This document shows positions 1 through 64,000 of a DNA stretch of 64,000 nt, piece after piece. A program made the position numbers and the translations under genes. The notes under the pieces were generated by a model. The model worked only from the letters and a program-made list of their open reading frames with translations. It searched no databases and was not told where the DNA came from. The first letter of the stretch is position 1. Every line of letters starts with the position of its first letter. Origin of the DNA: Gemmiger formicilis. Lineage in GTDB: Bacteria > Bacillota > Clostridia > Oscillospirales > Ruminococcaceae. The stretch lies in contig NZ_FUYF01000010.1 in assembly GCF_900167555.1 (NCBI RefSeq), positions 1-64,000 of the forward strand, in the 5' to 3' direction.

Positions 1-170
1 CAAGCCGGGGCTTGCAATGTAAATGCTTTTGTTTGCCTGCTGCAAATCCTTTTCGTAAACAGGCAGATAGGATTCACTGTCGAAAATTGCATGATCACAT
101 CTTTTTCAGAGCCCTGAAATTGGTGTACAGTGGCGCATATCGCCAAGGAGCTTTGGAATTGGACCGATAC
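1..170 (-). pseudogene. Relic of a superfamily I helicase / PLD-domain protein
   Basis: On the minus strand one frame reads VHQFQGSEKDV (about 97-129), the motif typical of the C-terminal half of DNA2/UvrD-like helicases. After a frame change near 94 another frame reads FDSESYLPVYEKD followed by QQANKSIYIASPGL (about 1-85), which resembles a phospholipase-D-like segment found in such helicases. No single frame is open across the region and no start is visible, so it looks like a decayed, frameshifted fragment continuing left of the window. Recognition rests on short motifs only. Confidence 0.4.
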
Positions 171-290
171 ATACACCATTGAGGTTGCCGACCTAAGAGA
201 TGCCCTCTGCGCGCTGATGCTCGTGCTTGCGATCGATGCAGAGAAATGCTCGCGGAATAACCATACCTGACAGGCTGCACACAAAAAATA

Positions 291-333
291 CTCCCTTATT
301 CTGCTGCGCGCGCAGCAGGATAAGGGAGTTTTC
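291..333. terminator. Long perfect hairpin with T-run
   Basis: The arms CTCCCTTAT and ATAAGGGAG enclose an inner CTGCTGCG/CGCAGCAG stem, followed by TTTTC on the plus strand. It looks like a rho-independent terminator. No intact plus-strand gene lies upstream inside the window. Confidence 0.6.
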
Positions 334-374
334 TGGTTCGTGAAGCAGCACGCCGGTGTATAAAGACCGTACAG

Positions 375-408
375 AAAAAGCAGCAGCCCACTGCGGGCTG
401 CTGCTTTG
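375..408 (-). terminator. Terminator of the cellobiose phosphorylase gene
   Basis: Inverted repeat AAGCAGCAGCCC / GGGCTGCTGCTT. On the minus strand it is followed by a run of T (the plus-strand A-run at 375-379), just past the stop codon at 426. Confidence 0.7.
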
Positions 409-425
409 CGGTAAAAGGCGGACGG

Positions 426-2861
426 TCAGCCCATGACGACCTTGACCTCTACGGTTGAGCCGGCGGGAACAGGGGAAAGGATGTTACCGCTTACAGGCTT
501 GCCGTCCACGGTCATGGCTTTGACGCCCTTTTCCAGATGGTCAGGGTTCTCCACAACGATTTCATAGGTTGCCCCGCGCCAGACACGGCGCAGGGTAAAG
601 CCGTCCATCTCGTGCGGGATGCAGGGATCGATCTTCAGCCCGGCCAGCGTGGGCTGGATGCCCAGGATATACTGGCTCACATCCACAAAGGTCCAGGCCG
701 CCGTGCCGGTCAGCCAGCTGTTTTTTGCTTCGCCAAAGGTGGCGGCGTCGCGGCCAGCCACCATCTGGCTGTAGACATACGGCTCGGTGCGGTGAATCTC
801 ACTGATGTCCTCAATGTATGCCGGACAGGTCTTTTTGTAGATCTCAAACGCGCGGTCACCATGGCCGACTACAGTCTCGGCACAGCTGACCCATGGGTTG
901 TTGTGGCAGAAGATGCCTGCGTTCTCCTTGTATCCCGGGGGATAGCTGGAAATTTCGCCTAGTTCGAGATGGTACTTCGTGTAGGCGGGCTGCAGCAGCA
1001 CAATGCCGTACTTTGTGTCGAGCTTGTCTTTCACGCTCTGCAAAGCGGTCACGGCCTCACCGGTGTCCACACCAATACCCGCCATGACGCACATGCCCTG
1101 CGGCTCGATGAAGATCTTGCCTTCCTCGCATTCCTCACCGCCGATCACATGGCCAAAGGCATCGTAGGCGCGGCGGAACCACTTGCCGTCCCAACCGGCA
1201 GTCAGTACGGTATGTTCCATCTCTGCAACCTCGGCGCGCACGGCGGCAGCTTCGTCGGTGTGGCCGGTGCTGTCAAGAATTTCGGCAAACTGGTTGCCGT
1301 ACTTGACATACATACCGGCGATGAACACGCTCTCGGCTACAGGACCCTCGCTCGGGCCGGTGGTCTGGAAGCTTTCGCCCGGCTCCTTGCTGAAGCAGTT
1401 CAGGTTCAGGCAGTCGTTCCAGTCAGCACGGCCAATCAGCGGCAGACCGTGCGGCCCCTTGTGGGTGCGCAGATAGCCAAAGCTGCGGCGCAGATGCTCA
1501 AGAAGCGGCTGTGCAAGACTGTGGTCGTTGTCAAAGTCCACCGGTTCGTCCAGAATCGAGTAGTCGCCCGTCTCGCCCAGATAGGCGTACACGGCAGCAA
1601 TCAGCCACAGCGGGTCATCGTTGAAGCCGGAGCCGATGTCCATGTTACCCTTTTTCGTCAGCGGCTGGTACTGGTGGTAGGCGCTGCCGTCGGGGAACTG
1701 GGTGGCGGCAATGTCCAGAATGCGCTCCCGCGCGCGGGCGGGGATCAGATGCACAAAGCCGAGCAGATCCTGACAGGAATCGCGGAAGCCCATGCCGCGG
1801 CCGGTGCCGCTCTCATAATAGCTGGCAGAACGGCTCATGTTGAAGGTGACCATGCACTGGTACTGGTTCCAGGTATTGACCATGCGGTCGAGCTTTTCAT
1901 CGCTGCTCTTGACCGAGTAGGTGGACAGCAGGTTGTTCCAGTGGTCGTGCAGCCTGGCAAGTGCCGCATCGACCTGCGCATCCGTGGCATAGCGGGCAGC
2001 CATCGCCTGGGCGCGGGTCTTATTGATGACGCCGGGCGCGGCCCACTTCTCGTCCTCCGGGTTTTCTATATAGCCCAAAACAAAAATCAGGCTGCGGCTT
2101 TTGCCGGGCTGCAGGGTGACATTGACTTGATGCACGCCAACGGGTGCCCAGCCGTGGGCAACAGAGTTGGTGCAACGGCCGTTTTCCACGACCTCGGGAT
2201 TCGCATTGCTGCGCCATGCGCCTAAAAAGGCGTCCCGGCTCGTGTCAAAGCCGTCAATGGGCGTGTTGACGGTGAACAATGCGTAATGGTTGCGGCGCTC
2301 GCGGTACTCGGTCTTGTGGTAGATGGTGCTGCCCTCGACCTCGACTTCGCCGGTAGAGAAATTGCGCTGGAAGTTGGTGGAATCGTCCACAGCATTCCAG
2401 AGGCAGAACTCCAGATAGCTGAATACAGTAAACGATTTCGGTGCATCACTCTCGTTGGTCAGCACCAGACGGTCGATCTCGCAGTTGTCGCCTACCGGCA
2501 CAAACAGCTCCAGCTTCGCGGTCAGACTGTTCTTTTTGCCGGTAATGATGCTGTACCCGAGGCCGTGGCGGCACTCATAGCTGTCCAGCTCGGTCTGGGT
2601 GGGCTGCCAGCCGGGATTCCAGACGGTATCGCCGTCCTTAATATAGTAATACCGGCCGTTAGAGTCCGCAGGTACGTTATTGTAGCGGTAGCGAGTGATA
2701 CGCCGCAGCTTGGCATCCTTGTAAAAGCTGTACCCACCGGCCGTGTGGGAAACAAGGCTGAAGAATGCCTCGCTGCCCAGATAGTTGATCCACGGCAGTG
2801 GCGTGCGCGGCGTGGTGATGACATATTCGCGTGCGGTATCGGAAAAATGACCGAACTTCAT
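426..2861 (-). CDS. cbpA: Cellobiose phosphorylase (GH94)
   Basis: 811-residue cytoplasmic enzyme that splits cellobiose with phosphate into glucose 1-phosphate and glucose. It begins MKFGHFSD and keeps the family's N-terminal [12 protein letters not shown] segment, the NWNQYQCM-type helical-domain start, and [11 protein letters not shown], which carries the general-acid Asp of GH94. Length (about 810) and near-colinear similarity to clostridial cellobiose phosphorylase as I recall it favour this over chitobiose or laminaribiose phosphorylase. An upstream in-frame extension exists, but the Met at 2861 is chosen because AAGGAGAG precedes it at proper distance and matches the family N-terminus. 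It is divergent from the LacI gene and shares operator-like repeats with it. The ABC importer downstream of lacI probably supplies the disaccharide or cellodextrin. Confidence 0.93.
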
Positions 2862-2910
2862 AGAGACCCTCTCCTTACTTATGGAAAGCAGATAAAATCG
2901 TGAGTTCAAG

Positions 2911-2925
2911 TCGAAAACGATTAAG
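2911..2925. promoter_or_regulatory. LacI-type operator copy 1
   Basis: TCGAAAACGATTAAG, with the AAAnCGnTT core typical of LacI-family sites. It lies about 12 bases downstream of the cbpA -10 box on the minus strand, and the same 14-base core recurs at 3294-3308 in front of lacI. Confidence 0.6.
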
Positions 2926-2936
2926 TTATTACCCTT

Positions 2937-2965
2937 ACAATACCGCGTTTTTCGGATAATTGCAA
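2937..2965 (-). promoter_or_regulatory. cbpA promoter
   Basis: On the minus strand TTGCAA (2960-2965) and TATTGT (2937-2942) are separated by exactly 17 bases, a sigma-A type promoter reading into cbpA. Confidence 0.6.
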
Positions 2966-3258
2966 GGGCTGCGGCTGAATTTAACGATGATTTGGCAGGT
3001 TTCACAATTTTGAAAACCGAAAATTGGCACGAAAATCGAATGCCACCTATTTTATATAAGAGTGTTTTCCGTTTGTGGCACCATAAAGAGCAAATTTGGG
3101 TCTGCATCACCGGGCCGAAAAGTGTAAAAACGGCAAGCCGGGGCGCAAATTATGTCCCTTTTTCAGCGAAACTCCAAACGAAATTACCAAAACAGGTGTT
3201 TTGGCTTTTTGCAAATCGCCAAATCGAATCGAAATGCACAAAAAATGACAGAAAGGCA

Positions 3259-3287
3259 TTGATTTTATGGTTGACATGTTGTATAGT
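3259..3287 (+). promoter_or_regulatory. lacI-type regulator promoter
   Basis: TTGATT (3259-3264), a 17-base gap, then TATAGT (3282-3287) reading toward the regulator gene at 3331. Confidence 0.55.
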
Positions 3288-3293
3288 GAAGAT

Positions 3294-3308
3294 GCGAAAA
3301 CGATTAAG
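3294..3308. promoter_or_regulatory. LacI-type operator copy 2
   Basis: GCGAAAACGATTAAG, the second copy of the operator core found at 2911-2925. It starts 7 bases after the regulator's -10 box, a position suited to autorepression. Confidence 0.6.
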
Positions 3309-3330
3309 GAAGATGCAAGGAGGCGATATC

Positions 3331-4347
3331 ATGGCATCCATCAAAGACATCGCAAAGGCATGCGGGGTCTCGGTGGCTACCGTGAGCAAGGCGCTGAACG
3401 GTCACAACGATATCAGTCAGGCTACCAAAGAAAAGGTACGCGAGGCGGCAAGGCAGATCGGCTACATGCCAAACTCCGCAGCGCGGGCCTTAAAAACGAA
3501 CCGTACCTATAATCTGGGCGTCCTTTTCGTGGACGAGGCGCAAAGCGGTCTGACGCATGAATTCTTCGCGGCTGTTCTGGACAGCTTCAAACGCCACGCC
3601 GAGGGCAGAGGCTATGATATCACCTTTATCAACCACAACATTGGCCACGGACACTCCAGTTACTTAGAGCACTGCCGCTACCGCGGCGTTGACGGCGTGA
3701 TTGCTGCCTGCATCAAGTTCGATGACCCGGAGGTTATTGAGCTGGCTTACAGCAACCTGCCGATCGTCACAGTTGACCATGTCTTTAACAACCGGGCTGC
3801 CGTACTTTCCGATAACACCGATGGTGTCCACAAGTTAGTGGATCAGCTTGCCGCGCTGGGGCATGAGCGAATCGCTTATATCCACGGTGAGAATCACAGC
3901 GCAGTCACCCAGAAGCGCCTGGTCGGTTTCTACCGTGCCTGCGCCGCCCATGGGATCACGGTGCCGGACGCCTACATCGTGCCGAGCACCTACCGAGATG
4001 CGAAAAGCTGCGCCGCTGCGACCCGTCAGCTGCTGGCATTGCCGCAGCGCCCCACGGCAATCCTCTTCCCGGATGACTTCTCCGCCATCGGCGGCATCCA
4101 GACAATCCGGCAGGAAGGACTTCTGATTCCGCGGGATATTTCGGTGGCCGGCTATGACGGCAACCTGATCTCGCAGATCATGTCCCCGCAGCTGACCACC
4201 TACCGGCAGGACACCGAAGCGCTGGGCCGCGCCGCGGCAGAGCTGCTTATCGAGCAGATCGAATCCCCGCGCACGGCCTTGCCGGAACAGAAGCTGGTCT
4301 CCGGCAGTTTGCTGAAAGGGCAGTCCGTTGATGTCCCCAATCTATAG
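3331..4347 (+). CDS. LacI-family transcriptional regulator
   Basis: 338 residues. The N-terminal helix-turn-helix (residues 3-48: IKDIAKACGVSVATVSKALN) is a canonical LacI head with hinge motif AARALKTN, followed by a periplasmic-binding-like sugar sensor domain (about 60-330). The start at 3331 follows AAGGAGG. It lies between divergent cbpA and the CUT1 transporter and has operator-like sites at both promoters, so it most likely represses cellobiose/cellodextrin uptake and phosphorolysis until a sugar ligand binds. The exact inducer cannot be read from sequence. Confidence 0.9.
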   Translation: MASIKDIAKACGVSVATVSKALNGHNDISQATKEKVREAARQIGYMPNSAARALKTNRTYNLGVLFVDEAQSGLTHEFFAAVLDSFKRHAEGRGYDITFINHNIGHGHSSYLEHCRYRGVDGVIAACIKFDDPEVIELAYSNLPIVTVDHVFNNRAAVLSDNTDGVHKLVDQLAALGHERIAYIHGENHSAVTQKRLVGFYRACAAHGITVPDAYIVPSTYRDAKSCAAATRQLLALPQRPTAILFPDDFSAIGGIQTIRQEGLLIPRDISVAGYDGNLISQIMSPQLTTYRQDTEALGRAAAELLIEQIESPRTALPEQKLVSGSLLKGQSVDVPNL

Positions 4348-4426
4348 GTTCAAACCCGCAAGGATGCGGGTCACAATATCTGATTCATACATGAGTTCTT
4401 TTTATTAAAAAGGAGGAAAACACATT

Positions 4427-5884
4427 ATGAAAAAGGCAATGAGTTTATTGACCGCCACTGCAATGGCAGCCACCTTGCTGGCAGGCTGCGGCGGAGGCAC
4501 CGCAAGCTCGTCCGCAGCCCCCGCCGCTGATTCGACCTCTACCGAAGCCAGCAGCACGGCCGCAGAGCCCGCTGCCGATGCAGCCGCAGAGGAGGGCAAG
4601 GTCCTGAACATCTGGTGCTGGAACGATGAATTCCAGTCCCGCTTCAACGACTATTACCCCGGTGTCAAGGCGATCGCCGCCGACAAGTCCACCACAACGC
4701 TGGATAACGGTGTCACCGTAAAGTGGACCATCAACCCCAATGATAACAATAACTACCAGAACAAGCTGGACGAGGCCCTGCTCAAGCAGGACAGCGCCGC
4801 TGCCGATGACAAGATCGACATCTTCCTGATCGAGGCAGACTACGCGCTGAAATATGTGGATTCCGAATATACGCTGGATGTCAAGAAGGATGTCGGCCTG
4901 ACCGATGATGATCTCAAGGATCAGTACCAGTACACCAAGGACATCGTTACCGTGGATGGCGTACAGAAGGGCACCACATGGCAGGCGACCCCGGGCCTGT
5001 TTGCCTACCGCCGCTCCATCGCCGAGGATGTGCTGGGCACTGATGATCCGACTGAGGTCCAGGCCGCACTGAGCGATTGGGATAAGTTCAACGATGTGGC
5101 TGAGAAGGCCGCTACCAAGGGCTACAAGATGCTCTCCGGTTATGATGATTCCTACCGCACCTTCTCCAACAATGTGTCCGCCGGTTGGGTGGACGGCACA
5201 ACCGTCAAGGTCGACCCCAACATTATGAACTGGGTCGATCAGACCAAGACCTACACCGATAACGGCTACAACAACAAGACCAGCCTGTGGAGCGACCAGT
5301 GGGCCGCCGATCAGGGCCCTGCCGGCAAGGTTTTTGGCTTCTTCTACTCCACTTGGGGCATCAACTTCACCCTGCTGGGCAACTCTCTTGCCACGCCTGA
5401 GTCTGAGGGAGGCAAGCAGGAAGTCGGCAACGGTATCTTCGGCGATTACGCAGTCTGTCAGGGTCCTCAGCCTTATTACTGGGGCGGCACCTGGATCTGC
5501 GCAGCAGCCGGCACCGACAACATCCCCACGATCAAGGATGTCATGTACTCCCTGACCTGTGATGCCGACATCATGACCAAGATCACCGAGGATACGCAGG
5601 ACTACACCAACTGCAAGAGCGCTATGGATTCCATCGCAGCTGACCCGAACTTCGGCTCCGCATTCCTTGGCGGCCAGAACCACATTGCCCTCTTTGCAGA
5701 GGTTGCACCTACCATTGATATGTCCAACGCCGGTCCGTATGATCAGGGCTGCAACGAGACCTTCCAGAGCTGCTTCAAGGATTACTTTGACGGTACGGTT
5801 GACCTTGAGACCGCGAAGAAGAACTTTGAGGATCAGATCAAGGTCAAGTATCCTGAGCTGAGCAGCGTCGAATGGCCCGCATAA
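4427..5884 (+). CDS. ABC sugar-binding lipoprotein (CUT1)
   Basis: 485 residues, extracellular solute-binding protein family 1. A lipoprotein signal ends in LLAGC (acylated Cys21), followed by a Ser/Ala/Thr-rich linker (about 25-55) and a mature domain starting LNIWCWNDEF. RBS AAGGAGG precedes the ATG. It is followed by two permease genes, and context with cbpA and LacI points to cellobiose or short cellodextrins. It captures sugar at the outer face of the membrane. A repeat element and a terminator-like hairpin separate it from the permeases, a common way to make excess binding protein. Confidence 0.88.
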   Translation: MKKAMSLLTATAMAATLLAGCGGGTASSSAAPAADSTSTEASSTAAEPAADAAAEEGKVLNIWCWNDEFQSRFNDYYPGVKAIAADKSTTTLDNGVTVKWTINPNDNNNYQNKLDEALLKQDSAAADDKIDIFLIEADYALKYVDSEYTLDVKKDVGLTDDDLKDQYQYTKDIVTVDGVQKGTTWQATPGLFAYRRSIAEDVLGTDDPTEVQAALSDWDKFNDVAEKAATKGYKMLSGYDDSYRTFSNNVSAGWVDGTTVKVDPNIMNWVDQTKTYTDNGYNNKTSLWSDQWAADQGPAGKVFGFFYSTWGINFTLLGNSLATPESEGGKQEVGNGIFGDYAVCQGPQPYYWGGTWICAAAGTDNIPTIKDVMYSLTCDADIMTKITEDTQDYTNCKSAMDSIAADPNFGSAFLGGQNHIALFAEVAPTIDMSNAGPYDQGCNETFQSCFKDYFDGTVDLETAKKNFEDQIKVKYPELSSVEWPA

Positions 5885-5900
5885 ATACCTGTGTGACCTT

Positions 5901-6003
5901 AAGGCAACACCGCACAATTCCCGCCTGACGGCTTAAGCACCGCTCCGGCGGCTGCGGCACCTCGCTCGCCGTATCGGCACTTAGAATTATGCGGTATTAC
6001 CTT
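5901..6003 (+). repeat. Palindromic intergenic repeat family A, copy 1
   Basis: 103-base element bounded by imperfect inverted ends: AAGGCAACACCGCACAATTC at the left and the complement of AAGGTAATACCGCATAATTC at the right (3 mismatches in 20). The interior contains GCTTAAGCACCGCTCCGGCGGCTGCGGCAC. Copies 2 and 3 lie at 34938-35020 and 45706-45879. It resembles a MITE or REP-type non-autonomous element. Confidence 0.8.
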
Positions 6004-6033
6004 GAACAAAACGAACTGAACCGCAAACGCCAT

Positions 6034-6072
6034 GCCAGGGGCGGGGAGAGACGCCCGCCCCTGGTTTTGTTT
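6034..6072 (+). terminator. Intra-operon terminator/attenuator
   Basis: CCAGGGGCGGG and CCCGCCCCTGG arms followed by TTTTGTTTTT, between the binding-protein gene and the first permease. It probably lowers transcription of the permeases relative to the binding protein. Confidence 0.7.
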
Positions 6073-6139
6073 TTATCAGATTTTGAAAGGCTCTGCCCCC
6101 AGCAGGGCAATGCCCACACAGCTAAGGAGGGCGAGACCT

Positions 6140-7117
6140 ATGAAAACAAAGAGAAAGGGCATGAGCTACGCCAAATGGGGCTATATATTTCTGGCGCCGT
6201 TCTTTATTACCTTTTTCATCTTCCAGTTCTGGCCGCTGGCAACGACCATCTACTATTCCTTCTTTGAGTATTTCCGCAGCGGCTTAAAGATCATCGGCCC
6301 CAACTTTGTGGGGCTGAAAAACTATGCCGCCATGATCAAAGAGGTGCCGAAGTATTTCAGCAATACCATGATCATGTGGCTGATGGGCTTTATCCCGCAG
6401 ATTATTGTATCGTTGGTGCTGGCGGCGTGGTTTACCGATCTTCGGTTGAAGCTGCGGTTTCAGGGCTTCTTCAAGACCGTCATTTATATGCCCAACCTTA
6501 TCATGGCATCGGCGTTCGCCATGCTGTTCTTTACCCTGTTTTCAAACGCGGAGACAGGGCCGATCAACTCGATCCTGCTCAAGCTCGGCATTGTGGCCGA
6601 GCCGGTGCGCTGGCTTTCCAATGTCTGGACAGCGCGCGGTCTGGTTGGGCTGATGAACTTCCTGATGTGGTTCGGCAATACGACCATCATTCTGATGGCT
6701 GCCATCATGGGTGTGGACCCCGGTCTGTATGAGGCCGCCCAGCTGGACGGTGCATCCTCGACCACAATGTTCTGGCGCATCACGATCCCGCTGATCCGCC
6801 CGCTGCTCGTCTACACGCTGATCACCAGCCTCATCGGCGGCCTGCAGATGTTTGATGTGCCGCAGGTTTTGACCAACGGCAAGGGCGACCCGAACGGCTC
6901 GACCAACACCATTATCATGTACCTGAACCAGCACCTGTACAGCAAAAACTACGGCACAGCCGGCGCTATCTCGGTGCTGATGTTCCTGCTTTGCGCGGTG
7001 CTTTGCGTCATCATCTACTTTACCCTCACGCAGGAGGATGACGGCCTGACCCGTGAGCAGCGCAAGGCTGAGAAAGCCCGCATCAAGGCAGCCAAAGCGG
7101 CCGCTAAGCATCACTAA
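6140..7117 (+). CDS. ABC sugar permease, MalF type
   Basis: 325-residue inner-membrane permease with six predicted membrane segments. The EAA loop reads EAAQLDGASSTTMFWRITIPL, the site that docks the ATPase. The start at 6140 follows AAGGAGG; an earlier in-frame extension lies in the hairpin region and is unlikely. It pairs with the next permease and the lipoprotein upstream to form a CUT1 importer. No ATPase gene is nearby, so a shared MsmK-like ATPase elsewhere is probably used. The C-terminus is rich in Lys and Ala. Confidence 0.9.
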   Translation: MKTKRKGMSYAKWGYIFLAPFFITFFIFQFWPLATTIYYSFFEYFRSGLKIIGPNFVGLKNYAAMIKEVPKYFSNTMIMWLMGFIPQIIVSLVLAAWFTDLRLKLRFQGFFKTVIYMPNLIMASAFAMLFFTLFSNAETGPINSILLKLGIVAEPVRWLSNVWTARGLVGLMNFLMWFGNTTIILMAAIMGVDPGLYEAAQLDGASSTTMFWRITIPLIRPLLVYTLITSLIGGLQMFDVPQVLTNGKGDPNGSTNTIIMYLNQHLYSKNYGTAGAISVLMFLLCAVLCVIIYFTLTQEDDGLTREQRKAEKARIKAAKAAAKHH

Positions 7118-7135
7118 GGAAGGAGCGTGAACGGT

Positions 7136-8029
7136 ATGCCGAACGAGACCAAAACTGCAGCCACCACTACCGCAAAGGCAAGCAAAATTCACGACCCTAT
7201 GCTGACCCTGCAGCGTGCAGTGGCCTATATCGTGCTGTTTGTCCTCTGCTTTATCTGCCTGTTCTTCTTCTATGTGCTGATCGTCAACGCCACGCACAAC
7301 AACTTTACCATCCAGCAGGGGTTTGACCCGCTGCCCCGCGGCAGCTTTGGCGTTAACTTCTTCAACACCACCCATGATGCCAATGTACCGATCCTGACCG
7401 GTCTGCGCAACAGCCTGATCGTGTCGGCTGCCTGTGCGGCGCTGTCGGTCTATTTCAGCGCACTGACGGCCTACGCCATCTATGCGTATGACTTCAAGCT
7501 GCGCAAGCTGGCCTTTACCGTCATTCTGCTCATCATGACGATGCCCACACAGGTTTCGGCGCTCGGCTTTTTGAACCTGATGGACTCGATGAAGCTGACC
7601 AACACCCTCTGGCCGCTGATTCTGCCGAGCATCGCCGCACCGACAGTGTTCTTCTTCATGAAGCAGTACATGGATTCGAGCCTGCCGCGCGACATCATTG
7701 ACGCGGCGCGCATTGACGGCTCGGGGGAGTTCCATACCTTTAACACGGTCATTCTGCCTATCCTGAAGCCCGCCATGGCGGTGCAGGCGATATTCAGCTT
7801 TGTGGGCGCGTGGAACAACTACTTTATCCCGGCGCTGATCATCAACGATGCCAAGTGGAAGACGGTGCCCATACTGGTTGCACAGCTGCGCAGCGCGGAC
7901 TTTTTGAAGTTCGATATGGGTAAGGTGTATATGATGATCACCATTGCAATTCTGCCCGTTATGATCGTCTATCTGCTGCTCTCCAAGTACATTGTCCGGG
8001 GCGTTGCATTGGGCAGTGTGAAAGGCTAA
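7136..8029 (+). CDS. ABC sugar permease, MalG type
   Basis: 297 residues, six predicted membrane segments, EAA-type loop DAARIDGSGEFHTFNTVILP and the common C-terminal ending RGVALGSVKG. A GTG at 7127 is in frame, but the RBS AGGAAGGAG sits against it, so the ATG at 7136 is preferred. It forms the channel with the preceding permease. The operon ends at a strong hairpin. Confidence 0.9.
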   Translation: MPNETKTAATTTAKASKIHDPMLTLQRAVAYIVLFVLCFICLFFFYVLIVNATHNNFTIQQGFDPLPRGSFGVNFFNTTHDANVPILTGLRNSLIVSAACAALSVYFSALTAYAIYAYDFKLRKLAFTVILLIMTMPTQVSALGFLNLMDSMKLTNTLWPLILPSIAAPTVFFFMKQYMDSSLPRDIIDAARIDGSGEFHTFNTVILPILKPAMAVQAIFSFVGAWNNYFIPALIINDAKWKTVPILVAQLRSADFLKFDMGKVYMMITIAILPVMIVYLLLSKYIVRGVALGSVKG

Positions 8030-8047
8030 AAAAGTTTTATAGACCGT

Positions 8048-8086
8048 AAAAAGCGGGCGAACAGAAATGTTCGCCCGCTTCAGTTT
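8048..8086 (+). terminator. Terminator of the cellobiose ABC operon
   Basis: AAGCGGGCGAAC / GTTCGCCCGCTT hairpin followed by CAGTTT, 19 bases after the permease stop. Confidence 0.7.
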
Positions 8087-8269
8087 GTCGAAAAAGCCCT
8101 TTTTCGGGTAGAAATGTAGGGCGCGTGTCTATCTCCGCGCTAAGAGCCGCCGCTGTGCGGCGGTTGCGCTCCGAAACGCGCCTGCGGGCGCAGTGACCGC
8201 GCCGCACCGCTGGCTGCGCGCAGCGCATAAAATCGCGCCGGACGGCGCGCGGTTTCACGGTATATCGTA

Positions 8270-8449
8270 CTATTGGATAGGCTCCATGCGCGTCTTGATG
8301 ATCTCGCTGATTTTCTCGGCGTCGCTGTCGGGTTCGGTCAGCCCAACGATCTGCCCGTCATCCGCTATGCCGAAAATAAGCGCGCCGCCCAGCGTGTTCG
8401 CAAAAGCGCTCATGCTCTTGCACCAGCTTTTGCGCGAACTATCGGTGCT
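8270..8449 (-). pseudogene. AlbA_2 (AAA_4) domain relic
   Basis: The minus strand reads SMSAFANTLGGALIFGIADD and then GQIVGLTEPDSDAEKISEII before a stop at 8270. This is the core of the AlbA_2 / 'divergent AAA_4' DNA-binding domain that normally begins 400-500 residue RecG- or Schlafen-like regulators. A stop codon lies just upstream (about 8450) and no start is present, so only about 57 codons survive. The flanking stretch 8100-8268 is GC-rich and holds no recognisable gene. Confidence 0.6.
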
Positions 8450-8528
8450 TTAATTATCGCCTGAAAAATATGGCGTTGCTGGATTATATTACAGAATGTT
8501 ATAAAACAAAAAAAGGAAGTCAATAAAA

Positions 8529-8567
8529 CAATAAGCACTACCAAGTTAAACTTAGTGGTGCTTATTG
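8529..8567 (-). terminator. deoC terminator
   Basis: AATAAGCACTACCAAG / CTTAGTGGTGCTTATT hairpin downstream of deoC on the minus strand. A T-rich tract follows on that strand (plus-strand A-run at 8506-8516). Confidence 0.65.
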
Positions 8568-8609
8568 GCTTTCTGCAGTTCAGACCGTTCCGGGCATCCC
8601 CGGCGCTTT

Positions 8610-9290
8610 TTATAACCTGTGTTTCAGTTCTTCTACAATGCTTACGCTGGCTGTGGAGCCGATGCGGGATACGCCCAGCTCGATCATGCGCAAAGCGGTA
8701 TCCAAAGTGCGGATGCCGCCGGCCGCCTTGATCTTTACCTCGTCGCCGACGCATTTTTTCATCAGCGCCACATCTTCAAAGGTTGCGCCGCCGGTGCCAA
8801 AGCCCGTGGACGTCTTTATGAAATCCGGGCGGACCTCCCGCGCGATGGAACACAGTGCGCGCTTTTCCTCCTCGGTCAGGTAGCAGTTCTCAAAAATCAC
8901 CTTCGAGATCACCCCTGCACCGCGACATTCTTCTACAATGCCGGCCATCTCATGCTCAATGAAATCGTAGTTCTTCTCTTTCAGCTGCGTAATATTGATA
9001 ACATAATCGATCTCATCCGCGCCATTGGCGATCGCATCTACGGTTTCGTATTTCTTGACCTTGGGCGTGTTCTGCCCCAAGGGGAAACCAACCGCCGCGC
9101 CCACATGGACCGATGTTCCCGCCAGCAGATCCTTGCACAGGGAAACGGGAGCCGGGTTGATCGCCACCATGGCAAAGCCGTACTCGCGAGCCTCTGCGCA
9201 GAGCTTTTCAAAATCCCCGCGCTGCGCATAGGCGCGCAGCTGGGTATGGTCAAAGTAAGCTGCCAATTCGGCAGGCGTAATAGGATTCAT
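8610..9290 (-). CDS. deoC: Deoxyribose-phosphate aldolase
   Basis: 226-residue TIM-barrel class I aldolase cleaving 2-deoxyribose 5-phosphate to glyceraldehyde 3-phosphate and acetaldehyde in deoxynucleoside salvage. The Schiff-base lysine is in FIKTSTGFG and the second catalytic lysine in IKAAGGIR. The phosphate-binding GSTASVSIVEE is at the C-terminus, and the length matches the bacterial family. RBS GAGGAAGG lies 7 bases before the ATG. No other deo gene accompanies it. An IS110 element sits right at its promoter, so its expression may have been rewired. Confidence 0.95.
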   Translation of the reverse strand: MNPITPAELAAYFDHTQLRAYAQRGDFEKLCAEAREYGFAMVAINPAPVSLCKDLLAGTSVHVGAAVGFPLGQNTPKVKKYETVDAIANGADEIDYVINITQLKEKNYDFIEHEMAGIVEECRGAGVISKVIFENCYLTEEEKRALCSIAREVRPDFIKTSTGFGTGGATFEDVALMKKCVGDEVKIKAAGGIRTLDTALRMIELGVSRIGSTASVSIVEELKHRL

Positions 9291-9307
9291 AACAAAACCT
9301 TCCTCGT

Positions 9308-9313
9308 ATTATA
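9308..9313 (-). promoter_or_regulatory. deoC -10 box, -35 region weak
   Basis: TATAAT on the minus strand, 18 bases before the deoC start. The expected -35 position (about 9331-9336) reads AGGGAC, a poor match, and lies next to the presumed left end of the IS110 element. Confidence 0.45.
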
Positions 9314-9359
9314 AAGTAGTAGTTATTAGAGTCCCTCTCCAAGGACAAAATGCTACAAT

Positions 9360-9549
9360 AGACAAGGTGCTGTGGATTGGTTTAAACCTCCTACCGCAAG
9401 ACGGTTTCGGAAAGGCTCCAACCGCGGCTCTTTGTTTTTAGTGTTAATCAGTTAGATACCGCCAGACGGTTTATATAGAACGAGGTTACATAGCAAAGAG
9501 GTGTGGCTCTAAGCAGCACTGTAAAATAAAACGCCGGAGGTAAAAAGAA
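9360..9549 (+). ncRNA. Candidate IS110 bridge RNA region
   Basis: Non-coding left end of the IS110 element. Two nearly identical hairpins, ACCGCAAGACGGT (9393-9405) and ACCGCCAGACGGT (9458-9470), are spaced 65 bases apart, preceded by a TACAAT -10 box at 9354. In IS110-family elements this position encodes the bridge (seek) RNA, whose two loops pair with target and donor DNA. Assignment of the loops is not possible without target-site comparison. The transposase RBS (CGGAGG, about 9533-9540) ends the region. Confidence 0.5.
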
Positions 9550-10725
9550 ATGATTTTTGTTGGTATCGATGTTGCAAAGGACAAGCACGATTGCTTTATC
9601 CTCAACTCGGAAGGAACGGTCTTGGCAGATGTATTTACCATTGCCAATAACCGCATCGGTTTTGAGACGCTTCTTTCAAGAATCCAAAGCTGTTCCCAAG
9701 GTGAAAGCAAAATAAAAGTAGGGCTTGAAGCCACAGAACATTACAGCTACAATCTGCTGGGGTTTCTTTTAGACAGCGGCCTGGCAACCTATGTCATTAA
9801 CCCTCTGCACACGAACCTCTACCGGAAAAGTCTCAGCCTGCGAAGAACCAAAACAGATCGGATAGACGCGCGTACCATTGCAATGATGCTCATGTCTGAT
9901 GTGGACCTCAAGTCCTACTCAAATACAGCATACCACAATGAAGAGCTAAAGTCACTAACCAGATACAGATTTGATAAGGTAAAAGAGCGCGCCAAGCTGA
10001 AAAGCTCCGTTGCGCGGTTAGTGAATATTCTGTTTCCGGAGCTCGAAAAGCTGGTCTCAAGCCTGCACATCGCTGTTGTATACGCACTGTTGAGCAACTA
10101 TCCGGGTGCAAGCTATATCGCAAACGCCAATACTGAAGAACTCGCTGAGACTCTTTGCACCGCCTCTAAAGGTCGTTATACCAAGTCTAAAACCGCGGAA
10201 ATCCAAGTAGCCGCAGGGGTCTCCATTGGCTCGAAAATGCCTGCTAAGTCTATGGAGTTGAAACACACGATTGCTCTCATCCGCGAGCTGGACAAAGAAA
10301 TTTCTGAGGTAGAATCCGCAATTGACAAGATTACATCTCAGATGGATTCTCCCATCTTTACAATCCCCGGTATTGGCCGACATATGGGTGCAATGATTCT
10401 TGCTGAAGTTGGAGATTTTTCCAACTTTGCAAGCGCAGACAAGCTGCTGGCTTATGCTGGACTCTCTCCATCTACATATCAGTCAGGGCAACTGCAAAAC
10501 TGTTATGCTCACATGGAAAAGCGTGGCTCCAGATATTTGCGATATGCTCTTTTCAATGCCGCCAAATATGTTTGCCTTTGGTGTCCTACATTCTCGGCCT
10601 ATCTTGAAAAGAAGCGTTCTGAGGGAAAGCATTACAATGTTGCCATCTCTCATGCTGCTAAAAAGCTGGTAAGGCTTATTTTTGCTATGCAGCGTTCTGG
10701 GAAAGCCTTCTTAGCTGATTATTAA
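9550..10725 (+). CDS. IS110-family transposase (DEDD recombinase)
   Basis: 391 residues. The N-terminal RuvC-like DEDD domain starts IFVGIDVAKDKHDCFIL (first Asp), with LEATEHYSYNL (Glu) and KTDRIDARTIAMM (Asp-x-x-Asp). A central coiled region follows, then the C-terminal Transposase_20 domain with IPGIGRHMGAMILAEVGD and AGLSPSTYQSGQ, which holds the conserved catalytic Ser. It appears full length and intact. These enzymes are RNA-guided in the characterised members (IS621), working with RNA from the element's non-coding end. Codon use is more AT-rich than neighbouring genes, consistent with transfer. Confidence 0.93.
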   Translation: MIFVGIDVAKDKHDCFILNSEGTVLADVFTIANNRIGFETLLSRIQSCSQGESKIKVGLEATEHYSYNLLGFLLDSGLATYVINPLHTNLYRKSLSLRRTKTDRIDARTIAMMLMSDVDLKSYSNTAYHNEELKSLTRYRFDKVKERAKLKSSVARLVNILFPELEKLVSSLHIAVVYALLSNYPGASYIANANTEELAETLCTASKGRYTKSKTAEIQVAAGVSIGSKMPAKSMELKHTIALIRELDKEISEVESAIDKITSQMDSPIFTIPGIGRHMGAMILAEVGDFSNFASADKLLAYAGLSPSTYQSGQLQNCYAHMEKRGSRYLRYALFNAAKYVCLWCPTFSAYLEKKRSEGKHYNVAISHAAKKLVRLIFAMQRSGKAFLADY

Positions 10726-10874
10726 GCGTGCGATTTTATACGGAGCGAGTATCCGACAACGGATGCTCTTGTTTGCTATACCAATTTTCACCACCTTAAA
10801 ATTTCTCTCGAAAATTTTGTTTTGGGGCTTGACTTTTAATAGTTAGTCTTTCTTTTCGTGTGCGGCAGCAGCCT

Positions 10875-11750
10875 TTACAAAAACGATGCTGTCTTGCCGG
10901 GGTCAACGAAGCCCTCGCCGTAAACCTCGCCGGTTTCCGTCACCATGACCATGCAGCCGGGGTCTATGCGGTAGGCAGCCATCCGGATGCGGTACACCTG
11001 CGGTCTGGCACAGACGCAGAGCAGCATCTGCCGTTCCGTACCGGTGTATGTGCCCACCGCTTTGACCATCGTTGAGCCGCGCTCACATTGGCGGGAAATT
11101 TCGTCCGCAATTTCCTGCCCCTTGGTAGTGATGATCGTCAGCATTTTGCCGGCATTGCTGCCGTACATAATTTTGTCGATAACCAGCGAGGTAACCGCCG
11201 TTGTGACAAGACCGTACAAAACGGCATCGACAGAGCCAAACACAGGCCAACCTAACAGGATGACCACAAGGTCTATCGCACCGGTCACAACACCGACCGA
11301 CAGATGCGGGCGCAGCACTTTGATCGACATCGTCAAGAAATCGGTGCCGCCGCTGGACGATCCCCGCATATACAAAAGCGCCAACGCGCCGCCCCATGTG
11401 ATACCCGCAAACAGGGCCGCCAGCAACGGATCGCCGCCGTAGCCGGGCTGGTCTGCAAAGACAACATCCTGAAAAAAGGTACACCACAGCATACTGATGA
11501 CGGTTTTTCCCAGAAAGGCGCGTCCCACAAAGCGGAAACCAAGCAGAACCAGGGGCACATTCAGCACCAGCGTTGTGATGCCGATGGGGAACCCCCACAG
11601 ATAGTTGCCCAGCAAGGCAAGACCCGACAGCCCGCCGGGCGCAAAGTCCGCGCCCTTGGCAAAATAACAGATGCTCAGGGCGTACAGAAACCCCGCAACC
11701 AAGTTATACAGCTGATCTGTTACCAGGGTCTGCGTTTTTTCTTTCATCAT
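10875..11750 (-). CDS. YitT family membrane protein
   Basis: 291 residues: five to six hydrophobic segments in the first 200 residues (YitT/DUF161, with GADFAPGGLSGLALLGNYL and RGSSSGGTDFLTM motifs), then a soluble DUF2179 domain of about 80 residues with the expected TYTGTERQMLLCV motif. The family is widespread in Firmicutes; molecular function is poorly defined. The start at 11750 gives MMKEKTQ, and a second Met follows directly. It stands alone between the IS110 element and the terminator of the next operon. Confidence 0.85.
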   Translation of the reverse strand: MMKEKTQTLVTDQLYNLVAGFLYALSICYFAKGADFAPGGLSGLALLGNYLWGFPIGITTLVLNVPLVLLGFRFVGRAFLGKTVISMLWCTFFQDVVFADQPGYGGDPLLAALFAGITWGGALALLYMRGSSSGGTDFLTMSIKVLRPHLSVGVVTGAIDLVVILLGWPVFGSVDAVLYGLVTTAVTSLVIDKIMYGSNAGKMLTIITTKGQEIADEISRQCERGSTMVKAVGTYTGTERQMLLCVCARPQVYRIRMAAYRIDPGCMVMVTETGEVYGEGFVDPGKTASFL

Positions 11751-11769
11751 AGAACACTGCCCCTTTTGG

Positions 11770-11811
11770 AAAACGAGGAGCCTTTCATGCGGGAAAGCGC
11801 TCCTCGTTTTA
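11770..11811 (-). terminator. Terminator of the PTS/HAD operon
   Basis: AAACGAGGAGC / GCTCCTCGTTT hairpin immediately downstream of the HAD gene. On the minus strand it ends CGTTTTCC. Confidence 0.6.
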
Positions 11812-11815
11812 TGAT

Positions 11816-13249
11816 TTATCCAATCAGTTTTAATTTTTGAAGTGCATGGGCGATGCCATCATTTTCCACGGTGTCTGTGACCATATCGGCACAGGCGCGC
11901 ACCTGCGGCAGGGCATTGCCCATAGCCACACCGATACCGGCCAGCTGCAGCATTTCCAAATCGTTGTCGGCATCTCCAAAGGCAATGGTTTCCTCCGTGG
12001 TGATACCGATTGCCGCACACAGGGCACGGATACCGTTTTCCTTGCCGCCGGATCGGCTCATCAGATCCACCACGGCATCTCCCCAGCGCTTTGTCCGGCA
12101 ATGGGGCATCTGCCGCAGCAGTTCTTCTTCCTCCTCCTCGTTCACGAAGGGGATGACCTGATATATGCGGCGGTTTTCCAAATCGGAGATGTCACGCACA
12201 GCTGGCACGGCGGTGCCGATTTTTGCCTGCTCTGTCTCCATACGGGAATCCACACAGTTGGCGTACATCCTGTCTTTTTCAAGAAAAATGCAGCTGCAGT
12301 TCTTTTTTTGTAAAAACTGCTTCAATGCCGACAGATCCCCGGCAGGAATGGGCGTTTCCCGCACGATCTGCCCCTGCAGCTCGCAGAGCTGACCGTTCAT
12401 ATAAACAGCACCGTCAACCGTGATCCCGGGCAGCATATTCTCTTCCTCGATTTCCAGCGCATGGCGGCCGGTACACAGAAACACCTGCACACCGCTGCGC
12501 TGTAAAGCCTGCAGTGCCGGGGCTACACCGGGCGGCATCCGATGCCCGCCCACGGTAATCAGGGTACCGTCCACATCAAAGAAGGCTGCGCGTATCCTTT
12601 TTCCGCCGCACGCCGCCAGCGCAGGCAGCTCGGCAAGGCTGTCGATATGCAGCTGCGCCGCCCGCTGGTCAAACGGGAATCTTTCGTCCCGCAGGGCAGC
12701 CACAACGCCGCCCGCCGCCGTACCTGCCTGCACACCGTAGGTGGAGTCCTCCACAATCAGACACTCCTCCGGCCTGCGTTTCAGCTTGTCCATGGTGAAA
12801 CGGTAAATTTCAGGATCCGGCTTGCTGTGGGTAAATTCGTGACCGCTGACGATACAGTCAAACAACTCCCGGATTTTGCACTGTGTCAGGACCTGCTCAA
12901 TACATTCCCGGCTGCTGCTGCTTGCAAGGGCTACCTGCAGTCCCATCTGCTTTAATTCATGCAGCAGCGGGCGAACCTCCTTGCGCAGAATGTCCGGGTA
13001 ATACACCTGGCAGCCGGCGTTCATGGCGTCCATTTCCTGCCGGAACGCGGCATCGTCGGTGCGGCGGCAGAGTTTTGCCATAAAGGGCATATATTCCTGC
13101 CCGGAAATGCCCACCAACGGGTACATGCTTTCCAGGGTGATCCACGGGTAGAGCGATTTCAGGTGCGTATACTGATGGTGCAGGTAGACCGGTTCACTGT
13201 CGATCAGCACGCCGTCCATATCAAAGATGACTGCCTTGATCGGCTTCAT
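11816..13249 (-). CDS. Double HAD-family phosphatase fusion
   Basis: 477 residues holding two complete HAD phosphatases. Residues 1 to about 215 are a subfamily IA, beta-phosphoglucomutase-like domain (FDMDGVLIDSEP motif I; ASSSS motif II; KPDPEIY and VEDSTYGVQAG motif III/IV). From about 216 a Cof/subfamily IIB domain follows (FFDVDGTLI motif I, CTGRH motif II, IAFGDADNDLEML motif IV). All nucleophile Asp residues are present. The start at 13249 (MKPIKAVIFD) is favoured over an upstream open extension lacking family similarity. It is the last gene of the PTS operon, so it probably dephosphorylates sugar phosphates made there; substrate unknown. Confidence 0.85.
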   Translation of the reverse strand: MKPIKAVIFDMDGVLIDSEPVYLHHQYTHLKSLYPWITLESMYPLVGISGQEYMPFMAKLCRRTDDAAFRQEMDAMNAGCQVYYPDILRKEVRPLLHELKQMGLQVALASSSSRECIEQVLTQCKIRELFDCIVSGHEFTHSKPDPEIYRFTMDKLKRRPEECLIVEDSTYGVQAGTAAGGVVAALRDERFPFDQRAAQLHIDSLAELPALAACGGKRIRAAFFDVDGTLITVGGHRMPPGVAPALQALQRSGVQVFLCTGRHALEIEEENMLPGITVDGAVYMNGQLCELQGQIVRETPIPAGDLSALKQFLQKKNCSCIFLEKDRMYANCVDSRMETEQAKIGTAVPAVRDISDLENRRIYQVIPFVNEEEEEELLRQMPHCRTKRWGDAVVDLMSRSGGKENGIRALCAAIGITTEETIAFGDADNDLEMLQLAGIGVAMGNALPQVRACADMVTDTVENDGIAHALQKLKLIG

Positions 13250-13262
13250 GGCGTTTCTCCCT

Positions 13263-13703
13263 TCAGATACCGTCCTCGTCCTCCTGCGGCTGGGCGGGAA
13301 CCTCCAGCACAAACTTGCCGATGTTCTCGTGCCCGGTCTGCATAATGTCGGCGGCCAGTGCATCCACATCGGGGCATTCGTCACCGGTGATGTTGCGCAT
13401 ACACAGATCCATCAGCATACTGCTGTTCAGCCCGGAGATCACACGCACCCTGGGGCGGGTCATGGAAAGCCCCGCTGCGCGGTTGTACGGCGTACCGCCG
13501 GCAATGTCTGCCAGCACCAGAACAGCCTCGCAGTCTGCATAGCTGTCGATTGCCTCTGCCAGCTGCTTTTCAAACACTTCCACATCCATGCCGTCGGCAA
13601 AATCCACGGCCTTTACTTCCGCATCACTGCCTGCCAGCATTTTTACATTGGCAGCCATACCGGCGGCAAAGCCGCCATGCCCGGTCACAACTACACCTAC
13701 CAT
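13263..13703 (-). CDS. PTS EIIA, mannose family
   Basis: 146 residues. It begins MVGVVVTGHGGFAAGM, with His9 the site phosphorylated by HPr, and the ADIAGGTPYNRAAGL motif is typical of EIIA-Man/AgaF. Cytosolic; passes phosphate to EIIB (18146-18622). It is separated from EIIB/C/D by four genes but lies in the same transcription direction. RBS AAAGGAG precedes the ATG. The C-terminal tail is acidic (QPQEDEDGI). Confidence 0.92.
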   Translation of the reverse strand: MVGVVVTGHGGFAAGMAANVKMLAGSDAEVKAVDFADGMDVEVFEKQLAEAIDSYADCEAVLVLADIAGGTPYNRAAGLSMTRPRVRVISGLNSSMLMDLCMRNITGDECPDVDALAADIMQTGHENIGKFVLEVPAQPQEDEDGI

Positions 13704-13747
13704 AGCAAACTATACTCCTTTAGCAAGACCGGGCGCACAGACCCGGC

Positions 13748-14500
13748 TTATTGGTTGACAACTTCAAATTCAAATTTCTGGGTAACGCCGTCCAGATACT
13801 CTTTACTGAGGTCGATCGGACGGTCGTTTTGGTCCATGACCACGTTTTCGACATACAGCACGGGGGAACCGCGGTGTACGCCGAACAGGTTGGCAAACTC
13901 GACATTGGCGGTCTGCGCCATCAGCACACGGCGCGATTTGATGATCCTCTCGTGGTAAACGGTTTCAAAGACATCGTACAGCGAGCGCTGGGCAAAGTCG
14001 TAGGCATCAATACCGGGAAACACAGATTCCGGCACATAGTTTTCCACGAGAACAAAGGGCTTTCCGCTGACATAGCGCATACGCACAAGATGATAGCAGC
14101 GGTCCCCACGTTCGAGCTTGAGCCGTGCAAACAGTTCCGGGGTATAACTTACCCACTCTGCACGCAACACCTCGGTACGGTGTTCCAGGTTCAAAACCCC
14201 CATCTCGGCGGCAAAGCTCAGCTGCTTGTTCAGGAAGCGGCCGCGGGTATCGGGGCTGCGCACAAAAGTACCGCGGCCCCGCATGCGTTCCACAAAGCCT
14301 TCTTCGATCAGCATATTATAAGCCTGCCGCGCAACGGGGCGTGAAATGCCGAACTGGGCGCACAGCTCCTCCTCCGTCGGCAATTTTGTCCCTGCCGACA
14401 GTTTCCCGCTGGTGATAGCCTCCAGCAATGCCTTACGCAGCTGCTCGTACAGAGGGACTGCGCTGATTTTGTCAAGCTGTATTCCGTTCAGTTCGATCAT
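13748..14500 (-). CDS. GntR/HutC-family (UTRA) regulator
   Basis: 250 residues: winged helix-turn-helix at about 12-78 (PLYEQLRKALLEAI, LPTEEELCAQFGISRPVARQ, GRGTFV) and a UTRA ligand domain from about 95. The family includes FrlR, NagR and AgaR-like sensors of phosphosugars. RBS AAGGAG precedes the ATG. It lies within the PTS operon. The probable target is the TATACC-N8-GGTATA palindrome at 18720-18739, which resembles HutC-subfamily sites and lies between both promoters of the island. The ligand is probably the 6-phosphorylated Amadori compound, by inference. Confidence 0.9.
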   Translation of the reverse strand: MIELNGIQLDKISAVPLYEQLRKALLEAITSGKLSAGTKLPTEEELCAQFGISRPVARQAYNMLIEEGFVERMRGRGTFVRSPDTRGRFLNKQLSFAAEMGVLNLEHRTEVLRAEWVSYTPELFARLKLERGDRCYHLVRMRYVSGKPFVLVENYVPESVFPGIDAYDFAQRSLYDVFETVYHERIIKSRRVLMAQTANVEFANLFGVHRGSPVLYVENVVMDQNDRPIDLSKEYLDGVTQKFEFEVVNQ

Positions 14501-14520
14501 AATAGGAAATCTCCTTTTTG

Positions 14521-15390
14521 TTATTCAATGCTGTCCCGGGAGATTTCCGCTTTACAGCCAAAGCCGCCCTGTGCCATACAGTTGCGTGCCGAGACCTGCT
14601 GCCCGGCAGCCAGTGCTGCCAGAAGCGCCTGCTCCGGCATGGGCTTTGCTTTTTGCCACCCCGCAGTATACAGCGAGCAGAGGAATGCAGCAAGGAAAGA
14701 ATCTCCTGCCCCCATTGTATCACTTGCCTCTACCATTTGGGTAGTCTTTTCCACAATTTTCCCTTGTACGGACAACATTTGCCCGGCTGCGCCCATTGTA
14801 GCCAGCACATGCACCACGCCGCGACGATGCAGCGGCGCGCACAATTCCGCAAAAGCAGCCTTGTCCATCGGCTTGCAGGAAAGCATCGCCAGATCTATAC
14901 CGTGGCAAACCTCGTCATAGTAGGCATCGGTGCGGTACTTTTCCTTTTCGCCGAAGTCATAGGCGAACACAGCGGGCAGCGCCTGCACAGCCGCCATCTG
15001 TTCGGGCATTTTGGCGTTGCAGCTGCTGACGATCAGATCGGCGGTTTTCAGCTCGTCCAGCTCCTGCGCACCGATCTGCAGCGGGCCGGTCCAGCTTTCC
15101 CCGGTGATGACCTCGATAAAGCTGCGCTCCCCGTTGACCACATCATAGCTGCACACCTTGGTGGTACGCCCTTGCAAAACGGGGCAATGGCTGATGTCCA
15201 CGCCGTTTTCCCGGAGTGCTTTCTCCACAATATGTGCCATCTTGTCATCGCCGAGGGAGCCGAGATACTCGGCCTGTGCCCCCAGCCGCGCAGCATGAAC
15301 TGCAACGTTTACCGCATTGCCGCCGGGGAAGCACTCCTGTGTATTGTGGTAATAGTCTATTACGTTATCCCCTAATGCAATCAGTTTCAT
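14521..15390 (-). CDS. frlD: PfkB-family kinase, fructoselysine 6-kinase-like
   Basis: 289 residues, ribokinase fold. It starts MKLIALGDNVIDYYHNTQECFPGGNAVNVAVHAARLGA, the N-terminal signature of FrlD-type kinases, and ends with ATP-site motif DTMGAGDSFLAAF containing the catalytic Asp. The ATG at 15390 is preferred to a TTG two codons earlier; it starts 2 bases after the deglycase stop, suggesting translational coupling. A kinase next to a PTS is redundant if substrate arrives already phosphorylated, so it may act on substrate entering by another route or on a released product. Confidence 0.85.
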   Translation of the reverse strand: MKLIALGDNVIDYYHNTQECFPGGNAVNVAVHAARLGAQAEYLGSLGDDKMAHIVEKALRENGVDISHCPVLQGRTTKVCSYDVVNGERSFIEVITGESWTGPLQIGAQELDELKTADLIVSSCNAKMPEQMAAVQALPAVFAYDFGEKEKYRTDAYYDEVCHGIDLAMLSCKPMDKAAFAELCAPLHRRGVVHVLATMGAAGQMLSVQGKIVEKTTQMVEASDTMGAGDSFLAAFLCSLYTAGWQKAKPMPEQALLAALAAGQQVSARNCMAQGGFGCKAEISRDSIE

Positions 15391-15392
15391 AC

Positions 15393-16397
15393 TCAATAGC
15401 TCTCTTTTCTGTAATAGCGGCGGATATCCAGAGAATGATCCGTGATGACCTCAATGTTCTTGCTGATGCGCTGCAGAACAGCCGCCATGACAACGGGGCT
15501 GAGCAGCGGGCGGAACTCATCGCTGATGCCGGGCAGTGCATACTCCTTCGTGTCAAAGCAGGTCAGCTTTTTGGTATGGCGGGCGGCAAACGCCTTTACG
15601 CGCTCGTCCTGTGCACGGGTGGGTCCCTCGGTCAGCAGCAGCGTGGTGCAGACATCGTCCTCCAGCAGCTCCAGTGTGCCGTGGAAGAATTCCGGGCTGG
15701 AAACGCTCTTGGTGCGGATCCACTGGCTTTCCTCCAGCACGCACATGCTGTAACTGTAGGCAGTGGGCCACAGATCGCCGCTGCCGATCCAGATGTTATA
15801 CGGCTCCTTGCAGTAATCCTGCGCATATTTCAAGCACTTGGCATCTGCCTGCTTGCGTACCTGTGCCAGCGCAAAGGCAAGGTTCTTCAGCTCATCCGCA
15901 AAGCGGGGATAGGCATCAAAGTTTCCGCTGCGGTACAGGATGCGACCGATCAGGAGATAGAACACCAGCTCCTGCGGGCGGCCCTCGCCGTAGACGATGG
16001 TGTCATCGCAGATGGATTCCAGCGTGGAGTTCTCCTTGCCGACGGCGGCAAACAGGCGCACGCCCTGCTCTTTCAGCCAGTTGGCTGCCTTTACGGTCTC
16101 GGCGGTATCGCCGGACTTCGAGGTCAGGAACGCCACGGTCTTATCGGTGATGCGGTTGCAGTCACCGGTCATCAGGTTGGCGGACAGGACATTTTCGACC
16201 GGCAGGCGGGACATGTGGCGGATATAGAAGGCGAACGGATCCAGCATCGCCTGAGAACCGCCGCTGCTGGTGAACAGCAGCAGGTCAAACCCGTTATCCA
16301 CAATCGAATCCGCGATTGCCTCGATCTTGGCGCGCTGGTCGTAGATCTTGGCGCCGTTGGCAATGATCTGATTTTCGTCAAAATTTACCATGCTCAT
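15393..16397 (-). CDS. SIS-domain deglycase, FrlB/GfrF-like
   Basis: 334 residues with tandem SIS folds. Sugar-phosphate motifs TSSGGSQAM (about 43) and TSKSGDTAETV (about 90) are present, SPEFFHGTLELLEDD is the family's catalytic-glutamate segment, and the C-terminus DHSLDIRRYYRK matches the ending of fructoselysine-6-phosphate deglycase FrlB (recalled as ...NPDERRYY). It probably hydrolyses a 6-phosphofructosyl-amine to glucose 6-phosphate and amine. ATG at 16397 with GGAGG about 11 bases upstream; a second ATG is two codons later. It immediately precedes the frlD-like kinase. Confidence 0.82.
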   Translation of the reverse strand: MSMVNFDENQIIANGAKIYDQRAKIEAIADSIVDNGFDLLLFTSSGGSQAMLDPFAFYIRHMSRLPVENVLSANLMTGDCNRITDKTVAFLTSKSGDTAETVKAANWLKEQGVRLFAAVGKENSTLESICDDTIVYGEGRPQELVFYLLIGRILYRSGNFDAYPRFADELKNLAFALAQVRKQADAKCLKYAQDYCKEPYNIWIGSGDLWPTAYSYSMCVLEESQWIRTKSVSSPEFFHGTLELLEDDVCTTLLLTEGPTRAQDERVKAFAARHTKKLTCFDTKEYALPGISDEFRPLLSPVVMAAVLQRISKNIEVITDHSLDIRRYYRKESY

Positions 16398-16445
16398 GAG
16401 TACAATAGCCTCCATTTGTAATTTTGTTATGACAATATGGTCTGT

Positions 16446-16490
16446 AAAAAATGCGGCTCGCGGGGGAATGCTGAACCGGCGCGAGCCGCC
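16446..16490 (-). terminator. Attenuator between EIID and deglycase genes
   Basis: On the minus strand GCGGCTCGCG and CGCGAGCCGC pair across a 17-base loop and are followed by ATTTTTTAC, a classic intrinsic terminator inside the operon. It would set a lower level for the deglycase, kinase and regulator than for EIIB/C/D. Confidence 0.7.
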
Positions 16491-16500
16491 GCAGTAAAAC

Positions 16501-17286
16501 TTACATGATGCCCAGGAAGGACAGTGCAACCGACAAAGCAATGACCAACAGGATCAGCTTCATGGTGTTGACATTTTTCTTCTTGAACAGCCAGTAGAGC
16601 AGGAACACAAAGCCCAGCGGCAGAATGTTGGGCATGATGGAGTCAAAGATGCCCTGCACGGAAACACTGGAGATGACAAGCGTTTCGGGGAAAGCAAAGG
16701 ATACATAGCTGGGGATCAATCCGCCAACGACCATAACGCCCAGAATACCGGCAGCCTTGCTGATATAAGCGGCGTTATCGCCGATGAACTTGATGGAGTT
16801 GACACCGGCATTATAGCCCAGACGCACGAACCAGATGCGGCTGAAGATAGCGGTCAGTGCCCAGAACAGAATGTAGAAGATGGGGCCCAGAACATTGTTC
16901 TGCGTTGCCAGAGAGCAGCAGATGGAGGCAATGATGGGCATGGCGGTGTACCACCAGATGGCGTCGCCCAAACCTGCCAGAGGTCCGAACAGACCGGTTT
17001 TCAGGCTGTGGATCATTGTGCGATCCTGACCGGCCTCCTCCATGGAGACGATCAGACCCTGCAGGATAGCAGCCATGTGCGGCTCGGTATTGATGAAGTC
17101 GAGGTTGTTTTTCAGCGCGGCGGCCATTTCCTCGTTGTTGTCGCCGTGGATCTTGCGGAAGCACTTGGTCATGCCGTAGCAGAAGCCTACGGCCTGCATA
17201 CGCTCAAAGCTGAAGCAGCACTGTTCCGCCATAGAACGGACGGCCATTTCGTTGAGGTCTTTTTTGGTAATTTTGTTAGATGCCAT
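16501..17286 (-). CDS. PTS EIID, mannose family
   Basis: 261-residue membrane component: cytosolic N-terminal half with HSLKTGLFGPLAGLGDAIWW, the EIID-Man signature, and hydrophobic C-terminal segments. The ATG at 17286 lies 9 bases after AAGGAG; a TTG two codons earlier is less likely. It overlaps the EIIC gene end by 11 bases, indicating coupled translation. With EIIC it forms the sugar channel. Confidence 0.93.
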   Translation of the reverse strand: MASNKITKKDLNEMAVRSMAEQCCFSFERMQAVGFCYGMTKCFRKIHGDNNEEMAAALKNNLDFINTEPHMAAILQGLIVSMEEAGQDRTMIHSLKTGLFGPLAGLGDAIWWYTAMPIIASICCSLATQNNVLGPIFYILFWALTAIFSRIWFVRLGYNAGVNSIKFIGDNAAYISKAAGILGVMVVGGLIPSYVSFAFPETLVISSVSVQGIFDSIMPNILPLGFVFLLYWLFKKKNVNTMKLILLVIALSVALSFLGIM

Positions 17287-18076
17287 CTTCAAAATCTCCT
17301 TCCTGGGCGGCAGTTGCAGCGGATGCAGCCGTCAGCTTGGCAGTCTCCATATCGCGGGTGAAATTGACATAGGCGATGCAACCCGCAATAACAGCAATGG
17401 GCAGGATGTTCTGGCAGTTGGTAATGACCATAATGACAAAACCGGCAAGCAGATAGGCTGCGTTTTCCTTCTTGAGCATAACGACCAGCAGCAGGGCAAG
17501 GCCGACAGCCGGCATCAGACCACCGGCAACTTCAAAGCCGTGGACAAGCCATTCCGGGAAGGCTGCCACAAAAGCGGAAATACCGCTCTGCAATGCGTAG
17601 GTGGACAGGAACGCGGCAAGGGCAAACATGGCGGCATACAGGATCCAGCCGGTATACATTACTTTGGCAATGCCTTTTTCGTCACCGGCGGCAGCGCATT
17701 TGTCAACCTTCGGCAGGAAGCCGGCGTAGAAGGTGTTGGTGCCGGTGTTGATCCACTGACCGATCAGTGCGAACGGAACGGCAAGACCCAGCGCCGTGTT
17801 GACATCGCAGCCGGTGGTGTACGCCAGCACGGTGGTCATCAGACCGGCAAACAGGGGATCCGGCGGCACGGTGCCGCCAACGGTCAGCAGACCCAGGTAG
17901 GAAAGCTCCGCAACGGCACCTGCCTGCATGCCGAGGCGTACATCACCGAGGATGATGCCCGTGAAAAACGCTACGACCAGCGGGCGGAACCACATAAAGG
18001 TTTCCATGTGTTTGTCAATCGCGCAGATAAAAACGAGCAGCGCAATCAGCAAACCTTGCACGAGTGTGATTTGCAT
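17276..18076 (-). CDS. PTS EIIC, mannose/sorbose family
   Basis: 266-residue membrane channel, PTS-EIIC type 4: MQITLVQGLLIALLVFICAID at the N-terminus, then GDVRLGMQAGAVAELSYLG, the conserved GAxxE-type segment. RBS AGAGGAGAG precedes the ATG. It lies between EIIB and EIID. The family transports hexoses, amino sugars and, in Salmonella Gfr, glucoselysine/fructoselysine; the neighbouring deglycase and kinase genes favour the latter type. Confidence 0.92.
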   Translation of the reverse strand: MQITLVQGLLIALLVFICAIDKHMETFMWFRPLVVAFFTGIILGDVRLGMQAGAVAELSYLGLLTVGGTVPPDPLFAGLMTTVLAYTTGCDVNTALGLAVPFALIGQWINTGTNTFYAGFLPKVDKCAAAGDEKGIAKVMYTGWILYAAMFALAAFLSTYALQSGISAFVAAFPEWLVHGFEVAGGLMPAVGLALLLVVMLKKENAAYLLAGFVIMVITNCQNILPIAVIAGCIAYVNFTRDMETAKLTAASAATAAQEGDFEDGI

Positions 18077-18145
18077 AGATTTTCTCTCCTCTTTATAAAA
18101 TATATTTTTTGCTCTGCAGACCGCCTGCAGAGCCGGAACCTTGGG

Positions 18146-18622
18146 TTACTTTTCAAAGTCCAGCTTGTGGTCGCCGGGTGCGATCTGGATGTAGACATCC
18201 ACACCCTTGGCACGGATGGCGCGAAGGTCGTCCTTATCCTTCTCGTCCATATAAACGTGCACATCGCCGGTCACTTCCTTGCCGGGGCCGACATGCATAT
18301 TGCCGATGCACAGCTTATCAATGGGAACGCCGCCCTCCACCAGCTTGCGGGCGCTCTGCGGGTTGCGCACGACCAGGAAGATGTGCTGGCTGGCGGATGC
18401 CTTGTGAATGACTGCAATGGTCTTGTCCAGCGTAAAGAATCGGATGCCGCAGCCGGAGCTTTTCGCGGTGGCGGTCATCAGGCTTTGCTGCAGCGGGTCG
18501 GCAGCGGCCAGATCATCCGCCACAACAATAAGGTTGACACCCGGTAAAGCGGTGGTCCACGCCACACCGACCTGCCCGTGTACTAAGCGATTGTCGATTC
18601 TTGTCATCAAAATGTCAGGCAT
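18146..18622 (-). CDS. PTS EIIB, mannose/sorbose family
   Basis: 158 residues. The start at 18622 is set by AAGGAGG and by the family N-terminus PDILMTRIDNRLVHGQVG, where the His of RLVHGQV (residue 16) is the phosphorylation site. Cytosolic; transfers phosphate from EIIA to sugar passing through EIIC/D. First gene of the leftward operon, directly behind the operator-controlled promoter at 18718-18746. Confidence 0.93.
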   Translation of the reverse strand: MPDILMTRIDNRLVHGQVGVAWTTALPGVNLIVVADDLAAADPLQQSLMTATAKSSGCGIRFFTLDKTIAVIHKASASQHIFLVVRNPQSARKLVEGGVPIDKLCIGNMHVGPGKEVTGDVHVYMDEKDKDDLRAIRAKGVDVYIQIAPGDHKLDFEK

Positions 18623-18712
18623 AAGTTTTTCCTCCTTGTAAGATGCTGCAAAGATTTTTAGATTTTTTCTTAAATTTTTAGAAATTTTTTCTAAAATCTT
18701 TGTGTTATTGTA

Positions 18713-18741
18713 ATGACAATATACCAAAGTTGTGGTATAAT
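18713..18741 (+). promoter_or_regulatory. Rightward promoter of the Amadori island
   Basis: ATGACA (18713-18718), 17-base spacer, TATAAT (18736-18741), reading to the SIS gene at 18833. Its spacer contains the GntR-type palindrome and it is interlocked with the leftward promoter. Confidence 0.7.
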
Positions 18742-18746
18742 GTCAA
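18718..18746 (-). promoter_or_regulatory. Leftward promoter of the PTS operon
   Basis: On the minus strand TTGACA (18741-18746), 17-base spacer, TATATT (18718-18723), reading to EIIB. It occupies almost exactly the same DNA as the rightward promoter. Confidence 0.75.
18720..18739. promoter_or_regulatory. GntR/UTRA-type operator palindrome
   Basis: TATACC-AAAGTTGT-GGTATA with perfect 6-base arms. It lies in the spacers of both interlocked promoters, so one bound dimer would block both. The HutC subfamily commonly recognises GGTATA-like half sites; assignment to the regulator at 13748-14500 is inference. Confidence 0.65.
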
Positions 18747-18770
18747 TAGAGTTCGGGGACTTCCCGAAGA

Positions 18771-18802
18771 TTTTAACGTTTTACACAAAGTGAACGTTAA
18801 AA
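18771..18802. repeat. Perfect 10-base inverted repeat in leader
   Basis: TTTTAACGTT, 12 bases, AACGTTAAAA, in the 5' leader of the rightward SIS gene, after a small TTCGGG/CCCGAA hairpin at 18752-18768. It could be a second operator or an RNA structure; it does not resemble the GntR site. Confidence 0.5.
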
Positions 18803-18832
18803 ATTTAGACAAAATGTGAAGGAGACTGCTTT

Positions 18833-19957
18833 ATGGAACACAAAAAGACTATGCTGGACTACATTGCCGACTGCCCGGAGTTTATCCGCAACAATGTCGC
18901 CGACAGCGCTGCGCTGACAAAGCCCCTTGTGGATGAGTATGTAAGCGGCGGCTACAAGAACATCTGGATCGTTGCGTGCGGTTCTTCCTCCAACGGTTCG
19001 CTCTGCGCACGGCAGTTTATCCGCCGCCACCTGAAGTGCGAGGTCAAGATCGTTACCCCCTTTAATTTTGTATCCAGCGAGAATGATTTCGGCGAGACCG
19101 ATATGGTCGTTGTCGTCAGCCAAAGCGGCTACAGCCTGAACGCCCTGGACGCCATCAAGGTCATTGAGGCAAAGGGCCGCCGCTGCATCGGCCTGACCGG
19201 CGATGTCAACAGCGATCTGGGCAAGGTGTGCGATGTTGTCGCCAACTACGGTGTCGGGCGCGAAACAGTCGCGTATGTCACCCGCGGTGTCACCACGCTG
19301 GCACTTTTCTTTATGCTGTTTGCCGTGGAGGCTTCTGTCCGTCTGGGCATCAAGACCGCTGCCGAGGGCGAGGCTGTCAAGCAGCAGCTGCTGAAAGCCG
19401 CCGACATCAACGCCGCCGTACAGGCACAGACCCCTTCCTTTATTAAAGAGCACTACCGTCAGCTGTCCGGCATGACCAACGCCTATGTCTGCGGCGTGGG
19501 TGCCAACCTCGGCACCGCAAGCGAGGGCGCACTGAAATTCGGCGAGACCGTCAGCATCCCCACCGCTGCCTATGAGGTCGAGGAGTACATCCACGGCCCC
19601 AACATCCAGATGACCCCCCGCTACAGCGTATTTCTGATTGACGGCGGCGAAGGCACGGAGCGCATCCACCGCATTTTTGAGGGTACCAAAATCGTGACGG
19701 ATAACGCCTTCCTGCTGACGCGCTGCGCCGATTACAAAGACGAGCACAATGTTATGTATGTGCCTATGGATGTGCCGGAGGAAATCACCCCGCTGTGCTG
19801 GCTGCCCTTCTTCCAGATGACGGCCTGCCGCCTGACGGATGATCTGGACCGCTGGAACAAGCATCCGCTGCAGCGCGCGATGGAGAAGTTTGTTTCCTCC
19901 AAGAGTGCCAACTATGTCAACAGCCCCTTCAGTGAAGACACGCCGGGCCGCGGGTAA
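18833..19957 (+). CDS. SIS-domain sugar isomerase/deglycase, GfrE-like
   Basis: 374 residues, two GlmS-type SIS domains: VACGSSSNGSLCARQF (about 46) and VVSQSGYSLNALDAI (about 96) bind the phosphosugar, and EVEEYIHGPNIQM (about 245) contains the catalytic Glu/His-like segment of GlmS-type isomerases and deglycases. RBS AAGGAG precedes the ATG. It differs clearly from the FrlB-like protein in the leftward operon, so the island encodes two distinct SIS enzymes. In Salmonella the PTS-linked gfr operon also has two (GfrE for 6-phosphoglucoselysine, GfrF for 6-phosphofructoselysine), which is the best parallel. A plain aminosugar isomerase role is an alternative. Confidence 0.8.
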   Translation: MEHKKTMLDYIADCPEFIRNNVADSAALTKPLVDEYVSGGYKNIWIVACGSSSNGSLCARQFIRRHLKCEVKIVTPFNFVSSENDFGETDMVVVVSQSGYSLNALDAIKVIEAKGRRCIGLTGDVNSDLGKVCDVVANYGVGRETVAYVTRGVTTLALFFMLFAVEASVRLGIKTAAEGEAVKQQLLKAADINAAVQAQTPSFIKEHYRQLSGMTNAYVCGVGANLGTASEGALKFGETVSIPTAAYEVEEYIHGPNIQMTPRYSVFLIDGGEGTERIHRIFEGTKIVTDNAFLLTRCADYKDEHNVMYVPMDVPEEITPLCWLPFFQMTACRLTDDLDRWNKHPLQRAMEKFVSSKSANYVNSPFSEDTPGRG

Positions 19958-19962
19958 GAGCG

Positions 19963-21021
19963 ATGGCGTGGATATCTGCCGCCTTTTTCTGTCTGGGTGC
20001 TGCGGACACATTGCTGGGTGATCGGCTGGGGTTGGGCAATGCTTTCCGGCAGGGTTTTGCCGCCGTGGTGGATCTGCTGCTGCTCATGACCGGTTTTATG
20101 GCACTGGCACCCTGGCTTGGGACCCATCTGGCGCCTGTTATCACGCCGGTGTTTTCCGCCTTGGGGTGTGACCCTTCTCTGTTTGCCTCACTGTTTTTAA
20201 GCTGCGATGCAGGCGGCGCCGTGCTGGCCGCACAAATCGCACAGGAACCGGCTGCCGGGCTGTACAACGGTTTGATCGTGGCGGCCTTTCTCGGTGCCAC
20301 GATCAACGGTACGATCCCACTGGCGCTGGGTCGGCTGACAGGCTCCAAACGAGCCGCCGCCGTTCGCGGATTGTTTCTCGGCTTTCTGGTCCTGCCGGTG
20401 GGCTGCCTGCTTACCGGGGCGCTGTGCGGCATTCCCCTGTCGGTTCTGCTGCACAACACCTGGCCTGTTCTGGCAGTAGCGGTCCTGTTGCTGCTGCTTT
20501 TCAAATCCGGCAGCAGCGCGATCGGCCCGATCTTCAACGGCATCTCTCTGGCGGTACGCGGTCTGACCCTGTTCGGCTTTTGCATCTCTGTCCTGCAGGA
20601 AACGACCGGTATTGTGCTGCTGGAGGGGCTGACCCCCTTGGCGGAAATCTACCCGGTTATATGCAGTATCGGCGCGTTTCTTGCCGGGATCCTGCCGTTT
20701 TTCGCCTTTGTACAGCGTCTGTTGACCGCACCGCTGGCCAAGCTGGCCGCACGGCTGCAGCTGGAGCCCGCCTCCATCACCGGTCTGGTCGTGACCTCCG
20801 CCAACTGCATCCCCACATTGCTGAGTCTTGATACGCTGGAGGAACGCGGCATCACACTGAACACGGCCTATGCCGTAGTAGCGGCTTACAGCGTCGGCGA
20901 TTTTCTGGCATTTACCCTGCAATTCAGCCCCGCACACGCCCTGCCGATGATGGCAGGCCGCCTTTTAAGCGGCTTGCTGGCAGTGGTGCTCTGCCTGAAA
21001 ACGACCCCCAAAACCACCTGA
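19963..21021 (+). CDS. EutH-like ethanolamine permease family protein
   Basis: 352-residue integral membrane protein with about ten hydrophobic segments. The N-terminus AADTLLGDRLGLGNAFRQGF and the segment SLFLSCDAGGAVLAAQIAQE match the EutH family (GNxxGLG...F.EG, LLACDMGG), which moves ethanolamine. It starts 5 bases after the deglycase stop, with no strong RBS, so it is probably translationally coupled. No eut genes or microcompartment genes are present. Within this island it may import or release the amine half of the Amadori compound. Family assignment is fairly firm; substrate is open. Confidence 0.75.
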   Translation: MAWISAAFFCLGAADTLLGDRLGLGNAFRQGFAAVVDLLLLMTGFMALAPWLGTHLAPVITPVFSALGCDPSLFASLFLSCDAGGAVLAAQIAQEPAAGLYNGLIVAAFLGATINGTIPLALGRLTGSKRAAAVRGLFLGFLVLPVGCLLTGALCGIPLSVLLHNTWPVLAVAVLLLLLFKSGSSAIGPIFNGISLAVRGLTLFGFCISVLQETTGIVLLEGLTPLAEIYPVICSIGAFLAGILPFFAFVQRLLTAPLAKLAARLQLEPASITGLVVTSANCIPTLLSLDTLEERGITLNTAYAVVAAYSVGDFLAFTLQFSPAHALPMMAGRLLSGLLAVVLCLKTTPKTT

Positions 21022-21025
21022 GTAA

Positions 21026-21066
21026 ACACCCCCAACGGGCAGCTAAAGCCCGTTGGGGGTGTTGGT
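21026..21066 (+). terminator. Terminator after the EutH-like gene
   Basis: ACACCCCCAACGGGC / GCCCGTTGGGGGTGT, a 15-base perfect stem with a 7-base loop, five bases after the stop codon and followed by TGGTGTTTTC. Confidence 0.75.
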
Positions 21067-21131
21067 GTTTTCTGAATAGGTTCCCACTGTTGAACCCGGT
21101 AACTCCGGTTTGAAGGTGGGAACTTTTCTTT

Positions 21132-21292
21132 TTATAAGCAGCCAGAATAGAACGCCGATTCATATTGGTTCGGCGTTTTCATGTTTAGTTTTCTATGCGG
21201 GCGTTGGCTGTTGTAGAAATTGATATATTCGTCCAGAACGGCTTGCAGTTCCTGCGGTGTGCCATACAGGTGGTGATAGCGCCCGCACAATG
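21132..21292 (-). pseudogene. IS3-family transposase C-terminal relic
   Basis: The minus strand reads LDEYINFYNSQRPHRKLNM followed by KTPNQYE and a stop at 21132. This is the extreme C-terminus of an IS3/IS150-type DDE integrase core (rve_3). About 50 codons remain; upstream it runs into unrelated sequence. A dead fragment. Confidence 0.75.
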
Positions 21293-21299
21293 CATTAAC

Positions 21300-21335
21300 G
21301 CCCGAACGGTTCTGACTTTCAACTGTTCGGGCGCT
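21300..21335. terminator. Hairpin between two relics
   Basis: CGCCCGAACGGTT / AACTGTTCGGGCG arms with a short loop. No clear T-run, so function is uncertain. Confidence 0.4.
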
Positions 21336-21351
21336 GTTTGCAGATAAATCT

Positions 21352-21484
21352 AGCAGGTTTTTAAGCTGGGGGTTCGTTCACCTCGTTCGATAGCAACAAC
21401 ATAGCGTTCGCTTTTTCGTATGCGCTCTGCAAGGTCCTCTCTTGTAAGACCTTTATCATTGCGAGCGTGTTCAATAGCTATAAA
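21352..21484 (-). pseudogene. XRE-type HTH regulator relic
   Basis: The minus strand reads IAIEHARNDKGLTREDLAER then IRKSERYVVAIERGERTPSLK, an HTH_3 domain with no start codon (a stop precedes it), and it breaks into another frame (NLLDLSANS) after SLK. It looks like the surviving helix-turn-helix of a lost XRE regulator, next to the IS3 relic. Confidence 0.55.
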
Positions 21485-21498
21485 TCAAAAATACGGCA

Positions 21499-22593
21499 TT
21501 ACCCCTTGCCCCCGCGCAGCGCCTCAAGGTCGCTGCGGGTGTCGATGTCCCGCAGCTCGGCGGCGGGGGTGGGCAGCAGGCGGATCGCCTGCGGGTGGGC
21601 GCGCAGCACGGCGCTGCCGCCGCTACCCTCCGGCAGGTGAAGGAGGGCAGCAAAATAATCCCGACCGAACAGCACAGGGCTGCCCGGTGTGCCGTCGGGT
21701 GCGGCCGGCCGCCGGATCGTGTCCGGCGCGGCACCAATCGCCAGCGCCTCCAGCGTCTGGCGGGTCAGGCAGGGCTGGTCCCCCGGCAGAAACACACACC
21801 CCTGCAGGTCGGGCTGCTGCGCCAGCAGCGCGGTCAGGCCAAGGCGCACCGTATCGCTGCGGCGTGGCTCGGCATGGCGCAGCACGGGGAAGCCCCCTGC
21901 ACGGCAGAGGGCCTCGACCTCGGCCGTGCGGGTCACGGCAATGCGCCCGGCAAACACCGGCGCGGCGGCCAGCGCCAGCGCATGGGCAGCCAGCGGCCGA
22001 CCGTTCAGCTCGGCCATCAGCTTGTTGCCGCCGAACCGCCGCCCCAGCCCCGAGGCCATGACGATGCAGCCCAGCGGCGGCACAGGGCAGTCCAGATCGT
22101 ACACAAAGGCGTCCGGGTCGGCGCAGAGCGCGCGCAGGAACGGGGTGTCCTGCTTGCGGACGACTGCGAGAACGCGGCAGACTTTCAACATATCCAGCAC
22201 GCTTTGTTGAAAATCCGCGCAGCCGCTCTCCAGATAGCCAAGCTCGTCCAGCACGGCCCAGCCGCCGGCCGCCGCCATCCGCTGCAGGGCGGGCAGCCCC
22301 ACGGCGGCAAAGCCGGCCGGCACGGGGCGCATCCGGTTTTCACCGGGGGGCAGGGCGGCATCAAACCGCCCGATGACCGCCGCTGCCCCGGCGGCTGCAT
22401 CGCGCATCTCGACCCATCTGCCCGGGACGGCAGCGGTGAGAAGCATCGGGGCATCGGGGCAGAGGGATGGCATAAGTGCGCGCAGCAGCGTTGTTTTGCC
22501 GCTGCCGCGCCCGCCGGTCAGCAGCAAGTGGCGCTTACCGCTGGCCCGGAAAGAACGCAGAATAGAGCTCGCGGCTGGTCTGTACACAGGCAT
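21499..22593 (-). CDS. P-loop NTPase fused to MobA-like nucleotidyltransferase
   Basis: 364 residues. Residues 1 to about 165 are an NTPase_1/THEP1-like P-loop domain (LLLTGGRGSGKTTLLRAL Walker A; AVLDELGYLES Walker B). From about 170 an NTP_transf_3 domain follows (CIVMASGLGRRFGGNKLM, the MobA/MocA nucleotide-binding loop, and VFLPGDQPCLT metal-binding Asp). MocA-type enzymes attach CTP to molybdopterin for xanthine-dehydrogenase-family enzymes, matching the neighbours. The Met at 22593 is preferred because GAGG lies 9 bases upstream. It overlaps the ModE-like gene by about 59 bases. The fusion itself is unusual; the NTPase may act in cofactor delivery or maturation. Confidence 0.8.
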   Translation of the reverse strand: MPVYRPAASSILRSFRASGKRHLLLTGGRGSGKTTLLRALMPSLCPDAPMLLTAAVPGRWVEMRDAAAGAAAVIGRFDAALPPGENRMRPVPAGFAAVGLPALQRMAAAGGWAVLDELGYLESGCADFQQSVLDMLKVCRVLAVVRKQDTPFLRALCADPDAFVYDLDCPVPPLGCIVMASGLGRRFGGNKLMAELNGRPLAAHALALAAAPVFAGRIAVTRTAEVEALCRAGGFPVLRHAEPRRSDTVRLGLTALLAQQPDLQGCVFLPGDQPCLTRQTLEALAIGAAPDTIRRPAAPDGTPGSPVLFGRDYFAALLHLPEGSGGSAVLRAHPQAIRLLPTPAAELRDIDTRSDLEALRGGKG

Positions 22594-22876
22594 CACGGTA
22601 GGCCTCATACCTTTCTAAAAATTGGCGGGCCTCGGCGGTCAGGGTGCTGCCGCCGCCGCCCCGCCCGCCGATGGTCTTGCAGGTCAGGGCAAAGCCCAGT
22701 TCTTTTTCGGCGTGCTGCACAAGCCGCAGCGCCTTGGAGTAGGAAAGCCCCATCTGCGCCGCTGCGCTGCGCAGCGAGCCGGTCTCCTCGATCAGATGGA
22801 GCAGGCGGCAGGGCCCCTCGCCAAAAAAGCGCTCGCCTGCGTCATCGCAGAGCATCACGCGCAAAGCAGGTTTCAT
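22535..22876 (-). CDS. ModE-like winged-helix DNA-binding protein
   Basis: 113 residues with LysR-type HTH of the ModE N-terminal kind: LLHLIEETGSLRSAAAQMGLSYSKALRLVQHAEKELGF, then GGRGGGGSTLTAEARQFLERY, the glycine-rich wing of ModE. The molybdate-binding MOP domains of full ModE are absent, as in many short Firmicute and archaeal homologues. RBS GAGGTGAT precedes the ATG. Placed between the cofactor gene and the importer, it probably regulates molybdate uptake; a candidate site lies at 25792-25819. Confidence 0.85.
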   Translation of the reverse strand: MKPALRVMLCDDAGERFFGEGPCRLLHLIEETGSLRSAAAQMGLSYSKALRLVQHAEKELGFALTCKTIGGRGGGGSTLTAEARQFLERYEAYRDACVQTSRELYSAFFPGQR

Positions 22877-22885
22877 GGTATCACC

Positions 22886-23698
22886 TCACAGCGGCAGCAG
22901 GGCCAGACGGCGTCGGCCCCGGCAGTCGGTAACGGGCAGCAGCTCCAGCGGACCGTACACGGCGGCAAGGGCTGCCTGCAGCACGGCAGGCGGGTCGGTT
23001 CTGGGGTGCAGCACCGCCGCGACCCCGCCGCCCTGCAATACCACCAGTATATCACAGCTGTCCAGCGCCAGCGCGGGGTCGTGCAGGCAGACCAGCGCGG
23101 TCTTGCCGCCGGTGTGGACCAGCTGCGCCAGCAGCGCGGTCATCCGGCTGCGGTTCGCAAGGTCAAGCGCACTGTCCGGTTCGTCCAGCAAAAGCAGCGG
23201 CGCATCCTCGGCAATCGTGCGCGCCAGAATACAGAGCTGCTTCTCGCCGCCGCTCAGCGTCAGGTAGTCCTGCCCGGCCTTGTCGGCCAGACCTACGGTG
23301 CGCAGGGCCTCGTCCGCAGCGGCGCGCATGGCGGCGGTGGGGCTTTGCAGGACCCCCAGCCGCGGGTTGAAGCCCATAAGCACGACCTCCCGCGCCGAGA
23401 GCGAGACCGAGATGCCGCTCTGCTGCGGGATATAGCTGACGGTCTGCGCAAGCCTGCGGGTGGACAGACTCTCCAGCGGGACGCCGTCCAGAAGGCACTG
23501 CCCGGTGTGGGGCAGCAGCCCGGCAGCCGCCTTGAGCAGCGTGGTCTTGCCGCTGCCGTTTACCCCCAGCAGCCCGATCAGCTGCCCTGACACCGGGACA
23601 GAAAAGCTGACCCCTTGCAGCACGGCTGCTGTGCCGTACCGTACGGTGAGGTCCTGCACGCAAAGCCCCACGGGCGGGGGCGTGGTTTGTGGCATCAT
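22886..23698 (-). CDS. FecCD-type importer ATPase (probable molybdate)
   Basis: 270 residues, ABC ATPase of the iron-siderophore/B12/MolC class: Walker A GVNGSGKTTL (about 42), signature LSGGEKQL (about 138), Walker B LLLLDEPDSALDL. The ATG at 23698 (MMPQ) follows GGAGGG by 7 bases and overlaps the permease stop by 4 bases (ATGA). Context with ModE, a MobA-like enzyme and a molybdenum hydroxylase suggests molybdate or tungstate, as for MolBCA of Haemophilus; iron or cobalamin transport remains possible. Confidence 0.85.
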   Translation of the reverse strand: MMPQTTPPPVGLCVQDLTVRYGTAAVLQGVSFSVPVSGQLIGLLGVNGSGKTTLLKAAAGLLPHTGQCLLDGVPLESLSTRRLAQTVSYIPQQSGISVSLSAREVVLMGFNPRLGVLQSPTAAMRAAADEALRTVGLADKAGQDYLTLSGGEKQLCILARTIAEDAPLLLLDEPDSALDLANRSRMTALLAQLVHTGGKTALVCLHDPALALDSCDILVVLQGGGVAAVLHPRTDPPAVLQAALAAVYGPLELLPVTDCRGRRRLALLPL

Positions 23699-24678
23699 GA
23701 CGCATCCCTCCCCGGCCACAGGATCAGATAAAGCAGAAACGGCACGCCCAGCAGCGAGGTAAAGATGCTGACCGGCAGCTCGGTGGAGGCTGCCGTCTTG
23801 GCCAGCGTGTCGGCGGCCAGCAGCAGGGCGCTGCCCAGCAGCCCGCTCAGCAGGCAGGCCGAGCGCCGGTTGTGCCCCGCCAGCAACCGGGCGCTGTGGG
23901 GGGCCAGCAGCCCGACAAAGCTGATAAGCCCTGTCACGCTGACAACGGCGGCAACCGTCATGGTGGCAAGCGTCAGCAGCAGCAGGCGCATCGCACCCAC
24001 CCGCACGCCGAGCAGCCGGGCCTCGCCCTCCTCAATCGAGAGCAGCAGCGCCTGCCGGTGCAGCGCAAAGATCGCTGCGCAGCAGACCAGCACAACCGGC
24101 ACCGGGAACCACACCCGGCTGCGGGTCACGGCGGCCAGACTGCCCATGATCCAGTACTCGATGCTGGCCAGCTCCTTCTCGGGGTCGGCGGTCAGCTTGA
24201 GCAGCATCAGCAGCGTCTGGGCCAGCGCGTGGACGGCGATGCCCGCCAGCACCAGCGACATTTTGCTGCGCCCCGGCGCGGCAGCGGCCAGCCCCAGCGA
24301 GAGGAACACCGCCGCCAGCCCGCCCGCAAAGGCACAGACCGTGGTGGACAGCGCCCCTGACGAAACGAACAGGATGGCGAACGCCGCGCCGACACTGGCC
24401 CCCGAGGAGACGCCGATGATGTCGGGGCTTGCCAGCGGGTTGCGGAATACGGTCTGGTAGACAAAGCCGGCCACCCCCAGTCCAAAGCCGCCGATCAGCG
24501 CCATAACGGCGCGGGGCAGCCGCAGCACGGTGAAGGTGCGCACCGCCATGGCATCGCCGGCCAGCAGCGCCGCCGGTGTTATGGGGTAGCGGCCCAGCGC
24601 AAGGGCCGCACCAAAGGCCATAAAAACGCAGAGCGCTGCGCCAAGAAGGCACAGCGCCGTGCGCTTGCGGTTATTCAT
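23695..24678 (-). CDS. FecCD-family permease (probable molybdate)
   Basis: 327-residue inner-membrane permease of the BtuCD/FecCD fold with nine to ten hydrophobic segments; GFGLGVAGFVYQTVFRNPLASPDIIGVSSGA is the family signature. The start at 24678 (MNNRKRTAL) overlaps the binding-protein stop by 8 bases, indicating coupling; an earlier extension reads into the binding-protein gene and is rejected. Confidence 0.88.
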   Translation of the reverse strand: MNNRKRTALCLLGAALCVFMAFGAALALGRYPITPAALLAGDAMAVRTFTVLRLPRAVMALIGGFGLGVAGFVYQTVFRNPLASPDIIGVSSGASVGAAFAILFVSSGALSTTVCAFAGGLAAVFLSLGLAAAAPGRSKMSLVLAGIAVHALAQTLLMLLKLTADPEKELASIEYWIMGSLAAVTRSRVWFPVPVVLVCCAAIFALHRQALLLSIEEGEARLLGVRVGAMRLLLLTLATMTVAAVVSVTGLISFVGLLAPHSARLLAGHNRRSACLLSGLLGSALLLAADTLAKTAASTELPVSIFTSLLGVPFLLYLILWPGRDAS

Positions 24679-25762
24679 AGGAGGCAGGGGTGAAGCCGTA
24701 GTAGGTCGTGTAGAATGTATCGGCGCAGTCATGGTAGAACTGCTCACTCACCTGCTCGGGATGCAGCACGCTGCCCAGATAGACGCTGCCCAGGAAGCTG
24801 CCGGGCACGGGGGAGTCCACAGCCTCGATGGCGTGGGGCAGCTGGTAGACATGGCCCTCCCTGACGGCGGTGCAGTCGGCCAGTGCGGCATCGTTCAGGA
24901 CGGAATCGACATCATAGTCGGCATCGGACGCCAGAATGATGTAGTCGGGATCCCAGTCCAGCACCTGCTCATAGGAGACCTCGGCCCAGTAGGTGTCCTC
25001 AACACTGGCGGCGGCGTTGAGACCGCCGGCGTTCTCGATCATATAGTTCTGGTACATGGCGGGGCCGGCGGTCTGCAGCACAGAGCTGTTGCCGGCCATG
25101 TAGACGGTGGGGGCCTCGGCATCGCCGATGGCCTCGTGCAGGCTGAGCAGGTTGTCCTCAATCGCGGACTTCAGAGCCTCACCGCGGGCAACGGTGTTGG
25201 TGGCCTGAGCCAGCAGGTCGATGGCGCCGTACAACTTGTCCTGATCCTCCGGCTTGACGGCCAGCACGGTCAGGCCCAGCTCCTCCATCTGGGGGATGGA
25301 ATCCTTCAGCTTGGCGGGCACGATGACAAGGTCGGGGGTCAGCGCGGCGCAGCCCTCAAGATCAAACTCCTTGGCGGTGCCGATGCTGGGCAGGCTCTGC
25401 AGTTCGGGTGCGGAGAGGTTGTAGATCGTGCGCTTGTCGGCCTTGGCCTCGACGCCGACCAGCTCGTCCTGCACGCCGAGGGCAATGAGCAGGCTGGTGG
25501 AGATGTAGTAGCCGCTGGCCAGCGTCTTGGGCTCGGTCTCGATGGTGACCTCGCGGCCCAACTGGTCGGTGACGGTCAGCGGGTAGGTGACGGCGGTCTC
25601 GGCGGCAGCGGGTGCAACGGCAGCCTCCTCGGGGCTGGCGGTGACCTCGGGTGCAGCGGCGGCGGAGGCGGCGGCCTCGCTGCTTACGGCGGCGGTGCTG
25701 CCGCAGGCGGTCAGCGCCATGGCGGCGGCCAGCAGCAGGGCGGTCATTTTGGTCATTTTCAT
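24671..25762 (-). CDS. Metal/oxyanion-binding lipoprotein of FecCD importer
   Basis: 363 residues. Lipoprotein signal with lipobox LTAC (Cys20), a 30-40 residue Ala/Glu/Val-rich linker, then a Peripla_BP_2 domain (VTDQLGREVTIETEPKTLAS start; PELQSLPSIG; DWDPDYIILASD). The start at 25762 follows GAGGGA. First gene of the leftward operon with the ATPase, permease, ModE-like and NTPase-MobA genes. Ligand predicted as molybdate/tungstate from context, not from binding residues. Confidence 0.85.
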   Translation of the reverse strand: MKMTKMTALLLAAAMALTACGSTAAVSSEAAASAAAAPEVTASPEEAAVAPAAAETAVTYPLTVTDQLGREVTIETEPKTLASGYYISTSLLIALGVQDELVGVEAKADKRTIYNLSAPELQSLPSIGTAKEFDLEGCAALTPDLVIVPAKLKDSIPQMEELGLTVLAVKPEDQDKLYGAIDLLAQATNTVARGEALKSAIEDNLLSLHEAIGDAEAPTVYMAGNSSVLQTAGPAMYQNYMIENAGGLNAAASVEDTYWAEVSYEQVLDWDPDYIILASDADYDVDSVLNDAALADCTAVREGHVYQLPHAIEAVDSPVPGSFLGSVYLGSVLHPEQVSEQFYHDCADTFYTTYYGFTPASYE

Positions 25763-25791
25763 GGATCTTTTTCCCTCATACAATAAAAAAT

Positions 25792-25819
25792 ATCGTTGTA
25801 TTTTTAAAACAACAACGGT
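25792..25819. promoter_or_regulatory. ModE-like operator candidate
   Basis: ATCGTTGT, 12 bases, ACAACGGT: inverted 8-base arms with one mismatch, similar in layout to ModE sites (ATCG...CGAT ends). It lies just downstream of a minus-strand TATAAT (25820-25825) in front of the binding-protein gene, a repressing position. The -35 region (TTTTAT) is weak. Confidence 0.45.
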
Positions 25820-25908
25820 ATTATACCAGATTTTATGGTAGAATAAAAGTACCTATCCACGAAAAGTGTGATTTTTTCGCCCAAAACAGAAAAAACGGAG
25901 ATTGACCC

Positions 25909-26670
25909 ATGATGACGATACGCGAATATGCCCGCCCCGCCACGCTGGAGGAGGCATGGCAGCTGAACCAGAAAAAGCCCAACCGCGTGCTGGGCGGTAT
26001 GCTCTGGCTCAAGATGGAAAAGATCAATGTCGGCACGGCCATCGACCTGTCGGCCTTGGGGCTGGATACGATCGAGGAGACTGACACCGAGATCATCATC
26101 GGCGCTATGGCAACGCTGCGCGATCTGGAAACGAACGCCGCCCTGAATGCCTACACCGCGGGGGCTGTGCGGGAGGCTGTGCGCCACATTGTCGGCGTAC
26201 AGTTCCGCAACTGCGCCACGGTGGGCGGCAGCATCTATGGCCGGTTCGGCTTTTCCGATGTGCTGACGCTGTTTTTAGCGCTGGACTGCGAGGTCGAGCT
26301 GTACAGGGCGGGCCGGATGCCGCTGGCGCAGTTTGCCGCGATGCCCTATGACCGCGATATTCTGACCCACATCTGCCTGCGCAAGACGCCGGGGCTGAAG
26401 GTGCAGTACCAGTCGGTGCGCGCGACCCAGACCGATTTCCCGATCCTGACCTGTGCGGCTGCCCGCACGGCGCAGGGGCAGTACCGCTTTGCCATCGGCG
26501 CGCGCCCGATGAAGGCCGTGCTTGTCACGCCGGACTGCGACCCGGCGCAGATGCCCGCCGCCGTGCAGGCAGCCGTCAAGACCGGCAGCAACCTGCGCGG
26601 CAGTGCCGAGTACCGCACCCACCTGACCGGTGTGCTGGTCCGGCGTGCCGTGGCCGCGCTGGAAAATTGA
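25909..26670 (+). CDS. Molybdenum hydroxylase FAD-binding subunit
   Basis: 253 residues, CoxM/XdhB-type: N-terminal FAD_binding_5 domain (ARPATLEEAW; GGMLWLKMEK replaces the usual GGTDL-type loop; RNCATVGGSI around residue 104) and C-terminal CO_deh_flav_C part. It relays electrons from the Fe-S subunit to FAD. The GGML variant loop and short length are typical of gut Clostridial purine/xanthine-dehydrogenase-like enzymes, not confirmed here. First gene of the rightward three-subunit operon. Confidence 0.88.
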   Translation: MMTIREYARPATLEEAWQLNQKKPNRVLGGMLWLKMEKINVGTAIDLSALGLDTIEETDTEIIIGAMATLRDLETNAALNAYTAGAVREAVRHIVGVQFRNCATVGGSIYGRFGFSDVLTLFLALDCEVELYRAGRMPLAQFAAMPYDRDILTHICLRKTPGLKVQYQSVRATQTDFPILTCAAARTAQGQYRFAIGARPMKAVLVTPDCDPAQMPAAVQAAVKTGSNLRGSAEYRTHLTGVLVRRAVAALEN

Positions 26671-26682
26671 CGGAGGTATACC

Positions 26683-27153
26683 ATGCAGATCACATTTACC
26701 TTAAATCATAAAAAAGTCACCGCCGAAATCGCGGCTGACACCGTGCTGCTGGACCTTGTGCGCAGCCTCGGCTGCAAGAGCGTCAAGCGCGGCTGCGAGA
26801 CCGCCAACTGCGGCCTTTGCACGGTCTTTCTCGATGAAAAGCCGGTGCTGTCCTGCTCGGTGCTGGCGGCGCGGGTCAACGGACGCAGCGTCACCACGCT
26901 GGAGGGGCTGCAGGAGGAGGCTGCCGAGTTCGGCGCCTTTATCGCCGATCAGGGTGCGGAGCAGTGCGGCTTCTGCAACCCGGGCTTTATTATGAACGCG
27001 CTGGCGCTTTTCCGGGAAAACCCCGACCCCGGCGAGGACGAGATCAAGGAGTATCTGGCCGGCAACCTCTGCCGCTGCTCCGGCTATGAGGGCCAGCTGC
27101 GGGGCATTTTGAACTTTTTAGCGTGGAAAAAGGGGAAGGAGGCTGCCCAATGA
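26683..27153 (+). CDS. Molybdenum hydroxylase [2Fe-2S] subunit
   Basis: 156 residues. Plant-ferredoxin-type cluster from CETANCGLC and CSVLA at about 46-67, and a second cluster in QCGFCNPGF and CRCSGYEGQ at about 97-135: eight conserved Cys as expected for XdhC/CoxS. RBS GGAGG precedes the ATG. It overlaps the large-subunit start by four bases (ATGA). Confidence 0.93.
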   Translation: MQITFTLNHKKVTAEIAADTVLLDLVRSLGCKSVKRGCETANCGLCTVFLDEKPVLSCSVLAARVNGRSVTTLEGLQEEAAEFGAFIADQGAEQCGFCNPGFIMNALALFRENPDPGEDEIKEYLAGNLCRCSGYEGQLRGILNFLAWKKGKEAAQ

Positions 27154-29426
27154 AAACCGTGAACCAATCCATGCGCAAAAAGGACGCTATGCAGCTTGTG
27201 ACCGGCCAGCCCGTCTACATGGATGATGTCATCCCGCAGGACTGCCTGATCGTAAAGCTGCTGCGCTCCCCCCATGCCAACGCTATCGTGCAGGAAATCG
27301 ACACGAGCCGTGCCCTGCTGGTGCCGGGCATCGAGGCAATCTACACATGGAAGGATGTGGACCAGCAGGGCCGCCGCTACACCCAGGCGGGCCAGACCTA
27401 CCCCGAGCCGAGCCCCTATGACCGGCTTGTCATCGACCGCCATGTCCGCTTTGCGGGGGATGTTGTCGCGATTTTGGCCGGCAAGGATGAAAAATGCGTC
27501 GATAAGGCGATGAAGCTCATCAAGGTCCGGTATGAGGTTCTGCCCGCCGTGCTGGACTACCACACGGCACTGGACAACCCCGTCCTTGTCCACCCGGAGG
27601 AAAACTGGGAGTCGCTGGCACCGGTCGGGGCCGACAACAAGCGCAACCTGTGCGCCCACGATGAGAGCGGGGCGGGCGATATTGAGGCGGTGCTGGCGGG
27701 GTGCGATGTCGTCATCGACCATACATACCACACCCGCGCCTGCCAGCAGGCCATGATGGAGACCTTCCGCACCTACTGCAGCATAGATGCCTACGGGCGG
27801 CTGAATGTCCTCAGCTCGACCCAGATCGTTTTCCACTGCCGCCGGATCCTGGCCAATGCGCTGCACATCCCCAAGTCGATGATCCGGGTGGCCAAGCCCC
27901 GCATCGGCGGCGGCTTCGGCGCCAAGCAGACCTCGGTCTGCGAGGTCTACCCCGCCTTTGTGACATGGAAAACCAAAAAGCCCAGCAAGATCATCTTCAG
28001 CCGGTACGAGAGCCAGATCGCCTCCACCCCGCGCCATGAGATGGAGCTGCATGTCCGCCTCGGTGCGACAAAGGACGGCATCGTCAGGGGCATCGACCTC
28101 TACACCCTGTCCAACACCGGTGCTTACGGCGAGCATGGGCCTACAACGGTGGGCCTGTCCGGCCACAAATCCATCCCGCTCTACGGCAAGGCCGAGGCAT
28201 TCCGCTTTGTCAGCGATGTCGTCTACACGAACCACATGTCCGCGGGCGCTTACCGCGGCTACGGTGCGACTCAGGGCCTGTTTGCGGTGGAGTCCGCCGT
28301 CAATGAGCTGGCCGACAAGCTGGGCATCGACCCGTTTGTGATCCGCCAGCGCAACATCGTCCATGAGGGCGATGTGATGCCCGCCTACTACGGGCAGGTC
28401 AACACCAGCTGCGCGCTGGACCGCTGCCTGCAGGCCGTGCATGACAACATCGGCTGGGACGAAAAATACCCCGTGCGCGACATGGGCAACGGCAAGGTGC
28501 GCGCCGTGGGCATGGGCATGGCGATGCAGGGCTCCGGCATTACGAGTGTGGATGTGGGCAGCGCCAGCCTGAAGATCAACGATGACGGGTTCTATACCCT
28601 CTCAATTGGTGCAGCCGACATGGGCACCGGCTGCGACACGATTCTGGCGCAGATCGCCGCCGAGGTGCTGGACTGCCCGCTCGACAATGTGACGGTCCTC
28701 GGCGCGGACACCGATTCCTCGCCCTACGATTCCGGCTCCTACGCATCCAGCACGACCTATGTCACCGGCAAGGCGGTTGAGCAGTGCGCCGAGCAGCTCA
28801 AGCAGAAGATCTGTCAGGTCGGCGCGGGGCTGCTGGGCCTTGATGAGCGTGCAGTCGTCTTTGCGGGCGATGCCGTGACAAGCGAGGACGGCACGCAGCG
28901 CGCCACGCTGGCGCAGATCGCCGCAGCCTCCCAGTGCGGCAGCAATACGGCGCTGGAGGCAGTTGTGACCCACAGCTCGGAAATCTCGCCCCCGCCGTTC
29001 ATGGTGGGCGCAGCCGAGGTCGAGGTCGATCTGGAAACCGGCGAGGCGCAGGTCATCCGCTATGAGGCAGCCGTTGACTGCGGCACACCGGTCAACCCGA
29101 ACCTTGCGCGGGTGCAGGCCGAGGGCGGCATCCTGCAGGGCATCGGTATGGCGCTGACCGAAAATGTCACCTACGATGACCGCGGCATGCCGCAGGAAAA
29201 CTCGCTGATGCAGTACAAGATCCCGGCGCGCAACGACATCGGGCATATCCATGTCGTATTTGAGAGCAGCTACGAGGGCACCGGCCCCTTCGGTGCCAAG
29301 AGCATCGGCGAGGTGGTCATCAACACCCCGCTGCCTGCCGTGGCCGATGCGATCTACCACGCCACCCACAAGCGGTTCTATGAGCTGCCCATCACCCGCG
29401 AGCAGATCGCGCTGGCCGGGCAGTAA
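27150..29426 (+). CDS. Molybdenum hydroxylase large (Moco-binding) subunit
   Basis: 758 residues, xanthine-dehydrogenase/aldehyde-oxidase family. Ald_Xan_dh_C domain at about 15-125, then the Moco domain with GGGFGAKQ (about 255), AYRGYGATQ and the C-terminal GAKSIGEV, whose Glu is the catalytic base in the family. The ATG at 27150 with AAGGAGG 8 bases upstream is chosen over an in-frame Met at 27123. It oxidises an N-heterocycle or aldehyde at the Mo centre; purines are likely but the substrate pocket was not resolved. The MobA-like gene nearby supports a cytosine-dinucleotide form of the cofactor. Confidence 0.9.
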   Translation: MKTVNQSMRKKDAMQLVTGQPVYMDDVIPQDCLIVKLLRSPHANAIVQEIDTSRALLVPGIEAIYTWKDVDQQGRRYTQAGQTYPEPSPYDRLVIDRHVRFAGDVVAILAGKDEKCVDKAMKLIKVRYEVLPAVLDYHTALDNPVLVHPEENWESLAPVGADNKRNLCAHDESGAGDIEAVLAGCDVVIDHTYHTRACQQAMMETFRTYCSIDAYGRLNVLSSTQIVFHCRRILANALHIPKSMIRVAKPRIGGGFGAKQTSVCEVYPAFVTWKTKKPSKIIFSRYESQIASTPRHEMELHVRLGATKDGIVRGIDLYTLSNTGAYGEHGPTTVGLSGHKSIPLYGKAEAFRFVSDVVYTNHMSAGAYRGYGATQGLFAVESAVNELADKLGIDPFVIRQRNIVHEGDVMPAYYGQVNTSCALDRCLQAVHDNIGWDEKYPVRDMGNGKVRAVGMGMAMQGSGITSVDVGSASLKINDDGFYTLSIGAADMGTGCDTILAQIAAEVLDCPLDNVTVLGADTDSSPYDSGSYASSTTYVTGKAVEQCAEQLKQKICQVGAGLLGLDERAVVFAGDAVTSEDGTQRATLAQIAAASQCGSNTALEAVVTHSSEISPPPFMVGAAEVEVDLETGEAQVIRYEAAVDCGTPVNPNLARVQAEGGILQGIGMALTENVTYDDRGMPQENSLMQYKIPARNDIGHIHVVFESSYEGTGPFGAKSIGEVVINTPLPAVADAIYHATHKRFYELPITREQIALAGQ

Positions 29427-29464
29427 AAGGCAGGGAACGGCGAAAAAGACCCTCTGCGGGGGAT

Positions 29465-29508
29465 AAAAAAATTGCAAGCCGGCAGATCGCCGGCTTGCAA
29501 TTTTTTTT
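29465..29508. terminator. Bidirectional terminator
   Basis: AAAAAATTGCAAGCCGGC / GCCGGCTTGCAATTTTTT: an 18-base perfect stem with flanking A and T runs on both strands, downstream of the hydroxylase operon and facing the XRE-cupin gene. Confidence 0.85.
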
Positions 29509-29526
29509 CAGGCTGCAAAAAACTCT

Positions 29527-29605
29527 TGTAGGGGCGGGCATTGCTCGTCCGTGCCCGTTTGTCTGTGAAAAACCTTCCCGGAAAACGCGCTGCTGCGCCA
29601 AGCCG
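29527..29605 (-). repeat. Palindromic repeat family B, truncated copy
   Basis: It starts TGTAGGGGCGGGCATTGCTC and matches the complement of the element at 40290-40394 for about 75 bases (shared GTGCCCGTT and CTGCGCCAAG segments), then diverges. One terminal inverted repeat is missing. Confidence 0.65.
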
Positions 29606-29615
29606 GTGCGAAGAT

Positions 29616-30206
29616 TCAGGTTTCGCCACCGCGGTTAAAACTGCGCCGGTTGTTGGGGAACCAAATGGCAGGGGTGAACACAGCCAGCCCCACCGCTGTG
29701 ATATCCCCGGGGTTGGAAACGATGTGGGGCAGGTTGGACTGTACCACAGTGGTGTCTCCGGCGTTCAGGCGGGTAGTCTTGGACTCCACCAGTACATCCA
29801 GCTGCCCCTGTTCCAGCAGCAGGATTTCCTCACTGGGATGGATCACCGGCAGGTCGCCGTCCTTGCAGTGGGGTTCCAGCTCAAAGCGTATGACCAACGA
29901 CTGAGGTACAAAATTTCCGTTGGGCATGGGCGTAAGCAGATGATACCGTACATTGGAATTGGGCTGGGAGAGGATCAACATATCCGCCTGACGGGTTGTC
30001 AGGCCGGTGCTGCTCTCACCTCCCATAAACAGATAGGTGGGGATGTCCAGAGCGGCGCTGAGTTTGCGCAGGGTGGACAGGGAAGGGTCGGTGAGATCGC
30101 GCTCGATTTGGGAGATATACCCGATGGACAAACCAGTCTTTTCGGCCAGTTCCTTGAGGGTGATTCCCCGCTTTTTCCGGATATTTCGAACATGTTCGCC
30201 CAGCAT
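29616..30206 (-). CDS. XRE-cupin transcriptional regulator
   Basis: 196 residues: N-terminal HTH_3 (IRKKRGITLKELAEKTGLSIGYISQIERDLTDPSLSTL, residues 8-46) and a C-terminal cupin_2 domain (about 110-185; HPSEEILLLEQGQLDVL and NAGDTTVVQSNLPH). RBS GGGAGGT precedes the ATG. Divergent from the dipeptide epimerase operon, so it probably controls it through a small ligand bound in the cupin barrel. Confidence 0.9.
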   Translation of the reverse strand: MLGEHVRNIRKKRGITLKELAEKTGLSIGYISQIERDLTDPSLSTLRKLSAALDIPTYLFMGGESSTGLTTRQADMLILSQPNSNVRYHLLTPMPNGNFVPQSLVIRFELEPHCKDGDLPVIHPSEEILLLEQGQLDVLVESKTTRLNAGDTTVVQSNLPHIVSNPGDITAVGLAVFTPAIWFPNNRRSFNRGGET

Positions 30207-30234
30207 AAGACCTCCCGCTTTTTCGTAAAAAAAT

Positions 30235-30274
30235 TTATTTACAGTATATCACAAAATGCTCTGTACGTAAATAA
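30235..30274 (-). promoter_or_regulatory. Promoter and inverted repeat of the XRE-cupin gene
   Basis: On the minus strand TTTACG (30266-30271), 17 bases, TATACT (30243-30248). TTATTTAC (30235-30242) and GTAAATAA (30267-30274) form a perfect inverted repeat flanking the -10. ACAAAATGCTCTG (30251-30263) recurs as ACAAAATGTTCTG at 30342-30354, upstream of the divergent promoter, a candidate shared regulator site. Confidence 0.5.
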
Positions 30275-30381
30275 GCAAGAAAAAATTCGATATTTATAAA
30301 ATTTTTTACTAAAGAAAATTAGATGATTTCTTGATTATCTTACAAAATGTTCTGAAAAGTGTGAAAAAAGCAGAAAAACTC

Positions 30382-30430
30382 TTGACAAAAATTTTAGAAA
30401 TAGTAAAATTTATAAAAAATTGTAAATTTT
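30382..30430 (+). promoter_or_regulatory. Promoter of the dipeptide epimerase operon
   Basis: TTGACA (30382-30387), 16 bases, TAAAAT (30404-30409). The inverted repeat AAAATTTA (30405-30412) / TAAATTTT (30423-30430) overlaps the -10 and start site and may be an operator. Confidence 0.6.
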
Positions 30431-30458
30431 ATAAAAATTATTGTGCAGGAGGAACCCT

Positions 30459-31532
30459 ATGAAAATCACAGACGTAAAGGTAGAAACCATCCGTATCCCC
30501 ATGAAAAAGCCCTTCCGTATTGCTTTTGCGGTACAGGATCATTCGCTGAATGTGCTGGTGAAGATCTCCACCGACGAAGGTCTGTGGGGCATCGGTGAGG
30601 CCGCGCCCTTTGAACCGGTAACCGGCGAGAGCGCAGCCACCGTTCTGGAAGCGCTGAAACTGTTCCGCACCGGATTGATCGGCATGGACCCGCTCGATGT
30701 TGAGGGCATCCACAGGATGATGGACCGTCTGCTGTCAGGCAACACCTCGGCAAAGGCCGCGGTGGATATTGCCCTGTACGACATAAAGGGCAAACTGATG
30801 GGTCAGCCTCTGTACAAGGTGCTGGGCGGCAGCGTGAACCAGATCGTCACGGACATGACGGTGGGCATTGACACACCGGAAGCCATGGCCGCCGAAGCCC
30901 GGGAACGGGTGGAAAAGGATGGCTTCACCATTCTGAAAATCAAGGCCGGCATCAACCCGAGCGAGGATATTCAGGCATTGACCCTGATCCGTCAGGCGGT
31001 GGGCCCCAACATCCGCCTGCGTGTGGACGCCAACCAGGGTTACACGGTCAGCGATGCGGTGCGCACCCTGAAAGCCTTTGAAGAGTTGGGCGTGGAAGCG
31101 GTGGAACAGTGCCTGCCCAGCTGGGATCTGGACGGTATGCGCTTTGTGCGTTCCAAGGTGGACTTGCAGGTCATGCTGGATGAGTCGGTCCACACCCCCA
31201 TCGACGCAGCAAAGGCCTGCAAGATCGATGCTGCAGACATTATCAACATCAAACTGATGAAGTGCGGCGGCCTGTACCCGGCGGAAAAGATCAACGCCAT
31301 TGCCGAGGCAAACCATGTACAGTGCATGGTGGGCTGCATGCTGGAGACCAAGGTGGCCATTGCTGCCGGTGTGAGCCTGGTTGCCGCCAAGCAGAACATC
31401 ACCGAGGCGGACTGCGACAGCTTTATGTACGCCGTGGACCCCGAGATGGGTATGCCCGGCGGTTTTGCCGTGAATGGCGGCGTCTACACCCTGTCCGACA
31501 AGCCGGGCCTTGGCATCGATATTGATTTTTAA
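30459..31532 (+). CDS. Dipeptide epimerase (enolase superfamily)
   Basis: 357 residues of the muconate-lactonizing/L-Ala-D/L-Glu epimerase subgroup. Catalytic LKIKAG (KxK lysines, about 163), metal ligands in RVDANQGY, VEQCLP and MLDESVH, and the opposing lysine in IKLMKCGG (about 268) are all present. It inverts the C-terminal residue of a dipeptide. RBS AGGAGG precedes the ATG; an earlier in-frame start is rejected. Co-transcribed with a DUF819 carrier and a peptidase, so it belongs to a dipeptide or cell-wall peptide route; specificity cannot be read from motifs. Confidence 0.88.
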   Translation: MKITDVKVETIRIPMKKPFRIAFAVQDHSLNVLVKISTDEGLWGIGEAAPFEPVTGESAATVLEALKLFRTGLIGMDPLDVEGIHRMMDRLLSGNTSAKAAVDIALYDIKGKLMGQPLYKVLGGSVNQIVTDMTVGIDTPEAMAAEARERVEKDGFTILKIKAGINPSEDIQALTLIRQAVGPNIRLRVDANQGYTVSDAVRTLKAFEELGVEAVEQCLPSWDLDGMRFVRSKVDLQVMLDESVHTPIDAAKACKIDAADIINIKLMKCGGLYPAEKINAIAEANHVQCMVGCMLETKVAIAAGVSLVAAKQNITEADCDSFMYAVDPEMGMPGGFAVNGGVYTLSDKPGLGIDIDF

Positions 31533-31567
31533 GCGGGACCCCGCAGAGAGGTATAGAGAGGTATATT

Positions 31568-32737
31568 ATGGCGAATACGATTTTTTCCTCCGAAGGCGCG
31601 CTCCTGTTCATCATGGTCGCCACGGTTGCACTGGGATTCTGGCTGCAGCGGTTCAAGGTGTTCAAAACGCTGGGCCCGGCCCTGACGGTTATCGTCATGG
31701 GCATCGTGATGTCCAACCTGCGGATCGTGCCTACCTCCAGCCCTACCTATGATGCCATCAGCAGCTACTGCGTGCCGTTGTCCGTTTCCATCTGCCTGCT
31801 GAGCCTGGACCTGAAACAGATGCGCAAATTATCCAAGGAACCGATCATTGCGTTGGCCTCGGCCATATTCAGCGTCTGCGTGGCAGCTTTGGTGTTCGGC
31901 ATACTGTTCGCCAACAAAATCGACGAGGGCTGGAAGGTGGCCGGTATGTTCGTGGGCACCTACACCGGCGGCAGTTCCAACCTGACCGCCATCGCTGTAG
32001 GCCTGGATGCCAGCAAGAACACCATCGCCTCGGCCAATGCCGCCGACTATGTGGTGGGCATCCCCACGCTGATCCTGATGTTTGCTACCCCCGCCCTGTA
32101 CAAGAGTTCCAAATGGCTGAAAAAGCTGTGGCCCTATGATATGAGCGAGTCGGAGCTGCTGGGGGATGGCAACCACGAGGAACTGATGGCCTCCAAGGAA
32201 TGGTCCATCCAGGAAATCGCCTGGTTGCTGGCCATCGGCTTTGGCACCGTGTGGGCTGCCACCAGCATCTCCTCGATGGTATTCGGAGCAGGGTTCCGCA
32301 GTGCAGGCCGCATCCTGCTCATCACCACCTTCTCCATCATCCTGGCACAGGTGCCGGCCGTCCGCAAGCTGCGCGGCAACTTTGACCTGGGCCTTTTCGT
32401 AGCGGTGCTGTTCCTGGTGACCATCGGCTTTGCGGTGGACCTGAAGCAGTTCTTCGGATCTACCTTCTACATCACCCTGTTCTGCTTCTGTGTCATCGCC
32501 TGTTCCATTCTGCTGCACCTGCTCATCACCCGGCTGCTGAAAGTCCGTTTTGAGTATGTGCTGCTGTCCATCGTGGGCTGTATCTCGGATGGCCCCACCG
32601 CCGCCCTCATCGCCTCCAGCGCCCAGTGGAAGACCCTTATCAACATCGGCTTGCTCATGGGCGTACTGGCCGGTGCCCTGGGCAACTATGTGGGCATCGG
32701 TGTAGCCTATGCCATCCGTGCTTTCATCGGCGCCTAA
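31568..32737 (+). CDS. DUF819 (YjcL-type) membrane carrier
   Basis: 389 residues, about ten hydrophobic segments. GTYTGGSSNLTAIAVGLDAS (about 136) and the second-half counterpart GCISDGPTAALIASSAQW are hallmark motifs of DUF819/YjcL proteins. RBS AGAGAGGTA lies before the ATG. Members often neighbour dipeptide epimerases, as here, suggesting transport of the epimerase substrate or product; direct function is not established. Confidence 0.85.
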   Translation: MANTIFSSEGALLFIMVATVALGFWLQRFKVFKTLGPALTVIVMGIVMSNLRIVPTSSPTYDAISSYCVPLSVSICLLSLDLKQMRKLSKEPIIALASAIFSVCVAALVFGILFANKIDEGWKVAGMFVGTYTGGSSNLTAIAVGLDASKNTIASANAADYVVGIPTLILMFATPALYKSSKWLKKLWPYDMSESELLGDGNHEELMASKEWSIQEIAWLLAIGFGTVWAATSISSMVFGAGFRSAGRILLITTFSIILAQVPAVRKLRGNFDLGLFVAVLFLVTIGFAVDLKQFFGSTFYITLFCFCVIACSILLHLLITRLLKVRFEYVLLSIVGCISDGPTAALIASSAQWKTLINIGLLMGVLAGALGNYVGIGVAYAIRAFIGA

Positions 32738-32759
32738 ACGGAAAACGGGAGAAACGGAA

Positions 32760-34841
32760 ATGCGTAATTTTGACTTATATGTTTCAGGCATCCTGTACGG
32801 CAGACTGCGGCTGGGCGACGGCACACCCCAGATCCGGAAACTGGACGTGCATACCGGCGCGCTGCTGGACTGGCAGGACCTGACTGAACAGGACCGGGAT
32901 TTTTACCGTTTCTTTGTGAAGATGGACTTTGCCGCCCTGGGGCAGAACCTGTCCCAGTACGAGACGGGTCTGCATGGCACCGGGGAAGTTTCCCTGTGCG
33001 GCGAGCGCTACACCAGCGAAGACGGCTGCAGCTACCTGCAGCGGGATGTAAAATTCCCCAACAACAAACAGATGAAGGACGGGCGGCTGATCGCCGTCAC
33101 CTGCCCTGCCCGGGAGATGGTCACGGTGCTGGTGGAACCCGGTGCCGAGGAGGAGACCATCCTGCGCCTGTGGCGCTCGACCTGGCCGGAGGAACAGTTG
33201 TTCCCGGTAGAACATGCGCAGACCTTCCCGGTGCCCATGCGGGACGGGGTACATCTTTCCACCAACGTATACCTGCCTAAAAACTGCAGTACCCCGGTGC
33301 CCGCAGTGCTGGTACGCACCCCCTACGGCAAAGAGGACGGCTGTGAGATATACTACCGTTACGTCCAGCGCGGCTACGCGGTGGTAGTACAGGATGTGCG
33401 CGGCAGAAACGCCAGTGAAGGCGAATGGCTGCCCAACTACCACGAGGTGGAGGACGGCGACGATACTCTGAACTGGATCGCCGCCCAGCCATGGTGCAGC
33501 GGACGCATCGGTATGGTGGGCGGGTCCTACCTGGGTTATGTACAGTGGGCAGCCGCTGCCAGCGGCAACCCCCACCTGAAAGCTCTGATCAGCGTAGTCT
33601 GCGCGGGCAGCGCCTTTGTGGATCTGCCCCGGCGGGGTGGGTCTTTCACCTCGGGCATGCTGGCCTGGGCCTTTGCGGTGTCTCAGAAAACCTTCCACCC
33701 TGAGCTGATGGAACGCGATGACTGGGAGAAAGTGCTGAACATCCGCCCCCTGACCGACCTGTCGAAAAAGGCTCTGGGGTACGATGTGCCCTTCATCACA
33801 CGGTGGCTGGAACCCAGTGACTACAACGATTTCTGGCGTATGTCCAACTGGCAGGAACGCTCCGTCAGGGCGCAGATCCCGGCGCTGATTCAGTCCGGCT
33901 GGTTTGACGACAACGGCATGGGTACCACCGAAGCCCTGGAACTGGTCCATGACTTCCCTCGGGGCATGCGCAAGGTCATTCTGGGACCCTGGCAGCACAG
34001 CGGCAACAGTAAGTACGACATGCACGGGGTATCCTTCGGCAGCCAGGCGCTGCGCTTTGATCTGGACTGGCTGTATTTCCGCTGGTTTGAGCATCACCTC
34101 AAGGAAGTGGACAACGGCATCGACCAGACTGCCCCGGTAGAATACTACACCCTGGGCCAGGAGGTATGGAAGACCGCCGAAAACTGGCCAGTGCCCGAGA
34201 CCCGGGTCACCCACTTGTATCTGGATAGTGACGGCCATGCCAACACCTCTGCCGGGGACGGGCGGCTGACTTTTGCCAAGCCGGAGCGGGAGAACTGCGA
34301 CGGTTACGCCTATGACCCCGAAAATCCGTCCCAGCACATCATCGATATGTCGGAGAACGAGATCGAAGTGCCGGAGGACTACACCCGGGAGGAACTGCGT
34401 CAGGACCTGCTGTGCTACACCTCCCCTGTGCTGAAGGAAGACCTGGTTCTGACCGGTGATATGACGGCGGAGTTGTATATTTCTTCTGACGCGCCGGATA
34501 CCGACTTTGTGGTGCGTGTTACCGACGTGGATGAGAACGGCCGGTCCATCAAGCTGGCGGATGGCCTGCTCAGCGCCCGATACCGTAATGGCTTTGCCCG
34601 GTCGGAGTTTTTGCAGGAAGGCGAGATCGTCTGCCTGAAGATCCGCACCACCAAGTTGTCCAATTGCTTCCGGAAAGGCCACCGCATCCGGGTGACTGTC
34701 ACCTCCAGCGCCAAGAATTTCATCTTCCCCAACAGCAACACCCGGGAAGGTTTTGCTTCCGCCCGGACCGTGGTGGCCCATAACCGGGTATACCACGGTG
34801 GGCTGCACGCCTCCCGCCTGACGGTGCGGGTGGAACCCTAA
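32760..34841 (+). CDS. CocE/NonD hydrolase, X-Pro dipeptidyl-peptidase-like
   Basis: 693 residues of the S15 family. After an N-terminal extension (about 1-165) comes an alpha/beta-hydrolase core with nucleophile Ser in GMVGGSYLGYVQ (about 258), Asp in SGWFDDNG (about 383) and His in GPWQHSGN (about 418), then the C-terminal jelly-roll PepX_C domain (from about 520). No signal peptide, so cytoplasmic. Start ATG at 32760, 22 bases after the carrier stop. It probably cleaves peptides or an acyl-amino compound taken up by the DUF819 carrier before epimerisation. Exact substrate unknown. Confidence 0.85.
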   Translation: MRNFDLYVSGILYGRLRLGDGTPQIRKLDVHTGALLDWQDLTEQDRDFYRFFVKMDFAALGQNLSQYETGLHGTGEVSLCGERYTSEDGCSYLQRDVKFPNNKQMKDGRLIAVTCPAREMVTVLVEPGAEEETILRLWRSTWPEEQLFPVEHAQTFPVPMRDGVHLSTNVYLPKNCSTPVPAVLVRTPYGKEDGCEIYYRYVQRGYAVVVQDVRGRNASEGEWLPNYHEVEDGDDTLNWIAAQPWCSGRIGMVGGSYLGYVQWAAAASGNPHLKALISVVCAGSAFVDLPRRGGSFTSGMLAWAFAVSQKTFHPELMERDDWEKVLNIRPLTDLSKKALGYDVPFITRWLEPSDYNDFWRMSNWQERSVRAQIPALIQSGWFDDNGMGTTEALELVHDFPRGMRKVILGPWQHSGNSKYDMHGVSFGSQALRFDLDWLYFRWFEHHLKEVDNGIDQTAPVEYYTLGQEVWKTAENWPVPETRVTHLYLDSDGHANTSAGDGRLTFAKPERENCDGYAYDPENPSQHIIDMSENEIEVPEDYTREELRQDLLCYTSPVLKEDLVLTGDMTAELYISSDAPDTDFVVRVTDVDENGRSIKLADGLLSARYRNGFARSEFLQEGEIVCLKIRTTKLSNCFRKGHRIRVTVTSSAKNFIFPNSNTREGFASARTVVAHNRVYHGGLHASRLTVRVEP

Positions 34842-34899
34842 GCGGATTGCCCTCCCTGTCAGCGGAAGCGAACAGATCACATTCTGCTCCGCAACCATC

Positions 34900-34932
34900 A
34901 AGCCTCGGCCAGAAAAGGCCGGGGCTTTTTTG
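34900..34932 (+). terminator. Terminator of the epimerase/peptidase operon
   Basis: AAGCCTCGGCC, AGAAAA loop, GGCCGGGGCTT followed by a run of T. Confidence 0.8.
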
Positions 34933-34937
34933 GTTCC

Positions 34938-35020
34938 AGGGCAATACCGCATAATTCTAAGTGCCGCAGCCGCCGGAGCGGTGCTTAAGCCGTAAGGCGG
35001 GAATTGTGCGGTGCTGCCTT
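34938..35020 (-). repeat. Palindromic repeat family A, copy 2
   Basis: 83 bases, inverted relative to copy 1. Ends AGGGCAATACCGCATAATTC and GAATTGTGCGGTGCTGCCTT. It lacks the 20-base CTCGCTCGCCGTATCGGCAC block seen in copies 1 and 3, so it is the shortest form. Confidence 0.8.
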
Positions 35021-35190
35021 AGTTATTTGTGCGGGCTTTCCCTGCGTGAAAACCCTGTGAGACGGGTGTCCGCATTCCTCGATGGGACACCCCGGAAATG
35101 CGTTTGCGGGTGATCAAACGCTATGCTATGTAAAACATCTTCCCGCCCAAAGCGTGGGCAATCAAGGCGGATAAGCAGAACCATGATTTA
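35021..35190. other. Intergenic region with small hairpin
   Basis: No open frame with a ribosome site. GGGTGTCC / GGGACACCC arms at about 35064-35092 form a small hairpin. Nothing else recognised before the promoter at 35191. Confidence 0.4.
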
Positions 35191-35219
35191 TTGAAAATTC
35201 GGAAAAGAATCTGTATAAT
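35191..35219 (+). promoter_or_regulatory. Promoter of the LytTR two-component operon
   Basis: TTGAAA (35191-35196), exactly 17 bases, TATAAT (35214-35219). Confidence 0.7.
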
Positions 35220-35310
35220 ACTTATCAGATAGAGCCTATATCCATGAAAGGCAAGCGGCATAGCAGTCGGCCCATAAACGCATTCATTTGCTCTCAAAAG
35301 GAGAATTTTC

Positions 35311-36018
35311 GTGAACTACATCGCAGTAGTCGAGGACAGCGCGCAGGATCGGGCAGTGCTGGACTCGTATCTGGAAAAATACCAGCAGGAGAAAAACTGC
35401 CATTTTCAAATCACGCATTTTTCAGATGGCGACGAGATCGCGCTGGGCTATAAGGGCGGCTATGACCTGATTTTGATGGACATCGAGATGACCTTCATGG
35501 ATGGTATGTCAGCAGCCGAGGAGATCCGCCGCGCCGACCCGGAGGTGCTTATCATCTTCATCACCAACTCGCCGCAGTATGCCATCAAGGGGTACGCGGT
35601 GCAGGCGCTGGACTATATCTTAAAGCCGCTGAGTTATTACGCTTTCTGCCAGCGGATGAACCATGTGCGGGAGCTGCTGGGACGCCGCCAGAAGCATTTC
35701 CTCACGGTGCCCTGCGCGGGCGGCGTGCAGAAGCTCGACGCCTCCGATATTTATTATGTAGAAATTTGCGACCACGACCTGCTGTTCCACACCAAGCAGG
35801 GCGAGGTGTATTCCACCGGCTCCATGCGCGATGTGGAGCAGAAGCTGCCGCCGGAGAATTTCTTCCGCAGCAGCAAGGCGTACCTTGTCAATCTGGAACA
35901 CGTGGACGGCATTCAGGACGAGGACGCCATCGTCAACGGTGAGCGGGTGCAGATCAGCCGCGCCAAGCGCAAGGCGTTTTTGGCGGCGCTCAATCACTAC
36001 ATGGGGGAAAACATCTGA
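35311..36018 (+). CDS. LytTR-family response regulator
   Basis: 235 residues: REC domain 1-120 with phosphoacceptor Asp in LILMDIEMTFMDG (about 56) and Lys in LKPLSYYAF, then a LytTR DNA-binding domain (about 130-232; ASDIYYVEICDHDLLF, FFRSSKAYLVNLEHV). It uses a GTG start at 35311 preceded by AAAAGGAG. Its stop overlaps the kinase start. Homologous to AgrA/VirR-type regulators; targets may include the GH2 operon downstream, by inference only. Confidence 0.92.
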   Translation: MNYIAVVEDSAQDRAVLDSYLEKYQQEKNCHFQITHFSDGDEIALGYKGGYDLILMDIEMTFMDGMSAAEEIRRADPEVLIIFITNSPQYAIKGYAVQALDYILKPLSYYAFCQRMNHVRELLGRRQKHFLTVPCAGGVQKLDASDIYYVEICDHDLLFHTKQGEVYSTGSMRDVEQKLPPENFFRSSKAYLVNLEHVDGIQDEDAIVNGERVQISRAKRKAFLAALNHYMGENI

Positions 36019-37331
36019 TGGAAACGGAAGTTCTGGGCAACATTCCCCGCCTGTATACCGCGCTGGCGGACTGGCTGGCCTGCCTTTTATATCTGTTCTT
36101 CCTGCCCAAGCGTACAGCAGGCTGGCGGCGGTATACGATCCATGCGGTGTTTTTGCTGCTGCTCGGCGTCTTTATGCAGGCAACGGGGCAGGTGCCGCAA
36201 TTCTGGTTTCTGCCCTGCATTGCGGTATCCATCTTGATCATGTATCTGTACATCCGAATGCAGACCGACGTGCCCGCCCGGAGCGCGGGGTATTACTGCG
36301 TCCGCGCGTTTATTTTGGGGGAACTGGCCGCCTCGTTGGAATGGCAGCTCTACTACTATATGGTCGGGCAGCATGGCACGCCGGGCACGGGTGTGCGTGT
36401 GTGCATTTTGGCAGTCGTCTATGCCGCAGTGTATGGCGTGGTGTTCGCGCTGGAACGCAATTATAACGATATTGCTTCGCCTCTGCACGTCCACAAAAAG
36501 GAATTTCTCAGCACGTTGTTCATCGGTGTGGCGGTCTATGCCGCCAGCAACCTGAGCTATGTCAGCCCGGACACGCCGTTTTCCGGCAAAATGACGGCGG
36601 AAATTTACAACATCCGCACGCTGGTAGACCTGGGCGGCATGGCCATTCTGTTTGCGCACCACATGCAGCTGGTGGAGTACCGCCGCAAAAAGGAGCGCGA
36701 TGCTTTGCAGAACGTCTTGCAGGCGCAGTACGCACAGTACCGCTCGGCGCAGGACAGCATTGACCTTATCAATAAAAAATATCACGACCTCAAGCACCAG
36801 ATCGCCGTGCTGCGCAGCGAGACCTCAGAGGAAAAGGCCCACTACCTCGACGCGATGGAGCAGGAGATCCGCAGCTATGAGGCGCAGAACAAGACCGGCA
36901 ACGAGGTGCTGGACACGATCCTGACCAGCAAAAGCCTGTACTGCCAGCAGCACGGCATCACGCTGACCTGCGTGGCAGACGGTGCGGCGCTGGATTTTAT
37001 GGATACGATGGACCTGTGTTCGCTGTTCGGCAATGCGCTGGACAACGCCATCGAGAGTGTAGAAAAGCTGCCCGACAGCGAGCAGCGACTCATTCATCTG
37101 GTGGTGGCACGGCAAAAGAGCTTTTTGTGGGTCCGGGTCGAAAACACCTACGACGGTGCCTTCCAAGCGGACGGCAACCTGCCAAAAACGACCAAGTCCG
37201 ACGCCCGCTACCACGGCTACGGTCTAAAGAGCATCTACGACACCGCCGAAAAATACGGCGGCACCGCCGAGATCACCACCCAGGAGAACCAGTTCACATT
37301 AAAGGTGCTGTTTCCCATCAAGCAGAAATAA
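36018..37331 (+). CDS. GHKL sensor histidine kinase (AgrC-like)
   Basis: 437 residues. Six to seven membrane segments (1 to about 215), a cytoplasmic helical region with YHDLKHQIAVL carrying the phospho-His (about 256), and an HATPase_c_5 domain (LFGNALDNAIESVEKL N-box; GYGLKSIYDTAEKYGG G-box). Overlaps the regulator stop (TGATG). There is no agrB/agrD-like peptide gene beside it, so the stimulus is unknown. Confidence 0.9.
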   Translation: METEVLGNIPRLYTALADWLACLLYLFFLPKRTAGWRRYTIHAVFLLLLGVFMQATGQVPQFWFLPCIAVSILIMYLYIRMQTDVPARSAGYYCVRAFILGELAASLEWQLYYYMVGQHGTPGTGVRVCILAVVYAAVYGVVFALERNYNDIASPLHVHKKEFLSTLFIGVAVYAASNLSYVSPDTPFSGKMTAEIYNIRTLVDLGGMAILFAHHMQLVEYRRKKERDALQNVLQAQYAQYRSAQDSIDLINKKYHDLKHQIAVLRSETSEEKAHYLDAMEQEIRSYEAQNKTGNEVLDTILTSKSLYCQQHGITLTCVADGAALDFMDTMDLCSLFGNALDNAIESVEKLPDSEQRLIHLVVARQKSFLWVRVENTYDGAFQADGNLPKTTKSDARYHGYGLKSIYDTAEKYGGTAEITTQENQFTLKVLFPIKQK

Positions 37332-37335
37332 CCCG

Positions 37336-37364
37336 GACAGCCCATTTTGGTGGGCTGTTTTTTG
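37336..37364 (+). terminator. Terminator of the two-component operon
   Basis: GACAGCCCA / TGGGCTGTT hairpin followed by TTTTTTGG, right after the kinase stop. Confidence 0.75.
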
Positions 37365-37448
37365 GTTTAAGCAACCTGCACATAAAGCGCATGATACGAT
37401 TGTCTATTTTGCCAATGCCGCAGGCGGCTTGCGTGGGAAAAACGACCG

Positions 37449-37461
37449 TTCACGTAGTGAA
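37449..37461. promoter_or_regulatory. Small palindrome upstream of the GH2 gene
   Basis: TTCACGTAGTGAA, perfect 5-base arms, 25 bases upstream of a TATAGT -10-like box (37486-37491). Possible operator; no regulator assigned. Confidence 0.35.
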
Positions 37462-37559
37462 TCCCCTTTTTGCTGTACATTGTGATATAGTGCAGACAAC
37501 AGAAAAGGAAAGTCTCCTGCGTTTTTTGCTATGGATAACCTTGAAAGCGAGGATCTTGT

Positions 37560-39947
37560 ATGAAAGCAACATCCCTTCTCACCGGCTGGACGTGCCGCCA
37601 TTTGGGCGATACCGCACCCGGCAAAACGGTGACCCTGCCCCATGATGCCATGCTGGCTGAACCCCGCACCGCCCTGAGCGCGGGCGGTACCAATACCGGC
37701 TGGTACGAGGGATATGACTACGAATACCGGCGCACCCTGACCGTGCCGGAAAACGAGCTGGCAGACACCCACATTCTGGAGTTTGAGGGCGTCTACCATA
37801 ATGCCGAGGTCTGGCTCAACGGTCAACAGGCTGCGTTTCGCCCCTACGGCTACACCAACTTTTATGTTGATTGTGCGCCGTATCTGCACGCAGGGGAGAA
37901 CGAGCTGCGTGTCATTGCCCGCAACGCCGACCAGCCCAACAGCCGATGGTATTCCGGCGCGGGCATCTACCGCCCGGTGCAGCTTTGGACGGCAAGGGGT
38001 GCGCATATCACACTGAACGGCGTTAAAATTCGCACCCTGTCGCTTGACCCCGCCGTCGTGGAGGTGCGCGTAAAGACCACCGCCCCCGGCACGGTGCGCC
38101 TGATGGTGGACGACCTGCCCGCCATGCAGCAGGAGAGCGACGGCGAGGCCGTATTTACCCTGACCCTTGACAACGCCCGCCTTTGGACACCTGAAACGCC
38201 AAACCTGTACACCTGCCGCGTCAGCTTTGCCGATGATGTGGTAACCGAGACGTTCGGTGTTCGCAAGGTCGAGTGGGGGACGGACGGTTTCCTGCTCAAC
38301 GGCAAGCGGTACATCATCCAGGGCGCGTGCATCCACCACGATAATGGTCTGTTGGGTGCAGTTTGTGACCCCGACGCCGTGGCGCGCAAGGTACGCCTGC
38401 TGAAAGAGAACGGCTACAACGCCATTCGCTCAGCGCACAACCCCTGCTCCAAGGCGCTGCTGACCGAGTGTGACCGGCAGGGCATGCTTGTCATGGACGA
38501 GTACATCGACCATTGGTACATCCACAAAACCGAGCATGACTACGTGGATTATTTCAAGGAGTGGTGGCATCAGGATCTGACCGACATGGTGGAAAAAGAC
38601 TACAACCACCCCTGCGTCGTGCTCTACTCCACCGGCAACGAGGTCAGCGAGACTGCCCAAAAGCGCGGCATCGCCCTGACCAAAGAGATGACCGACTTCC
38701 TGCACGGGCTGGACGATTCCCGCCCGGTGACCTGCGGTGTGAACATCTTCTTCAACTTTTTAAGCTCCATCGGCTTCGGCGTGTACAGCGACGAAAAGGC
38801 AAAAAAAGAAGCCGAGCGCGCCGAGAAAGCCAAACAGCGCGGCGAGAAGGCCGCCAAGAAAAAGGCAGTCGGCAGTCAGTTCTTCAACAATCTGGCGGGG
38901 CTGCTGGGCGATGAGTTCATGAAGCGCGGCGCGACCCTGCACGGCTGCGACGTCAAGACCCGTGACGCCTTTGGCAACATGGACATTGCGGGCTACAACT
39001 ATGGCATCTACCGCTATAAGCACGACCTGAAAAAGTACCCGCAGCGGTTGATTTTGGGCAGCGAGACCTTCTGCAGCGATGCTTATAAATTCCGCGAGCT
39101 GGCCAAACAGGAACCCCGCTTGGTGGGCGACTTTGTCTGGGCGGGCATGGACTACCTTGGCGAAGTCATGGTCGGCTCGTGGGAGTACGCCGACTACGCC
39201 GAGACGTTCGACGGCGGTCCGGGCTGGGTGTCGGCGGGTTCGGGGCGCATCGACCTGACCGGCAAGCCGCTGGGCGAAGCCCTTTATACCCGCGTGGCGC
39301 TGGAGGCCGACAACGGCCCCTATATCGCCGTCTGCCCGGTCAACCATACCGGAGACCGCCACAGCCCCAGTGCGTGGAAGATGACGAATGCCATGCCCAG
39401 CTGGAGTTGGACCGGCTGCGAGGAGCGCAAGGCCAACGTGGAGGTCTACGCCCGCGCCGCCCGTGTGGAGCTGGTGCTGAATGGTCACACGGTGGGCAGT
39501 AAAACGCTGAAAAACGACTGCTTGGCGAGGTTCAGCATTCCCTACGAGAGCGGCACGCTGGAAGCCGTCAGCTATGACGCTGCCGATCACGAAATTGGTC
39601 GCTGCAAGCTGCAAAGTGCCGGCGGCACGACCTGCCTGACGCTGGACGCCGAAGAACCTACTGTAAAACCGGGGCGCCTGTGCTACATCCGTCTGCGCTA
39701 CACCGATGAAAACGGCATCACCAAGCCGCTGGCGCGCGGCAATATTCAGGTACAGGTGCGCGGCGGCACGTTGGTGGGGCTGGGCAGTGCCTGCCCTTTC
39801 AACAAGCACAGCTATCTGGACAGCGAAACCGATACCTACTACGGCGAGGCTCTTGCCATCGTCCGCATGGGGGACGGCGAGGCCATGACGATTGCTGCTT
39901 CCGACGGCGAATACAGCGCGGAGCTGACCGTGCCTGCGCAAGCATGA
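37560..39947 (+). CDS. GH2 family glycosidase (beta-galactosidase-like)
   Basis: 795 residues: sugar-binding jelly roll (about 1-165), Ig-like domain, TIM barrel (about 245-560) and C-terminal Ig-like domains with a DUF4982-type part. The acid/base Glu is in YSTGNEVSETA and the nucleophile Glu in LILGSETFCSDAY. A Lys/Glu/Ala-rich segment (about 405-435) interrupts the barrel. No signal peptide, so it acts on imported oligosaccharides; beta-galactosidase is the default, but GH2 includes glucuronidases and others. ATG at 37560 with AGCGAGGA upstream. It follows the two-component genes. Confidence 0.85.
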   Translation: MKATSLLTGWTCRHLGDTAPGKTVTLPHDAMLAEPRTALSAGGTNTGWYEGYDYEYRRTLTVPENELADTHILEFEGVYHNAEVWLNGQQAAFRPYGYTNFYVDCAPYLHAGENELRVIARNADQPNSRWYSGAGIYRPVQLWTARGAHITLNGVKIRTLSLDPAVVEVRVKTTAPGTVRLMVDDLPAMQQESDGEAVFTLTLDNARLWTPETPNLYTCRVSFADDVVTETFGVRKVEWGTDGFLLNGKRYIIQGACIHHDNGLLGAVCDPDAVARKVRLLKENGYNAIRSAHNPCSKALLTECDRQGMLVMDEYIDHWYIHKTEHDYVDYFKEWWHQDLTDMVEKDYNHPCVVLYSTGNEVSETAQKRGIALTKEMTDFLHGLDDSRPVTCGVNIFFNFLSSIGFGVYSDEKAKKEAERAEKAKQRGEKAAKKKAVGSQFFNNLAGLLGDEFMKRGATLHGCDVKTRDAFGNMDIAGYNYGIYRYKHDLKKYPQRLILGSETFCSDAYKFRELAKQEPRLVGDFVWAGMDYLGEVMVGSWEYADYAETFDGGPGWVSAGSGRIDLTGKPLGEALYTRVALEADNGPYIAVCPVNHTGDRHSPSAWKMTNAMPSWSWTGCEERKANVEVYARAARVELVLNGHTVGSKTLKNDCLARFSIPYESGTLEAVSYDAADHEIGRCKLQSAGGTTCLTLDAEEPTVKPGRLCYIRLRYTDENGITKPLARGNIQVQVRGGTLVGLGSACPFNKHSYLDSETDTYYGEALAIVRMGDGEAMTIAASDGEYSAELTVPAQA

Positions 39948-39963
39948 GGTGAGCTGTGGAGGT

Positions 39964-40107
39964 ATGGGCTATTTTGCGGCGCTTGCCATCACGCTGTTTC
40001 TGGCGGCGTTCGTGCTCATCACCGTCATCAACGGCGGCGTGCAGATGGTGATTTACTTCCCGATTTATAAAATCATCTTCCCGGAAGGGGAGCAGAAGAA
40101 AAACTAA
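39964..40107 (+). CDS. Small single-span membrane protein
   Basis: 47 residues beginning MGYFAALAITLFLAAFVLIT: one hydrophobic helix (about 3-25) then IYFPIYKIIFPEGEQKKN, a short basic/polar tail. It starts 17 bases after the GH2 stop, within GGAGG-rich sequence; a GTG at 39949 in frame is an alternative start. Probably co-transcribed with the glycosidase. No known family recognised; calling it real rests on position, ribosome-site-like context and a coherent membrane profile. Confidence 0.5.
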   Translation: MGYFAALAITLFLAAFVLITVINGGVQMVIYFPIYKIIFPEGEQKKN

Positions 40108-40289
40108 ACCGCCCCCAAAAGGGTTTGGAACAGGTCGGTACCATGCAGCATTCCTTTGTACGCATGGGACAAAATCCGTTCTGAGCCTTGGCACACAACA
40201 CTACAAAACTCAACAAAAGCTCGTTGAAACGATAAGTTTCAACGGACTTTTCAGTATGTCAAAAAACATCTACTTTGCCTTGTAGAGAA
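40108..40289. other. Intergenic region with terminator-like hairpin
   Basis: AAAAGCTCGTTGAAAC / GTTTCAACGGACTTTT at about 40214-40251 is a terminator-like stem. Its near-duplicate lies at 40420-40453 on the other side of repeat B. No gene seen. Confidence 0.5.
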
Positions 40290-40394
40290 TGTAGGGGCGA
40301 ACATTGTTCGCCCGCCAACTTGGCGCAGCAACGCTCTTTTTGGAAGGCTTCTCACAAGGCGAACGGGCACGGGCGAGCAATGCTCGCCCCTACA
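40290..40394 (+). repeat. Palindromic repeat family B, complete copy
   Basis: 105 bases with terminal inverted repeats: TGTAGGGGCGAACATTGTTC at the left and GAGCAATGCTCGCCCCTACA at the right, each itself palindromic (GGGCGAnCATTGnTCGCCC). Flanked by two similar GTTGAAACGAT hairpins. A MITE-like element. Confidence 0.75.
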
Positions 40395-40419
40395 ATACGC
40401 TTTTTTGACAGTCTGAAAA

Positions 40420-40453
40420 GCTCGTTGAAACGATTAACTTCAACGAGCTTTTG
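40420..40453 (+). terminator. Hairpin downstream of repeat B
   Basis: AAAAGCTCGTTGAA / TTCAACGAGCTTTT, 14-base perfect stem followed by TGTCGG. Near duplicate of the hairpin at 40214-40251. Confidence 0.6.
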
Positions 40454-40571
40454 TCGGCTCTTTTTTAGGGTGCAAATTTCAGTGCAGGACCTCGCACCAG
40501 CGCCTGGCCGTAGGCCATCGGGCGGATGCCGATGCCCTTAGCAGCTCCATGGCGCGCTGGACGCGCAGCCC

Positions 40572-40600
40572 TTTACAACCGGCGGTCAGGGTGCTATAAT
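40572..40600 (+). promoter_or_regulatory. Promoter of the RND/TetR operon
   Basis: TTTACA (40572-40577), 17 bases, TATAAT (40595-40600), immediately upstream of the TetR-type palindrome. Confidence 0.75.
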
Positions 40601-40603
40601 AAA

Positions 40604-40625
40604 TCCGACCGACCGGTCGGTCGGA
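40604..40625. promoter_or_regulatory. 22-base perfect palindrome, TetR operator
   Basis: TCCGACCGACC / GGTCGGTCGGA with no central spacer, positioned over the transcription start. The repeated CCGACCGACCGGTCGG architecture is common for TetR/AcrR regulators, and the operon ends with a tetR gene. Confidence 0.8.
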
Positions 40626-40644
40626 AAAGAAAGGGAACACTTCC

Positions 40645-43600
40645 ATGCCGAAATACAGCGTTAAAAAGCCATTTACCATTCTGGTGGCGGTCATTCTGGT
40701 GCTGGTGCTGGGCTTTGTCAGCCTGACCGGCATCCAGACGGACCTGCTGCCCGCCATGAACCTGCCCTACCTGATGGTCATCACGACCTACCCCGGCGCC
40801 AGCCCCGAGCAGGTCGAGGCCGACGTGACCAAGCCGCTGGAAAATGCACTTTCGACGCTGAACGGCGTCAAGAACGTGACGAGCCAGAGCAATGAAAACT
40901 ACAGCCTGCTCTTTCTGGAATACCAGGACGACACCGACATGGACAGCGCCATGGTCAAGGCCAGCACCGCCGTGAACCAGCTCGGCGACGCGCTGCCCGA
41001 TATGGCGTCCACGCCGACGCTGATGGAGATCAGCCCGGACATGATGGCGACGCAGTACATTGCCGTGGACTACGACGGCATGGATATTTACGAGCTGTCC
41101 GACTATGTCAGCGAGAACGTGCTGCCCCAGCTCGAGCGCGTGGACGGCGTGGCCAGCGTGTCCACGACGGGCCTGGTGGAAAAGTCGGTGCAGATCACGC
41201 TCGACCAGGAAAAGATCGACGCTGTCAATGACAAGCTGCTGGTCAAGGTCAGTGACCGCCTGGCTGCTGCCAAAAAAGAGCTGGATGCCAACAGGAAAAA
41301 AATTAACGATGGCATGAAGGAACTGGACGCCGCCCAGGCCCAGTTGGACGCGGGCAAGGCCCAGCTGAACAGCCAGAAGGCCGACGTGACGACCCAGCTG
41401 CGGGACGCCATCACCGAGCTGGACAAGCAGATCCCCGAGCTGGAAAAGAAGATCGCCGGTCTGCAGACCGACCTGGACGAGGCAAACCGCAAGCTGGAGG
41501 ATGCCAAAAATACAAATACCACCCTGCCCGAGGTCACGCTGCCCATCGACGACGCGCTGTTTGCGAGCTGCAAGACGGTGCTGGCCGCCTACGACCCGCA
41601 GTATAACGCCGACGCGCTCCCGGCCAATCTGGCCGAAGCCAAGAGCGACCTGAACAAGATGGGCGCGATGATCAACTCGATCGACCGCGCGGATGCGGCC
41701 ATCCGCCAGCGCGCCGAAGACGAAGGGCTGCTGGAGCAGAACATGACGGTGGAGCAGACTGCGGCCTACTTGGACGCCCAGTATGCGGCCATGAGCGCCC
41801 GCATCCAGGCGCTGGAGGTGGAGATCGCGTCGCTGCAGGACACCCTCAACAACACCGAGGACGAGGCCGAACGGGCCGATTTACAGGCGCAGATCGACGC
41901 CAGGCGTGCCGAGCAGGCGCAGGACCAGGCCGTCATCGACGGCAACGCCGTCCGCCGCGCCCGCGTCAGCGAGCTGAGCGGCAATCTCTCGACCCTCTCC
42001 ACGACGAAGGTCGCCCTGCAGAACGCCACGACGCTGCTGACTGCGCGGCAGGAGGCCGAGACCGCGCTGAACGACGGCATGCAGCCGCTGCAGCAGACGC
42101 TGAACGATACCGCCGCCGCCCTGCGCGACCAGTTGACGAAGGCGCAGGAGATGCTGACCCAGCTGAACGAACAGCGCGACAAGCTGCAAAAAATGCTGGC
42201 AAGCCTTGGTGACGAGGCGGTAGACCCCGCCATGGCCGATATGGCCGTCCAGCTGCTGCTGAGCGGCACCGAGGCCCAGCTGCAACTGGGCGAGTTCCAG
42301 GTCTCCAGCGGTAAGACCCAGCTCGAGGCCGGCAAGACCCAGCTTGAGGCCGCGCAGGAGGAATACGAGTCCGCCCGCGAGGAGGCGCTAAAAAGCGCGA
42401 ATCTGGACCAGCTACTGAACATGACGACGCTGCAGCAGCTCATTTATGCGCAGAACTTCTCGATGCCCGCGGGCTATATCGAGGGCGGTGACGGCGACGA
42501 CAACCGCTACATCGTCAAGGTCGGTGATGCCTTTGCCGACGCGGACGAGCTGAAAAGCATGGTGCTCTGCAATGTCGACGGCATCGGCGACGTGCGCCTG
42601 TCCGATGTGGCCGAGGTCGAAATGACCGACAACGCCGACGACGCCTACGCCAAGGTGGACAAGAACCGCGCCGTGCTGCTGTCGCTGTACAAGAGCTCGA
42701 CGTCGTCCACCTCGACGGTCTCCAACGCCAGCAGCGCGGCGATGGAAACGATGATGGCCGAAAACGAGGGCCTGCACCTGACGCCCATCATGGACCAGGG
42801 CGACTATATCAAGCTCATCGTCAACAGCGTGCTGTCCAACCTGATCGAGGGCGCGGCGCTGGCCATCATCGTACTGGCGCTGTTTTTGAAGGACCTGCGC
42901 CCGACCATCGTCGTGGCCATCAGTATGCCGTTGAGCGTGCTGTTTGCCATTGTGCTGATGTATTTCACCGGCATTACCTTCAATATCCTGTCGCTGTCCG
43001 GCCTGGCGCTGGGCGTCGGCATGCTGGTCGACAACTCGGTTGTCGTCATTGAAAACATCTACCGTCTGCGGGGCCGCGGCGTGCCCGCCGCCCGTGCGTC
43101 GGTGCAGGGCGCGCGTCAGGTGGCCGGGTCCATCGTATCCTCCACCCTGACGACGATCTGCGTTTTTCTGCCGCTGGTGTTCACCACCGGCATGGTGCGC
43201 GAGCTTCTCAGCGACATGGCCTGGACCATCACCTTCAGTCTGCTGGCGTCCCTTGTTGTGGCGCTGACCGTTGTGCCCTGCGCGGGCTCCACCGTGCTGA
43301 AAAAGCAGAAGGACATCAAGCACCCGCTGTTCGACAAGGTGCTGAACGGCTATGAAAAGCTGCTGCGCTTCTGCCTGCGCCGCAAGGCTGTGCCGCTGGC
43401 GCTGGCCATTGCGCTGCTGGGGGTGTCGGTCTGGCGCGTCGCCACCATGGGCATCGTCATGATCCCCGACATGAGCAGCAACCAGCTGACCATTACGGTC
43501 AATGTGCCTGACGATACGGCTAAGGCGGACGCCTTCGCCACGGCGGACAGCGTCATGGACGCGGTCATGAGCGTGGACGGCGTCGACACCGTCGGCGCGA

Positions 43601-45084
43601 TGTCGGGCGGTTCCAACAACATGGTCGCCATGGCCGGCGGCAATGCCGCCACCGACAACACCACGTTTACCTATTACGTCCTGCTGGGCGACAAGGCACC
43701 TAAGGCCAAGGTCGTGGAGCAGGAGATCTACGGCAAAACAGCAGATCTAAACTGCGAAATTGAAGTGAACTCCAATGGCATGATGGACATGAGTGCGCTG
43801 TCCGGCTCCGGCATCGAGGTGGACCTCTACGGCAGCGACCTCAATGACCTGGCCGCCGCGGGCAAGCAGGTCATGGCGCTGATGGAGGGCATCGACGGTA
43901 TCCAAAACGTCACCGACGGCCAGGATGCCGGCGACGCCGAGATCAACATCACGATTGACAAGGACAAGGCTATGCGGATGGGTCTGACCGTCGCGCAGGT
44001 CTACCAGCAGATCGCTGCCAAGCTGACGACGGACACCACCGCCACGACGCTGAAGGCGGGCGGCGACAGCTACAGCGTCGTTATCGTCGATAAGACCGAC
44101 ACGCCGACGCTGGACGATATTTTCAATATGGAGTTCGAGACGACGACCACCGATGAGAACGGCAGCAGCGTAAAGGAGACGCACACCCTCGGTGAGTTCG
44201 CGACCCGCACTACGACGGCGGGCTATACGACGATTGCCCGCGAGAACGGCTCCCGCAAGCTGGCCGTGACGAGCGAGACCGCCAACGGCTACAACACGAC
44301 GCTGCTCTCCCGCGAGCTGGAGCCGCAGCTGGCCGCACTGGACCTGCCCGACGGCGTGACCGCCGAGCTGGCCGGTGAGACGACCCAGGTCACCGAGATG
44401 CTGAGCCAGATGGCAAAAATGCTTGCACTGGCATTGGCTTTTGTCTATTTTGTCATGGTGGCGCAGTTCCAGAGCCTGCTGTCGCCGTTCATTGTTCTGT
44501 TCACGATCCCGCTGGCCTTCACCGGCGGTATGCTCGGCCTGATGGCTGCCGGTGAGCAGCTGTCGCTGATCTCGCTGATGGGCTTCCTGGTCCTGATGGG
44601 CGTCGTCGTCAACAACGGCATTGTGTTTGTGGACTACGCCAACCAGCTGCGCATCGGCGGGCTGGAGCGCACCGATGCCCTTGTGGCGACGGGCCGCACC
44701 CGTATGCGCCCGATCCTGATGACGACGCTGACGACGGTGCTGGCGATGGTCACGATGCTGTTCGGCACCGACATGGCCAGCGAGATGAGCACCGGCATGG
44801 CCATTGTCATCATCGGCGGTCTGAGCTACGCCACGCTGATGACGCTGTTCGTCGTGCCTGTGCTGTATGACCTGTTCTACCGCAGGCCGCCGGTCAATAT
44901 TGACGTCGGTGATGACGGTCTGGACGACCTGCCCGACGATGCGGCCGAGTTTGCGGCAGAGTTCGCCGCCCGCCGCGCCGCCGAGGCTGCATCCGCGCCC
45001 CGCCGCCCGGATCTGAGCCGCGCGGCCCGTGCGCCGGAGGAAAACGACGGGGAGAAAAAGGAGGCCGACCATGACAATGGATAA
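40645..45084 (+). CDS. RND-superfamily exporter with coiled-coil insertion
   Basis: 1479 residues, AcrB/HAE1-like but about 430 longer than usual. N-terminal membrane helix and porter subdomain (NLPYLMVITTYPGASPEQVE), then an insertion of about 385 residues (about 205-592) of predicted coiled coil rich in Leu/Ala/Gln/Glu heptads (KKELDANRKKINDGMKELDA and similar). The second porter part and the membrane core follow, with GLALGVGMLVDNSVVVIENIYR, the helix-4 proton-relay region. The extracytoplasmic coiled coil may replace a separate adaptor protein in this Gram-positive-type cell. ATG at 40645. It overlaps tetR by 14 bases. Substrate unknown; drug, lipid or peptide export is possible. Confidence 0.88.
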   Translation: MPKYSVKKPFTILVAVILVLVLGFVSLTGIQTDLLPAMNLPYLMVITTYPGASPEQVEADVTKPLENALSTLNGVKNVTSQSNENYSLLFLEYQDDTDMDSAMVKASTAVNQLGDALPDMASTPTLMEISPDMMATQYIAVDYDGMDIYELSDYVSENVLPQLERVDGVASVSTTGLVEKSVQITLDQEKIDAVNDKLLVKVSDRLAAAKKELDANRKKINDGMKELDAAQAQLDAGKAQLNSQKADVTTQLRDAITELDKQIPELEKKIAGLQTDLDEANRKLEDAKNTNTTLPEVTLPIDDALFASCKTVLAAYDPQYNADALPANLAEAKSDLNKMGAMINSIDRADAAIRQRAEDEGLLEQNMTVEQTAAYLDAQYAAMSARIQALEVEIASLQDTLNNTEDEAERADLQAQIDARRAEQAQDQAVIDGNAVRRARVSELSGNLSTLSTTKVALQNATTLLTARQEAETALNDGMQPLQQTLNDTAAALRDQLTKAQEMLTQLNEQRDKLQKMLASLGDEAVDPAMADMAVQLLLSGTEAQLQLGEFQVSSGKTQLEAGKTQLEAAQEEYESAREEALKSANLDQLLNMTTLQQLIYAQNFSMPAGYIEGGDGDDNRYIVKVGDAFADADELKSMVLCNVDGIGDVRLSDVAEVEMTDNADDAYAKVDKNRAVLLSLYKSSTSSTSTVSNASSAAMETMMAENEGLHLTPIMDQGDYIKLIVNSVLSNLIEGAALAIIVLALFLKDLRPTIVVAISMPLSVLFAIVLMYFTGITFNILSLSGLALGVGMLVDNSVVVIENIYRLRGRGVPAARASVQGARQVAGSIVSSTLTTICVFLPLVFTTGMVRELLSDMAWTITFSLLASLVVALTVVPCAGSTVLKKQKDIKHPLFDKVLNGYEKLLRFCLRRKAVPLALAIALLGVSVWRVATMGIVMIPDMSSNQLTITVNVPDDTAKADAFATADSVMDAVMSVDGVDTVGAMSGGSNNMVAMAGGNAATDNTTFTYYVLLGDKAPKAKVVEQEIYGKTADLNCEIEVNSNGMMDMSALSGSGIEVDLYGSDLNDLAAAGKQVMALMEGIDGIQNVTDGQDAGDAEINITIDKDKAMRMGLTVAQVYQQIAAKLTTDTTATTLKAGGDSYSVVIVDKTDTPTLDDIFNMEFETTTTDENGSSVKETHTLGEFATRTTTAGYTTIARENGSRKLAVTSETANGYNTTLLSRELEPQLAALDLPDGVTAELAGETTQVTEMLSQMAKMLALALAFVYFVMVAQFQSLLSPFIVLFTIPLAFTGGMLGLMAAGEQLSLISLMGFLVLMGVVVNNGIVFVDYANQLRIGGLERTDALVATGRTRMRPILMTTLTTVLAMVTMLFGTDMASEMSTGMAIVIIGGLSYATLMTLFVVPVLYDLFYRRPPVNIDVGDDGLDDLPDDAAEFAAEFAARRAAEAASAPRRPDLSRAARAPEENDGEKKEADHDNG

Positions 45085-45661
45085 CCATGCAGCCCGCAAG
45101 GCTGCCGTCTACGAGGCTGCCCTGCAGCTGATCGCCCGGGGCGTCAGCCCCGCCGCTATGACTATCCAACAGCTGGCCGATACGGCAGGCATTGGAAAAG
45201 GTACGGTGTACGGCTATTTTTCCTCAAAGGAGGAGATTCTGCAGGGCCTGGCCGAATACTGCTTTGCCCGGGAAAACGAACGCATCCGCGTCCTGTTTGC
45301 CGACTGCTGCACCCTGGCCGGGCTGGAGGAGCGGGCGGTAGCCTATTTGCAGGACATTGCCTCCAACCGGATGGGCGATTATAAGATGATTGCCCAGGCG
45401 CTGGGCACGACGGGAAGGTGCGAATCTGTGCCCGCCTGTGCGGACGAGCTGCGGGACATCATGCGCACGCTGCTCATACGCCTGCAGGCTGCGGGGGAGA
45501 TCGACCCCGCGGTAAGTTTGGAATACTGCTGCACCGCGATCTTTTCCGCCGTTGTCGGCGGCCTGATCGGACTGTGCTTTACTGCGGAATGCGGGATACA
45601 GAGCGCCCTGCCGGAGAATTTAAAAATGATGCTGCATCGGACATTACAGGTGCAGCAATAA
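45071..45661 (+). CDS. TetR/AcrR-family repressor
   Basis: 196 residues. HTH MTIQQLADTAGIGKGTVYGYFSSKEEIL at about 30-58, then an all-helical ligand domain. ATG at 45071 after AAAAGGAGG, inside the end of the exporter gene. It probably binds the 22-base palindrome at 40604-40625 and autoregulates the operon. Confidence 0.92.
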   Translation: MTMDNHAARKAAVYEAALQLIARGVSPAAMTIQQLADTAGIGKGTVYGYFSSKEEILQGLAEYCFARENERIRVLFADCCTLAGLEERAVAYLQDIASNRMGDYKMIAQALGTTGRCESVPACADELRDIMRTLLIRLQAAGEIDPAVSLEYCCTAIFSAVVGGLIGLCFTAECGIQSALPENLKMMLHRTLQVQQ

Positions 45662-45700
45662 AAAGCAGCCCGTGAGCGACAGTGCTCACGGGCTGCTTTG
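45661..45700 (+). terminator. Terminator after tetR
   Basis: AAAGCAGCCCGTGAG / CTCACGGGCTGCTTT hairpin with the stem starting at the stop codon; weak T-tract. Confidence 0.7.
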
Positions 45701-45705
45701 TGCTT

Positions 45706-45879
45706 AGGCAACACCGCATAATTCCCGCCTTACGGCTTAAGCACCGCTCCGGCGGCTGCGGCACGGCATCTGCGTTGCCAAAATGCTCGATAATACACAA
45801 AGTATTATCTGCGCTTTTGGCTTAGCAGCTGCCGCACCTCGCTCGCCGTATCGGCACTTAGAATTATGCGGTATTGCCC
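45706..45879 (+). repeat. Palindromic repeat family A, copy 3 with insertion
   Basis: 174 bases. Ends AGGCAACACCGCATAATTCC and GAATTATGCGGTATTGCCCT. The interior matches copy 1 but contains about 72 extra bases (about 45764-45835) that include their own stem, ATAATAC...GTATTAT. Lies between convergent tetR and rpiR-type genes. Confidence 0.8.
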
Positions 45880-45884
45880 TTATA

Positions 45885-46730
45885 TTACAGCAGCTTACTC
45901 CCTAGCGCGCGGCTTGTGCGGGAGAGGGAGAGGTTGGCAAGCTCCTGATTGTCCAGCGTGTAGCGCAGGACGAGGACGTTCGCCACAAAGAGGACGGCCA
46001 GCTTGACCGGCATGCTGCCGGAGTCGAGCGGGCTTTCTTTGGCGCCGCACAGAAGCACGACATCGGCCAGCGCTGCGCCGGGGGCGTCGCTGTAGTGGGT
46101 GAGCAGGATGACCTTGGCACCGTTCTCCCTGGCCAAATGCAGCGTGTCCATCATATCCCGCGTCGCGCCGGAGTAGGAGACAAAGACCACGACGTCCTCG
46201 GGGCCCATCAGGCTGGCGGCGATGGCCTGCATGTGGCTGTCGCCTGCCGTGCGGAACTTGGTGGAGAGCATCGAGAACCGCGCCCAGATGTCGCAGGCCA
46301 GTATATAGCTGCCGCCCTGCCCGAAAAAGAACACCTGCCGCGCCCGCTGCAAAAGCGTGGCCGCGCGGTCCACCGACTCGGGGTCCAGCGCGCTGCGGGT
46401 GCCGTTCAGTGCCTCGATGGCTGTGTTGTAGGCGTGGGTGCAGAGCGTCTGGGTGTCAACGCCCGGCTCCAGCTTGAGTGAGACCGGCATCGCCGTGGCC
46501 GTGGCCTTCGCCAGCGCGATCTTCATCTCATTATAGCCGTCAAAGCCCAGGGCGCGGCAGAAACGGAAAATCGTAGCCTCTGCCACACCGCAGGCCTTTG
46601 CCAGCGATGAGATCGACAGGTATTGTGCGTCCTCTGCGTGCTGCATAAGGTAATCTGCAACGATGATGCCGGATTTCGTCAGGCTGTCGCGCTTGGCGCG
46701 CAGCATATCCCAAAAACTTTGCTCTGCCAT
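45885..46730 (-). CDS. RpiR-family regulator (sialic-acid regulon)
   Basis: 281 residues: HTH_6 domain (about 1-77; GIIVADYLMQHAEDAQYLSISSLAKACGVAEATIFRFCRALGF) and a SIS sensor domain (about 120-260; FGQGGSYILA, VSYSGATRDMM). Start MAEQSFW at 46730; the longer in-frame extension runs through repeat-like sequence and is rejected. It is downstream of the SGNH esterase and divergent from the nan operon. TGAAA-N5-TTTC sites at both promoters are its likely targets, with a ManNAc-6-P or GlcNAc-6-P type effector inferred. Confidence 0.9.
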   Translation of the reverse strand: MAEQSFWDMLRAKRDSLTKSGIIVADYLMQHAEDAQYLSISSLAKACGVAEATIFRFCRALGFDGYNEMKIALAKATATAMPVSLKLEPGVDTQTLCTHAYNTAIEALNGTRSALDPESVDRAATLLQRARQVFFFGQGGSYILACDIWARFSMLSTKFRTAGDSHMQAIAASLMGPEDVVVFVSYSGATRDMMDTLHLARENGAKVILLTHYSDAPGAALADVVLLCGAKESPLDSGSMPVKLAVLFVANVLVLRYTLDNQELANLSLSRTSRALGSKLL

Positions 46731-46761
46731 GATGGAGGGTCCTTTCTGCTGTGGTGTGTTG

Positions 46762-46835
46762 CGGAACTTGGCCCCCTCTGGCGCAAGTGCTACCTCCCCC
46801 ATGTCGGGAGAGGCTGTCTCGCAGAGGGAGGCAAG
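46762..46835. repeat. Fragment of palindromic repeat family C
   Basis: Contains CTACCTCCCCCATGTCGGGAGAGGCTGTCTCGCAGAGGGAGGCAAG, related to the CTCGCAGAGGGAGGCAAGG block at 51490-51510. Fills the gap between the esterase and rpiR genes. Confidence 0.5.
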
Positions 46836-46856
46836 GAGGCTGGCCGCTGCTATTAC

Positions 46857-47525
46857 TTATAATGTATCCCCGGTCAGCGCCTTCTGCAAGGCTTTGGCCA
46901 GGACTTTGTGGGACTGGACGGTCATGTGCATGCCGTCAAGGGGCGAGCAGCCCGCGCCGGGCAGTTTGTTGGCGTCCAGGAACCGCACGTTGGCGATGTC
47001 CTTCAGCATCGGCTCCAGCTGGGCGGCAATGCCGGCGCAGCGTTCATGGCAGCCGGTGCCCATGGCATCTTTAAAAATCAGGTGGTCGTACTCCGGCGTG
47101 ATGGACGGCGGAACGATGACGAGCACGTCCGGCCTGGCGTTGTCGCGCCAGCATTCGGTGTGCAGGGCCTTCTTGACGAGCCGCACGATGCCCAGAGAGA
47201 TCAGATGGGAATTGCAGCCGAACCGCTCCTTGCTGTCGTTCGTGCCCAGCATGATCGTCACGGTGTCCAGCGGCGCGTGGCTCATCAGGATCGGCGTGAT
47301 GCCCCGCAGCCCGTTCATACCTTCTGTAATAGGGTCGTCAAACACGGCGGTGCGCCCGGGCAGCCCCTCTTCGACCACGCTCCAGCCGTCGCCCAGCAGG
47401 TCCTGCAGCACCATCGGGTAGCGCTCATCATCGCCGTAGCGCCCGTCGCGGGCAGGGTCATAGCCGTAGGTGTTGGAATCGCCGAAGCAGAGTACCCGGC
47501 GGCGGGTCATATTTTCATAATTCAT
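46857..47525 (-). CDS. SGNH/GDSL-family esterase
   Basis: 222 residues. Block I VLCFGDSNTYGYDP (Ser nucleophile), block III MLGTNDSKERF, block V SPLDGMHMT with catalytic Asp/His. Start MNYENM at 47525 preceded by GGGAG; the longer open frame upstream covers its promoter. No signal peptide. In the sialic-acid regulon it may remove O-acetyl groups from imported sialic acids, though the family also includes aryl and lysophospholipid esterases. Confidence 0.85.
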   Translation of the reverse strand: MNYENMTRRRVLCFGDSNTYGYDPARDGRYGDDERYPMVLQDLLGDGWSVVEEGLPGRTAVFDDPITEGMNGLRGITPILMSHAPLDTVTIMLGTNDSKERFGCNSHLISLGIVRLVKKALHTECWRDNARPDVLVIVPPSITPEYDHLIFKDAMGTGCHERCAGIAAQLEPMLKDIANVRFLDANKLPGAGCSPLDGMHMTVQSHKVLAKALQKALTGDTL

Positions 47526-47550
47526 AAAAAAGGCTCCCTTTCTTAAAAAA

Positions 47551-47565
47551 TGAAAAGTTATTTCG
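47551..47565. promoter_or_regulatory. RpiR-type operator, leftward
   Basis: TGAAA-AGTTA-TTTCG, 9 bases downstream of the leftward -10 box. Shares the TGAAA-N5-TTTC pattern with the site at 47982-47995. Confidence 0.55.
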
Positions 47566-47573
47566 TTCCTTCC

Positions 47574-47602
47574 ATTATATAGGGAAATACCCGCGCTTGC
47601 AA
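47574..47602 (-). promoter_or_regulatory. Leftward promoter (esterase, rpiR)
   Basis: On the minus strand TTGCAA (47597-47602), 17 bases, TATAAT (47574-47579). Confidence 0.75.
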
Positions 47603-47733
47603 GAGGCTTTTTCCCGGAAAAAGCGGCCCGTTTTTGTGCAAATGTGCAAAAATTGAGACGGATCGCGTGAAAAGGATGTTTCATTTTGACATCTTGTATT
47701 TTTTTGACAAAAGGGGTATCCTACTACCAAAGC

Positions 47734-47775
47734 AAAGGCGCTTACCCGTAAATGTAACGGGTGAGCGCCTTTTTG
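47734..47775 (+). terminator. Orphan terminator-like hairpin
   Basis: AAAGGCGCTTACCCGT / ACGGGTGAGCGCCTTT then TTTTGCTTT. It lies between divergent promoters with no gene reading into it, so it could insulate them or end a small RNA. Confidence 0.6.
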
Positions 47776-47972
47776 CTTTACAGCACCAAAGCGCGCGCGA
47801 TAGAAAATTTTCAAAGGTAAAAGTTGTTTTCATTTTGTAATAAATCAAAAAAGAGGCGATTTTCCCATGAAAATCAAGAAAAACCGATAGAAACGCATGT
47901 ATTTTGCAACTATGTGGATGAGATTTGTGCAGCATGTACAAAAACGACAGTTTTTCTTGGCTATTTCACCTC

Positions 47973-48001
47973 TGGACAAAATGAAAAAAGTTTTCTAAAA
48001 T
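47973..48001 (+). promoter_or_regulatory. nan operon promoter with RpiR-type operator in spacer
   Basis: TGGACA (47973-47978), 17 bases, TAAAAT (47996-48001). The spacer is almost entirely TGAAAAAAGTTTTC (47982-47995), fitting TGAAA-N5-TTTC, so repressor binding would occlude the promoter. Confidence 0.65.
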
Positions 48002-48071
48002 AGAGACATCACGAGGGACACAGAACGAAGATGCCCCACAAAGGCCGAAAGGCAAAAAAGGAGAAAAACCT

Positions 48072-49439
48072 ATGAAGAAGCAAGTTTCCGCGATCCTGGC
48101 CGCCAGCATGGCAGCCAGCATGCTCGTCGCCTGCGGCGGCTCCACTTCCAGCGCAGCGACCTCTACCGCAACTGCTGAGAGCACCTCTACCGCCTCCAGC
48201 GAGGCCGCTCCCGCGGAGTCCACCGCCGATGCCGGTCAGGCTGCTGACATTACGCTGTGGACCTACCCCATCGGCAAGTGGGGCGATTCCGAGTCCGTTG
48301 ATGCGCTGCTGGCAGACTTCAACGCCCAGTATCCTGACATCCACGTCACCGTCGAGTACCTCGACTACACCAACGGCGACGACCAGGTCAACACCGCTAT
48401 CGAGGGCGGCAGCGCACCTGACATCGTCATGGAAGGACCCGAGCGTCTGGTTGCCAACTGGGGCGCCAAGGGCCTGATGGCCGATCTGAGCGACCTGTGG
48501 ACCGACGACCAGAAGGCCGACATCAGCGCCAGCGTTGAGGCCGCCTGCAAGGATTCCTCCGGCGCTTACTACGAGTTCCCGCTCTGCATGACCGCACACT
48601 GCATGGCCATCAACAAGACCGTGTTTGAGGCTGCCGGTGCTATGCAGTATGTCGATGCCGAGAACCACACCTGGACCACCGACAACTTCCTGAAGGCTGT
48701 GCAGGCCGTCTACGACTCCGGCAAGACCGACGTCGGCGCGATCTACTGCAGCGGCCAGGGCGGCGACCAGGGCACCCGCGCCATCATCAACAACATGTAC
48801 GGCGGCACCTTCACCGATGCAGCCCACACCAAGTACACCGCTGATTCTGCCGAGAACGTCAAGGCAATCGAGACCCTGTACAACCAGGACGGCATCAACT
48901 TTGACGCCTCCATCAACGGCGGCGAGGAAATCACCCTCTTCCGCAACGGCACCCTGCAGATGGCCTTCTGCTGGAACATTGCCCAGCAGACCAACGCTGA
49001 CAACAGCGCAGCCGGCACGACCAACAGCGGCGACGACATCCTGTTCATGGCGTTCCCGACTGAGTCCGGCGACCCCGCACTGTGCGGCGGCATCTGGGGC
49101 TTCGGCGTGTTTGACAACGGCGACGAAAACAAGATCGCTGCTTCCAAGACCTTCATCAACTTCATGGCCAACTCTGACGAGACCGCAAAGGCCGTCAAGA
49201 CCTCTACTTACTTCTCCGTCAAGAACTCTCTGTCCGACCTGTACAAGGACGACGAGGTCATGAACGAGTACCAGAAGCTCATGCCTTACCTGGGCGACTA
49301 CTATCAGGTCACTCCCGGCTGGGCCGAGGCTCGTACCGCTTGGTGGAACATGCTGCAGCAGGTTGGCCAGGGCACTGACGTGACCACCGCCGTTACCGAG
49401 TTCTGCAACACCGCCAACGCAGCGGCCAGCGCATCCTGA
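48072..49439 (+). CDS. ABC sugar-binding lipoprotein (probable sialic acid)
   Basis: 455 residues. Lipoprotein signal with acylated Cys21 (MLVAC), a Ser/Thr/Ala-rich linker to about 55, then a family 1 solute-binding domain starting DITLWTYPIGKWG. RBS AAAAAGGAG precedes the ATG. First gene of the nan operon with two permeases, NanA, NanE and NanK, so its ligand is predicted to be N-acetylneuraminate or a 2,7-anhydro form. Confidence 0.88.
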   Translation: MKKQVSAILAASMAASMLVACGGSTSSAATSTATAESTSTASSEAAPAESTADAGQAADITLWTYPIGKWGDSESVDALLADFNAQYPDIHVTVEYLDYTNGDDQVNTAIEGGSAPDIVMEGPERLVANWGAKGLMADLSDLWTDDQKADISASVEAACKDSSGAYYEFPLCMTAHCMAINKTVFEAAGAMQYVDAENHTWTTDNFLKAVQAVYDSGKTDVGAIYCSGQGGDQGTRAIINNMYGGTFTDAAHTKYTADSAENVKAIETLYNQDGINFDASINGGEEITLFRNGTLQMAFCWNIAQQTNADNSAAGTTNSGDDILFMAFPTESGDPALCGGIWGFGVFDNGDENKIAASKTFINFMANSDETAKAVKTSTYFSVKNSLSDLYKDDEVMNEYQKLMPYLGDYYQVTPGWAEARTAWWNMLQQVGQGTDVTTAVTEFCNTANAAASAS

Positions 49440-49567
49440 ACCTCCTGAAAAAACCTCCGGTTTGTAACTAAACCCCACGGCGTCCGACCTCTGACCTGAA
49501 ACGCAGCGGTGGGACGCCACTTTTATCGAATGAACCCGTGACTTTAAAACAGAAGGGAGCGATCCTC

Positions 49568-50488
49568 TTGGCACATACCGCAGTTGCCAAAAAGCAGAGC
49601 GAGCCGAAGATGAGCCGCGCGCTTGTCCGGCAGGAGACCATCGCCGGTTACCTGTTCCTGCTGCCCAGCCTCATCTTCTTTATCGGCTTTGTCATCTATC
49701 CCATGGTGATGTGCATCTTCACCAGCTTCTTTGACTCTAGCATGAACCGCGCCGATGTGTTCATCGGCCTGCAGAACTATGTGGAGCTGTTCCACGACAG
49801 CGTCTTTCTGGGCGCACTGCGCAACACGCTGATCATTGTTGTCGTGTCGGTGCCCATCACCTGCATCTTCTCGCTGTGGGTGGCGTCCGCCATCGTCAAC
49901 ATGCCGCCGTGGGCGACCTCGCTGTTCCGCGTCATCTTCTATCTGCCCGTCGTCACCGGCTCTGTCGCTGTTACCGTCGTGTGGAAGTGGATGTTCAACA
50001 ACTACTACGGCATCTTCAACTATCTGGGCAAGTCGATGGGCCTCCTTGACCAGAACATCAACTGGCTGGGCGATACCCGCTACGCGCTGGCCTGCATCAT
50101 CCTGATCCTGCTCACGACCTCTGTCGGCCAGCCCATCGTGCTGTATGTCTCCGCGCTCGGCAACGTGGACCAGTCCCTGGTCGAGGCCGCTGAGGTGGAC
50201 GGTGCCACGAAGCTGCAGGCCTTCTGGAAGATCAAGTGGCCGCAGATCATGCCCACCACGCTGTACATCCTGGTCATCACGACGATCAACTCCTTCCAGT
50301 GCTTCGCGCTGATCCAGCTGCTGACGTCCGGCGGCCCGAACCACTCCACCGATACCATCATGTATTACATCTACTACACAGCCTTCAAGCTGTACCGCTA
50401 CGGCTACGGCAACGCGATGGGCGTTATCCTCGCCATCATGATCGCCGTTCTGTCCGCTGTGCAGTTCAAGGTCACGCGGTCTGATTGA
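49568..50488 (+). CDS. ABC sugar permease, MalF type (sialic-acid importer)
   Basis: 306 residues with a probable TTG start at 49568 (TTGGCACATACC), chosen because GAAGGGAG lies 8 bases upstream; the GTG at 49538 lacks a ribosome site. Six membrane segments; EAA loop EAAEVDGATKLQAFWKIKWPQ. Forms the heteromeric channel with the following permease; no ATPase gene nearby. Confidence 0.88.
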   Translation: MAHTAVAKKQSEPKMSRALVRQETIAGYLFLLPSLIFFIGFVIYPMVMCIFTSFFDSSMNRADVFIGLQNYVELFHDSVFLGALRNTLIIVVVSVPITCIFSLWVASAIVNMPPWATSLFRVIFYLPVVTGSVAVTVVWKWMFNNYYGIFNYLGKSMGLLDQNINWLGDTRYALACIILILLTTSVGQPIVLYVSALGNVDQSLVEAAEVDGATKLQAFWKIKWPQIMPTTLYILVITTINSFQCFALIQLLTSGGPNHSTDTIMYYIYYTAFKLYRYGYGNAMGVILAIMIAVLSAVQFKVTRSD

Positions 50489-50505
50489 GAAGGAGGGAAA
50501 TGACT

Positions 50506-51441
50506 ATGGATACCAAAAAGAAAAAAAAGAAGATTTCCCCCTACATGGTGTTCAGCACCATCGTCATCATCCTGCTGGCCATCGCGTTCGCGTTCCCGCT
50601 GTACTGGATCCTGACGGGCTCCTTTAAGACGCAGATCTCCATCAACTCCACCACCCCTGAATGGTGGCCGAGCGAGTGGGTCATGACGAACTATGATAAG
50701 CTGTTCAGCCGCCAGAAGTCCCCGCTGTGGGAGTTCGCGGTGCCGTTCAGCAGCCACTTCAGCGCGGACGGAAAGGACATCATCTGGTGGGCCGGTCCCC
50801 AGGTGCCCGCCGCTGTGCGCTGGCTCATCAACACGGTCTTTATGGCCGTTGCCTCGATGATCCTGACCTGCATCACCTCCGCTATGGCGGGCTATGCGCT
50901 GGCCAAAAAGCGCTTTGTGGGCCGCAGCATCCTCTTTACCCTGATCGTCTGCGCCATGGCGCTGCCGAAGCAGGTCATCCTGATCCCCCTGCTGCGCGAG
51001 ATGAGCAGCCTGCAGCTCTACAACACGATCTGGGCGGTCATCTTCCCCATCGTCGGCTGGCCGTTCGGCGTATTCCTGATGAAGCAGTTCAGTGAGGGCA
51101 TCCCCGGCGAGATGCTGGAGGCCGCCCGCATCGACGGCGCGAGCGAGGCCAAGACCTTTGTCCGCATTGCGCTGCCCATGATCAAGCCGGGCATCGGCGC
51201 ACTGGCCATCTTCACCTTCATCAACTCGTGGAACGATTACTTCATGCAGTTGATCATGCTGTCCAGCACCAGCAAGCTGACGATCTCTCTTGGTATCGCC
51301 AAGCTGCAGGCCGAGAACTCCACCGACTACGGCCTGATCATGGCCGGTGCCGCGCTGGCAGCCGTGCCCATCATCATCGTGTTCCTGGCCTTCCAGAAGT
51401 ACTTCACGAAGGGCATCACGATGGGCGCTGTCAAGGGCTAA
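50506..51441 (+). CDS. ABC sugar permease, MalG type (sialic-acid importer)
   Basis: 311 residues beginning MDTKKKKKKISPYMV: six membrane segments, EAA loop EAARIDGASEAKTFVRIALP and the C-terminal RKYFTKGITMGAVKG-type ending. Two ATGs (50500 and 50506) follow AAGGAGGG; the second has better spacing. Followed by a 340-base gap filled by repeats before nanA. Confidence 0.9.
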   Translation: MDTKKKKKKISPYMVFSTIVIILLAIAFAFPLYWILTGSFKTQISINSTTPEWWPSEWVMTNYDKLFSRQKSPLWEFAVPFSSHFSADGKDIIWWAGPQVPAAVRWLINTVFMAVASMILTCITSAMAGYALAKKRFVGRSILFTLIVCAMALPKQVILIPLLREMSSLQLYNTIWAVIFPIVGWPFGVFLMKQFSEGIPGEMLEAARIDGASEAKTFVRIALPMIKPGIGALAIFTFINSWNDYFMQLIMLSSTSKLTISLGIAKLQAENSTDYGLIMAGAALAAVPIIIVFLAFQKYFTKGITMGAVKG

Positions 51442-51469
51442 ACCCGGGAACGGGCGGCGACGTGGAGTT

Positions 51470-51567
51470 CTCTCCCTCCGGCCTTCGGCCACCTCCCTCG
51501 CAGAGGGAGGCAAGGCCCCCGGCCTCCTCTGCGAGGGGGCTGTCGCCGCAGCGACTGGGGGAGAGAA
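51470..51567 (+). repeat. Palindromic repeat family C, type 1
   Basis: About 98 bases with inverted ends CTCTCCCTCC and GGGGGAGAG and inner CTCCCTCGCAGAGGGAG and GCCTCCTCTGCGAGGGGGC stems. A related fragment lies at 46762-46835. Confidence 0.65.
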
Positions 51568-51599
51568 CCTCGCCATTACCCGAAGCCTACCCCTACACG

Positions 51600-51750
51600 A
51601 AGCCTTCCCCCTTGGGGGAAGGTGTCTGTGGCCCCGACCACAGACGGATGAGGGGCAGCCTGCCGGAGATTGCCCGCAAACGGGCCGTGTCAGCAGGCTC
51701 CGCCCTCATCAGTCACCTTCGGTGACAGCTTCCCCCTCGGGGGAAGCCTT
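51600..51750 (+). repeat. Palindromic repeat family C, type 2, copy 1
   Basis: 151 bases bounded by AAGGCTTCCCC-type inverted ends (AAGCCTTCCCCCTTGGGGGA at left, TCCCCCTCGGGGGAAGCCTT at right) with inner GATGAGGGG and CCCTCATCAGTCACCTTCGG segments. Copy 2 is at 53187-53329. Confidence 0.8.
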
Positions 51751-51784
51751 TACATACAGTTTTACGAACAGGGAGTGTTTGTAT

Positions 51785-52714
51785 ATGAAAGACATCAACA
51801 AATATCGCGGCATTATCCCCGCCTTCTACGCCTGCTACGCACCGGACGGCTCTATCTCTACCGAGGGCGTCAAGGCACTGACCCGCCACCTGATCGCCAA
51901 GGGCGTCAAGGGCGTTTACGTCGGCGGCTCCTCCGGCGAGTGCATCTACCAGCACCCGGATGAGCGCAAGGCCGTGCTGGAGGCCGTCATGAGCGAGGCC
52001 AAGGGCAAGATCACCGTTATTGCCCACGTCGCCTGCAACAACACGGCGGACTCCGTCGAGCTGGCCGCCCATGCTGAAAAGTGCGGCGTTGACGCCATCG
52101 CGTCCATCCCGCCGATCTACTTCCACCTGCCCAACTACGCCATCGCGGACTACTGGAACGCCATGAGCGCCGCCGCGCCCAACACCGAGTTCATCATCTA
52201 CAACATCCCGCAGCTGGCCGGTACTGCCCTGACGATGCCCCTGCTGAACGAGATGCTCAAGAACCCCAACGTCATCGCGGTCAAGAACTCCTCGATGCCC
52301 ACCCAGGACATCCAGATGTTCAAGGATGCCGGTATTCAGGCGCGCGGTGCGGACGGCTTCGCCGTGTTCAACGGCCCCGATGAGCAGTTCGTCTCCGGCC
52401 GTGTCATGGGCGCGGACGGCGGCATCGGCGGCACCTACGCCGTCATGCCCGAGCTGTTCCTCAAGATGAACGAGCTGATCGAGAAGGGCGACATCCCCGC
52501 TGCCCGCGACATCCAGTACAAGGCGGACCGCATCATCTACAAGATGTGCGAGGCCCACGGCAACCTGTACGCGGTCATGAAGGAGATCCTGCGCCGCATG
52601 TACGGTCTGGAGCTGGGTGGCGTGCGCGCCCCGCTGCCGGGCCTGATCCCCGAGGATGAGCCCATCGTGGCCGAGGCGCAGAAGATGATCGAGGACGCCG
52701 TCGCGGCCCTGTAA
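51785..52714 (+). CDS. nanA: N-acetylneuraminate lyase
   Basis: 309-residue class I aldolase (DapA/NanA fold) splitting N-acetylneuraminate into N-acetylmannosamine and pyruvate. VGGSSGECIYQ is the carboxylate-binding GSSGE loop, IIYNIPQLAG carries the catalytic Tyr, and VIAVKNSSM the Schiff-base Lys. ATG at 51785 with AGGGAG upstream. Followed 10 bases later by the YhcH/NanQ-type gene. Confidence 0.93.
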   Translation: MKDINKYRGIIPAFYACYAPDGSISTEGVKALTRHLIAKGVKGVYVGGSSGECIYQHPDERKAVLEAVMSEAKGKITVIAHVACNNTADSVELAAHAEKCGVDAIASIPPIYFHLPNYAIADYWNAMSAAAPNTEFIIYNIPQLAGTALTMPLLNEMLKNPNVIAVKNSSMPTQDIQMFKDAGIQARGADGFAVFNGPDEQFVSGRVMGADGGIGGTYAVMPELFLKMNELIEKGDIPAARDIQYKADRIIYKMCEAHGNLYAVMKEILRRMYGLELGGVRAPLPGLIPEDEPIVAEAQKMIEDAVAAL

Positions 52715-52724
52715 GAGGTGTGAA

Positions 52725-53174
52725 ATGATCGTAGATTCGTTTGATTACATTGCCTGCTACAAGGACCTGCACCCGAATCTGGACAAGGCCATCGACTGGC
52801 TGAACAGCCACACGCTGGACGCGCTGGAAAACGGCAAGACCATCATTGACGGCGAGAACGTCTTTGTCAACGTGATGGACGCCGACCTGCGCGATGCCGA
52901 CGGCGCTGCGTTCGAGTACCACCGCCGCTATGCCGACCTGCAGATCGACCTGACCGGCAGCGAGCATCTGGGCTGGGCGTCCGAGGGCACGGAGCAGGGC
53001 GAGTTTGACGAGGAAAACGACTTCGGTCTGCGGACCGGCCCCGAGCACTGCGGCATGACGCTGGGCGGGGGACGCTTTGCCGTGTTCTTCCCCGGTGAGC
53101 TGCACAAGCCCAGCTGCAAGACCCCCGGCTGCGACCACGTAAGAAAAGCCGTGGTCAAGATTTTGATGAAATAA
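52725..53174 (+). CDS. YhcH/YjgK/YiaL (NanQ-like) family protein
   Basis: 149 residues, DUF386 beta-barrel: HRRYADLQIDLTGSEHLGW, FAVFFPGELHKPS with the family's metal-binding His residues. Homologues in nan operons (NanQ) act as sialic-acid anomerases. RBS AAGAGGTG; the gene follows nanA closely. Confidence 0.88.
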   Translation: MIVDSFDYIACYKDLHPNLDKAIDWLNSHTLDALENGKTIIDGENVFVNVMDADLRDADGAAFEYHRRYADLQIDLTGSEHLGWASEGTEQGEFDEENDFGLRTGPEHCGMTLGGGRFAVFFPGELHKPSCKTPGCDHVRKAVVKILMK

Positions 53175-53186
53175 TTTGCATTCCCC

Positions 53187-53329
53187 AAGCCTTCCCCCTT
53201 GGGGGAAGGTGGCCCCGCAGGGCCGGATGAGGGGTAAGCTATCGGTGGTTGCCCGTAAACGGGCTGCCGCCGTAAGCTCCGCCCTCATCAGTCACCTTCG
53301 GTGACAGCTTCCCCCGAGGGGGAAGCCTT
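53187..53329 (+). repeat. Palindromic repeat family C, type 2, copy 2
   Basis: 143 bases, same ends and inner CTCATCAGTCACCTTCGGTG block as 51600-51750; the middle differs. It fills the gap between the NanQ-like gene and nanE. Confidence 0.8.
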
Positions 53330-53355
53330 TTTGCGTATAGAAAGGAGCCTTTCCC

Positions 53356-54057
53356 ATGACCCACGAACAAATTTTCAACCAAATCAAGGGCGGCCTTATC
53401 GTCTCCTGCCAGGCGCTGGAGCATGAGCCGCTGTATACAAAAGAGGGCGGCGTCATGCCGCTGATGGCCAAGGCGGCGGCACAGTCCGGCGCTGTCGGCA
53501 TCCGCGCCAATACGGTGCGCGACATCACCCAGATCAAGCAGGTCGTGGACCTGCCGGTCATCGGCATCATCAAAAAGGATTACCCCGGCACGCCGATGTA
53601 CATCACCGTCACGATGCAGGAGGTTGATGAGCTCGTCGCCTGCGGCGTGGACATTCTGGCCGTGCAGGGCACCGGTGCCCTGCGCCCCAACGGGCAGACG
53701 AGCGCCGAGTTCATCCGCGCCATCAAGGAGAAGTACCCCGACCAGCTCGTTATGGCCGACTGCGACAACATTGAAAACGCGCTTGCCTGCGCCAAGGCGG
53801 GCGCAGACTTCGTCGGCACGACGATGCGCGGCTACACGCCGGAGACGAAGGGCATCGACGACGTCGACTTCGGCTTCATCGCCCAGCTGGCGCGGGAGTG
53901 CCCGGCCAAGGTCATCGCCGAAGGCCACATCCACACGCCGGAGCAGGCCGTGCAGGCGCTCTACGCCGGTGCGTTTGCCCTCGTCGTCGGCGGTGCCATC
54001 ACCCGCCCGGCGGAGATCACGGCCCGCTACACTGCGGCCATCAACAACCACAAATAA
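53356..54057 (+). CDS. nanE: N-acetylmannosamine-6-phosphate 2-epimerase
   Basis: 233-residue TIM barrel converting ManNAc-6-P to GlcNAc-6-P. It starts with the family's GGLIVSCQALEHEPLY, then IIKKDYPGTPMYITVT with the catalytic Lys and a phosphate site VVGGAITRPAEI. RBS AAAGGAG. Followed by nanK at 54069. Confidence 0.95.
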   Translation: MTHEQIFNQIKGGLIVSCQALEHEPLYTKEGGVMPLMAKAAAQSGAVGIRANTVRDITQIKQVVDLPVIGIIKKDYPGTPMYITVTMQEVDELVACGVDILAVQGTGALRPNGQTSAEFIRAIKEKYPDQLVMADCDNIENALACAKAGADFVGTTMRGYTPETKGIDDVDFGFIAQLARECPAKVIAEGHIHTPEQAVQALYAGAFALVVGGAITRPAEITARYTAAINNHK

Positions 54058-54068
54058 GCAGGTGCGCT

Positions 54069-54983
54069 ATGAGTAAAACCTATCTGGGCGTTGACATCGG
54101 CGGCACGGCGGTCAAGCTGGGGCTCGTCGATGAGAACGGCAGGGTGCTGCGCCGCGCCGAGCGCAGCGTCAGCTTTGACGGCTACAAAACGCCGATCCTG
54201 GATACCGTGCAGGCGGCCATCCACGAATTCCTGACCGCGGACGCGCCGAGGCTTGAGGGCATCGCTGTGTCCGCCACGGGCCAGATCGACAGCCGCCGCG
54301 GCGTGGTCGCGGGGACCTGCGGCAATTTCCCGGGGTGGATCGGCGTGGACATTAAAGGTACGCTGGAGCGTGCCTTCGGCCTGCCCGTCACCGTCGCCAA
54401 CGATGCCAACTGTATGCTGCTGGGCGAGGTCTGGGCCGGTGCGGCTAAGGGCTATACCGATGTCATCGGTGTGACGCTGGGCACCGGCGTCGGCGGCGGC
54501 ATCCTGACCGGCGGACGTCTGCTGGAGGGTGCGCGCGGCCTTGGCGGCGAGCTGGGGCATTTCCGTCTGCACGCGCTGGACGGCGTGGCCTGCACCTGCG
54601 GGGCCATCGGCTGCTATGAGCGCTACGCCGCCACAACGGCGCTGGTCCGCAGCGCCCAGGCGGCCGGGCTGGACGCGCCCGACGGACGCACGATCTTTGA
54701 GGCTGCCGCCGCGGGCGATGCCCGCACGCTGGCTGTGCTCAACGGCTGGATCAACGAGATCGCCCAGGGCCTTGCGGGCCTTGTGCACGTCTTCAACCCG
54801 CAGCTGATCCTGATCGGCGGCGGCGTCAGCGCACAGCAGGCGCTTCTGATCGACCCGCTGGCCGCGCAGGTGCGCAAAAGCATCATGCCCGCCTTCGCCG
54901 AGGGCCTTGAGGTCAGGGCCGCAGCCCTCCAGAACGACGCCGGCCTTGTCGGTGCAGTGTATTATTTTAAGCAGCAGCAGTAA
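54069..54983 (+). CDS. nanK: ROK-family N-acetylmannosamine kinase
   Basis: 304 residues. ATP-binding YLGVDIGGTAVKLGLVD, substrate-site ELGHFRL with the catalytic Asp region NDANCMLLGE, and the ROK zinc motif CTCGAIGCYERY (about 176). Phosphorylates ManNAc before NanE. Placement at the end of the nan operon supports ManNAc over glucose as substrate. ATG at 54069. Confidence 0.92.
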   Translation: MSKTYLGVDIGGTAVKLGLVDENGRVLRRAERSVSFDGYKTPILDTVQAAIHEFLTADAPRLEGIAVSATGQIDSRRGVVAGTCGNFPGWIGVDIKGTLERAFGLPVTVANDANCMLLGEVWAGAAKGYTDVIGVTLGTGVGGGILTGGRLLEGARGLGGELGHFRLHALDGVACTCGAIGCYERYAATTALVRSAQAAGLDAPDGRTIFEAAAAGDARTLAVLNGWINEIAQGLAGLVHVFNPQLILIGGGVSAQQALLIDPLAAQVRKSIMPAFAEGLEVRAAALQNDAGLVGAVYYFKQQQ

Positions 54984-55034
54984 GGCGGACGGCTCGGGTC
55001 GCCGAGGGCGCCGCCTCCCTACAGCTCCACCATG

Positions 55035-55076
55035 AAAATTCCCCCCGCCGCACCTCGGCGGCGGGGAATTTTTTTG
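55035..55076 (+). terminator. Terminator of the nan operon
   Basis: AATTCCCCCCGCCG / CGGCGGCGGGGAATT followed by seven T. Confidence 0.85.
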
Positions 55077-55208
55077 CGGAAATACAGTATGTAAAATCTG
55101 GAACGCAAAAGCGCAAAAAATGTGCGAATGACAGCCTTTTGTGGGTTCTGGACAAAAATATTGACTTTGAACCGATGATTTTGGCACGGCGCAGACGGGC
55201 GTAAATTG
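55077..55208. other. Intergenic region upstream of rfbF
   Basis: No gene recognised. AT-richer leader before the promoter at 55209; no clear operator palindrome. Confidence 0.4.
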
Positions 55209-55237
55209 TTGCAATTACAGAGCGTGTGTGTTATACT
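55209..55237 (+). promoter_or_regulatory. Promoter of the polysaccharide cluster
   Basis: TTGCAA (55209-55214), 17 bases, TATACT (55232-55237), about 110 bases before rfbF. Confidence 0.7.
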
Positions 55238-55345
55238 CCCTATTATGAATAAGTGTGTAAAATTGCCCAAACGAGGCGAAGCGCACGGGACAAAAACCGG
55301 TCATCGACGGACTGACCGGCTCACAATACAATAAAGGAGCACGCT

Positions 55346-56128
55346 ATGAAAGTAGTAATTCTGGCTGGTGGCCTTGGCACGCGTATCAGCGAAGAAAGCG
55401 TCTACAAGCCCAAGCCGATGATCGAAATCGGCAACATGCCCATCCTGTGGCATATCATGAAGGAATATTCCTACTATGGCTTTCACGACTTTGTCATCTG
55501 CGCGGGCTACAAGCAGCACATGATCAAGGAATGGTTCGCGGATTACTTCCTGCATACCAGCGATATTACGTTTGATTTCACCCGCGGCCAGAACGAGATG
55601 ATCGTCCACAACCACCACACCGAGCCGTGGAAGGTCACCGTTGTGGACACCGGCCTCAACACCATGACCGGCGGGCGCATCAAACGCATTCGTCCCTACA
55701 TCGGCAATGAGACCTTCATGATGACCTACGGCGACGGCGTCTGCGATGTGGACATTGCCAAGCTGGTGGCATTCCACCGCGAGAACGGCAAGATCGCCAC
55801 GCTGACCGCCGTTCAGCAGGAGCAGCAGAAGGGCGTTCTGGATATTGCCGAGGATAATTCTGTCCGTTCTTTCCGTGAAAAGAAGGCCAGCGACGGCGCG
55901 CTTATCAACGCGGGCTATATGGTGCTGGAGCCGCAGATTTTCGACTATCTGGACGGCGACGCCTGCGTCTTTGAGCAGAAGCCGCTGCAGAAGCTGGCCG
56001 AGGAGGGTCAGCTGATGAGCTATATCCACAAGGGCTTCTGGCAGTGCATGGACACCGCCCGCGAGAAGCAGACCCTGGAGAAAATGCTTGCCACCGGCAA
56101 CGCGCCCTGGAAGAAGTGGGAGGATTGA
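55346..56128 (+). CDS. rfbF: Glucose-1-phosphate cytidylyltransferase
   Basis: 260 residues. N-terminal LAGGLGTRISEESVYKPKPM, the nucleotidyltransferase signature, and CTP-type specificity suggested by GLNTMTGGRIKRI. Makes CDP-glucose from CTP and glucose 1-phosphate, the first step to CDP-3,6-dideoxyhexoses. RBS AAAGGAG. The stop overlaps the next start. Confidence 0.93.
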   Translation: MKVVILAGGLGTRISEESVYKPKPMIEIGNMPILWHIMKEYSYYGFHDFVICAGYKQHMIKEWFADYFLHTSDITFDFTRGQNEMIVHNHHTEPWKVTVVDTGLNTMTGGRIKRIRPYIGNETFMMTYGDGVCDVDIAKLVAFHRENGKIATLTAVQQEQQKGVLDIAEDNSVRSFREKKASDGALINAGYMVLEPQIFDYLDGDACVFEQKPLQKLAEEGQLMSYIHKGFWQCMDTAREKQTLEKMLATGNAPWKKWED

Positions 56129-57207
56129 TGATGGTACATTACGATCCTGAATTTTACCGCGGCAAGCGGGTGTTCGTCACCGGCCACACCGGCTTCAAAG
56201 GCAGCTGGCTCTGCAAGATGCTGCTGATGGCCGGGGCCGAGGTCACGGGCTACAGCCTGCAGCCGCCGACGCAGCCGAACCTTTTCTCCATCGCCGGCGT
56301 CGAGGACAAGATGCACAGCGTCATCGGCGACATCCGCGACTTTGACGCGCTGAAGGCCGCTTTTGACGCGGCGCAGCCCGACATTGTGCTGCACCTGGCC
56401 GCGCAGCCCATCGTGCGCGACAGCTACAAGGACCCGCGCTACACCTATGAGACGAACGTTATGGGTACGGTCAACCTGCTGGAATGTGTGCGGCTGGCCC
56501 GGCAGCAGGGCAGAGCGCTCCGCTCGGTGCTGAACGTCACCACCGACAAGGTCTACCACAACAACGAGTGGGCCTGGGGCTACCGCGAGAACGAGCCGCT
56601 GGATGGCTTTGACCCCTACTCCAACAGCAAGAGCTGCTCGGAGTTGGCGACGCACTCCTACATCAACAGCTTTTTTGCCGATAAGACCGTGGCTGTCTCG
56701 ACGGCCCGCGCGGGCAATGTCATCGGCGGCGGCGACTTTGCCAATGACCGCATTATCCCCGACTGCGTCCGCGCCATGGCCGCGGGCCGTAAGATCGGCG
56801 TGCGCAACCCCTACTCGACCCGCCCGTACCAGCATGTGCTGGAGCCGCTGGCGGCCTACCTGCTGATCGCCCAGCGCCAGTACGAGGACAGCCGCTTTGC
56901 GGGCTACTATAACGTAGGCCCCGACGACTGCGACTGCGTCACCACCGGCACGCTGGTGGATCTGTTCTGCCGGGCCTGGGGCGGCGACGCCGCCTGGGAG
57001 AATCAGGCCGAGGCCAATGCCCCGCACGAGGCCAACTTCCTGAAGCTGGACTGCAGCAAGCTGAAAACGACCTTCGGCTGGACGCCGCGCTGGCACATGG
57101 CCGAGTGCATGGAAAAGACCGTCGCCTTCAGCAAGATCTGGCTTGCCAACGGCGATGTCCCGGCGGAGATGGAAAAGGAAATCAATATTTTTTTGGAGGA
57201 GCAATAA
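56128..57207 (+). CDS. rfbG: CDP-glucose 4,6-dehydratase
   Basis: 359 residues, short-chain dehydrogenase fold: VTGHTGFKGSWL NAD-binding loop near residue 15, SDR core YSNSKSCSEL and IGGGDFANDRIIPD, characteristic of RfbG. Forms CDP-4-keto-6-deoxyglucose. Two adjacent ATGs (56128, 56131) follow GGGAGG; the first overlaps the rfbF stop. Confidence 0.94.
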   Translation: MMVHYDPEFYRGKRVFVTGHTGFKGSWLCKMLLMAGAEVTGYSLQPPTQPNLFSIAGVEDKMHSVIGDIRDFDALKAAFDAAQPDIVLHLAAQPIVRDSYKDPRYTYETNVMGTVNLLECVRLARQQGRALRSVLNVTTDKVYHNNEWAWGYRENEPLDGFDPYSNSKSCSELATHSYINSFFADKTVAVSTARAGNVIGGGDFANDRIIPDCVRAMAAGRKIGVRNPYSTRPYQHVLEPLAAYLLIAQRQYEDSRFAGYYNVGPDDCDCVTTGTLVDLFCRAWGGDAAWENQAEANAPHEANFLKLDCSKLKTTFGWTPRWHMAECMEKTVAFSKIWLANGDVPAEMEKEINIFLEEQ

Positions 57208-57209
57208 TT

Positions 57210-58547
57210 ATGTGGAAGAACGAGGCAGAAGCCCGCGAGCAGATCAAGGCGATGGTCGCCGAGTATTATCACGACTTCAAGGAGAAAAAGACCCCTTATC
57301 AGGAGGGTGACCGCATCACCTACGCTGCCCGCGTCTTTGACGAGAAGGAAATGTGTGCCCTGACCGATGCCACGCTGGACTTCTGGCTGACGACGGGCCG
57401 CTTTGCAGACCAGTTCGAGAAGGAGTTCGCTAAGTGGATCGGCGTTAAGTTCGCCCATCTGGTCAACAGCGGTTCCTCCGCCAACCTGACCGCCTTCATG
57501 GCGCTGACCGCCCCCGAGCTGGGTGACCGCCAGATCAGGAAGGGCGACGAGATCATCACCGTGGCCTGCGGCTTCCCCACCACCGTGACCCCGGCCATCC
57601 AGTACGGCGCGGTGCCCGTGTTTGTGGATGTGACCGTGCCCCAGTACAACATCGACGTCACCAAGCTCGAGGCCGCCCTCTCCCCCAAGACGAAGGCTGT
57701 CATGATCGCCCACACGCTGGGCAATCCGTTTGACCTGTCCGCAGTCAAGGCGTTCTGTGACGCCCACAACCTGTGGCTGGTCGAGGACAACTGCGACGCG
57801 CTGGGCACCCAGTACACCATCAACGGCGAGACCCGCTTTACCGGTACCTGGGGCGATATCGGCACGTCCAGCTTCTACCCGCCGCACCACATGACAATGG
57901 GCGAGGGCGGCTGCGTTTACACCAACAACCCGCTGCTGAACCGCCTGATCCTCTCCTTCCGCGACTGGGGCCGCGACTGCATCTGCCCCTCCGGCCAGGA
58001 TAACTTCTGCGGCCACCGCTTTGACGGTCAGTTCGGCGAGCTGCCCAAGGGCTACGACCACAAGTACGTCTACAGCCACTTTGGCTATAACCTCAAGGTC
58101 ACCGACATGCAGGCCGCCATCGGCTGCGAGCAGCTGAAGAAGTTCCCCACCTTCATCGAGCGCCGCCGCCACAACTGGGACCGCCTGCGCGCCGCGCTGG
58201 AACCCGCCGCCGACAAGCTGATCCTGCCGGAACCGGCTGCCAACAGCCGCCCGTCCTGGTTCGGCTTCCTGATCTCCGTCAAGTCGGAGAGCGGTCTGGA
58301 CCGCAACGCCGTGACCCGCTATGTGGAGAGCCACAACGTGCAGACCCGTCTGCTGTTCAGCGGCAACCTCATCAAGCACCCCTGCTTTGACCAGATCCGC
58401 GGCACCGACGCCTACCGCGTGGCGGGCGAGCTGACCAACACCGACTTTATCATGAACAATACCTTCTGGGTCGGCGTTTACCCCGGCATGACCGATGAGA
58501 TGATCGACTACATGGCCAAGACGATTATCGAGGCTGTGAATCAGTAA
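57210..58547 (+). CDS. rfbH: CDP-4-keto-6-deoxyglucose 3-dehydrase
   Basis: 445 residues, PMP-dependent iron-sulfur enzyme (E1). The aminotransferase-like core has His instead of the usual PLP-binding Lys (SSFYPPHHMTMGEGG), and cluster cysteines occur in RDWGRDCICPSGQDNFCG. Removes the C3 hydroxyl to give CDP-3,6-dideoxy-4-keto sugar, needing a reductase partner (RfbI/E3) not seen in this window. RBS GGAGG. Confidence 0.94.
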   Translation: MWKNEAEAREQIKAMVAEYYHDFKEKKTPYQEGDRITYAARVFDEKEMCALTDATLDFWLTTGRFADQFEKEFAKWIGVKFAHLVNSGSSANLTAFMALTAPELGDRQIRKGDEIITVACGFPTTVTPAIQYGAVPVFVDVTVPQYNIDVTKLEAALSPKTKAVMIAHTLGNPFDLSAVKAFCDAHNLWLVEDNCDALGTQYTINGETRFTGTWGDIGTSSFYPPHHMTMGEGGCVYTNNPLLNRLILSFRDWGRDCICPSGQDNFCGHRFDGQFGELPKGYDHKYVYSHFGYNLKVTDMQAAIGCEQLKKFPTFIERRRHNWDRLRAALEPAADKLILPEPAANSRPSWFGFLISVKSESGLDRNAVTRYVESHNVQTRLLFSGNLIKHPCFDQIRGTDAYRVAGELTNTDFIMNNTFWVGVYPGMTDEMIDYMAKTIIEAVNQ

Positions 58548-58571
58548 GACGGAAAGGCCGAACCATAGGAC

Positions 58572-58621
58572 AAAAAGCAAAGCCGTGCTGCGCGGAAGCA
58601 TCAAGGCCGACTTTGCTTTTT
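58572..58621 (+). terminator. Hairpin after rfbH
   Basis: AAAAAGCAAAG / CTTTGCTTTTT with an internal GCCG...CGGC-like extension; likely partial terminator before gtrA. Confidence 0.65.
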
Positions 58622-58654
58622 GATTGTTTATAAGAAAATAAAAGGAATGGACCC

Positions 58655-59095
58655 ATGCAGAAATTGTTAGCCCTGTTGGGCGCGAAAAGCAAAGAGGAAT
58701 TTTTGGCGCTGCTTGCCCAGTTTATCAAGTTTGGCCTTGTAGGCGTGAGCAACACGGCGGTATCCATGGCGGTATACTATATCTTTTTGTGGATCGACCC
58801 GGGCCTGTACATGGTAGGCAGCATATTGGGCACGATTTTGAGCATTGCCAATGCCTTTTTTTGGAACGATAAGTTTGTGTTTACCGGAAATGCAAACGAC
58901 TGGCGCAGCAAGCTGAAGCGGTTGGGCAAGACCTATGTCAGCTACGGCGGTACATCGATCCTTTCCAATGTTTTGCTTTGGATAGAGGTTACCTTCTTCG
59001 GCGTGAGCAAAACGATTGCACCGATTGTGAATTTACTGGTTACGATTCCGCTGAATTTCATTATCAATAAGCTGTGGACATTTAAGGAGATCTGA
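58655..59095 (+). CDS. GtrA-family membrane protein
   Basis: 146 residues with four membrane segments and FIKFGLVGVSNTAVSMAVYYIFLW, the GtrA signature. Family members help move lipid-linked sugars across the membrane for polymer glycosylation. RBS AAAGGAATGG. It precedes membrane glycosyltransferases that would use the flipped donor. Confidence 0.88.
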   Translation: MQKLLALLGAKSKEEFLALLAQFIKFGLVGVSNTAVSMAVYYIFLWIDPGLYMVGSILGTILSIANAFFWNDKFVFTGNANDWRSKLKRLGKTYVSYGGTSILSNVLLWIEVTFFGVSKTIAPIVNLLVTIPLNFIINKLWTFKEI

Positions 59096-59099
59096 ATCA

Positions 59100-60356
59100 A
59101 TGATATTAGGAAAGAAAAGGCTGGCGGTAAGGTGGTTCAGTATTTGCTTGATTGTTCTTGCAACGGTGGCACTTGCCTATTTGGCAATATCCAATGGGCA
59201 GGCAATCCAATACATGACATGGACATACGACACGGCAGGAATTTATCCGGATTTGTTCGAGTCGATCCGTGATGCGGCAGATTTACATCCATATGAGGGA
59301 AGATCGATCTATCCACCGCTGACATATCTGATATTGTGGATCTTTTCAAAAATGGTTCCGGGAGATTACAGTGCAGGCTTCGCATTTGGCGAAGCATCTG
59401 TAACGCCGAATGGGGTTCTTGTCGGGACGATGTTCTTTCTAGTGTCAACAGGCGTTGTCTGTGCCATGGCAGCAAACAAGTTGTCATTGAAAGGCATTGA
59501 TGTAGTACTTTACAGTGTGGCCTTTGTATCTTCTCCGGCGTATGTATTTATGCTGGAACGCGGGAATATTGTCATTCTGTCATTACTTTTTCTGATGTTT
59601 TTTGTGTTCAATTACAACAGTGAAAATACGGTAATAAGAAATTTGGCATTGCTGTCGCTGGCAATTGCAACAGGTTTGAAGCTATATCCGGTGTTTTTTG
59701 GTCTTTTACTTTTGAACAAAAAGCATAAAAAGGATGCAGTAAAGTCTATTGTATACGGTGTGGCACTTTTTATCCTTCCATTTGCAGGTACGGGTGGGAT
59801 TCAGAACATTGCCAAAATGCTTCAAAATATTACTGATATATCAGCGGATACGATCAATAATGCCAAAGGATTTGGATATGGCTTTAAGGTTAATATTTCC
59901 AATATCTGTCAAGCGTTTGGCGAAAAGATGAAAGTACAGTCTTCAACGACGGATTGGATTGCCGGAGTGTTGATGCTGATATTGCTATGCATGGTAATTT
60001 TTGTTGTTTTTATATCCCGGCAAGAATGGGAAAAAGCTTATGCACTGTGCATGGTCTTGACGCTTATTCCGACATTTTCTTGGATATATAACGAGATTTA
60101 TTTATTGATACCCATTACATTACTTCTTTATGAAAGACCGGAACTTAAGAAAAACACGGTTTTGCCGCTTATACTAATGATGCTGATTATGGGGGAATTC
60201 CCATACATAAGTCTTTTTAATAGCCTTGAAGGATATCATAAAATCAGTCTTTCAACAATGCTGGGAAATGCATCGATGTGGGTATTGATGATTTATCTCG
60301 TTGCAGAAAATTTTGGAAAGTTGAAAATGTGGAGCAAAACCAAGGAAGGAATGTGA
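59100..60356 (+). CDS. GT87-like membrane glycosyltransferase
   Basis: 418 residues with ten or so hydrophobic segments. DTAGIYPDLFESIRDAADLHPYEGRSIYPPLTYLIL (about 40-80), with acidic loop and YPP motif, fits DUF2029/GT87 polyprenyl-phosphate mannose-type transferases. RBS AAGGAGA. Clearly more AT-rich than neighbours (many ATT, TTA, AAA codons), suggesting a separate acquisition. Sugar and acceptor unknown. Confidence 0.75.
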   Translation: MILGKKRLAVRWFSICLIVLATVALAYLAISNGQAIQYMTWTYDTAGIYPDLFESIRDAADLHPYEGRSIYPPLTYLILWIFSKMVPGDYSAGFAFGEASVTPNGVLVGTMFFLVSTGVVCAMAANKLSLKGIDVVLYSVAFVSSPAYVFMLERGNIVILSLLFLMFFVFNYNSENTVIRNLALLSLAIATGLKLYPVFFGLLLLNKKHKKDAVKSIVYGVALFILPFAGTGGIQNIAKMLQNITDISADTINNAKGFGYGFKVNISNICQAFGEKMKVQSSTTDWIAGVLMLILLCMVIFVVFISRQEWEKAYALCMVLTLIPTFSWIYNEIYLLIPITLLLYERPELKKNTVLPLILMMLIMGEFPYISLFNSLEGYHKISLSTMLGNASMWVLMIYLVAENFGKLKMWSKTKEGM

Positions 60357-60362
60357 AGACCA

Positions 60363-63188
60363 ATGCAGGGAGCTGTGCTGCCAAAAGCGCAGGAAATGCC
60401 AGTACCTAAAATAAGTACCATAAAAAATGTACTGTCGATTGGAATCTTCTTGGCGGTGGTATGTTATTCAGCAATTTATGCGAACAATACGTTCCCCATC
60501 AGTGAAGGGTGGAACGTTAATTATGTGGAGCTGATCTGGCACGGCAAGGTGCCGTACCGGGACTTCTACTATTATCTGCCCCCGCTGAATCTGCTGGTCG
60601 ATGCAGTGCTGTGGAAGCTCTCGTTTGGGAGCCTCTTGCTGTATCGCCTCTGGTGGCTGTTGCAGCGCGCTGCCATTTTTACGCTGCTGTTCCGGCTGAT
60701 CTCGCGCTATATCAATGTGGTCAGCACGTTTGTGGCGTGTCTGTTTTCGGTCATGCTCTGCGCGTCGTCTGTCTATGACCTGCTGGGCGACTATAACCAA
60801 ACGGTTGCTCTTCTTTCGATTCTGCTTCTGTATTGCGTCATCGGCTTTCAGGAGGCGGACACAAGCAAGCAGAGGTACACCAAAATTTTTGGGGCCGGCT
60901 TTATGCTGGGATTGGTTTTTCTGAATAAGCAGACGATTTTTCTGGCGTCGGGCATCGTGTATTTTGCAGCGCTGGCGTTTTACTGCATCCGCAAAAAGGA
61001 TGCTCGCTTTGGCTGGTACTGCCTTTTTGTAGTCGCGGGTGCGGTGATTCCGCTGGCCGTGGCCGCGGCCTATCTGCTGGCGAACGGTGCATTCTTCCCA
61101 TTTGTGGAGCAGGTGTTCATGCACACGGGCGGCAAGGGCAGCATCTTTACGATTCTGTTTGGCGGTCTTTCCATGGCCCTGCTCAAGGTGCAGAACTGGC
61201 TGATCGCTGTGGCCGCGGTGCTGCTTGCAGTAAATACGGGCGTGTCAGCGTCCCGGGAAAAGGCGCTCCGCGCCCAGTCGCTGCTGTTCCCGCTGCTGTT
61301 GCTCCTGCTCTATGTCAATTTTGAGAAGGAGATTTCCTCCTTCCTGGAGCTGCTGGGCAAGAGTCCGGAGATGCAGGCAATTCTGCTGATCGACGCGGTG
61401 CTGACGGCGTTGCTGTTATATCTCTGCGTAAAGCGCAAGGTCCACGGCAGCCGCGTGATGCTCCCGGCGGGCAGCATCCTTCTGCTGCTGTTTACGTGGG
61501 CGGCGACCTTTGTTTTTTGCGGCGGGGCAAACTCCGGCAACAGTGACTTCCTGCATGATCTCTACCGCGGCACAGACGTTTGGCAGGCGGTACAGGGGAA
61601 GTTCTACGTTGTGGTTCTGCTGTTGACAATTTTGCAGTTGGTCCGCTATGGTGCAAGGGTTGGCAGTCAGGGAGAGAACAGTCAGGCAGAGGGAATGTTC
61701 TGGCTGTTCTGTGCGGCGCTGGCTACGATGTACTCCGGTATTATGTCGTCCGGCACCAGCAGCATCCCGTACTTCTGCACGATGGTCGCAGTCCCGGCGG
61801 TGCTGGCAACGGTGCTTTCCTTCTGCGGTGTGGATGCCTGGATTGAGCTGGCTGTCCGGGGCATTGCCATCGTTGGTTGTATTGTACTGTCGATCACCTG
61901 CATGGCGCAGAAGGTTATCTGCTCCTATGCGTGGTGGGGTACTGAAGAAAAACCCCGAAATTACAAGACGTACAGCACGGACATCCCGGCACTGAAGGGC
62001 TTCAAATTTTCCAAAGAGGACAAGGAGATGTTTGAAGGCATCACGCAGCTGATCGAGGAAAACACGACGGAGGATTCCGTCATCTTCGGTTACCCCTACG
62101 TCAAAATTTTCAATATTTTGACGGACAACTACAATATGAACACATTCGTCCCAGTTCTGTTCTACGACGTGGTGGATGATAAGTACGTGCAGGAGGAAAA
62201 GGCGCTGCTGGAGGAAAATCTGCCGGATATTGTGGTCTGGAAGGACATCCCGGACTGCAAGGAGGTCCATGAGCGGGAGTTCCGCGACGGAAAGCCGTTG
62301 GAGCAGCGCAAGATCGAGGACATGTTTGCCGAACTGCTGCCGACGCAGTATGAGCAGCTTGGAGAGTTCGACGACGTGACCGTGTATAAGCTGCGGGACA
62401 AGGCCAGCCAGATTGAATTTGCATTGGACGGCGAGGGAACCTATGAGAACCCGTATCGCATTGAGAACGCCGCAGACATGCTGCATTTTGCAGAGCTTGT
62501 CAGCGATGGCATGACCTTTAAGGGCCAGTACGTCGAGCAGACCGCTGATATTGATCTGGATAGGCAGAATATGCAGCCTATCGGTGATGCGGAGAATGAG
62601 CACTGTTTCTATGGCGTGTACAACGGTGCCGGGCATGTCATCCGCAACCTGAATCTGAAGCAGAGTAACGGCGAAAACGTGGGCCTGTTCAGCTGCCTAG
62701 GCGGTCAGGTGTACAACTTGGGCCTTGAGGGCGGCACTATCCGCGGCAAATATGCCGGTGTGATTGCGGGCGGCTCTGTGGGCAAGGAGGCAAGGATCGT
62801 GAACTGCTACACAGATGTAGCCGTTACGGCCACCCGCGCGGGCGGTATTGCAAACGACTTCGATGGCCGAATCTTCAATTGTGTCAGCGTGGGAACGCTG
62901 ACGGGCCAGCAGAGTGCTGCGGCCATCAGCGGCAGCGAGAATGCCTGGGAAGAAGAAATCTACCAGCTACAGGGCAGCGGAAAGAGCGCCTTTGAGACGC
63001 CGTCCCAGCAGGGGCAGGACATTGCCTACGGTGATGCGGAGGCCATCAACGGTGACTATCTGGTCAGACAGCTTTCCGACAATGCCAAAGAGGAAAACAA
63101 AAAAAATCGAGATGAAGATGAAGTGACCCACCTGCTCACATGGCAGAAGGGTAACGATGGGCATCCGGTTTTCAAGAAAACAAAGTAA
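60363..63188 (+). CDS. GT-C glycosyltransferase-like protein with GLUG-type tail
   Basis: 941 residues. About 12 hydrophobic segments (1 to about 540) with an acidic first loop (ISEGWNVNYVELIWHGKVPYRDFYYYLPP, about 41-70) as in GT-C/PMT enzymes. A soluble domain of about 150 residues follows, then from about 690 GLUG-like repeats (GLFSCLGGQVYNLGLEGGTI, AGVIAGG, AGGIANDFDGRIFNC), normally found in extracellular adhesins. It lies 6 bases downstream of the GT87-like gene. It probably transfers sugars outside the membrane, the tail binding polymer or cell wall. Function is inferred. Confidence 0.7.
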   Translation: MQGAVLPKAQEMPVPKISTIKNVLSIGIFLAVVCYSAIYANNTFPISEGWNVNYVELIWHGKVPYRDFYYYLPPLNLLVDAVLWKLSFGSLLLYRLWWLLQRAAIFTLLFRLISRYINVVSTFVACLFSVMLCASSVYDLLGDYNQTVALLSILLLYCVIGFQEADTSKQRYTKIFGAGFMLGLVFLNKQTIFLASGIVYFAALAFYCIRKKDARFGWYCLFVVAGAVIPLAVAAAYLLANGAFFPFVEQVFMHTGGKGSIFTILFGGLSMALLKVQNWLIAVAAVLLAVNTGVSASREKALRAQSLLFPLLLLLLYVNFEKEISSFLELLGKSPEMQAILLIDAVLTALLLYLCVKRKVHGSRVMLPAGSILLLLFTWAATFVFCGGANSGNSDFLHDLYRGTDVWQAVQGKFYVVVLLLTILQLVRYGARVGSQGENSQAEGMFWLFCAALATMYSGIMSSGTSSIPYFCTMVAVPAVLATVLSFCGVDAWIELAVRGIAIVGCIVLSITCMAQKVICSYAWWGTEEKPRNYKTYSTDIPALKGFKFSKEDKEMFEGITQLIEENTTEDSVIFGYPYVKIFNILTDNYNMNTFVPVLFYDVVDDKYVQEEKALLEENLPDIVVWKDIPDCKEVHEREFRDGKPLEQRKIEDMFAELLPTQYEQLGEFDDVTVYKLRDKASQIEFALDGEGTYENPYRIENAADMLHFAELVSDGMTFKGQYVEQTADIDLDRQNMQPIGDAENEHCFYGVYNGAGHVIRNLNLKQSNGENVGLFSCLGGQVYNLGLEGGTIRGKYAGVIAGGSVGKEARIVNCYTDVAVTATRAGGIANDFDGRIFNCVSVGTLTGQQSAAAISGSENAWEEEIYQLQGSGKSAFETPSQQGQDIAYGDAEAINGDYLVRQLSDNAKEENKKNRDEDEVTHLLTWQKGNDGHPVFKKTK

Positions 63189-63202
63189 GAAGGAGCAACC
63201 CA

Positions 63203-64000
63203 ATGAAACAGCGTTTAGCGGATTATGTGGCGGATTTTCTGGCGGCACGCGGCGTGACGGATGTTTTCTCCGTCGTGGGCGGCGGCGCTATGCACCTGAA
63301 CGATGCGCTGGGCCATAACCCCCGGCTGCATGTGACCTACAACCACCATGAGCAGGCCTGCGCCATTGCGGCGGAAGCCTACGCCCGGCTGGAAAATAAG
63401 ATCGCGGCGGTCTGCGTGACCACCGGCCCCGGCGGCACCAACGCGCTGACCGGCGTCGTGGGCGGCTGGCTGGACTCCATCCCCATGTTCATCGTCTCCG
63501 GCCAGGTGCGCTATGACACCACGGCCCGGTACGCCTTGCAGTACACCGGCACGCCGCTGCGCGCCATGGGCGACCAGGAGTACGACATCACCAAGTCCGT
63601 CCAGTACATGACGAAGTTCGCCGCCATGCTGGAGGACCCCAAGGACATTCGCTACCTGCTGGAAAAGGCGTGGCATCTGGCTACAACGGGCCGCCCCGGC
63701 CCGGTCTGGCTGGACATCCCGGTCAACTTCCAGGGCGGCTACATCGAGACTGACGAGCTGCGCGGCTATGACCCCGCCGAGGATGACGCCCAGCTGCCCC
63801 CGTCGGTGGACGACGCCACGATCCGGACGATTCTGGAAAAAATCAAGAACGCCAAACGGCCAGTGTTCCACGCGGGCTATGGCATCCGCCTGTCCGGCGG
63901 GTATGCGGCGTTCCGCTCCGTGGCGGAAAAGCTCAACATCCCCATCGTCACCTACTGGAACGCCGTGGACCTCATCGAGGATGACAATCCGCTGTACTGC
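63203..64000 (+). CDS. Thiamine-diphosphate enzyme, acetolactate-synthase-like (partial)
   Basis: First 266 residues; the gene runs past the window end. N-terminal TPP_enzyme_N domain with SVVGGGAMHLNDALG and the catalytic Glu of YNHHEQACAIAAEAYARL (about 53), then the start of the central domain (PGPVWLDIPVNF). RBS AGGAGC. Located after rfbFGH it could be a YerE-type enzyme that adds a two-carbon unit to a CDP-4-keto-3,6-dideoxy sugar (yersiniose route). Ordinary acetolactate synthase is less likely in this context, but the C-terminal half is needed. Confidence 0.75.
   Translation, partial: MKQRLADYVADFLAARGVTDVFSVVGGGAMHLNDALGHNPRLHVTYNHHEQACAIAAEAYARLENKIAAVCVTTGPGGTNALTGVVGGWLDSIPMFIVSGQVRYDTTARYALQYTGTPLRAMGDQEYDITKSVQYMTKFAAMLEDPKDIRYLLEKAWHLATTGRPGPVWLDIPVNFQGGYIETDELRGYDPAEDDAQLPPSVDDATIRTILEKIKNAKRPVFHAGYGIRLSGGYAAFRSVAEKLNIPIVTYWNAVDLIEDDNPLYC

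Follow-up and report, generated by a model that had tools for sequence, protein, structure and literature searches.

Heated food carries Amadori products into the gut, where their microbial users are only partly known. Western diets are reported to supply 500–1000 mg of fructoselysine a day (PMC12675984). Several described systems resemble parts of a ten-gene, putative Amadori-type island (11816–21021) in a 64,000-nucleotide stretch of a Gemmiger formicilis contig (NZ_FUYF01000010.1; hereafter the window). The gfr operon (GfrABCDEF) of Salmonella, for which a Klebsiella copy served as our reference, combines a mannose-family PTS with GfrE-type and GfrF-type SIS proteins, as does the island. 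However, the island has an Aga-type permease, a GntR/UTRA regulator where Klebsiella gfr has a sigma-54-dependent one, an extra kinase, a double HAD and an EutH gene, and its GfrE-type gene lies in a divergent unit. The frl operon of E. coli (FrlABCD-R) shares an FrlD-like PfkB kinase, an SIS deglycase and a regulator gene of its own with the island, which differs in having a PTS, no FrlA permease or FrlC epimerase, and an SIS protein (SIS1) that is on the GfrF branch and 23% identical to FrlB. The fra locus for fructose-asparagine, in its Klebsiella plasmid copy, also pairs GntR, an SIS deglycase and an FrlD-type kinase, but its SIS protein is from another branch (24% identity), its transporter is annotated as C4-dicarboxylate type and no PTS adjoins it. 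The island EIIB, EIIC and EIID are closest to AgaB, AgaC and AgaD of the E. coli aga/gam system, whereas an AgaS-clade SIS, an aldolase and AgaR are absent among the ten genes.

Partial likenesses are also found elsewhere. The L. hordei pL11822-2 cluster joins a PTS, a GfrF-branch SIS (46%) and a PfkB kinase, but its PTS is of the Gfr branch and the 17 kb fetched holds no match to a GfrE-type SIS or EutH. On an L. paracasei N1115 plasmid, genes for AgaBCD, EIIA and an SIS protein resemble the Aga-type PTS (40–62%) and GfrE-type SIS (about 34%) of the island, without a match to SIS1, the kinase, the HAD or EutH in the 12.9 kb fetched. The EutH of eut operons shares PF04346 and approximately 34–36% identity with the island protein, in which GDF replaces GDH and other residues are subfamily-specific, and no EutB was found in the hosts. 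The F. prausnitzii microSLAM operon, in the available part of its description, is similar in having EIIABCD, a GfrF-type SIS, a regulator and one unmatched gene, and differs in that a GfrE-type gene is reported absent and EutH goes unmentioned there (PMC12136445). The original prediction held that no described Amadori operon is known to have the full set, and no paper on it is named among the literature matches listed. The island brings together components that elsewhere mostly occur apart, an EutH relative included. We here propose, with about equal weight for and against, that the ten genes would form one regulon for sugar-bound amines (Amadori and Heyns compounds) built from two modules.

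Results

The island consists of ten intact genes in two divergent units. On the reverse strand lie a 477-aa protein in which a beta-PGM-like HAD is fused to a Cof-type HAD phosphatase (11816–13249; PF00702/PF13419 at residues 4–184, PF08282 at 223–470), a mannose-family PTS EIIA (13263–13703; PF03610, with AgaF the best NCBIfam model at 113.5 bits against a cut-off of 130), a GntR/UTRA regulator (13748–14500; PF00392 and PF07702), a PfkB-family kinase of FrlD/FraD-like type (14521–15390; GAGD motif), the GfrF-type deglycase homologue SIS1 (15393–16397) and Aga-type EIID (16501–17292; PF03613), EIIC (17276–18076; PF03609) and EIIB (18146–18622). The forward strand carries the GfrE-type deglycase homologue SIS2 (18833–19957) and an EutH-family membrane transporter of a distinct subfamily (19963–21021; PF04346). 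Start codons were chosen by us where the longest open reading frame extended further upstream. None of the ten translations contains an internal stop and all pass a Pfam gathering score; the PTS, two SIS enzymes, FrlD-like kinase, double HAD and EutH relative of the original prediction are all present at full length. An Rfam scan of the window gave zero matches at gathering scores, and PTS enzyme I was found in the host genome.

A search for the same neighbourhood, which had been suggested as a check, recovered the complete set from three further named records. All ten genes are kept in order and orientation in Gemmiger formicilis MCC627 (97–99% identity) and Clostridiaceae bacterium strain 9 (55–87%), and the same set occurs in Solobacterium MAG RGIG4449 (47–82%), where only the first domain of the double HAD is matched. 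Because the set recurs in the same divergent order in three other records, the island is a real unit, beyond chance. Contig-cut parts are present in a second Solobacterium MAG and in an uncultured Gemmiger. When 398 genomes of the phylum were searched with SIS2 (E ≤ 1e-45), the window's own genome was the sole match. On viral contigs there is one SIS1 relative (38%), and no EIIC relatives were found there.

In a tree of SIS proteins, SIS1 falls in a group of 31 that contains GfrF (support 100/100) and SIS2 in a group of 11 that contains GfrE (100/99); neither joins AgaS, which forms a long branch, or GlmS. SIS1 has 38.3% identity to Klebsiella GfrF and lies outside the FrlB clade (23.1% to FrlB). 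SIS2 has only 25.9% identity to Klebsiella GfrE and 41.9% to an E. faecium plasmid protein. PDB entry 2a3n, which SIS1 matches at 235.3 bits, is also the best structure match of Klebsiella GfrF (648.6 bits). By clade, SIS1 falls with the fructoselysine-6-phosphate type and SIS2 with the glucoselysine-6-phosphate type. A Glu-X15-His pair is kept in both (Glu223/His239 in SIS1, Glu238/His254 in SIS2) and in 52/52 aligned SIS proteins; in GlmS (E488/H504) and FraB (E214/H230) we take these residues to be catalytic. Given that AgaS and GlmS carry the pair too, it says nothing on substrate. From these clade placements, we regard an Amadori/Heyns-type role as the most fitting one for the two proteins.

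The permease is, judged from its tree placement, of the Aga (galactosamine) branch of the mannose family, with island EIIC and EIID grouping with Aga at 100/100 support and apart from the Gfr branch. Identities agree for EIID (42.1% to E. coli AgaD versus 34.1% to Klebsiella GfrD), EIIC (41.7% to AgaC versus 28.5% to GfrC) and EIIB (54.5% to E. coli AgaB versus 24.8% to Klebsiella GfrB). EIIB exceeds the curated AgaB cut-off (235.8 bits against 180); EIIC and EIID score below those of their Aga models. The components had been described as gfr-type, which holds for the two SIS deglycases and fails for the PTS. A permease of the Aga branch suggests free galactosamine as well as substituted hexosamines.

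The kinase had been called frl-type, and FrlD is indeed its best NCBIfam model, at 133.6 bits against a cut-off of 247, followed by fructokinase (75.2) and a 1-PFK-type model (62.0). An annotated FraD-type kinase reaches a comparable 157.5 bits with the FrlD model, likewise under the cut-off. In a tree the island kinase groups with FrlD/FraD-type kinases and apart from FruK, PfkB and RbsK, with no resolution of the branching inside the group.

The best-surviving alternative is hexosamine catabolism, in which the Aga-type PTS would import a free hexosamine such as galactosamine, the SIS proteins would deaminate or isomerise the 6-phosphate and the PfkB protein would be a tagatose- or fructose-6-phosphate kinase. 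The AgaB score of EIIB and the full-support placement of EIIC and EIID favour it, as do GlmS and NagB-II, the best NCBIfam models of SIS2, but Klebsiella GfrE has the same GlmS/NagB-II profile, and Klebsiella GfrE and GfrF share the model profiles of SIS2 and SIS1, respectively, below the same cut-offs. We consider this alternative unlikely, as SIS1 and SIS2 sit with GfrF and GfrE, apart from AgaS, the kinase scores higher with FrlD than with the fructokinase and 1-PFK-type models, no aldolase, deacetylase or AgaI-type family appears for the ten genes among the matches listed, and EutH is left without a role. A cluster tied to GlcNAc or galactosamine use had been named as the outcome that would speak against an Amadori role; on this point the permease leans hexosamine-like and the SIS enzymes do not.

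About as unlikely is an ordinary fructoselysine/glucoselysine operon, a Gemmiger counterpart of the F. prausnitzii one, with lysine as the amine and the kinase and EutH as accessories. According to the available part of the source, that operon has seven genes, namely gfrABCDF, a regulator gene and one with no counterpart in Salmonella; an eighth is sometimes present, and Gemmiger qucibialis was found to have the operon as well (PMC12136445). The left operon of the island likewise has seven genes, plus the HAD. However, GfrE is reported there as absent (PMC12136445) whereas the island has a GfrE-type SIS2, the island permease is off the Gfr branch, and SIS1 at ≥84% identity occurs in 2/396 sampled family genomes besides the window's own, a sample that covers some of the species and does not list G002, which carries SIS1.

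The EutH-family protein matches PF04346 at 279 bits (gathering score 25) but scores under the cut-off of each of the four NCBIfam EutH models that it matched. Island EutH proteins form their own clade (stem 1.51, support 100/100), and the locus of the nearest EutH outside it (100/99) also holds eutA, eutB and eutC. At positions 83, 116, 292, 309 and 314, most or all of the 27 other EutH proteins compared have different residues. At the GDH-motif position all six have Phe, where the 27 others have His (17) or Gln (10). Met83 to Ala and Phe116 to Gly are changes to smaller residues and would suit a cargo larger than ethanolamine. An AlphaFold2 model (pLDDT 89.1) gave no fold match in the PDB at E ≤ 0.001, with TM-scores of approximately 0.1–0.2 among the 50 rows listed, and no match was found among the solved-structure copies searched.

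EutB (ethanolamine ammonia-lyase) was found in 0/10 genome handles, representing at most 8 distinct genomes, with a positive E. coli control, and none of 35 Gemmiger-genus genomes passed the EutB cut-off (one weak 18-bit match). EutH homologues occur in 28/247 genomes of the family; the 15 loci fetched around them hold no SIS, PTS, GntR, HAD or PfkB relative of the island. Among 12 neighbours of non-eut EutH genes, five lack a Pfam family at E ≤ 1e-6; the remainder form a mixed set (RsgI, SpoVAD, TatD, Glu/Leu dehydrogenase, aminotransferase, FeoB, GH31) that gives no hint of a substrate. The reading in which fructosyl- or glucosyl-ethanolamine, derived from dietary glycated phosphatidylethanolamine, is the substrate and EutH moves ethanolamine can draw on the family annotation as ethanolamine permease, on the eut locus of the nearest relative and on literature, available in part, on Amadori-glycated phosphatidylethanolamine, powdered milk included, but it is the least probable alternative and rather remote, given that the failure to find EutB leaves no breakdown of ethanolamine by that route in the genomes checked and that the island EutH is altered at otherwise conserved positions. 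Ethanolamine is thereby weakened to one guess about the amine, with no claim to be the default.

The island seems to have been put together from two modules. In genomes G002 and G081, SIS1-PfkB-GntR has no PTS genes beside it, and in neither was EIID found genome-wide at E ≤ 1e-15; the PTS absence is weak in G081, which is 73% complete with SIS1 393 bases from a contig end, and G002 (93% complete) is the better case. The GntR regulator accompanies SIS1-PfkB in these PTS-less loci (L038 and L100). Near the module in both genomes lies a GfrE-clade SIS gene followed by a BadF-type ATPase gene, a pairing in line with a separate phosphorylation step for each deglycase, with the PTS replacing one such step in the island. 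In G030 (89% complete), SIS2-EutH lies at a contig end and EIID was likewise not found, so SIS2-EutH without a PTS may also exist. Conversely, 12.9 kb of one L. paracasei plasmid carries an Aga-type PTS, EIIA and a GfrE-type SIS without SIS1 or the kinase. Another L. paracasei plasmid has an Aga-type PTS without an adjoining SIS match, so that permease and GfrE-type SIS are not always paired. The earlier idea of a second uptake route gains some support from the PTS-less relatives of the SIS1-kinase-regulator module.

A common site, TTGTAATNACAA, precedes each island unit. The candidate operator TTGTAATGACAA (18708–18719) lies between the divergent units and overlaps a 34-bp dyad (18713–18746), and a form with one mismatch, TTGTTATGACAA, lies upstream of SIS1 (16424–16435); L038 and L100 have the exact form upstream of SIS1. 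An exact match is expected 0.02 times in the window. Eight exact copies occur in the loci of the island family, all in the expected gaps, and one in a further 34 loci totalling 559,130 bp, counts to be read knowing that the site was derived by inspecting those same gaps and that independent lineages number only about six. This candidate site ties the EutH gene to the rest of the island. The 34-bp dyad was rejected as the shared site, as it is present in L031 and not among the dyads found in L032–L035.

Discussion

The regulon for sugar-bound amines that we propose builds on which genes are present and conserved, on the clades they fall in, on their modular arrangement and on the sites they share, all of which the sequence comparisons show. 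In its first branch, the Aga-type PTS would import and 6-phosphorylate an N-substituted 2-amino-hexose (Heyns-type), and SIS2 would cleave the 6-phosphate to fructose-6-phosphate and a free amine. In the second, an unphosphorylated Amadori compound in the cytoplasm would be phosphorylated by the FrlD-like kinase and cleaved by SIS1 to glucose-6-phosphate and a free amine; SIS1 may additionally accept a PTS-delivered phosphate. The GntR regulator would control all units via TTGTAATNACAA, as the conserved sites suggest. Export of the released amine is the most likely role of the EutH-like protein, given that the hosts checked lack ethanolamine ammonia-lyase, with import of substrate for the kinase branch as the alternative. 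The double HAD probably removes surplus or dead-end sugar phosphates, a weakly founded assignment. That this amounts to a third kind of glycated-amine system, with an amino-sugar PTS and a kinase feeding two deglycases of opposite regio-type and a repurposed EutH-family protein, its substrate site altered, exporting the freed amine or importing the glycated one, is a tentative and somewhat doubtful extension.

If the proposal is true, the island adds an uptake and cleavage route for glycated amines in a human-gut genus, and the EutH family gains a role beyond ethanolamine breakdown. The island would also illustrate how glycated-amine systems are assembled from modules. As a caution, a single unit can receive automatic labels as varied as 'galactosamine PTS', 'fructoselysine kinase' and 'ethanolamine permease'.

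EIID, SIS1, PfkB, GntR and EIIA lie in one operon, and this co-occurrence of PTS and kinase counts against two separate branches. The same applies to the L. hordei plasmid, where the PTS, of the Gfr branch, stands with a SIS1 relative and a PfkB kinase. A PTS-SIS-SIS run on E. faecium pC10-7-1 ends in a single HAD with 35% identity to the first domain of the island HAD.

A conserved and rare island

Ten genes lie in the region 11816-21021, split between two divergent units (families assigned by Pfam and NCBIfam): EIIB-EIIC-EIID-SIS1-PfkB-GntR-EIIA-HAD/HAD on the minus strand and SIS2-EutH on the plus strand. Judged by its sequence, it newly combines uptake of the Aga type with cleavage of the Gfr type, a kinase of the Frl/Fra type and an altered EutH, and probably serves glycated-amine use. 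A search for neighbourhoods with an equal gene set recovered all ten genes in identical order in three further loci: L031 (Gemmiger formicilis MCC627, the nearest named record found, with all ten proteins 97-99% identical to those of the window), L032 (Clostridiaceae bacterium strain 9) and L033 (Solobacterium MAG RGIG4449, in which only the first domain of the double HAD has a match). Partial sets truncated by contig ends occur in L034, from a second Solobacterium MAG, and in L035/L037, apparently one uncultured Gemmiger contig met twice. SIS2 at ≥70% identity is present in 3/35 genomes of the genus, counting the window's own, and a fourth, G001, has PfkB-GntR-EIIA-HAD at 97-99% on a contig edge. 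Among 398 genomes sampled from the phylum, none beyond the window's genome had SIS2 at E ≤ 1e-45. Hence, the island is rare and patchy, and also real and conserved. The records that carry it are labelled as Oscillospiraceae, Clostridiaceae and Erysipelotrichaceae, a spread that suggests transfer between lineages, with assembly or binning errors in these records a possible contributor.

Predicted cleavage, phosphorylation and uptake

The original prediction of two gfr-type SIS enzymes agrees with a tree built by maximum likelihood from 52 SIS proteins, in which SIS1 (15393-16397, minus strand) groups with Klebsiella GfrF (31 rows, 100/100) and SIS2 (18833-19957, plus strand) with Klebsiella GfrE (11 rows, 100/99). 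AgaS and GlmS fall outside both groups, as long branches in a tree with a midpoint root only. The Klebsiella operon (L143) was taken as the gfr reference because its gene order equals that of Salmonella gfr and because it has the neighbours opgB, dnaC and dnaT, which we take to flank the Salmonella locus as well. The best PDB match of SIS1 is 2a3n (235.3 bits), an entry also matched by Klebsiella GfrF (648.6 bits). The Glu-His pair at the columns of GlmS E488/H504, presumably the catalytic residues of GlmS and FraB, is present in SIS1, SIS2 and every other one of the 52 aligned rows, and both enzymes are thus likely active; given that AgaS and GlmS share the pair, it indicates activity and says nothing on substrate. 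A SIS1 relative with 38% identity was also seen on the viral-database contig IMGVR_UViG_3300011160_000003 (L174, 1-1008).

For the kinase, first described as frl-type, the tree gives a broader placement: PfkB (14521-15390, minus strand), which carries a GAGD motif, falls among FrlD- and FraD-type kinases, its place inside that group not being settled, and not with FruK, E. coli PfkB or RbsK. HADs are repeated partners of such operons, given that an E. faecium PTS-SIS-SIS run ends in a HAD (35% to the island N-terminal HAD), G189 has a HAD after a PTS-SIS run, and G002 a single HAD after SIS1-PfkB-GntR.

The label gfr-type was wrong in detail for the PTS, given that the identities, the tree and the EIIB model score place the permease with Aga. 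EIIB is 54.5% identical to E. coli AgaB versus 24.8% to Klebsiella GfrB, EIIC 41.7% to AgaC versus 28.5% to GfrC, and EIID 42.1% to AgaD versus 34.1% to GfrD. With EIIC and EIID concatenated (15 rows), the tree joins the three island permeases and three Aga-type permeases in one group (100/100), apart from the Klebsiella and E. raffinosus Gfr permeases. Island EIIB scores above the curated AgaB cut-off (Klebsiella GfrB reaches 90.4 bits on that model), and EIIC and EIID score under their Aga cut-offs. The island therefore shares GfrE- and GfrF-type SIS proteins with Klebsiella gfr but not its permease, and resembles E. coli Aga in its permease but not in its SIS proteins, which do not join AgaS. 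PTS enzyme I was found in the host and in five of six genomes checked; it was not found in the sixth, G677, a MAG.

Two candidate modules and a candidate operator

We propose that the island would be two modules joined, each with its own phosphorylation step. The proposal draws on three arrangements. SIS1-PfkB-GntR (GntR at 13748-14500, minus strand) occurs in G002 and G081 with no adjoining PTS genes (SIS1 84-86%, PfkB 68-78%, GntR 67-76% identity), and no EIID was found genome-wide at E ≤ 1e-15 in either (93% and 73% complete). Close to this module, both genomes carry a GfrE-clade SIS gene with a BadF/BadG-type ATPase gene after it (SIS at 8675-9655 in L038 and at 4937-5962 in L100, the PTS-less loci); this ATPase is possibly a kinase for Heyns-type compounds. 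Finally, L. paracasei N1115 has an Aga-type PTS and EIIA upstream of a GfrE-type SIS, and no SIS1 or kinase match in the 12.9 kb fetched. Three observations count against two modules: on an L. hordei plasmid a PTS of the Gfr branch, a SIS1 relative (46%) and a PfkB form a single run, so PTS and kinase can also co-occur; an Aga-type PTS on a second L. paracasei plasmid has no SIS match beside it; and no EIID was found in G030 (89% complete), which has SIS2-EutH at a contig end.

A candidate operator, TTGTAATNACAA, would link SIS2-EutH to the rest of the island. It occurs exactly in the window's divergent gap (18708; 0.02 exact occurrences expected in the window) and with one mismatch upstream of SIS1 (16424). 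The divergent gaps of other island loci also have such sites: L031, L032 (one mismatch), and L033 and L034 (two each). Further sites precede SIS2 in L035 (one mismatch; repeated in L037) and, in exact form, SIS1 in the PTS-less loci L038 and L100. Since L031 nearly duplicates the window, and L034 nearly duplicates L033, about six independent lineages remain, and the counts are descriptive because the site was discovered by inspecting these very gaps. The same scan gave none in L039, the L. hordei cluster (L137), L139 or Klebsiella gfr (L143), and one one-mismatch site within the HAD gene of L136. A scan of 34 other loci (559,130 bp) gave one exact and six one-mismatch sites.

The EutH relative and reported operons

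Island EutH proteins (window copy 19963-21021, plus strand) form one clade with a long stem; its sister group (100/99) is a tandem pair of EutH proteins encoded ahead of eutA-eutB-eutC in G108. All six island proteins compared (about four lineages) differ from most of 27 others: Ser80 (Ala in 24/27), Ala83 (Met in 23/27), Gly116 (Phe in 26/27), Thr151 (Gly in 22/27), Leu292 (Met in 27/27), Tyr309 (Phe in 21/27) and Phe314 (His in 17/27, Gln in 10/27). A confident AlphaFold2 model (pLDDT 89.1, pTM 0.88) has short helices broken near 79-84 and 308-312, which we infer may be hairpin tips at the substrate site. The PDB copies searched held neither a sequence match (E ≤ 1) nor a fold match (E ≤ 0.001). 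EutB was not found under any of ten genome handles, with a positive E. coli control; these are at most eight distinct genomes, since G013 and G674, and G030 and G678, are apparently the same assemblies, and G674-G678 are of unstated completeness. The whole gene set is in four of them (window, G013/G674, G675 and G676), the others having parts or the module only. Ethanolamine, earlier suggested as a possible amine, hence stands as a lead from the family link, which is not evidence given the changed residues and the lack of EutB matches. Separately, ten EutH homologues (L084-L086 and L088-L094) form another branch in which Gln replaces the GDH histidine, likely a subfamily with different cargo.

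In its account of the operon, the microSLAM report describes a seven-gene fructoselysine PTS operon of F. prausnitzii that lacks GfrE, includes one gene unmatched in Salmonella and was detected in Gemmiger qucibialis too (PMC12136445). The left operon of the island may be this operon or a relative of it, likened by description only. The Gfr scheme is laid out in a section of PMC12675984 citing Miller 2015. No open-licence paper naming the full gene set appeared among the matches listed for fructoselysine with glucoselysine and deglycase, for GfrF or Gemmiger with fructoselysine, and for pairs among EutH, gfr and fructoselysine.

Neighbouring sequence

An element of IS110 type, from translation only, occupies 9305-10847 (ORF 9550-10725); G001 and G013 are continuous there, with blocks ending at 9304 and starting at 10848 abutting. 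ARAGORN calls a tRNA-Ser at 23844-23921 (minus strand) within an ABC-permease-like ORF (23695-24747), probably a false call. By its translation, ORF 21499-22608 would encode a fusion of a P-loop NTPase with a MobA-like nucleotidyltransferase, and it adjoins what look like a short ModE-like protein and an iron/cobalamin-type ABC transporter.
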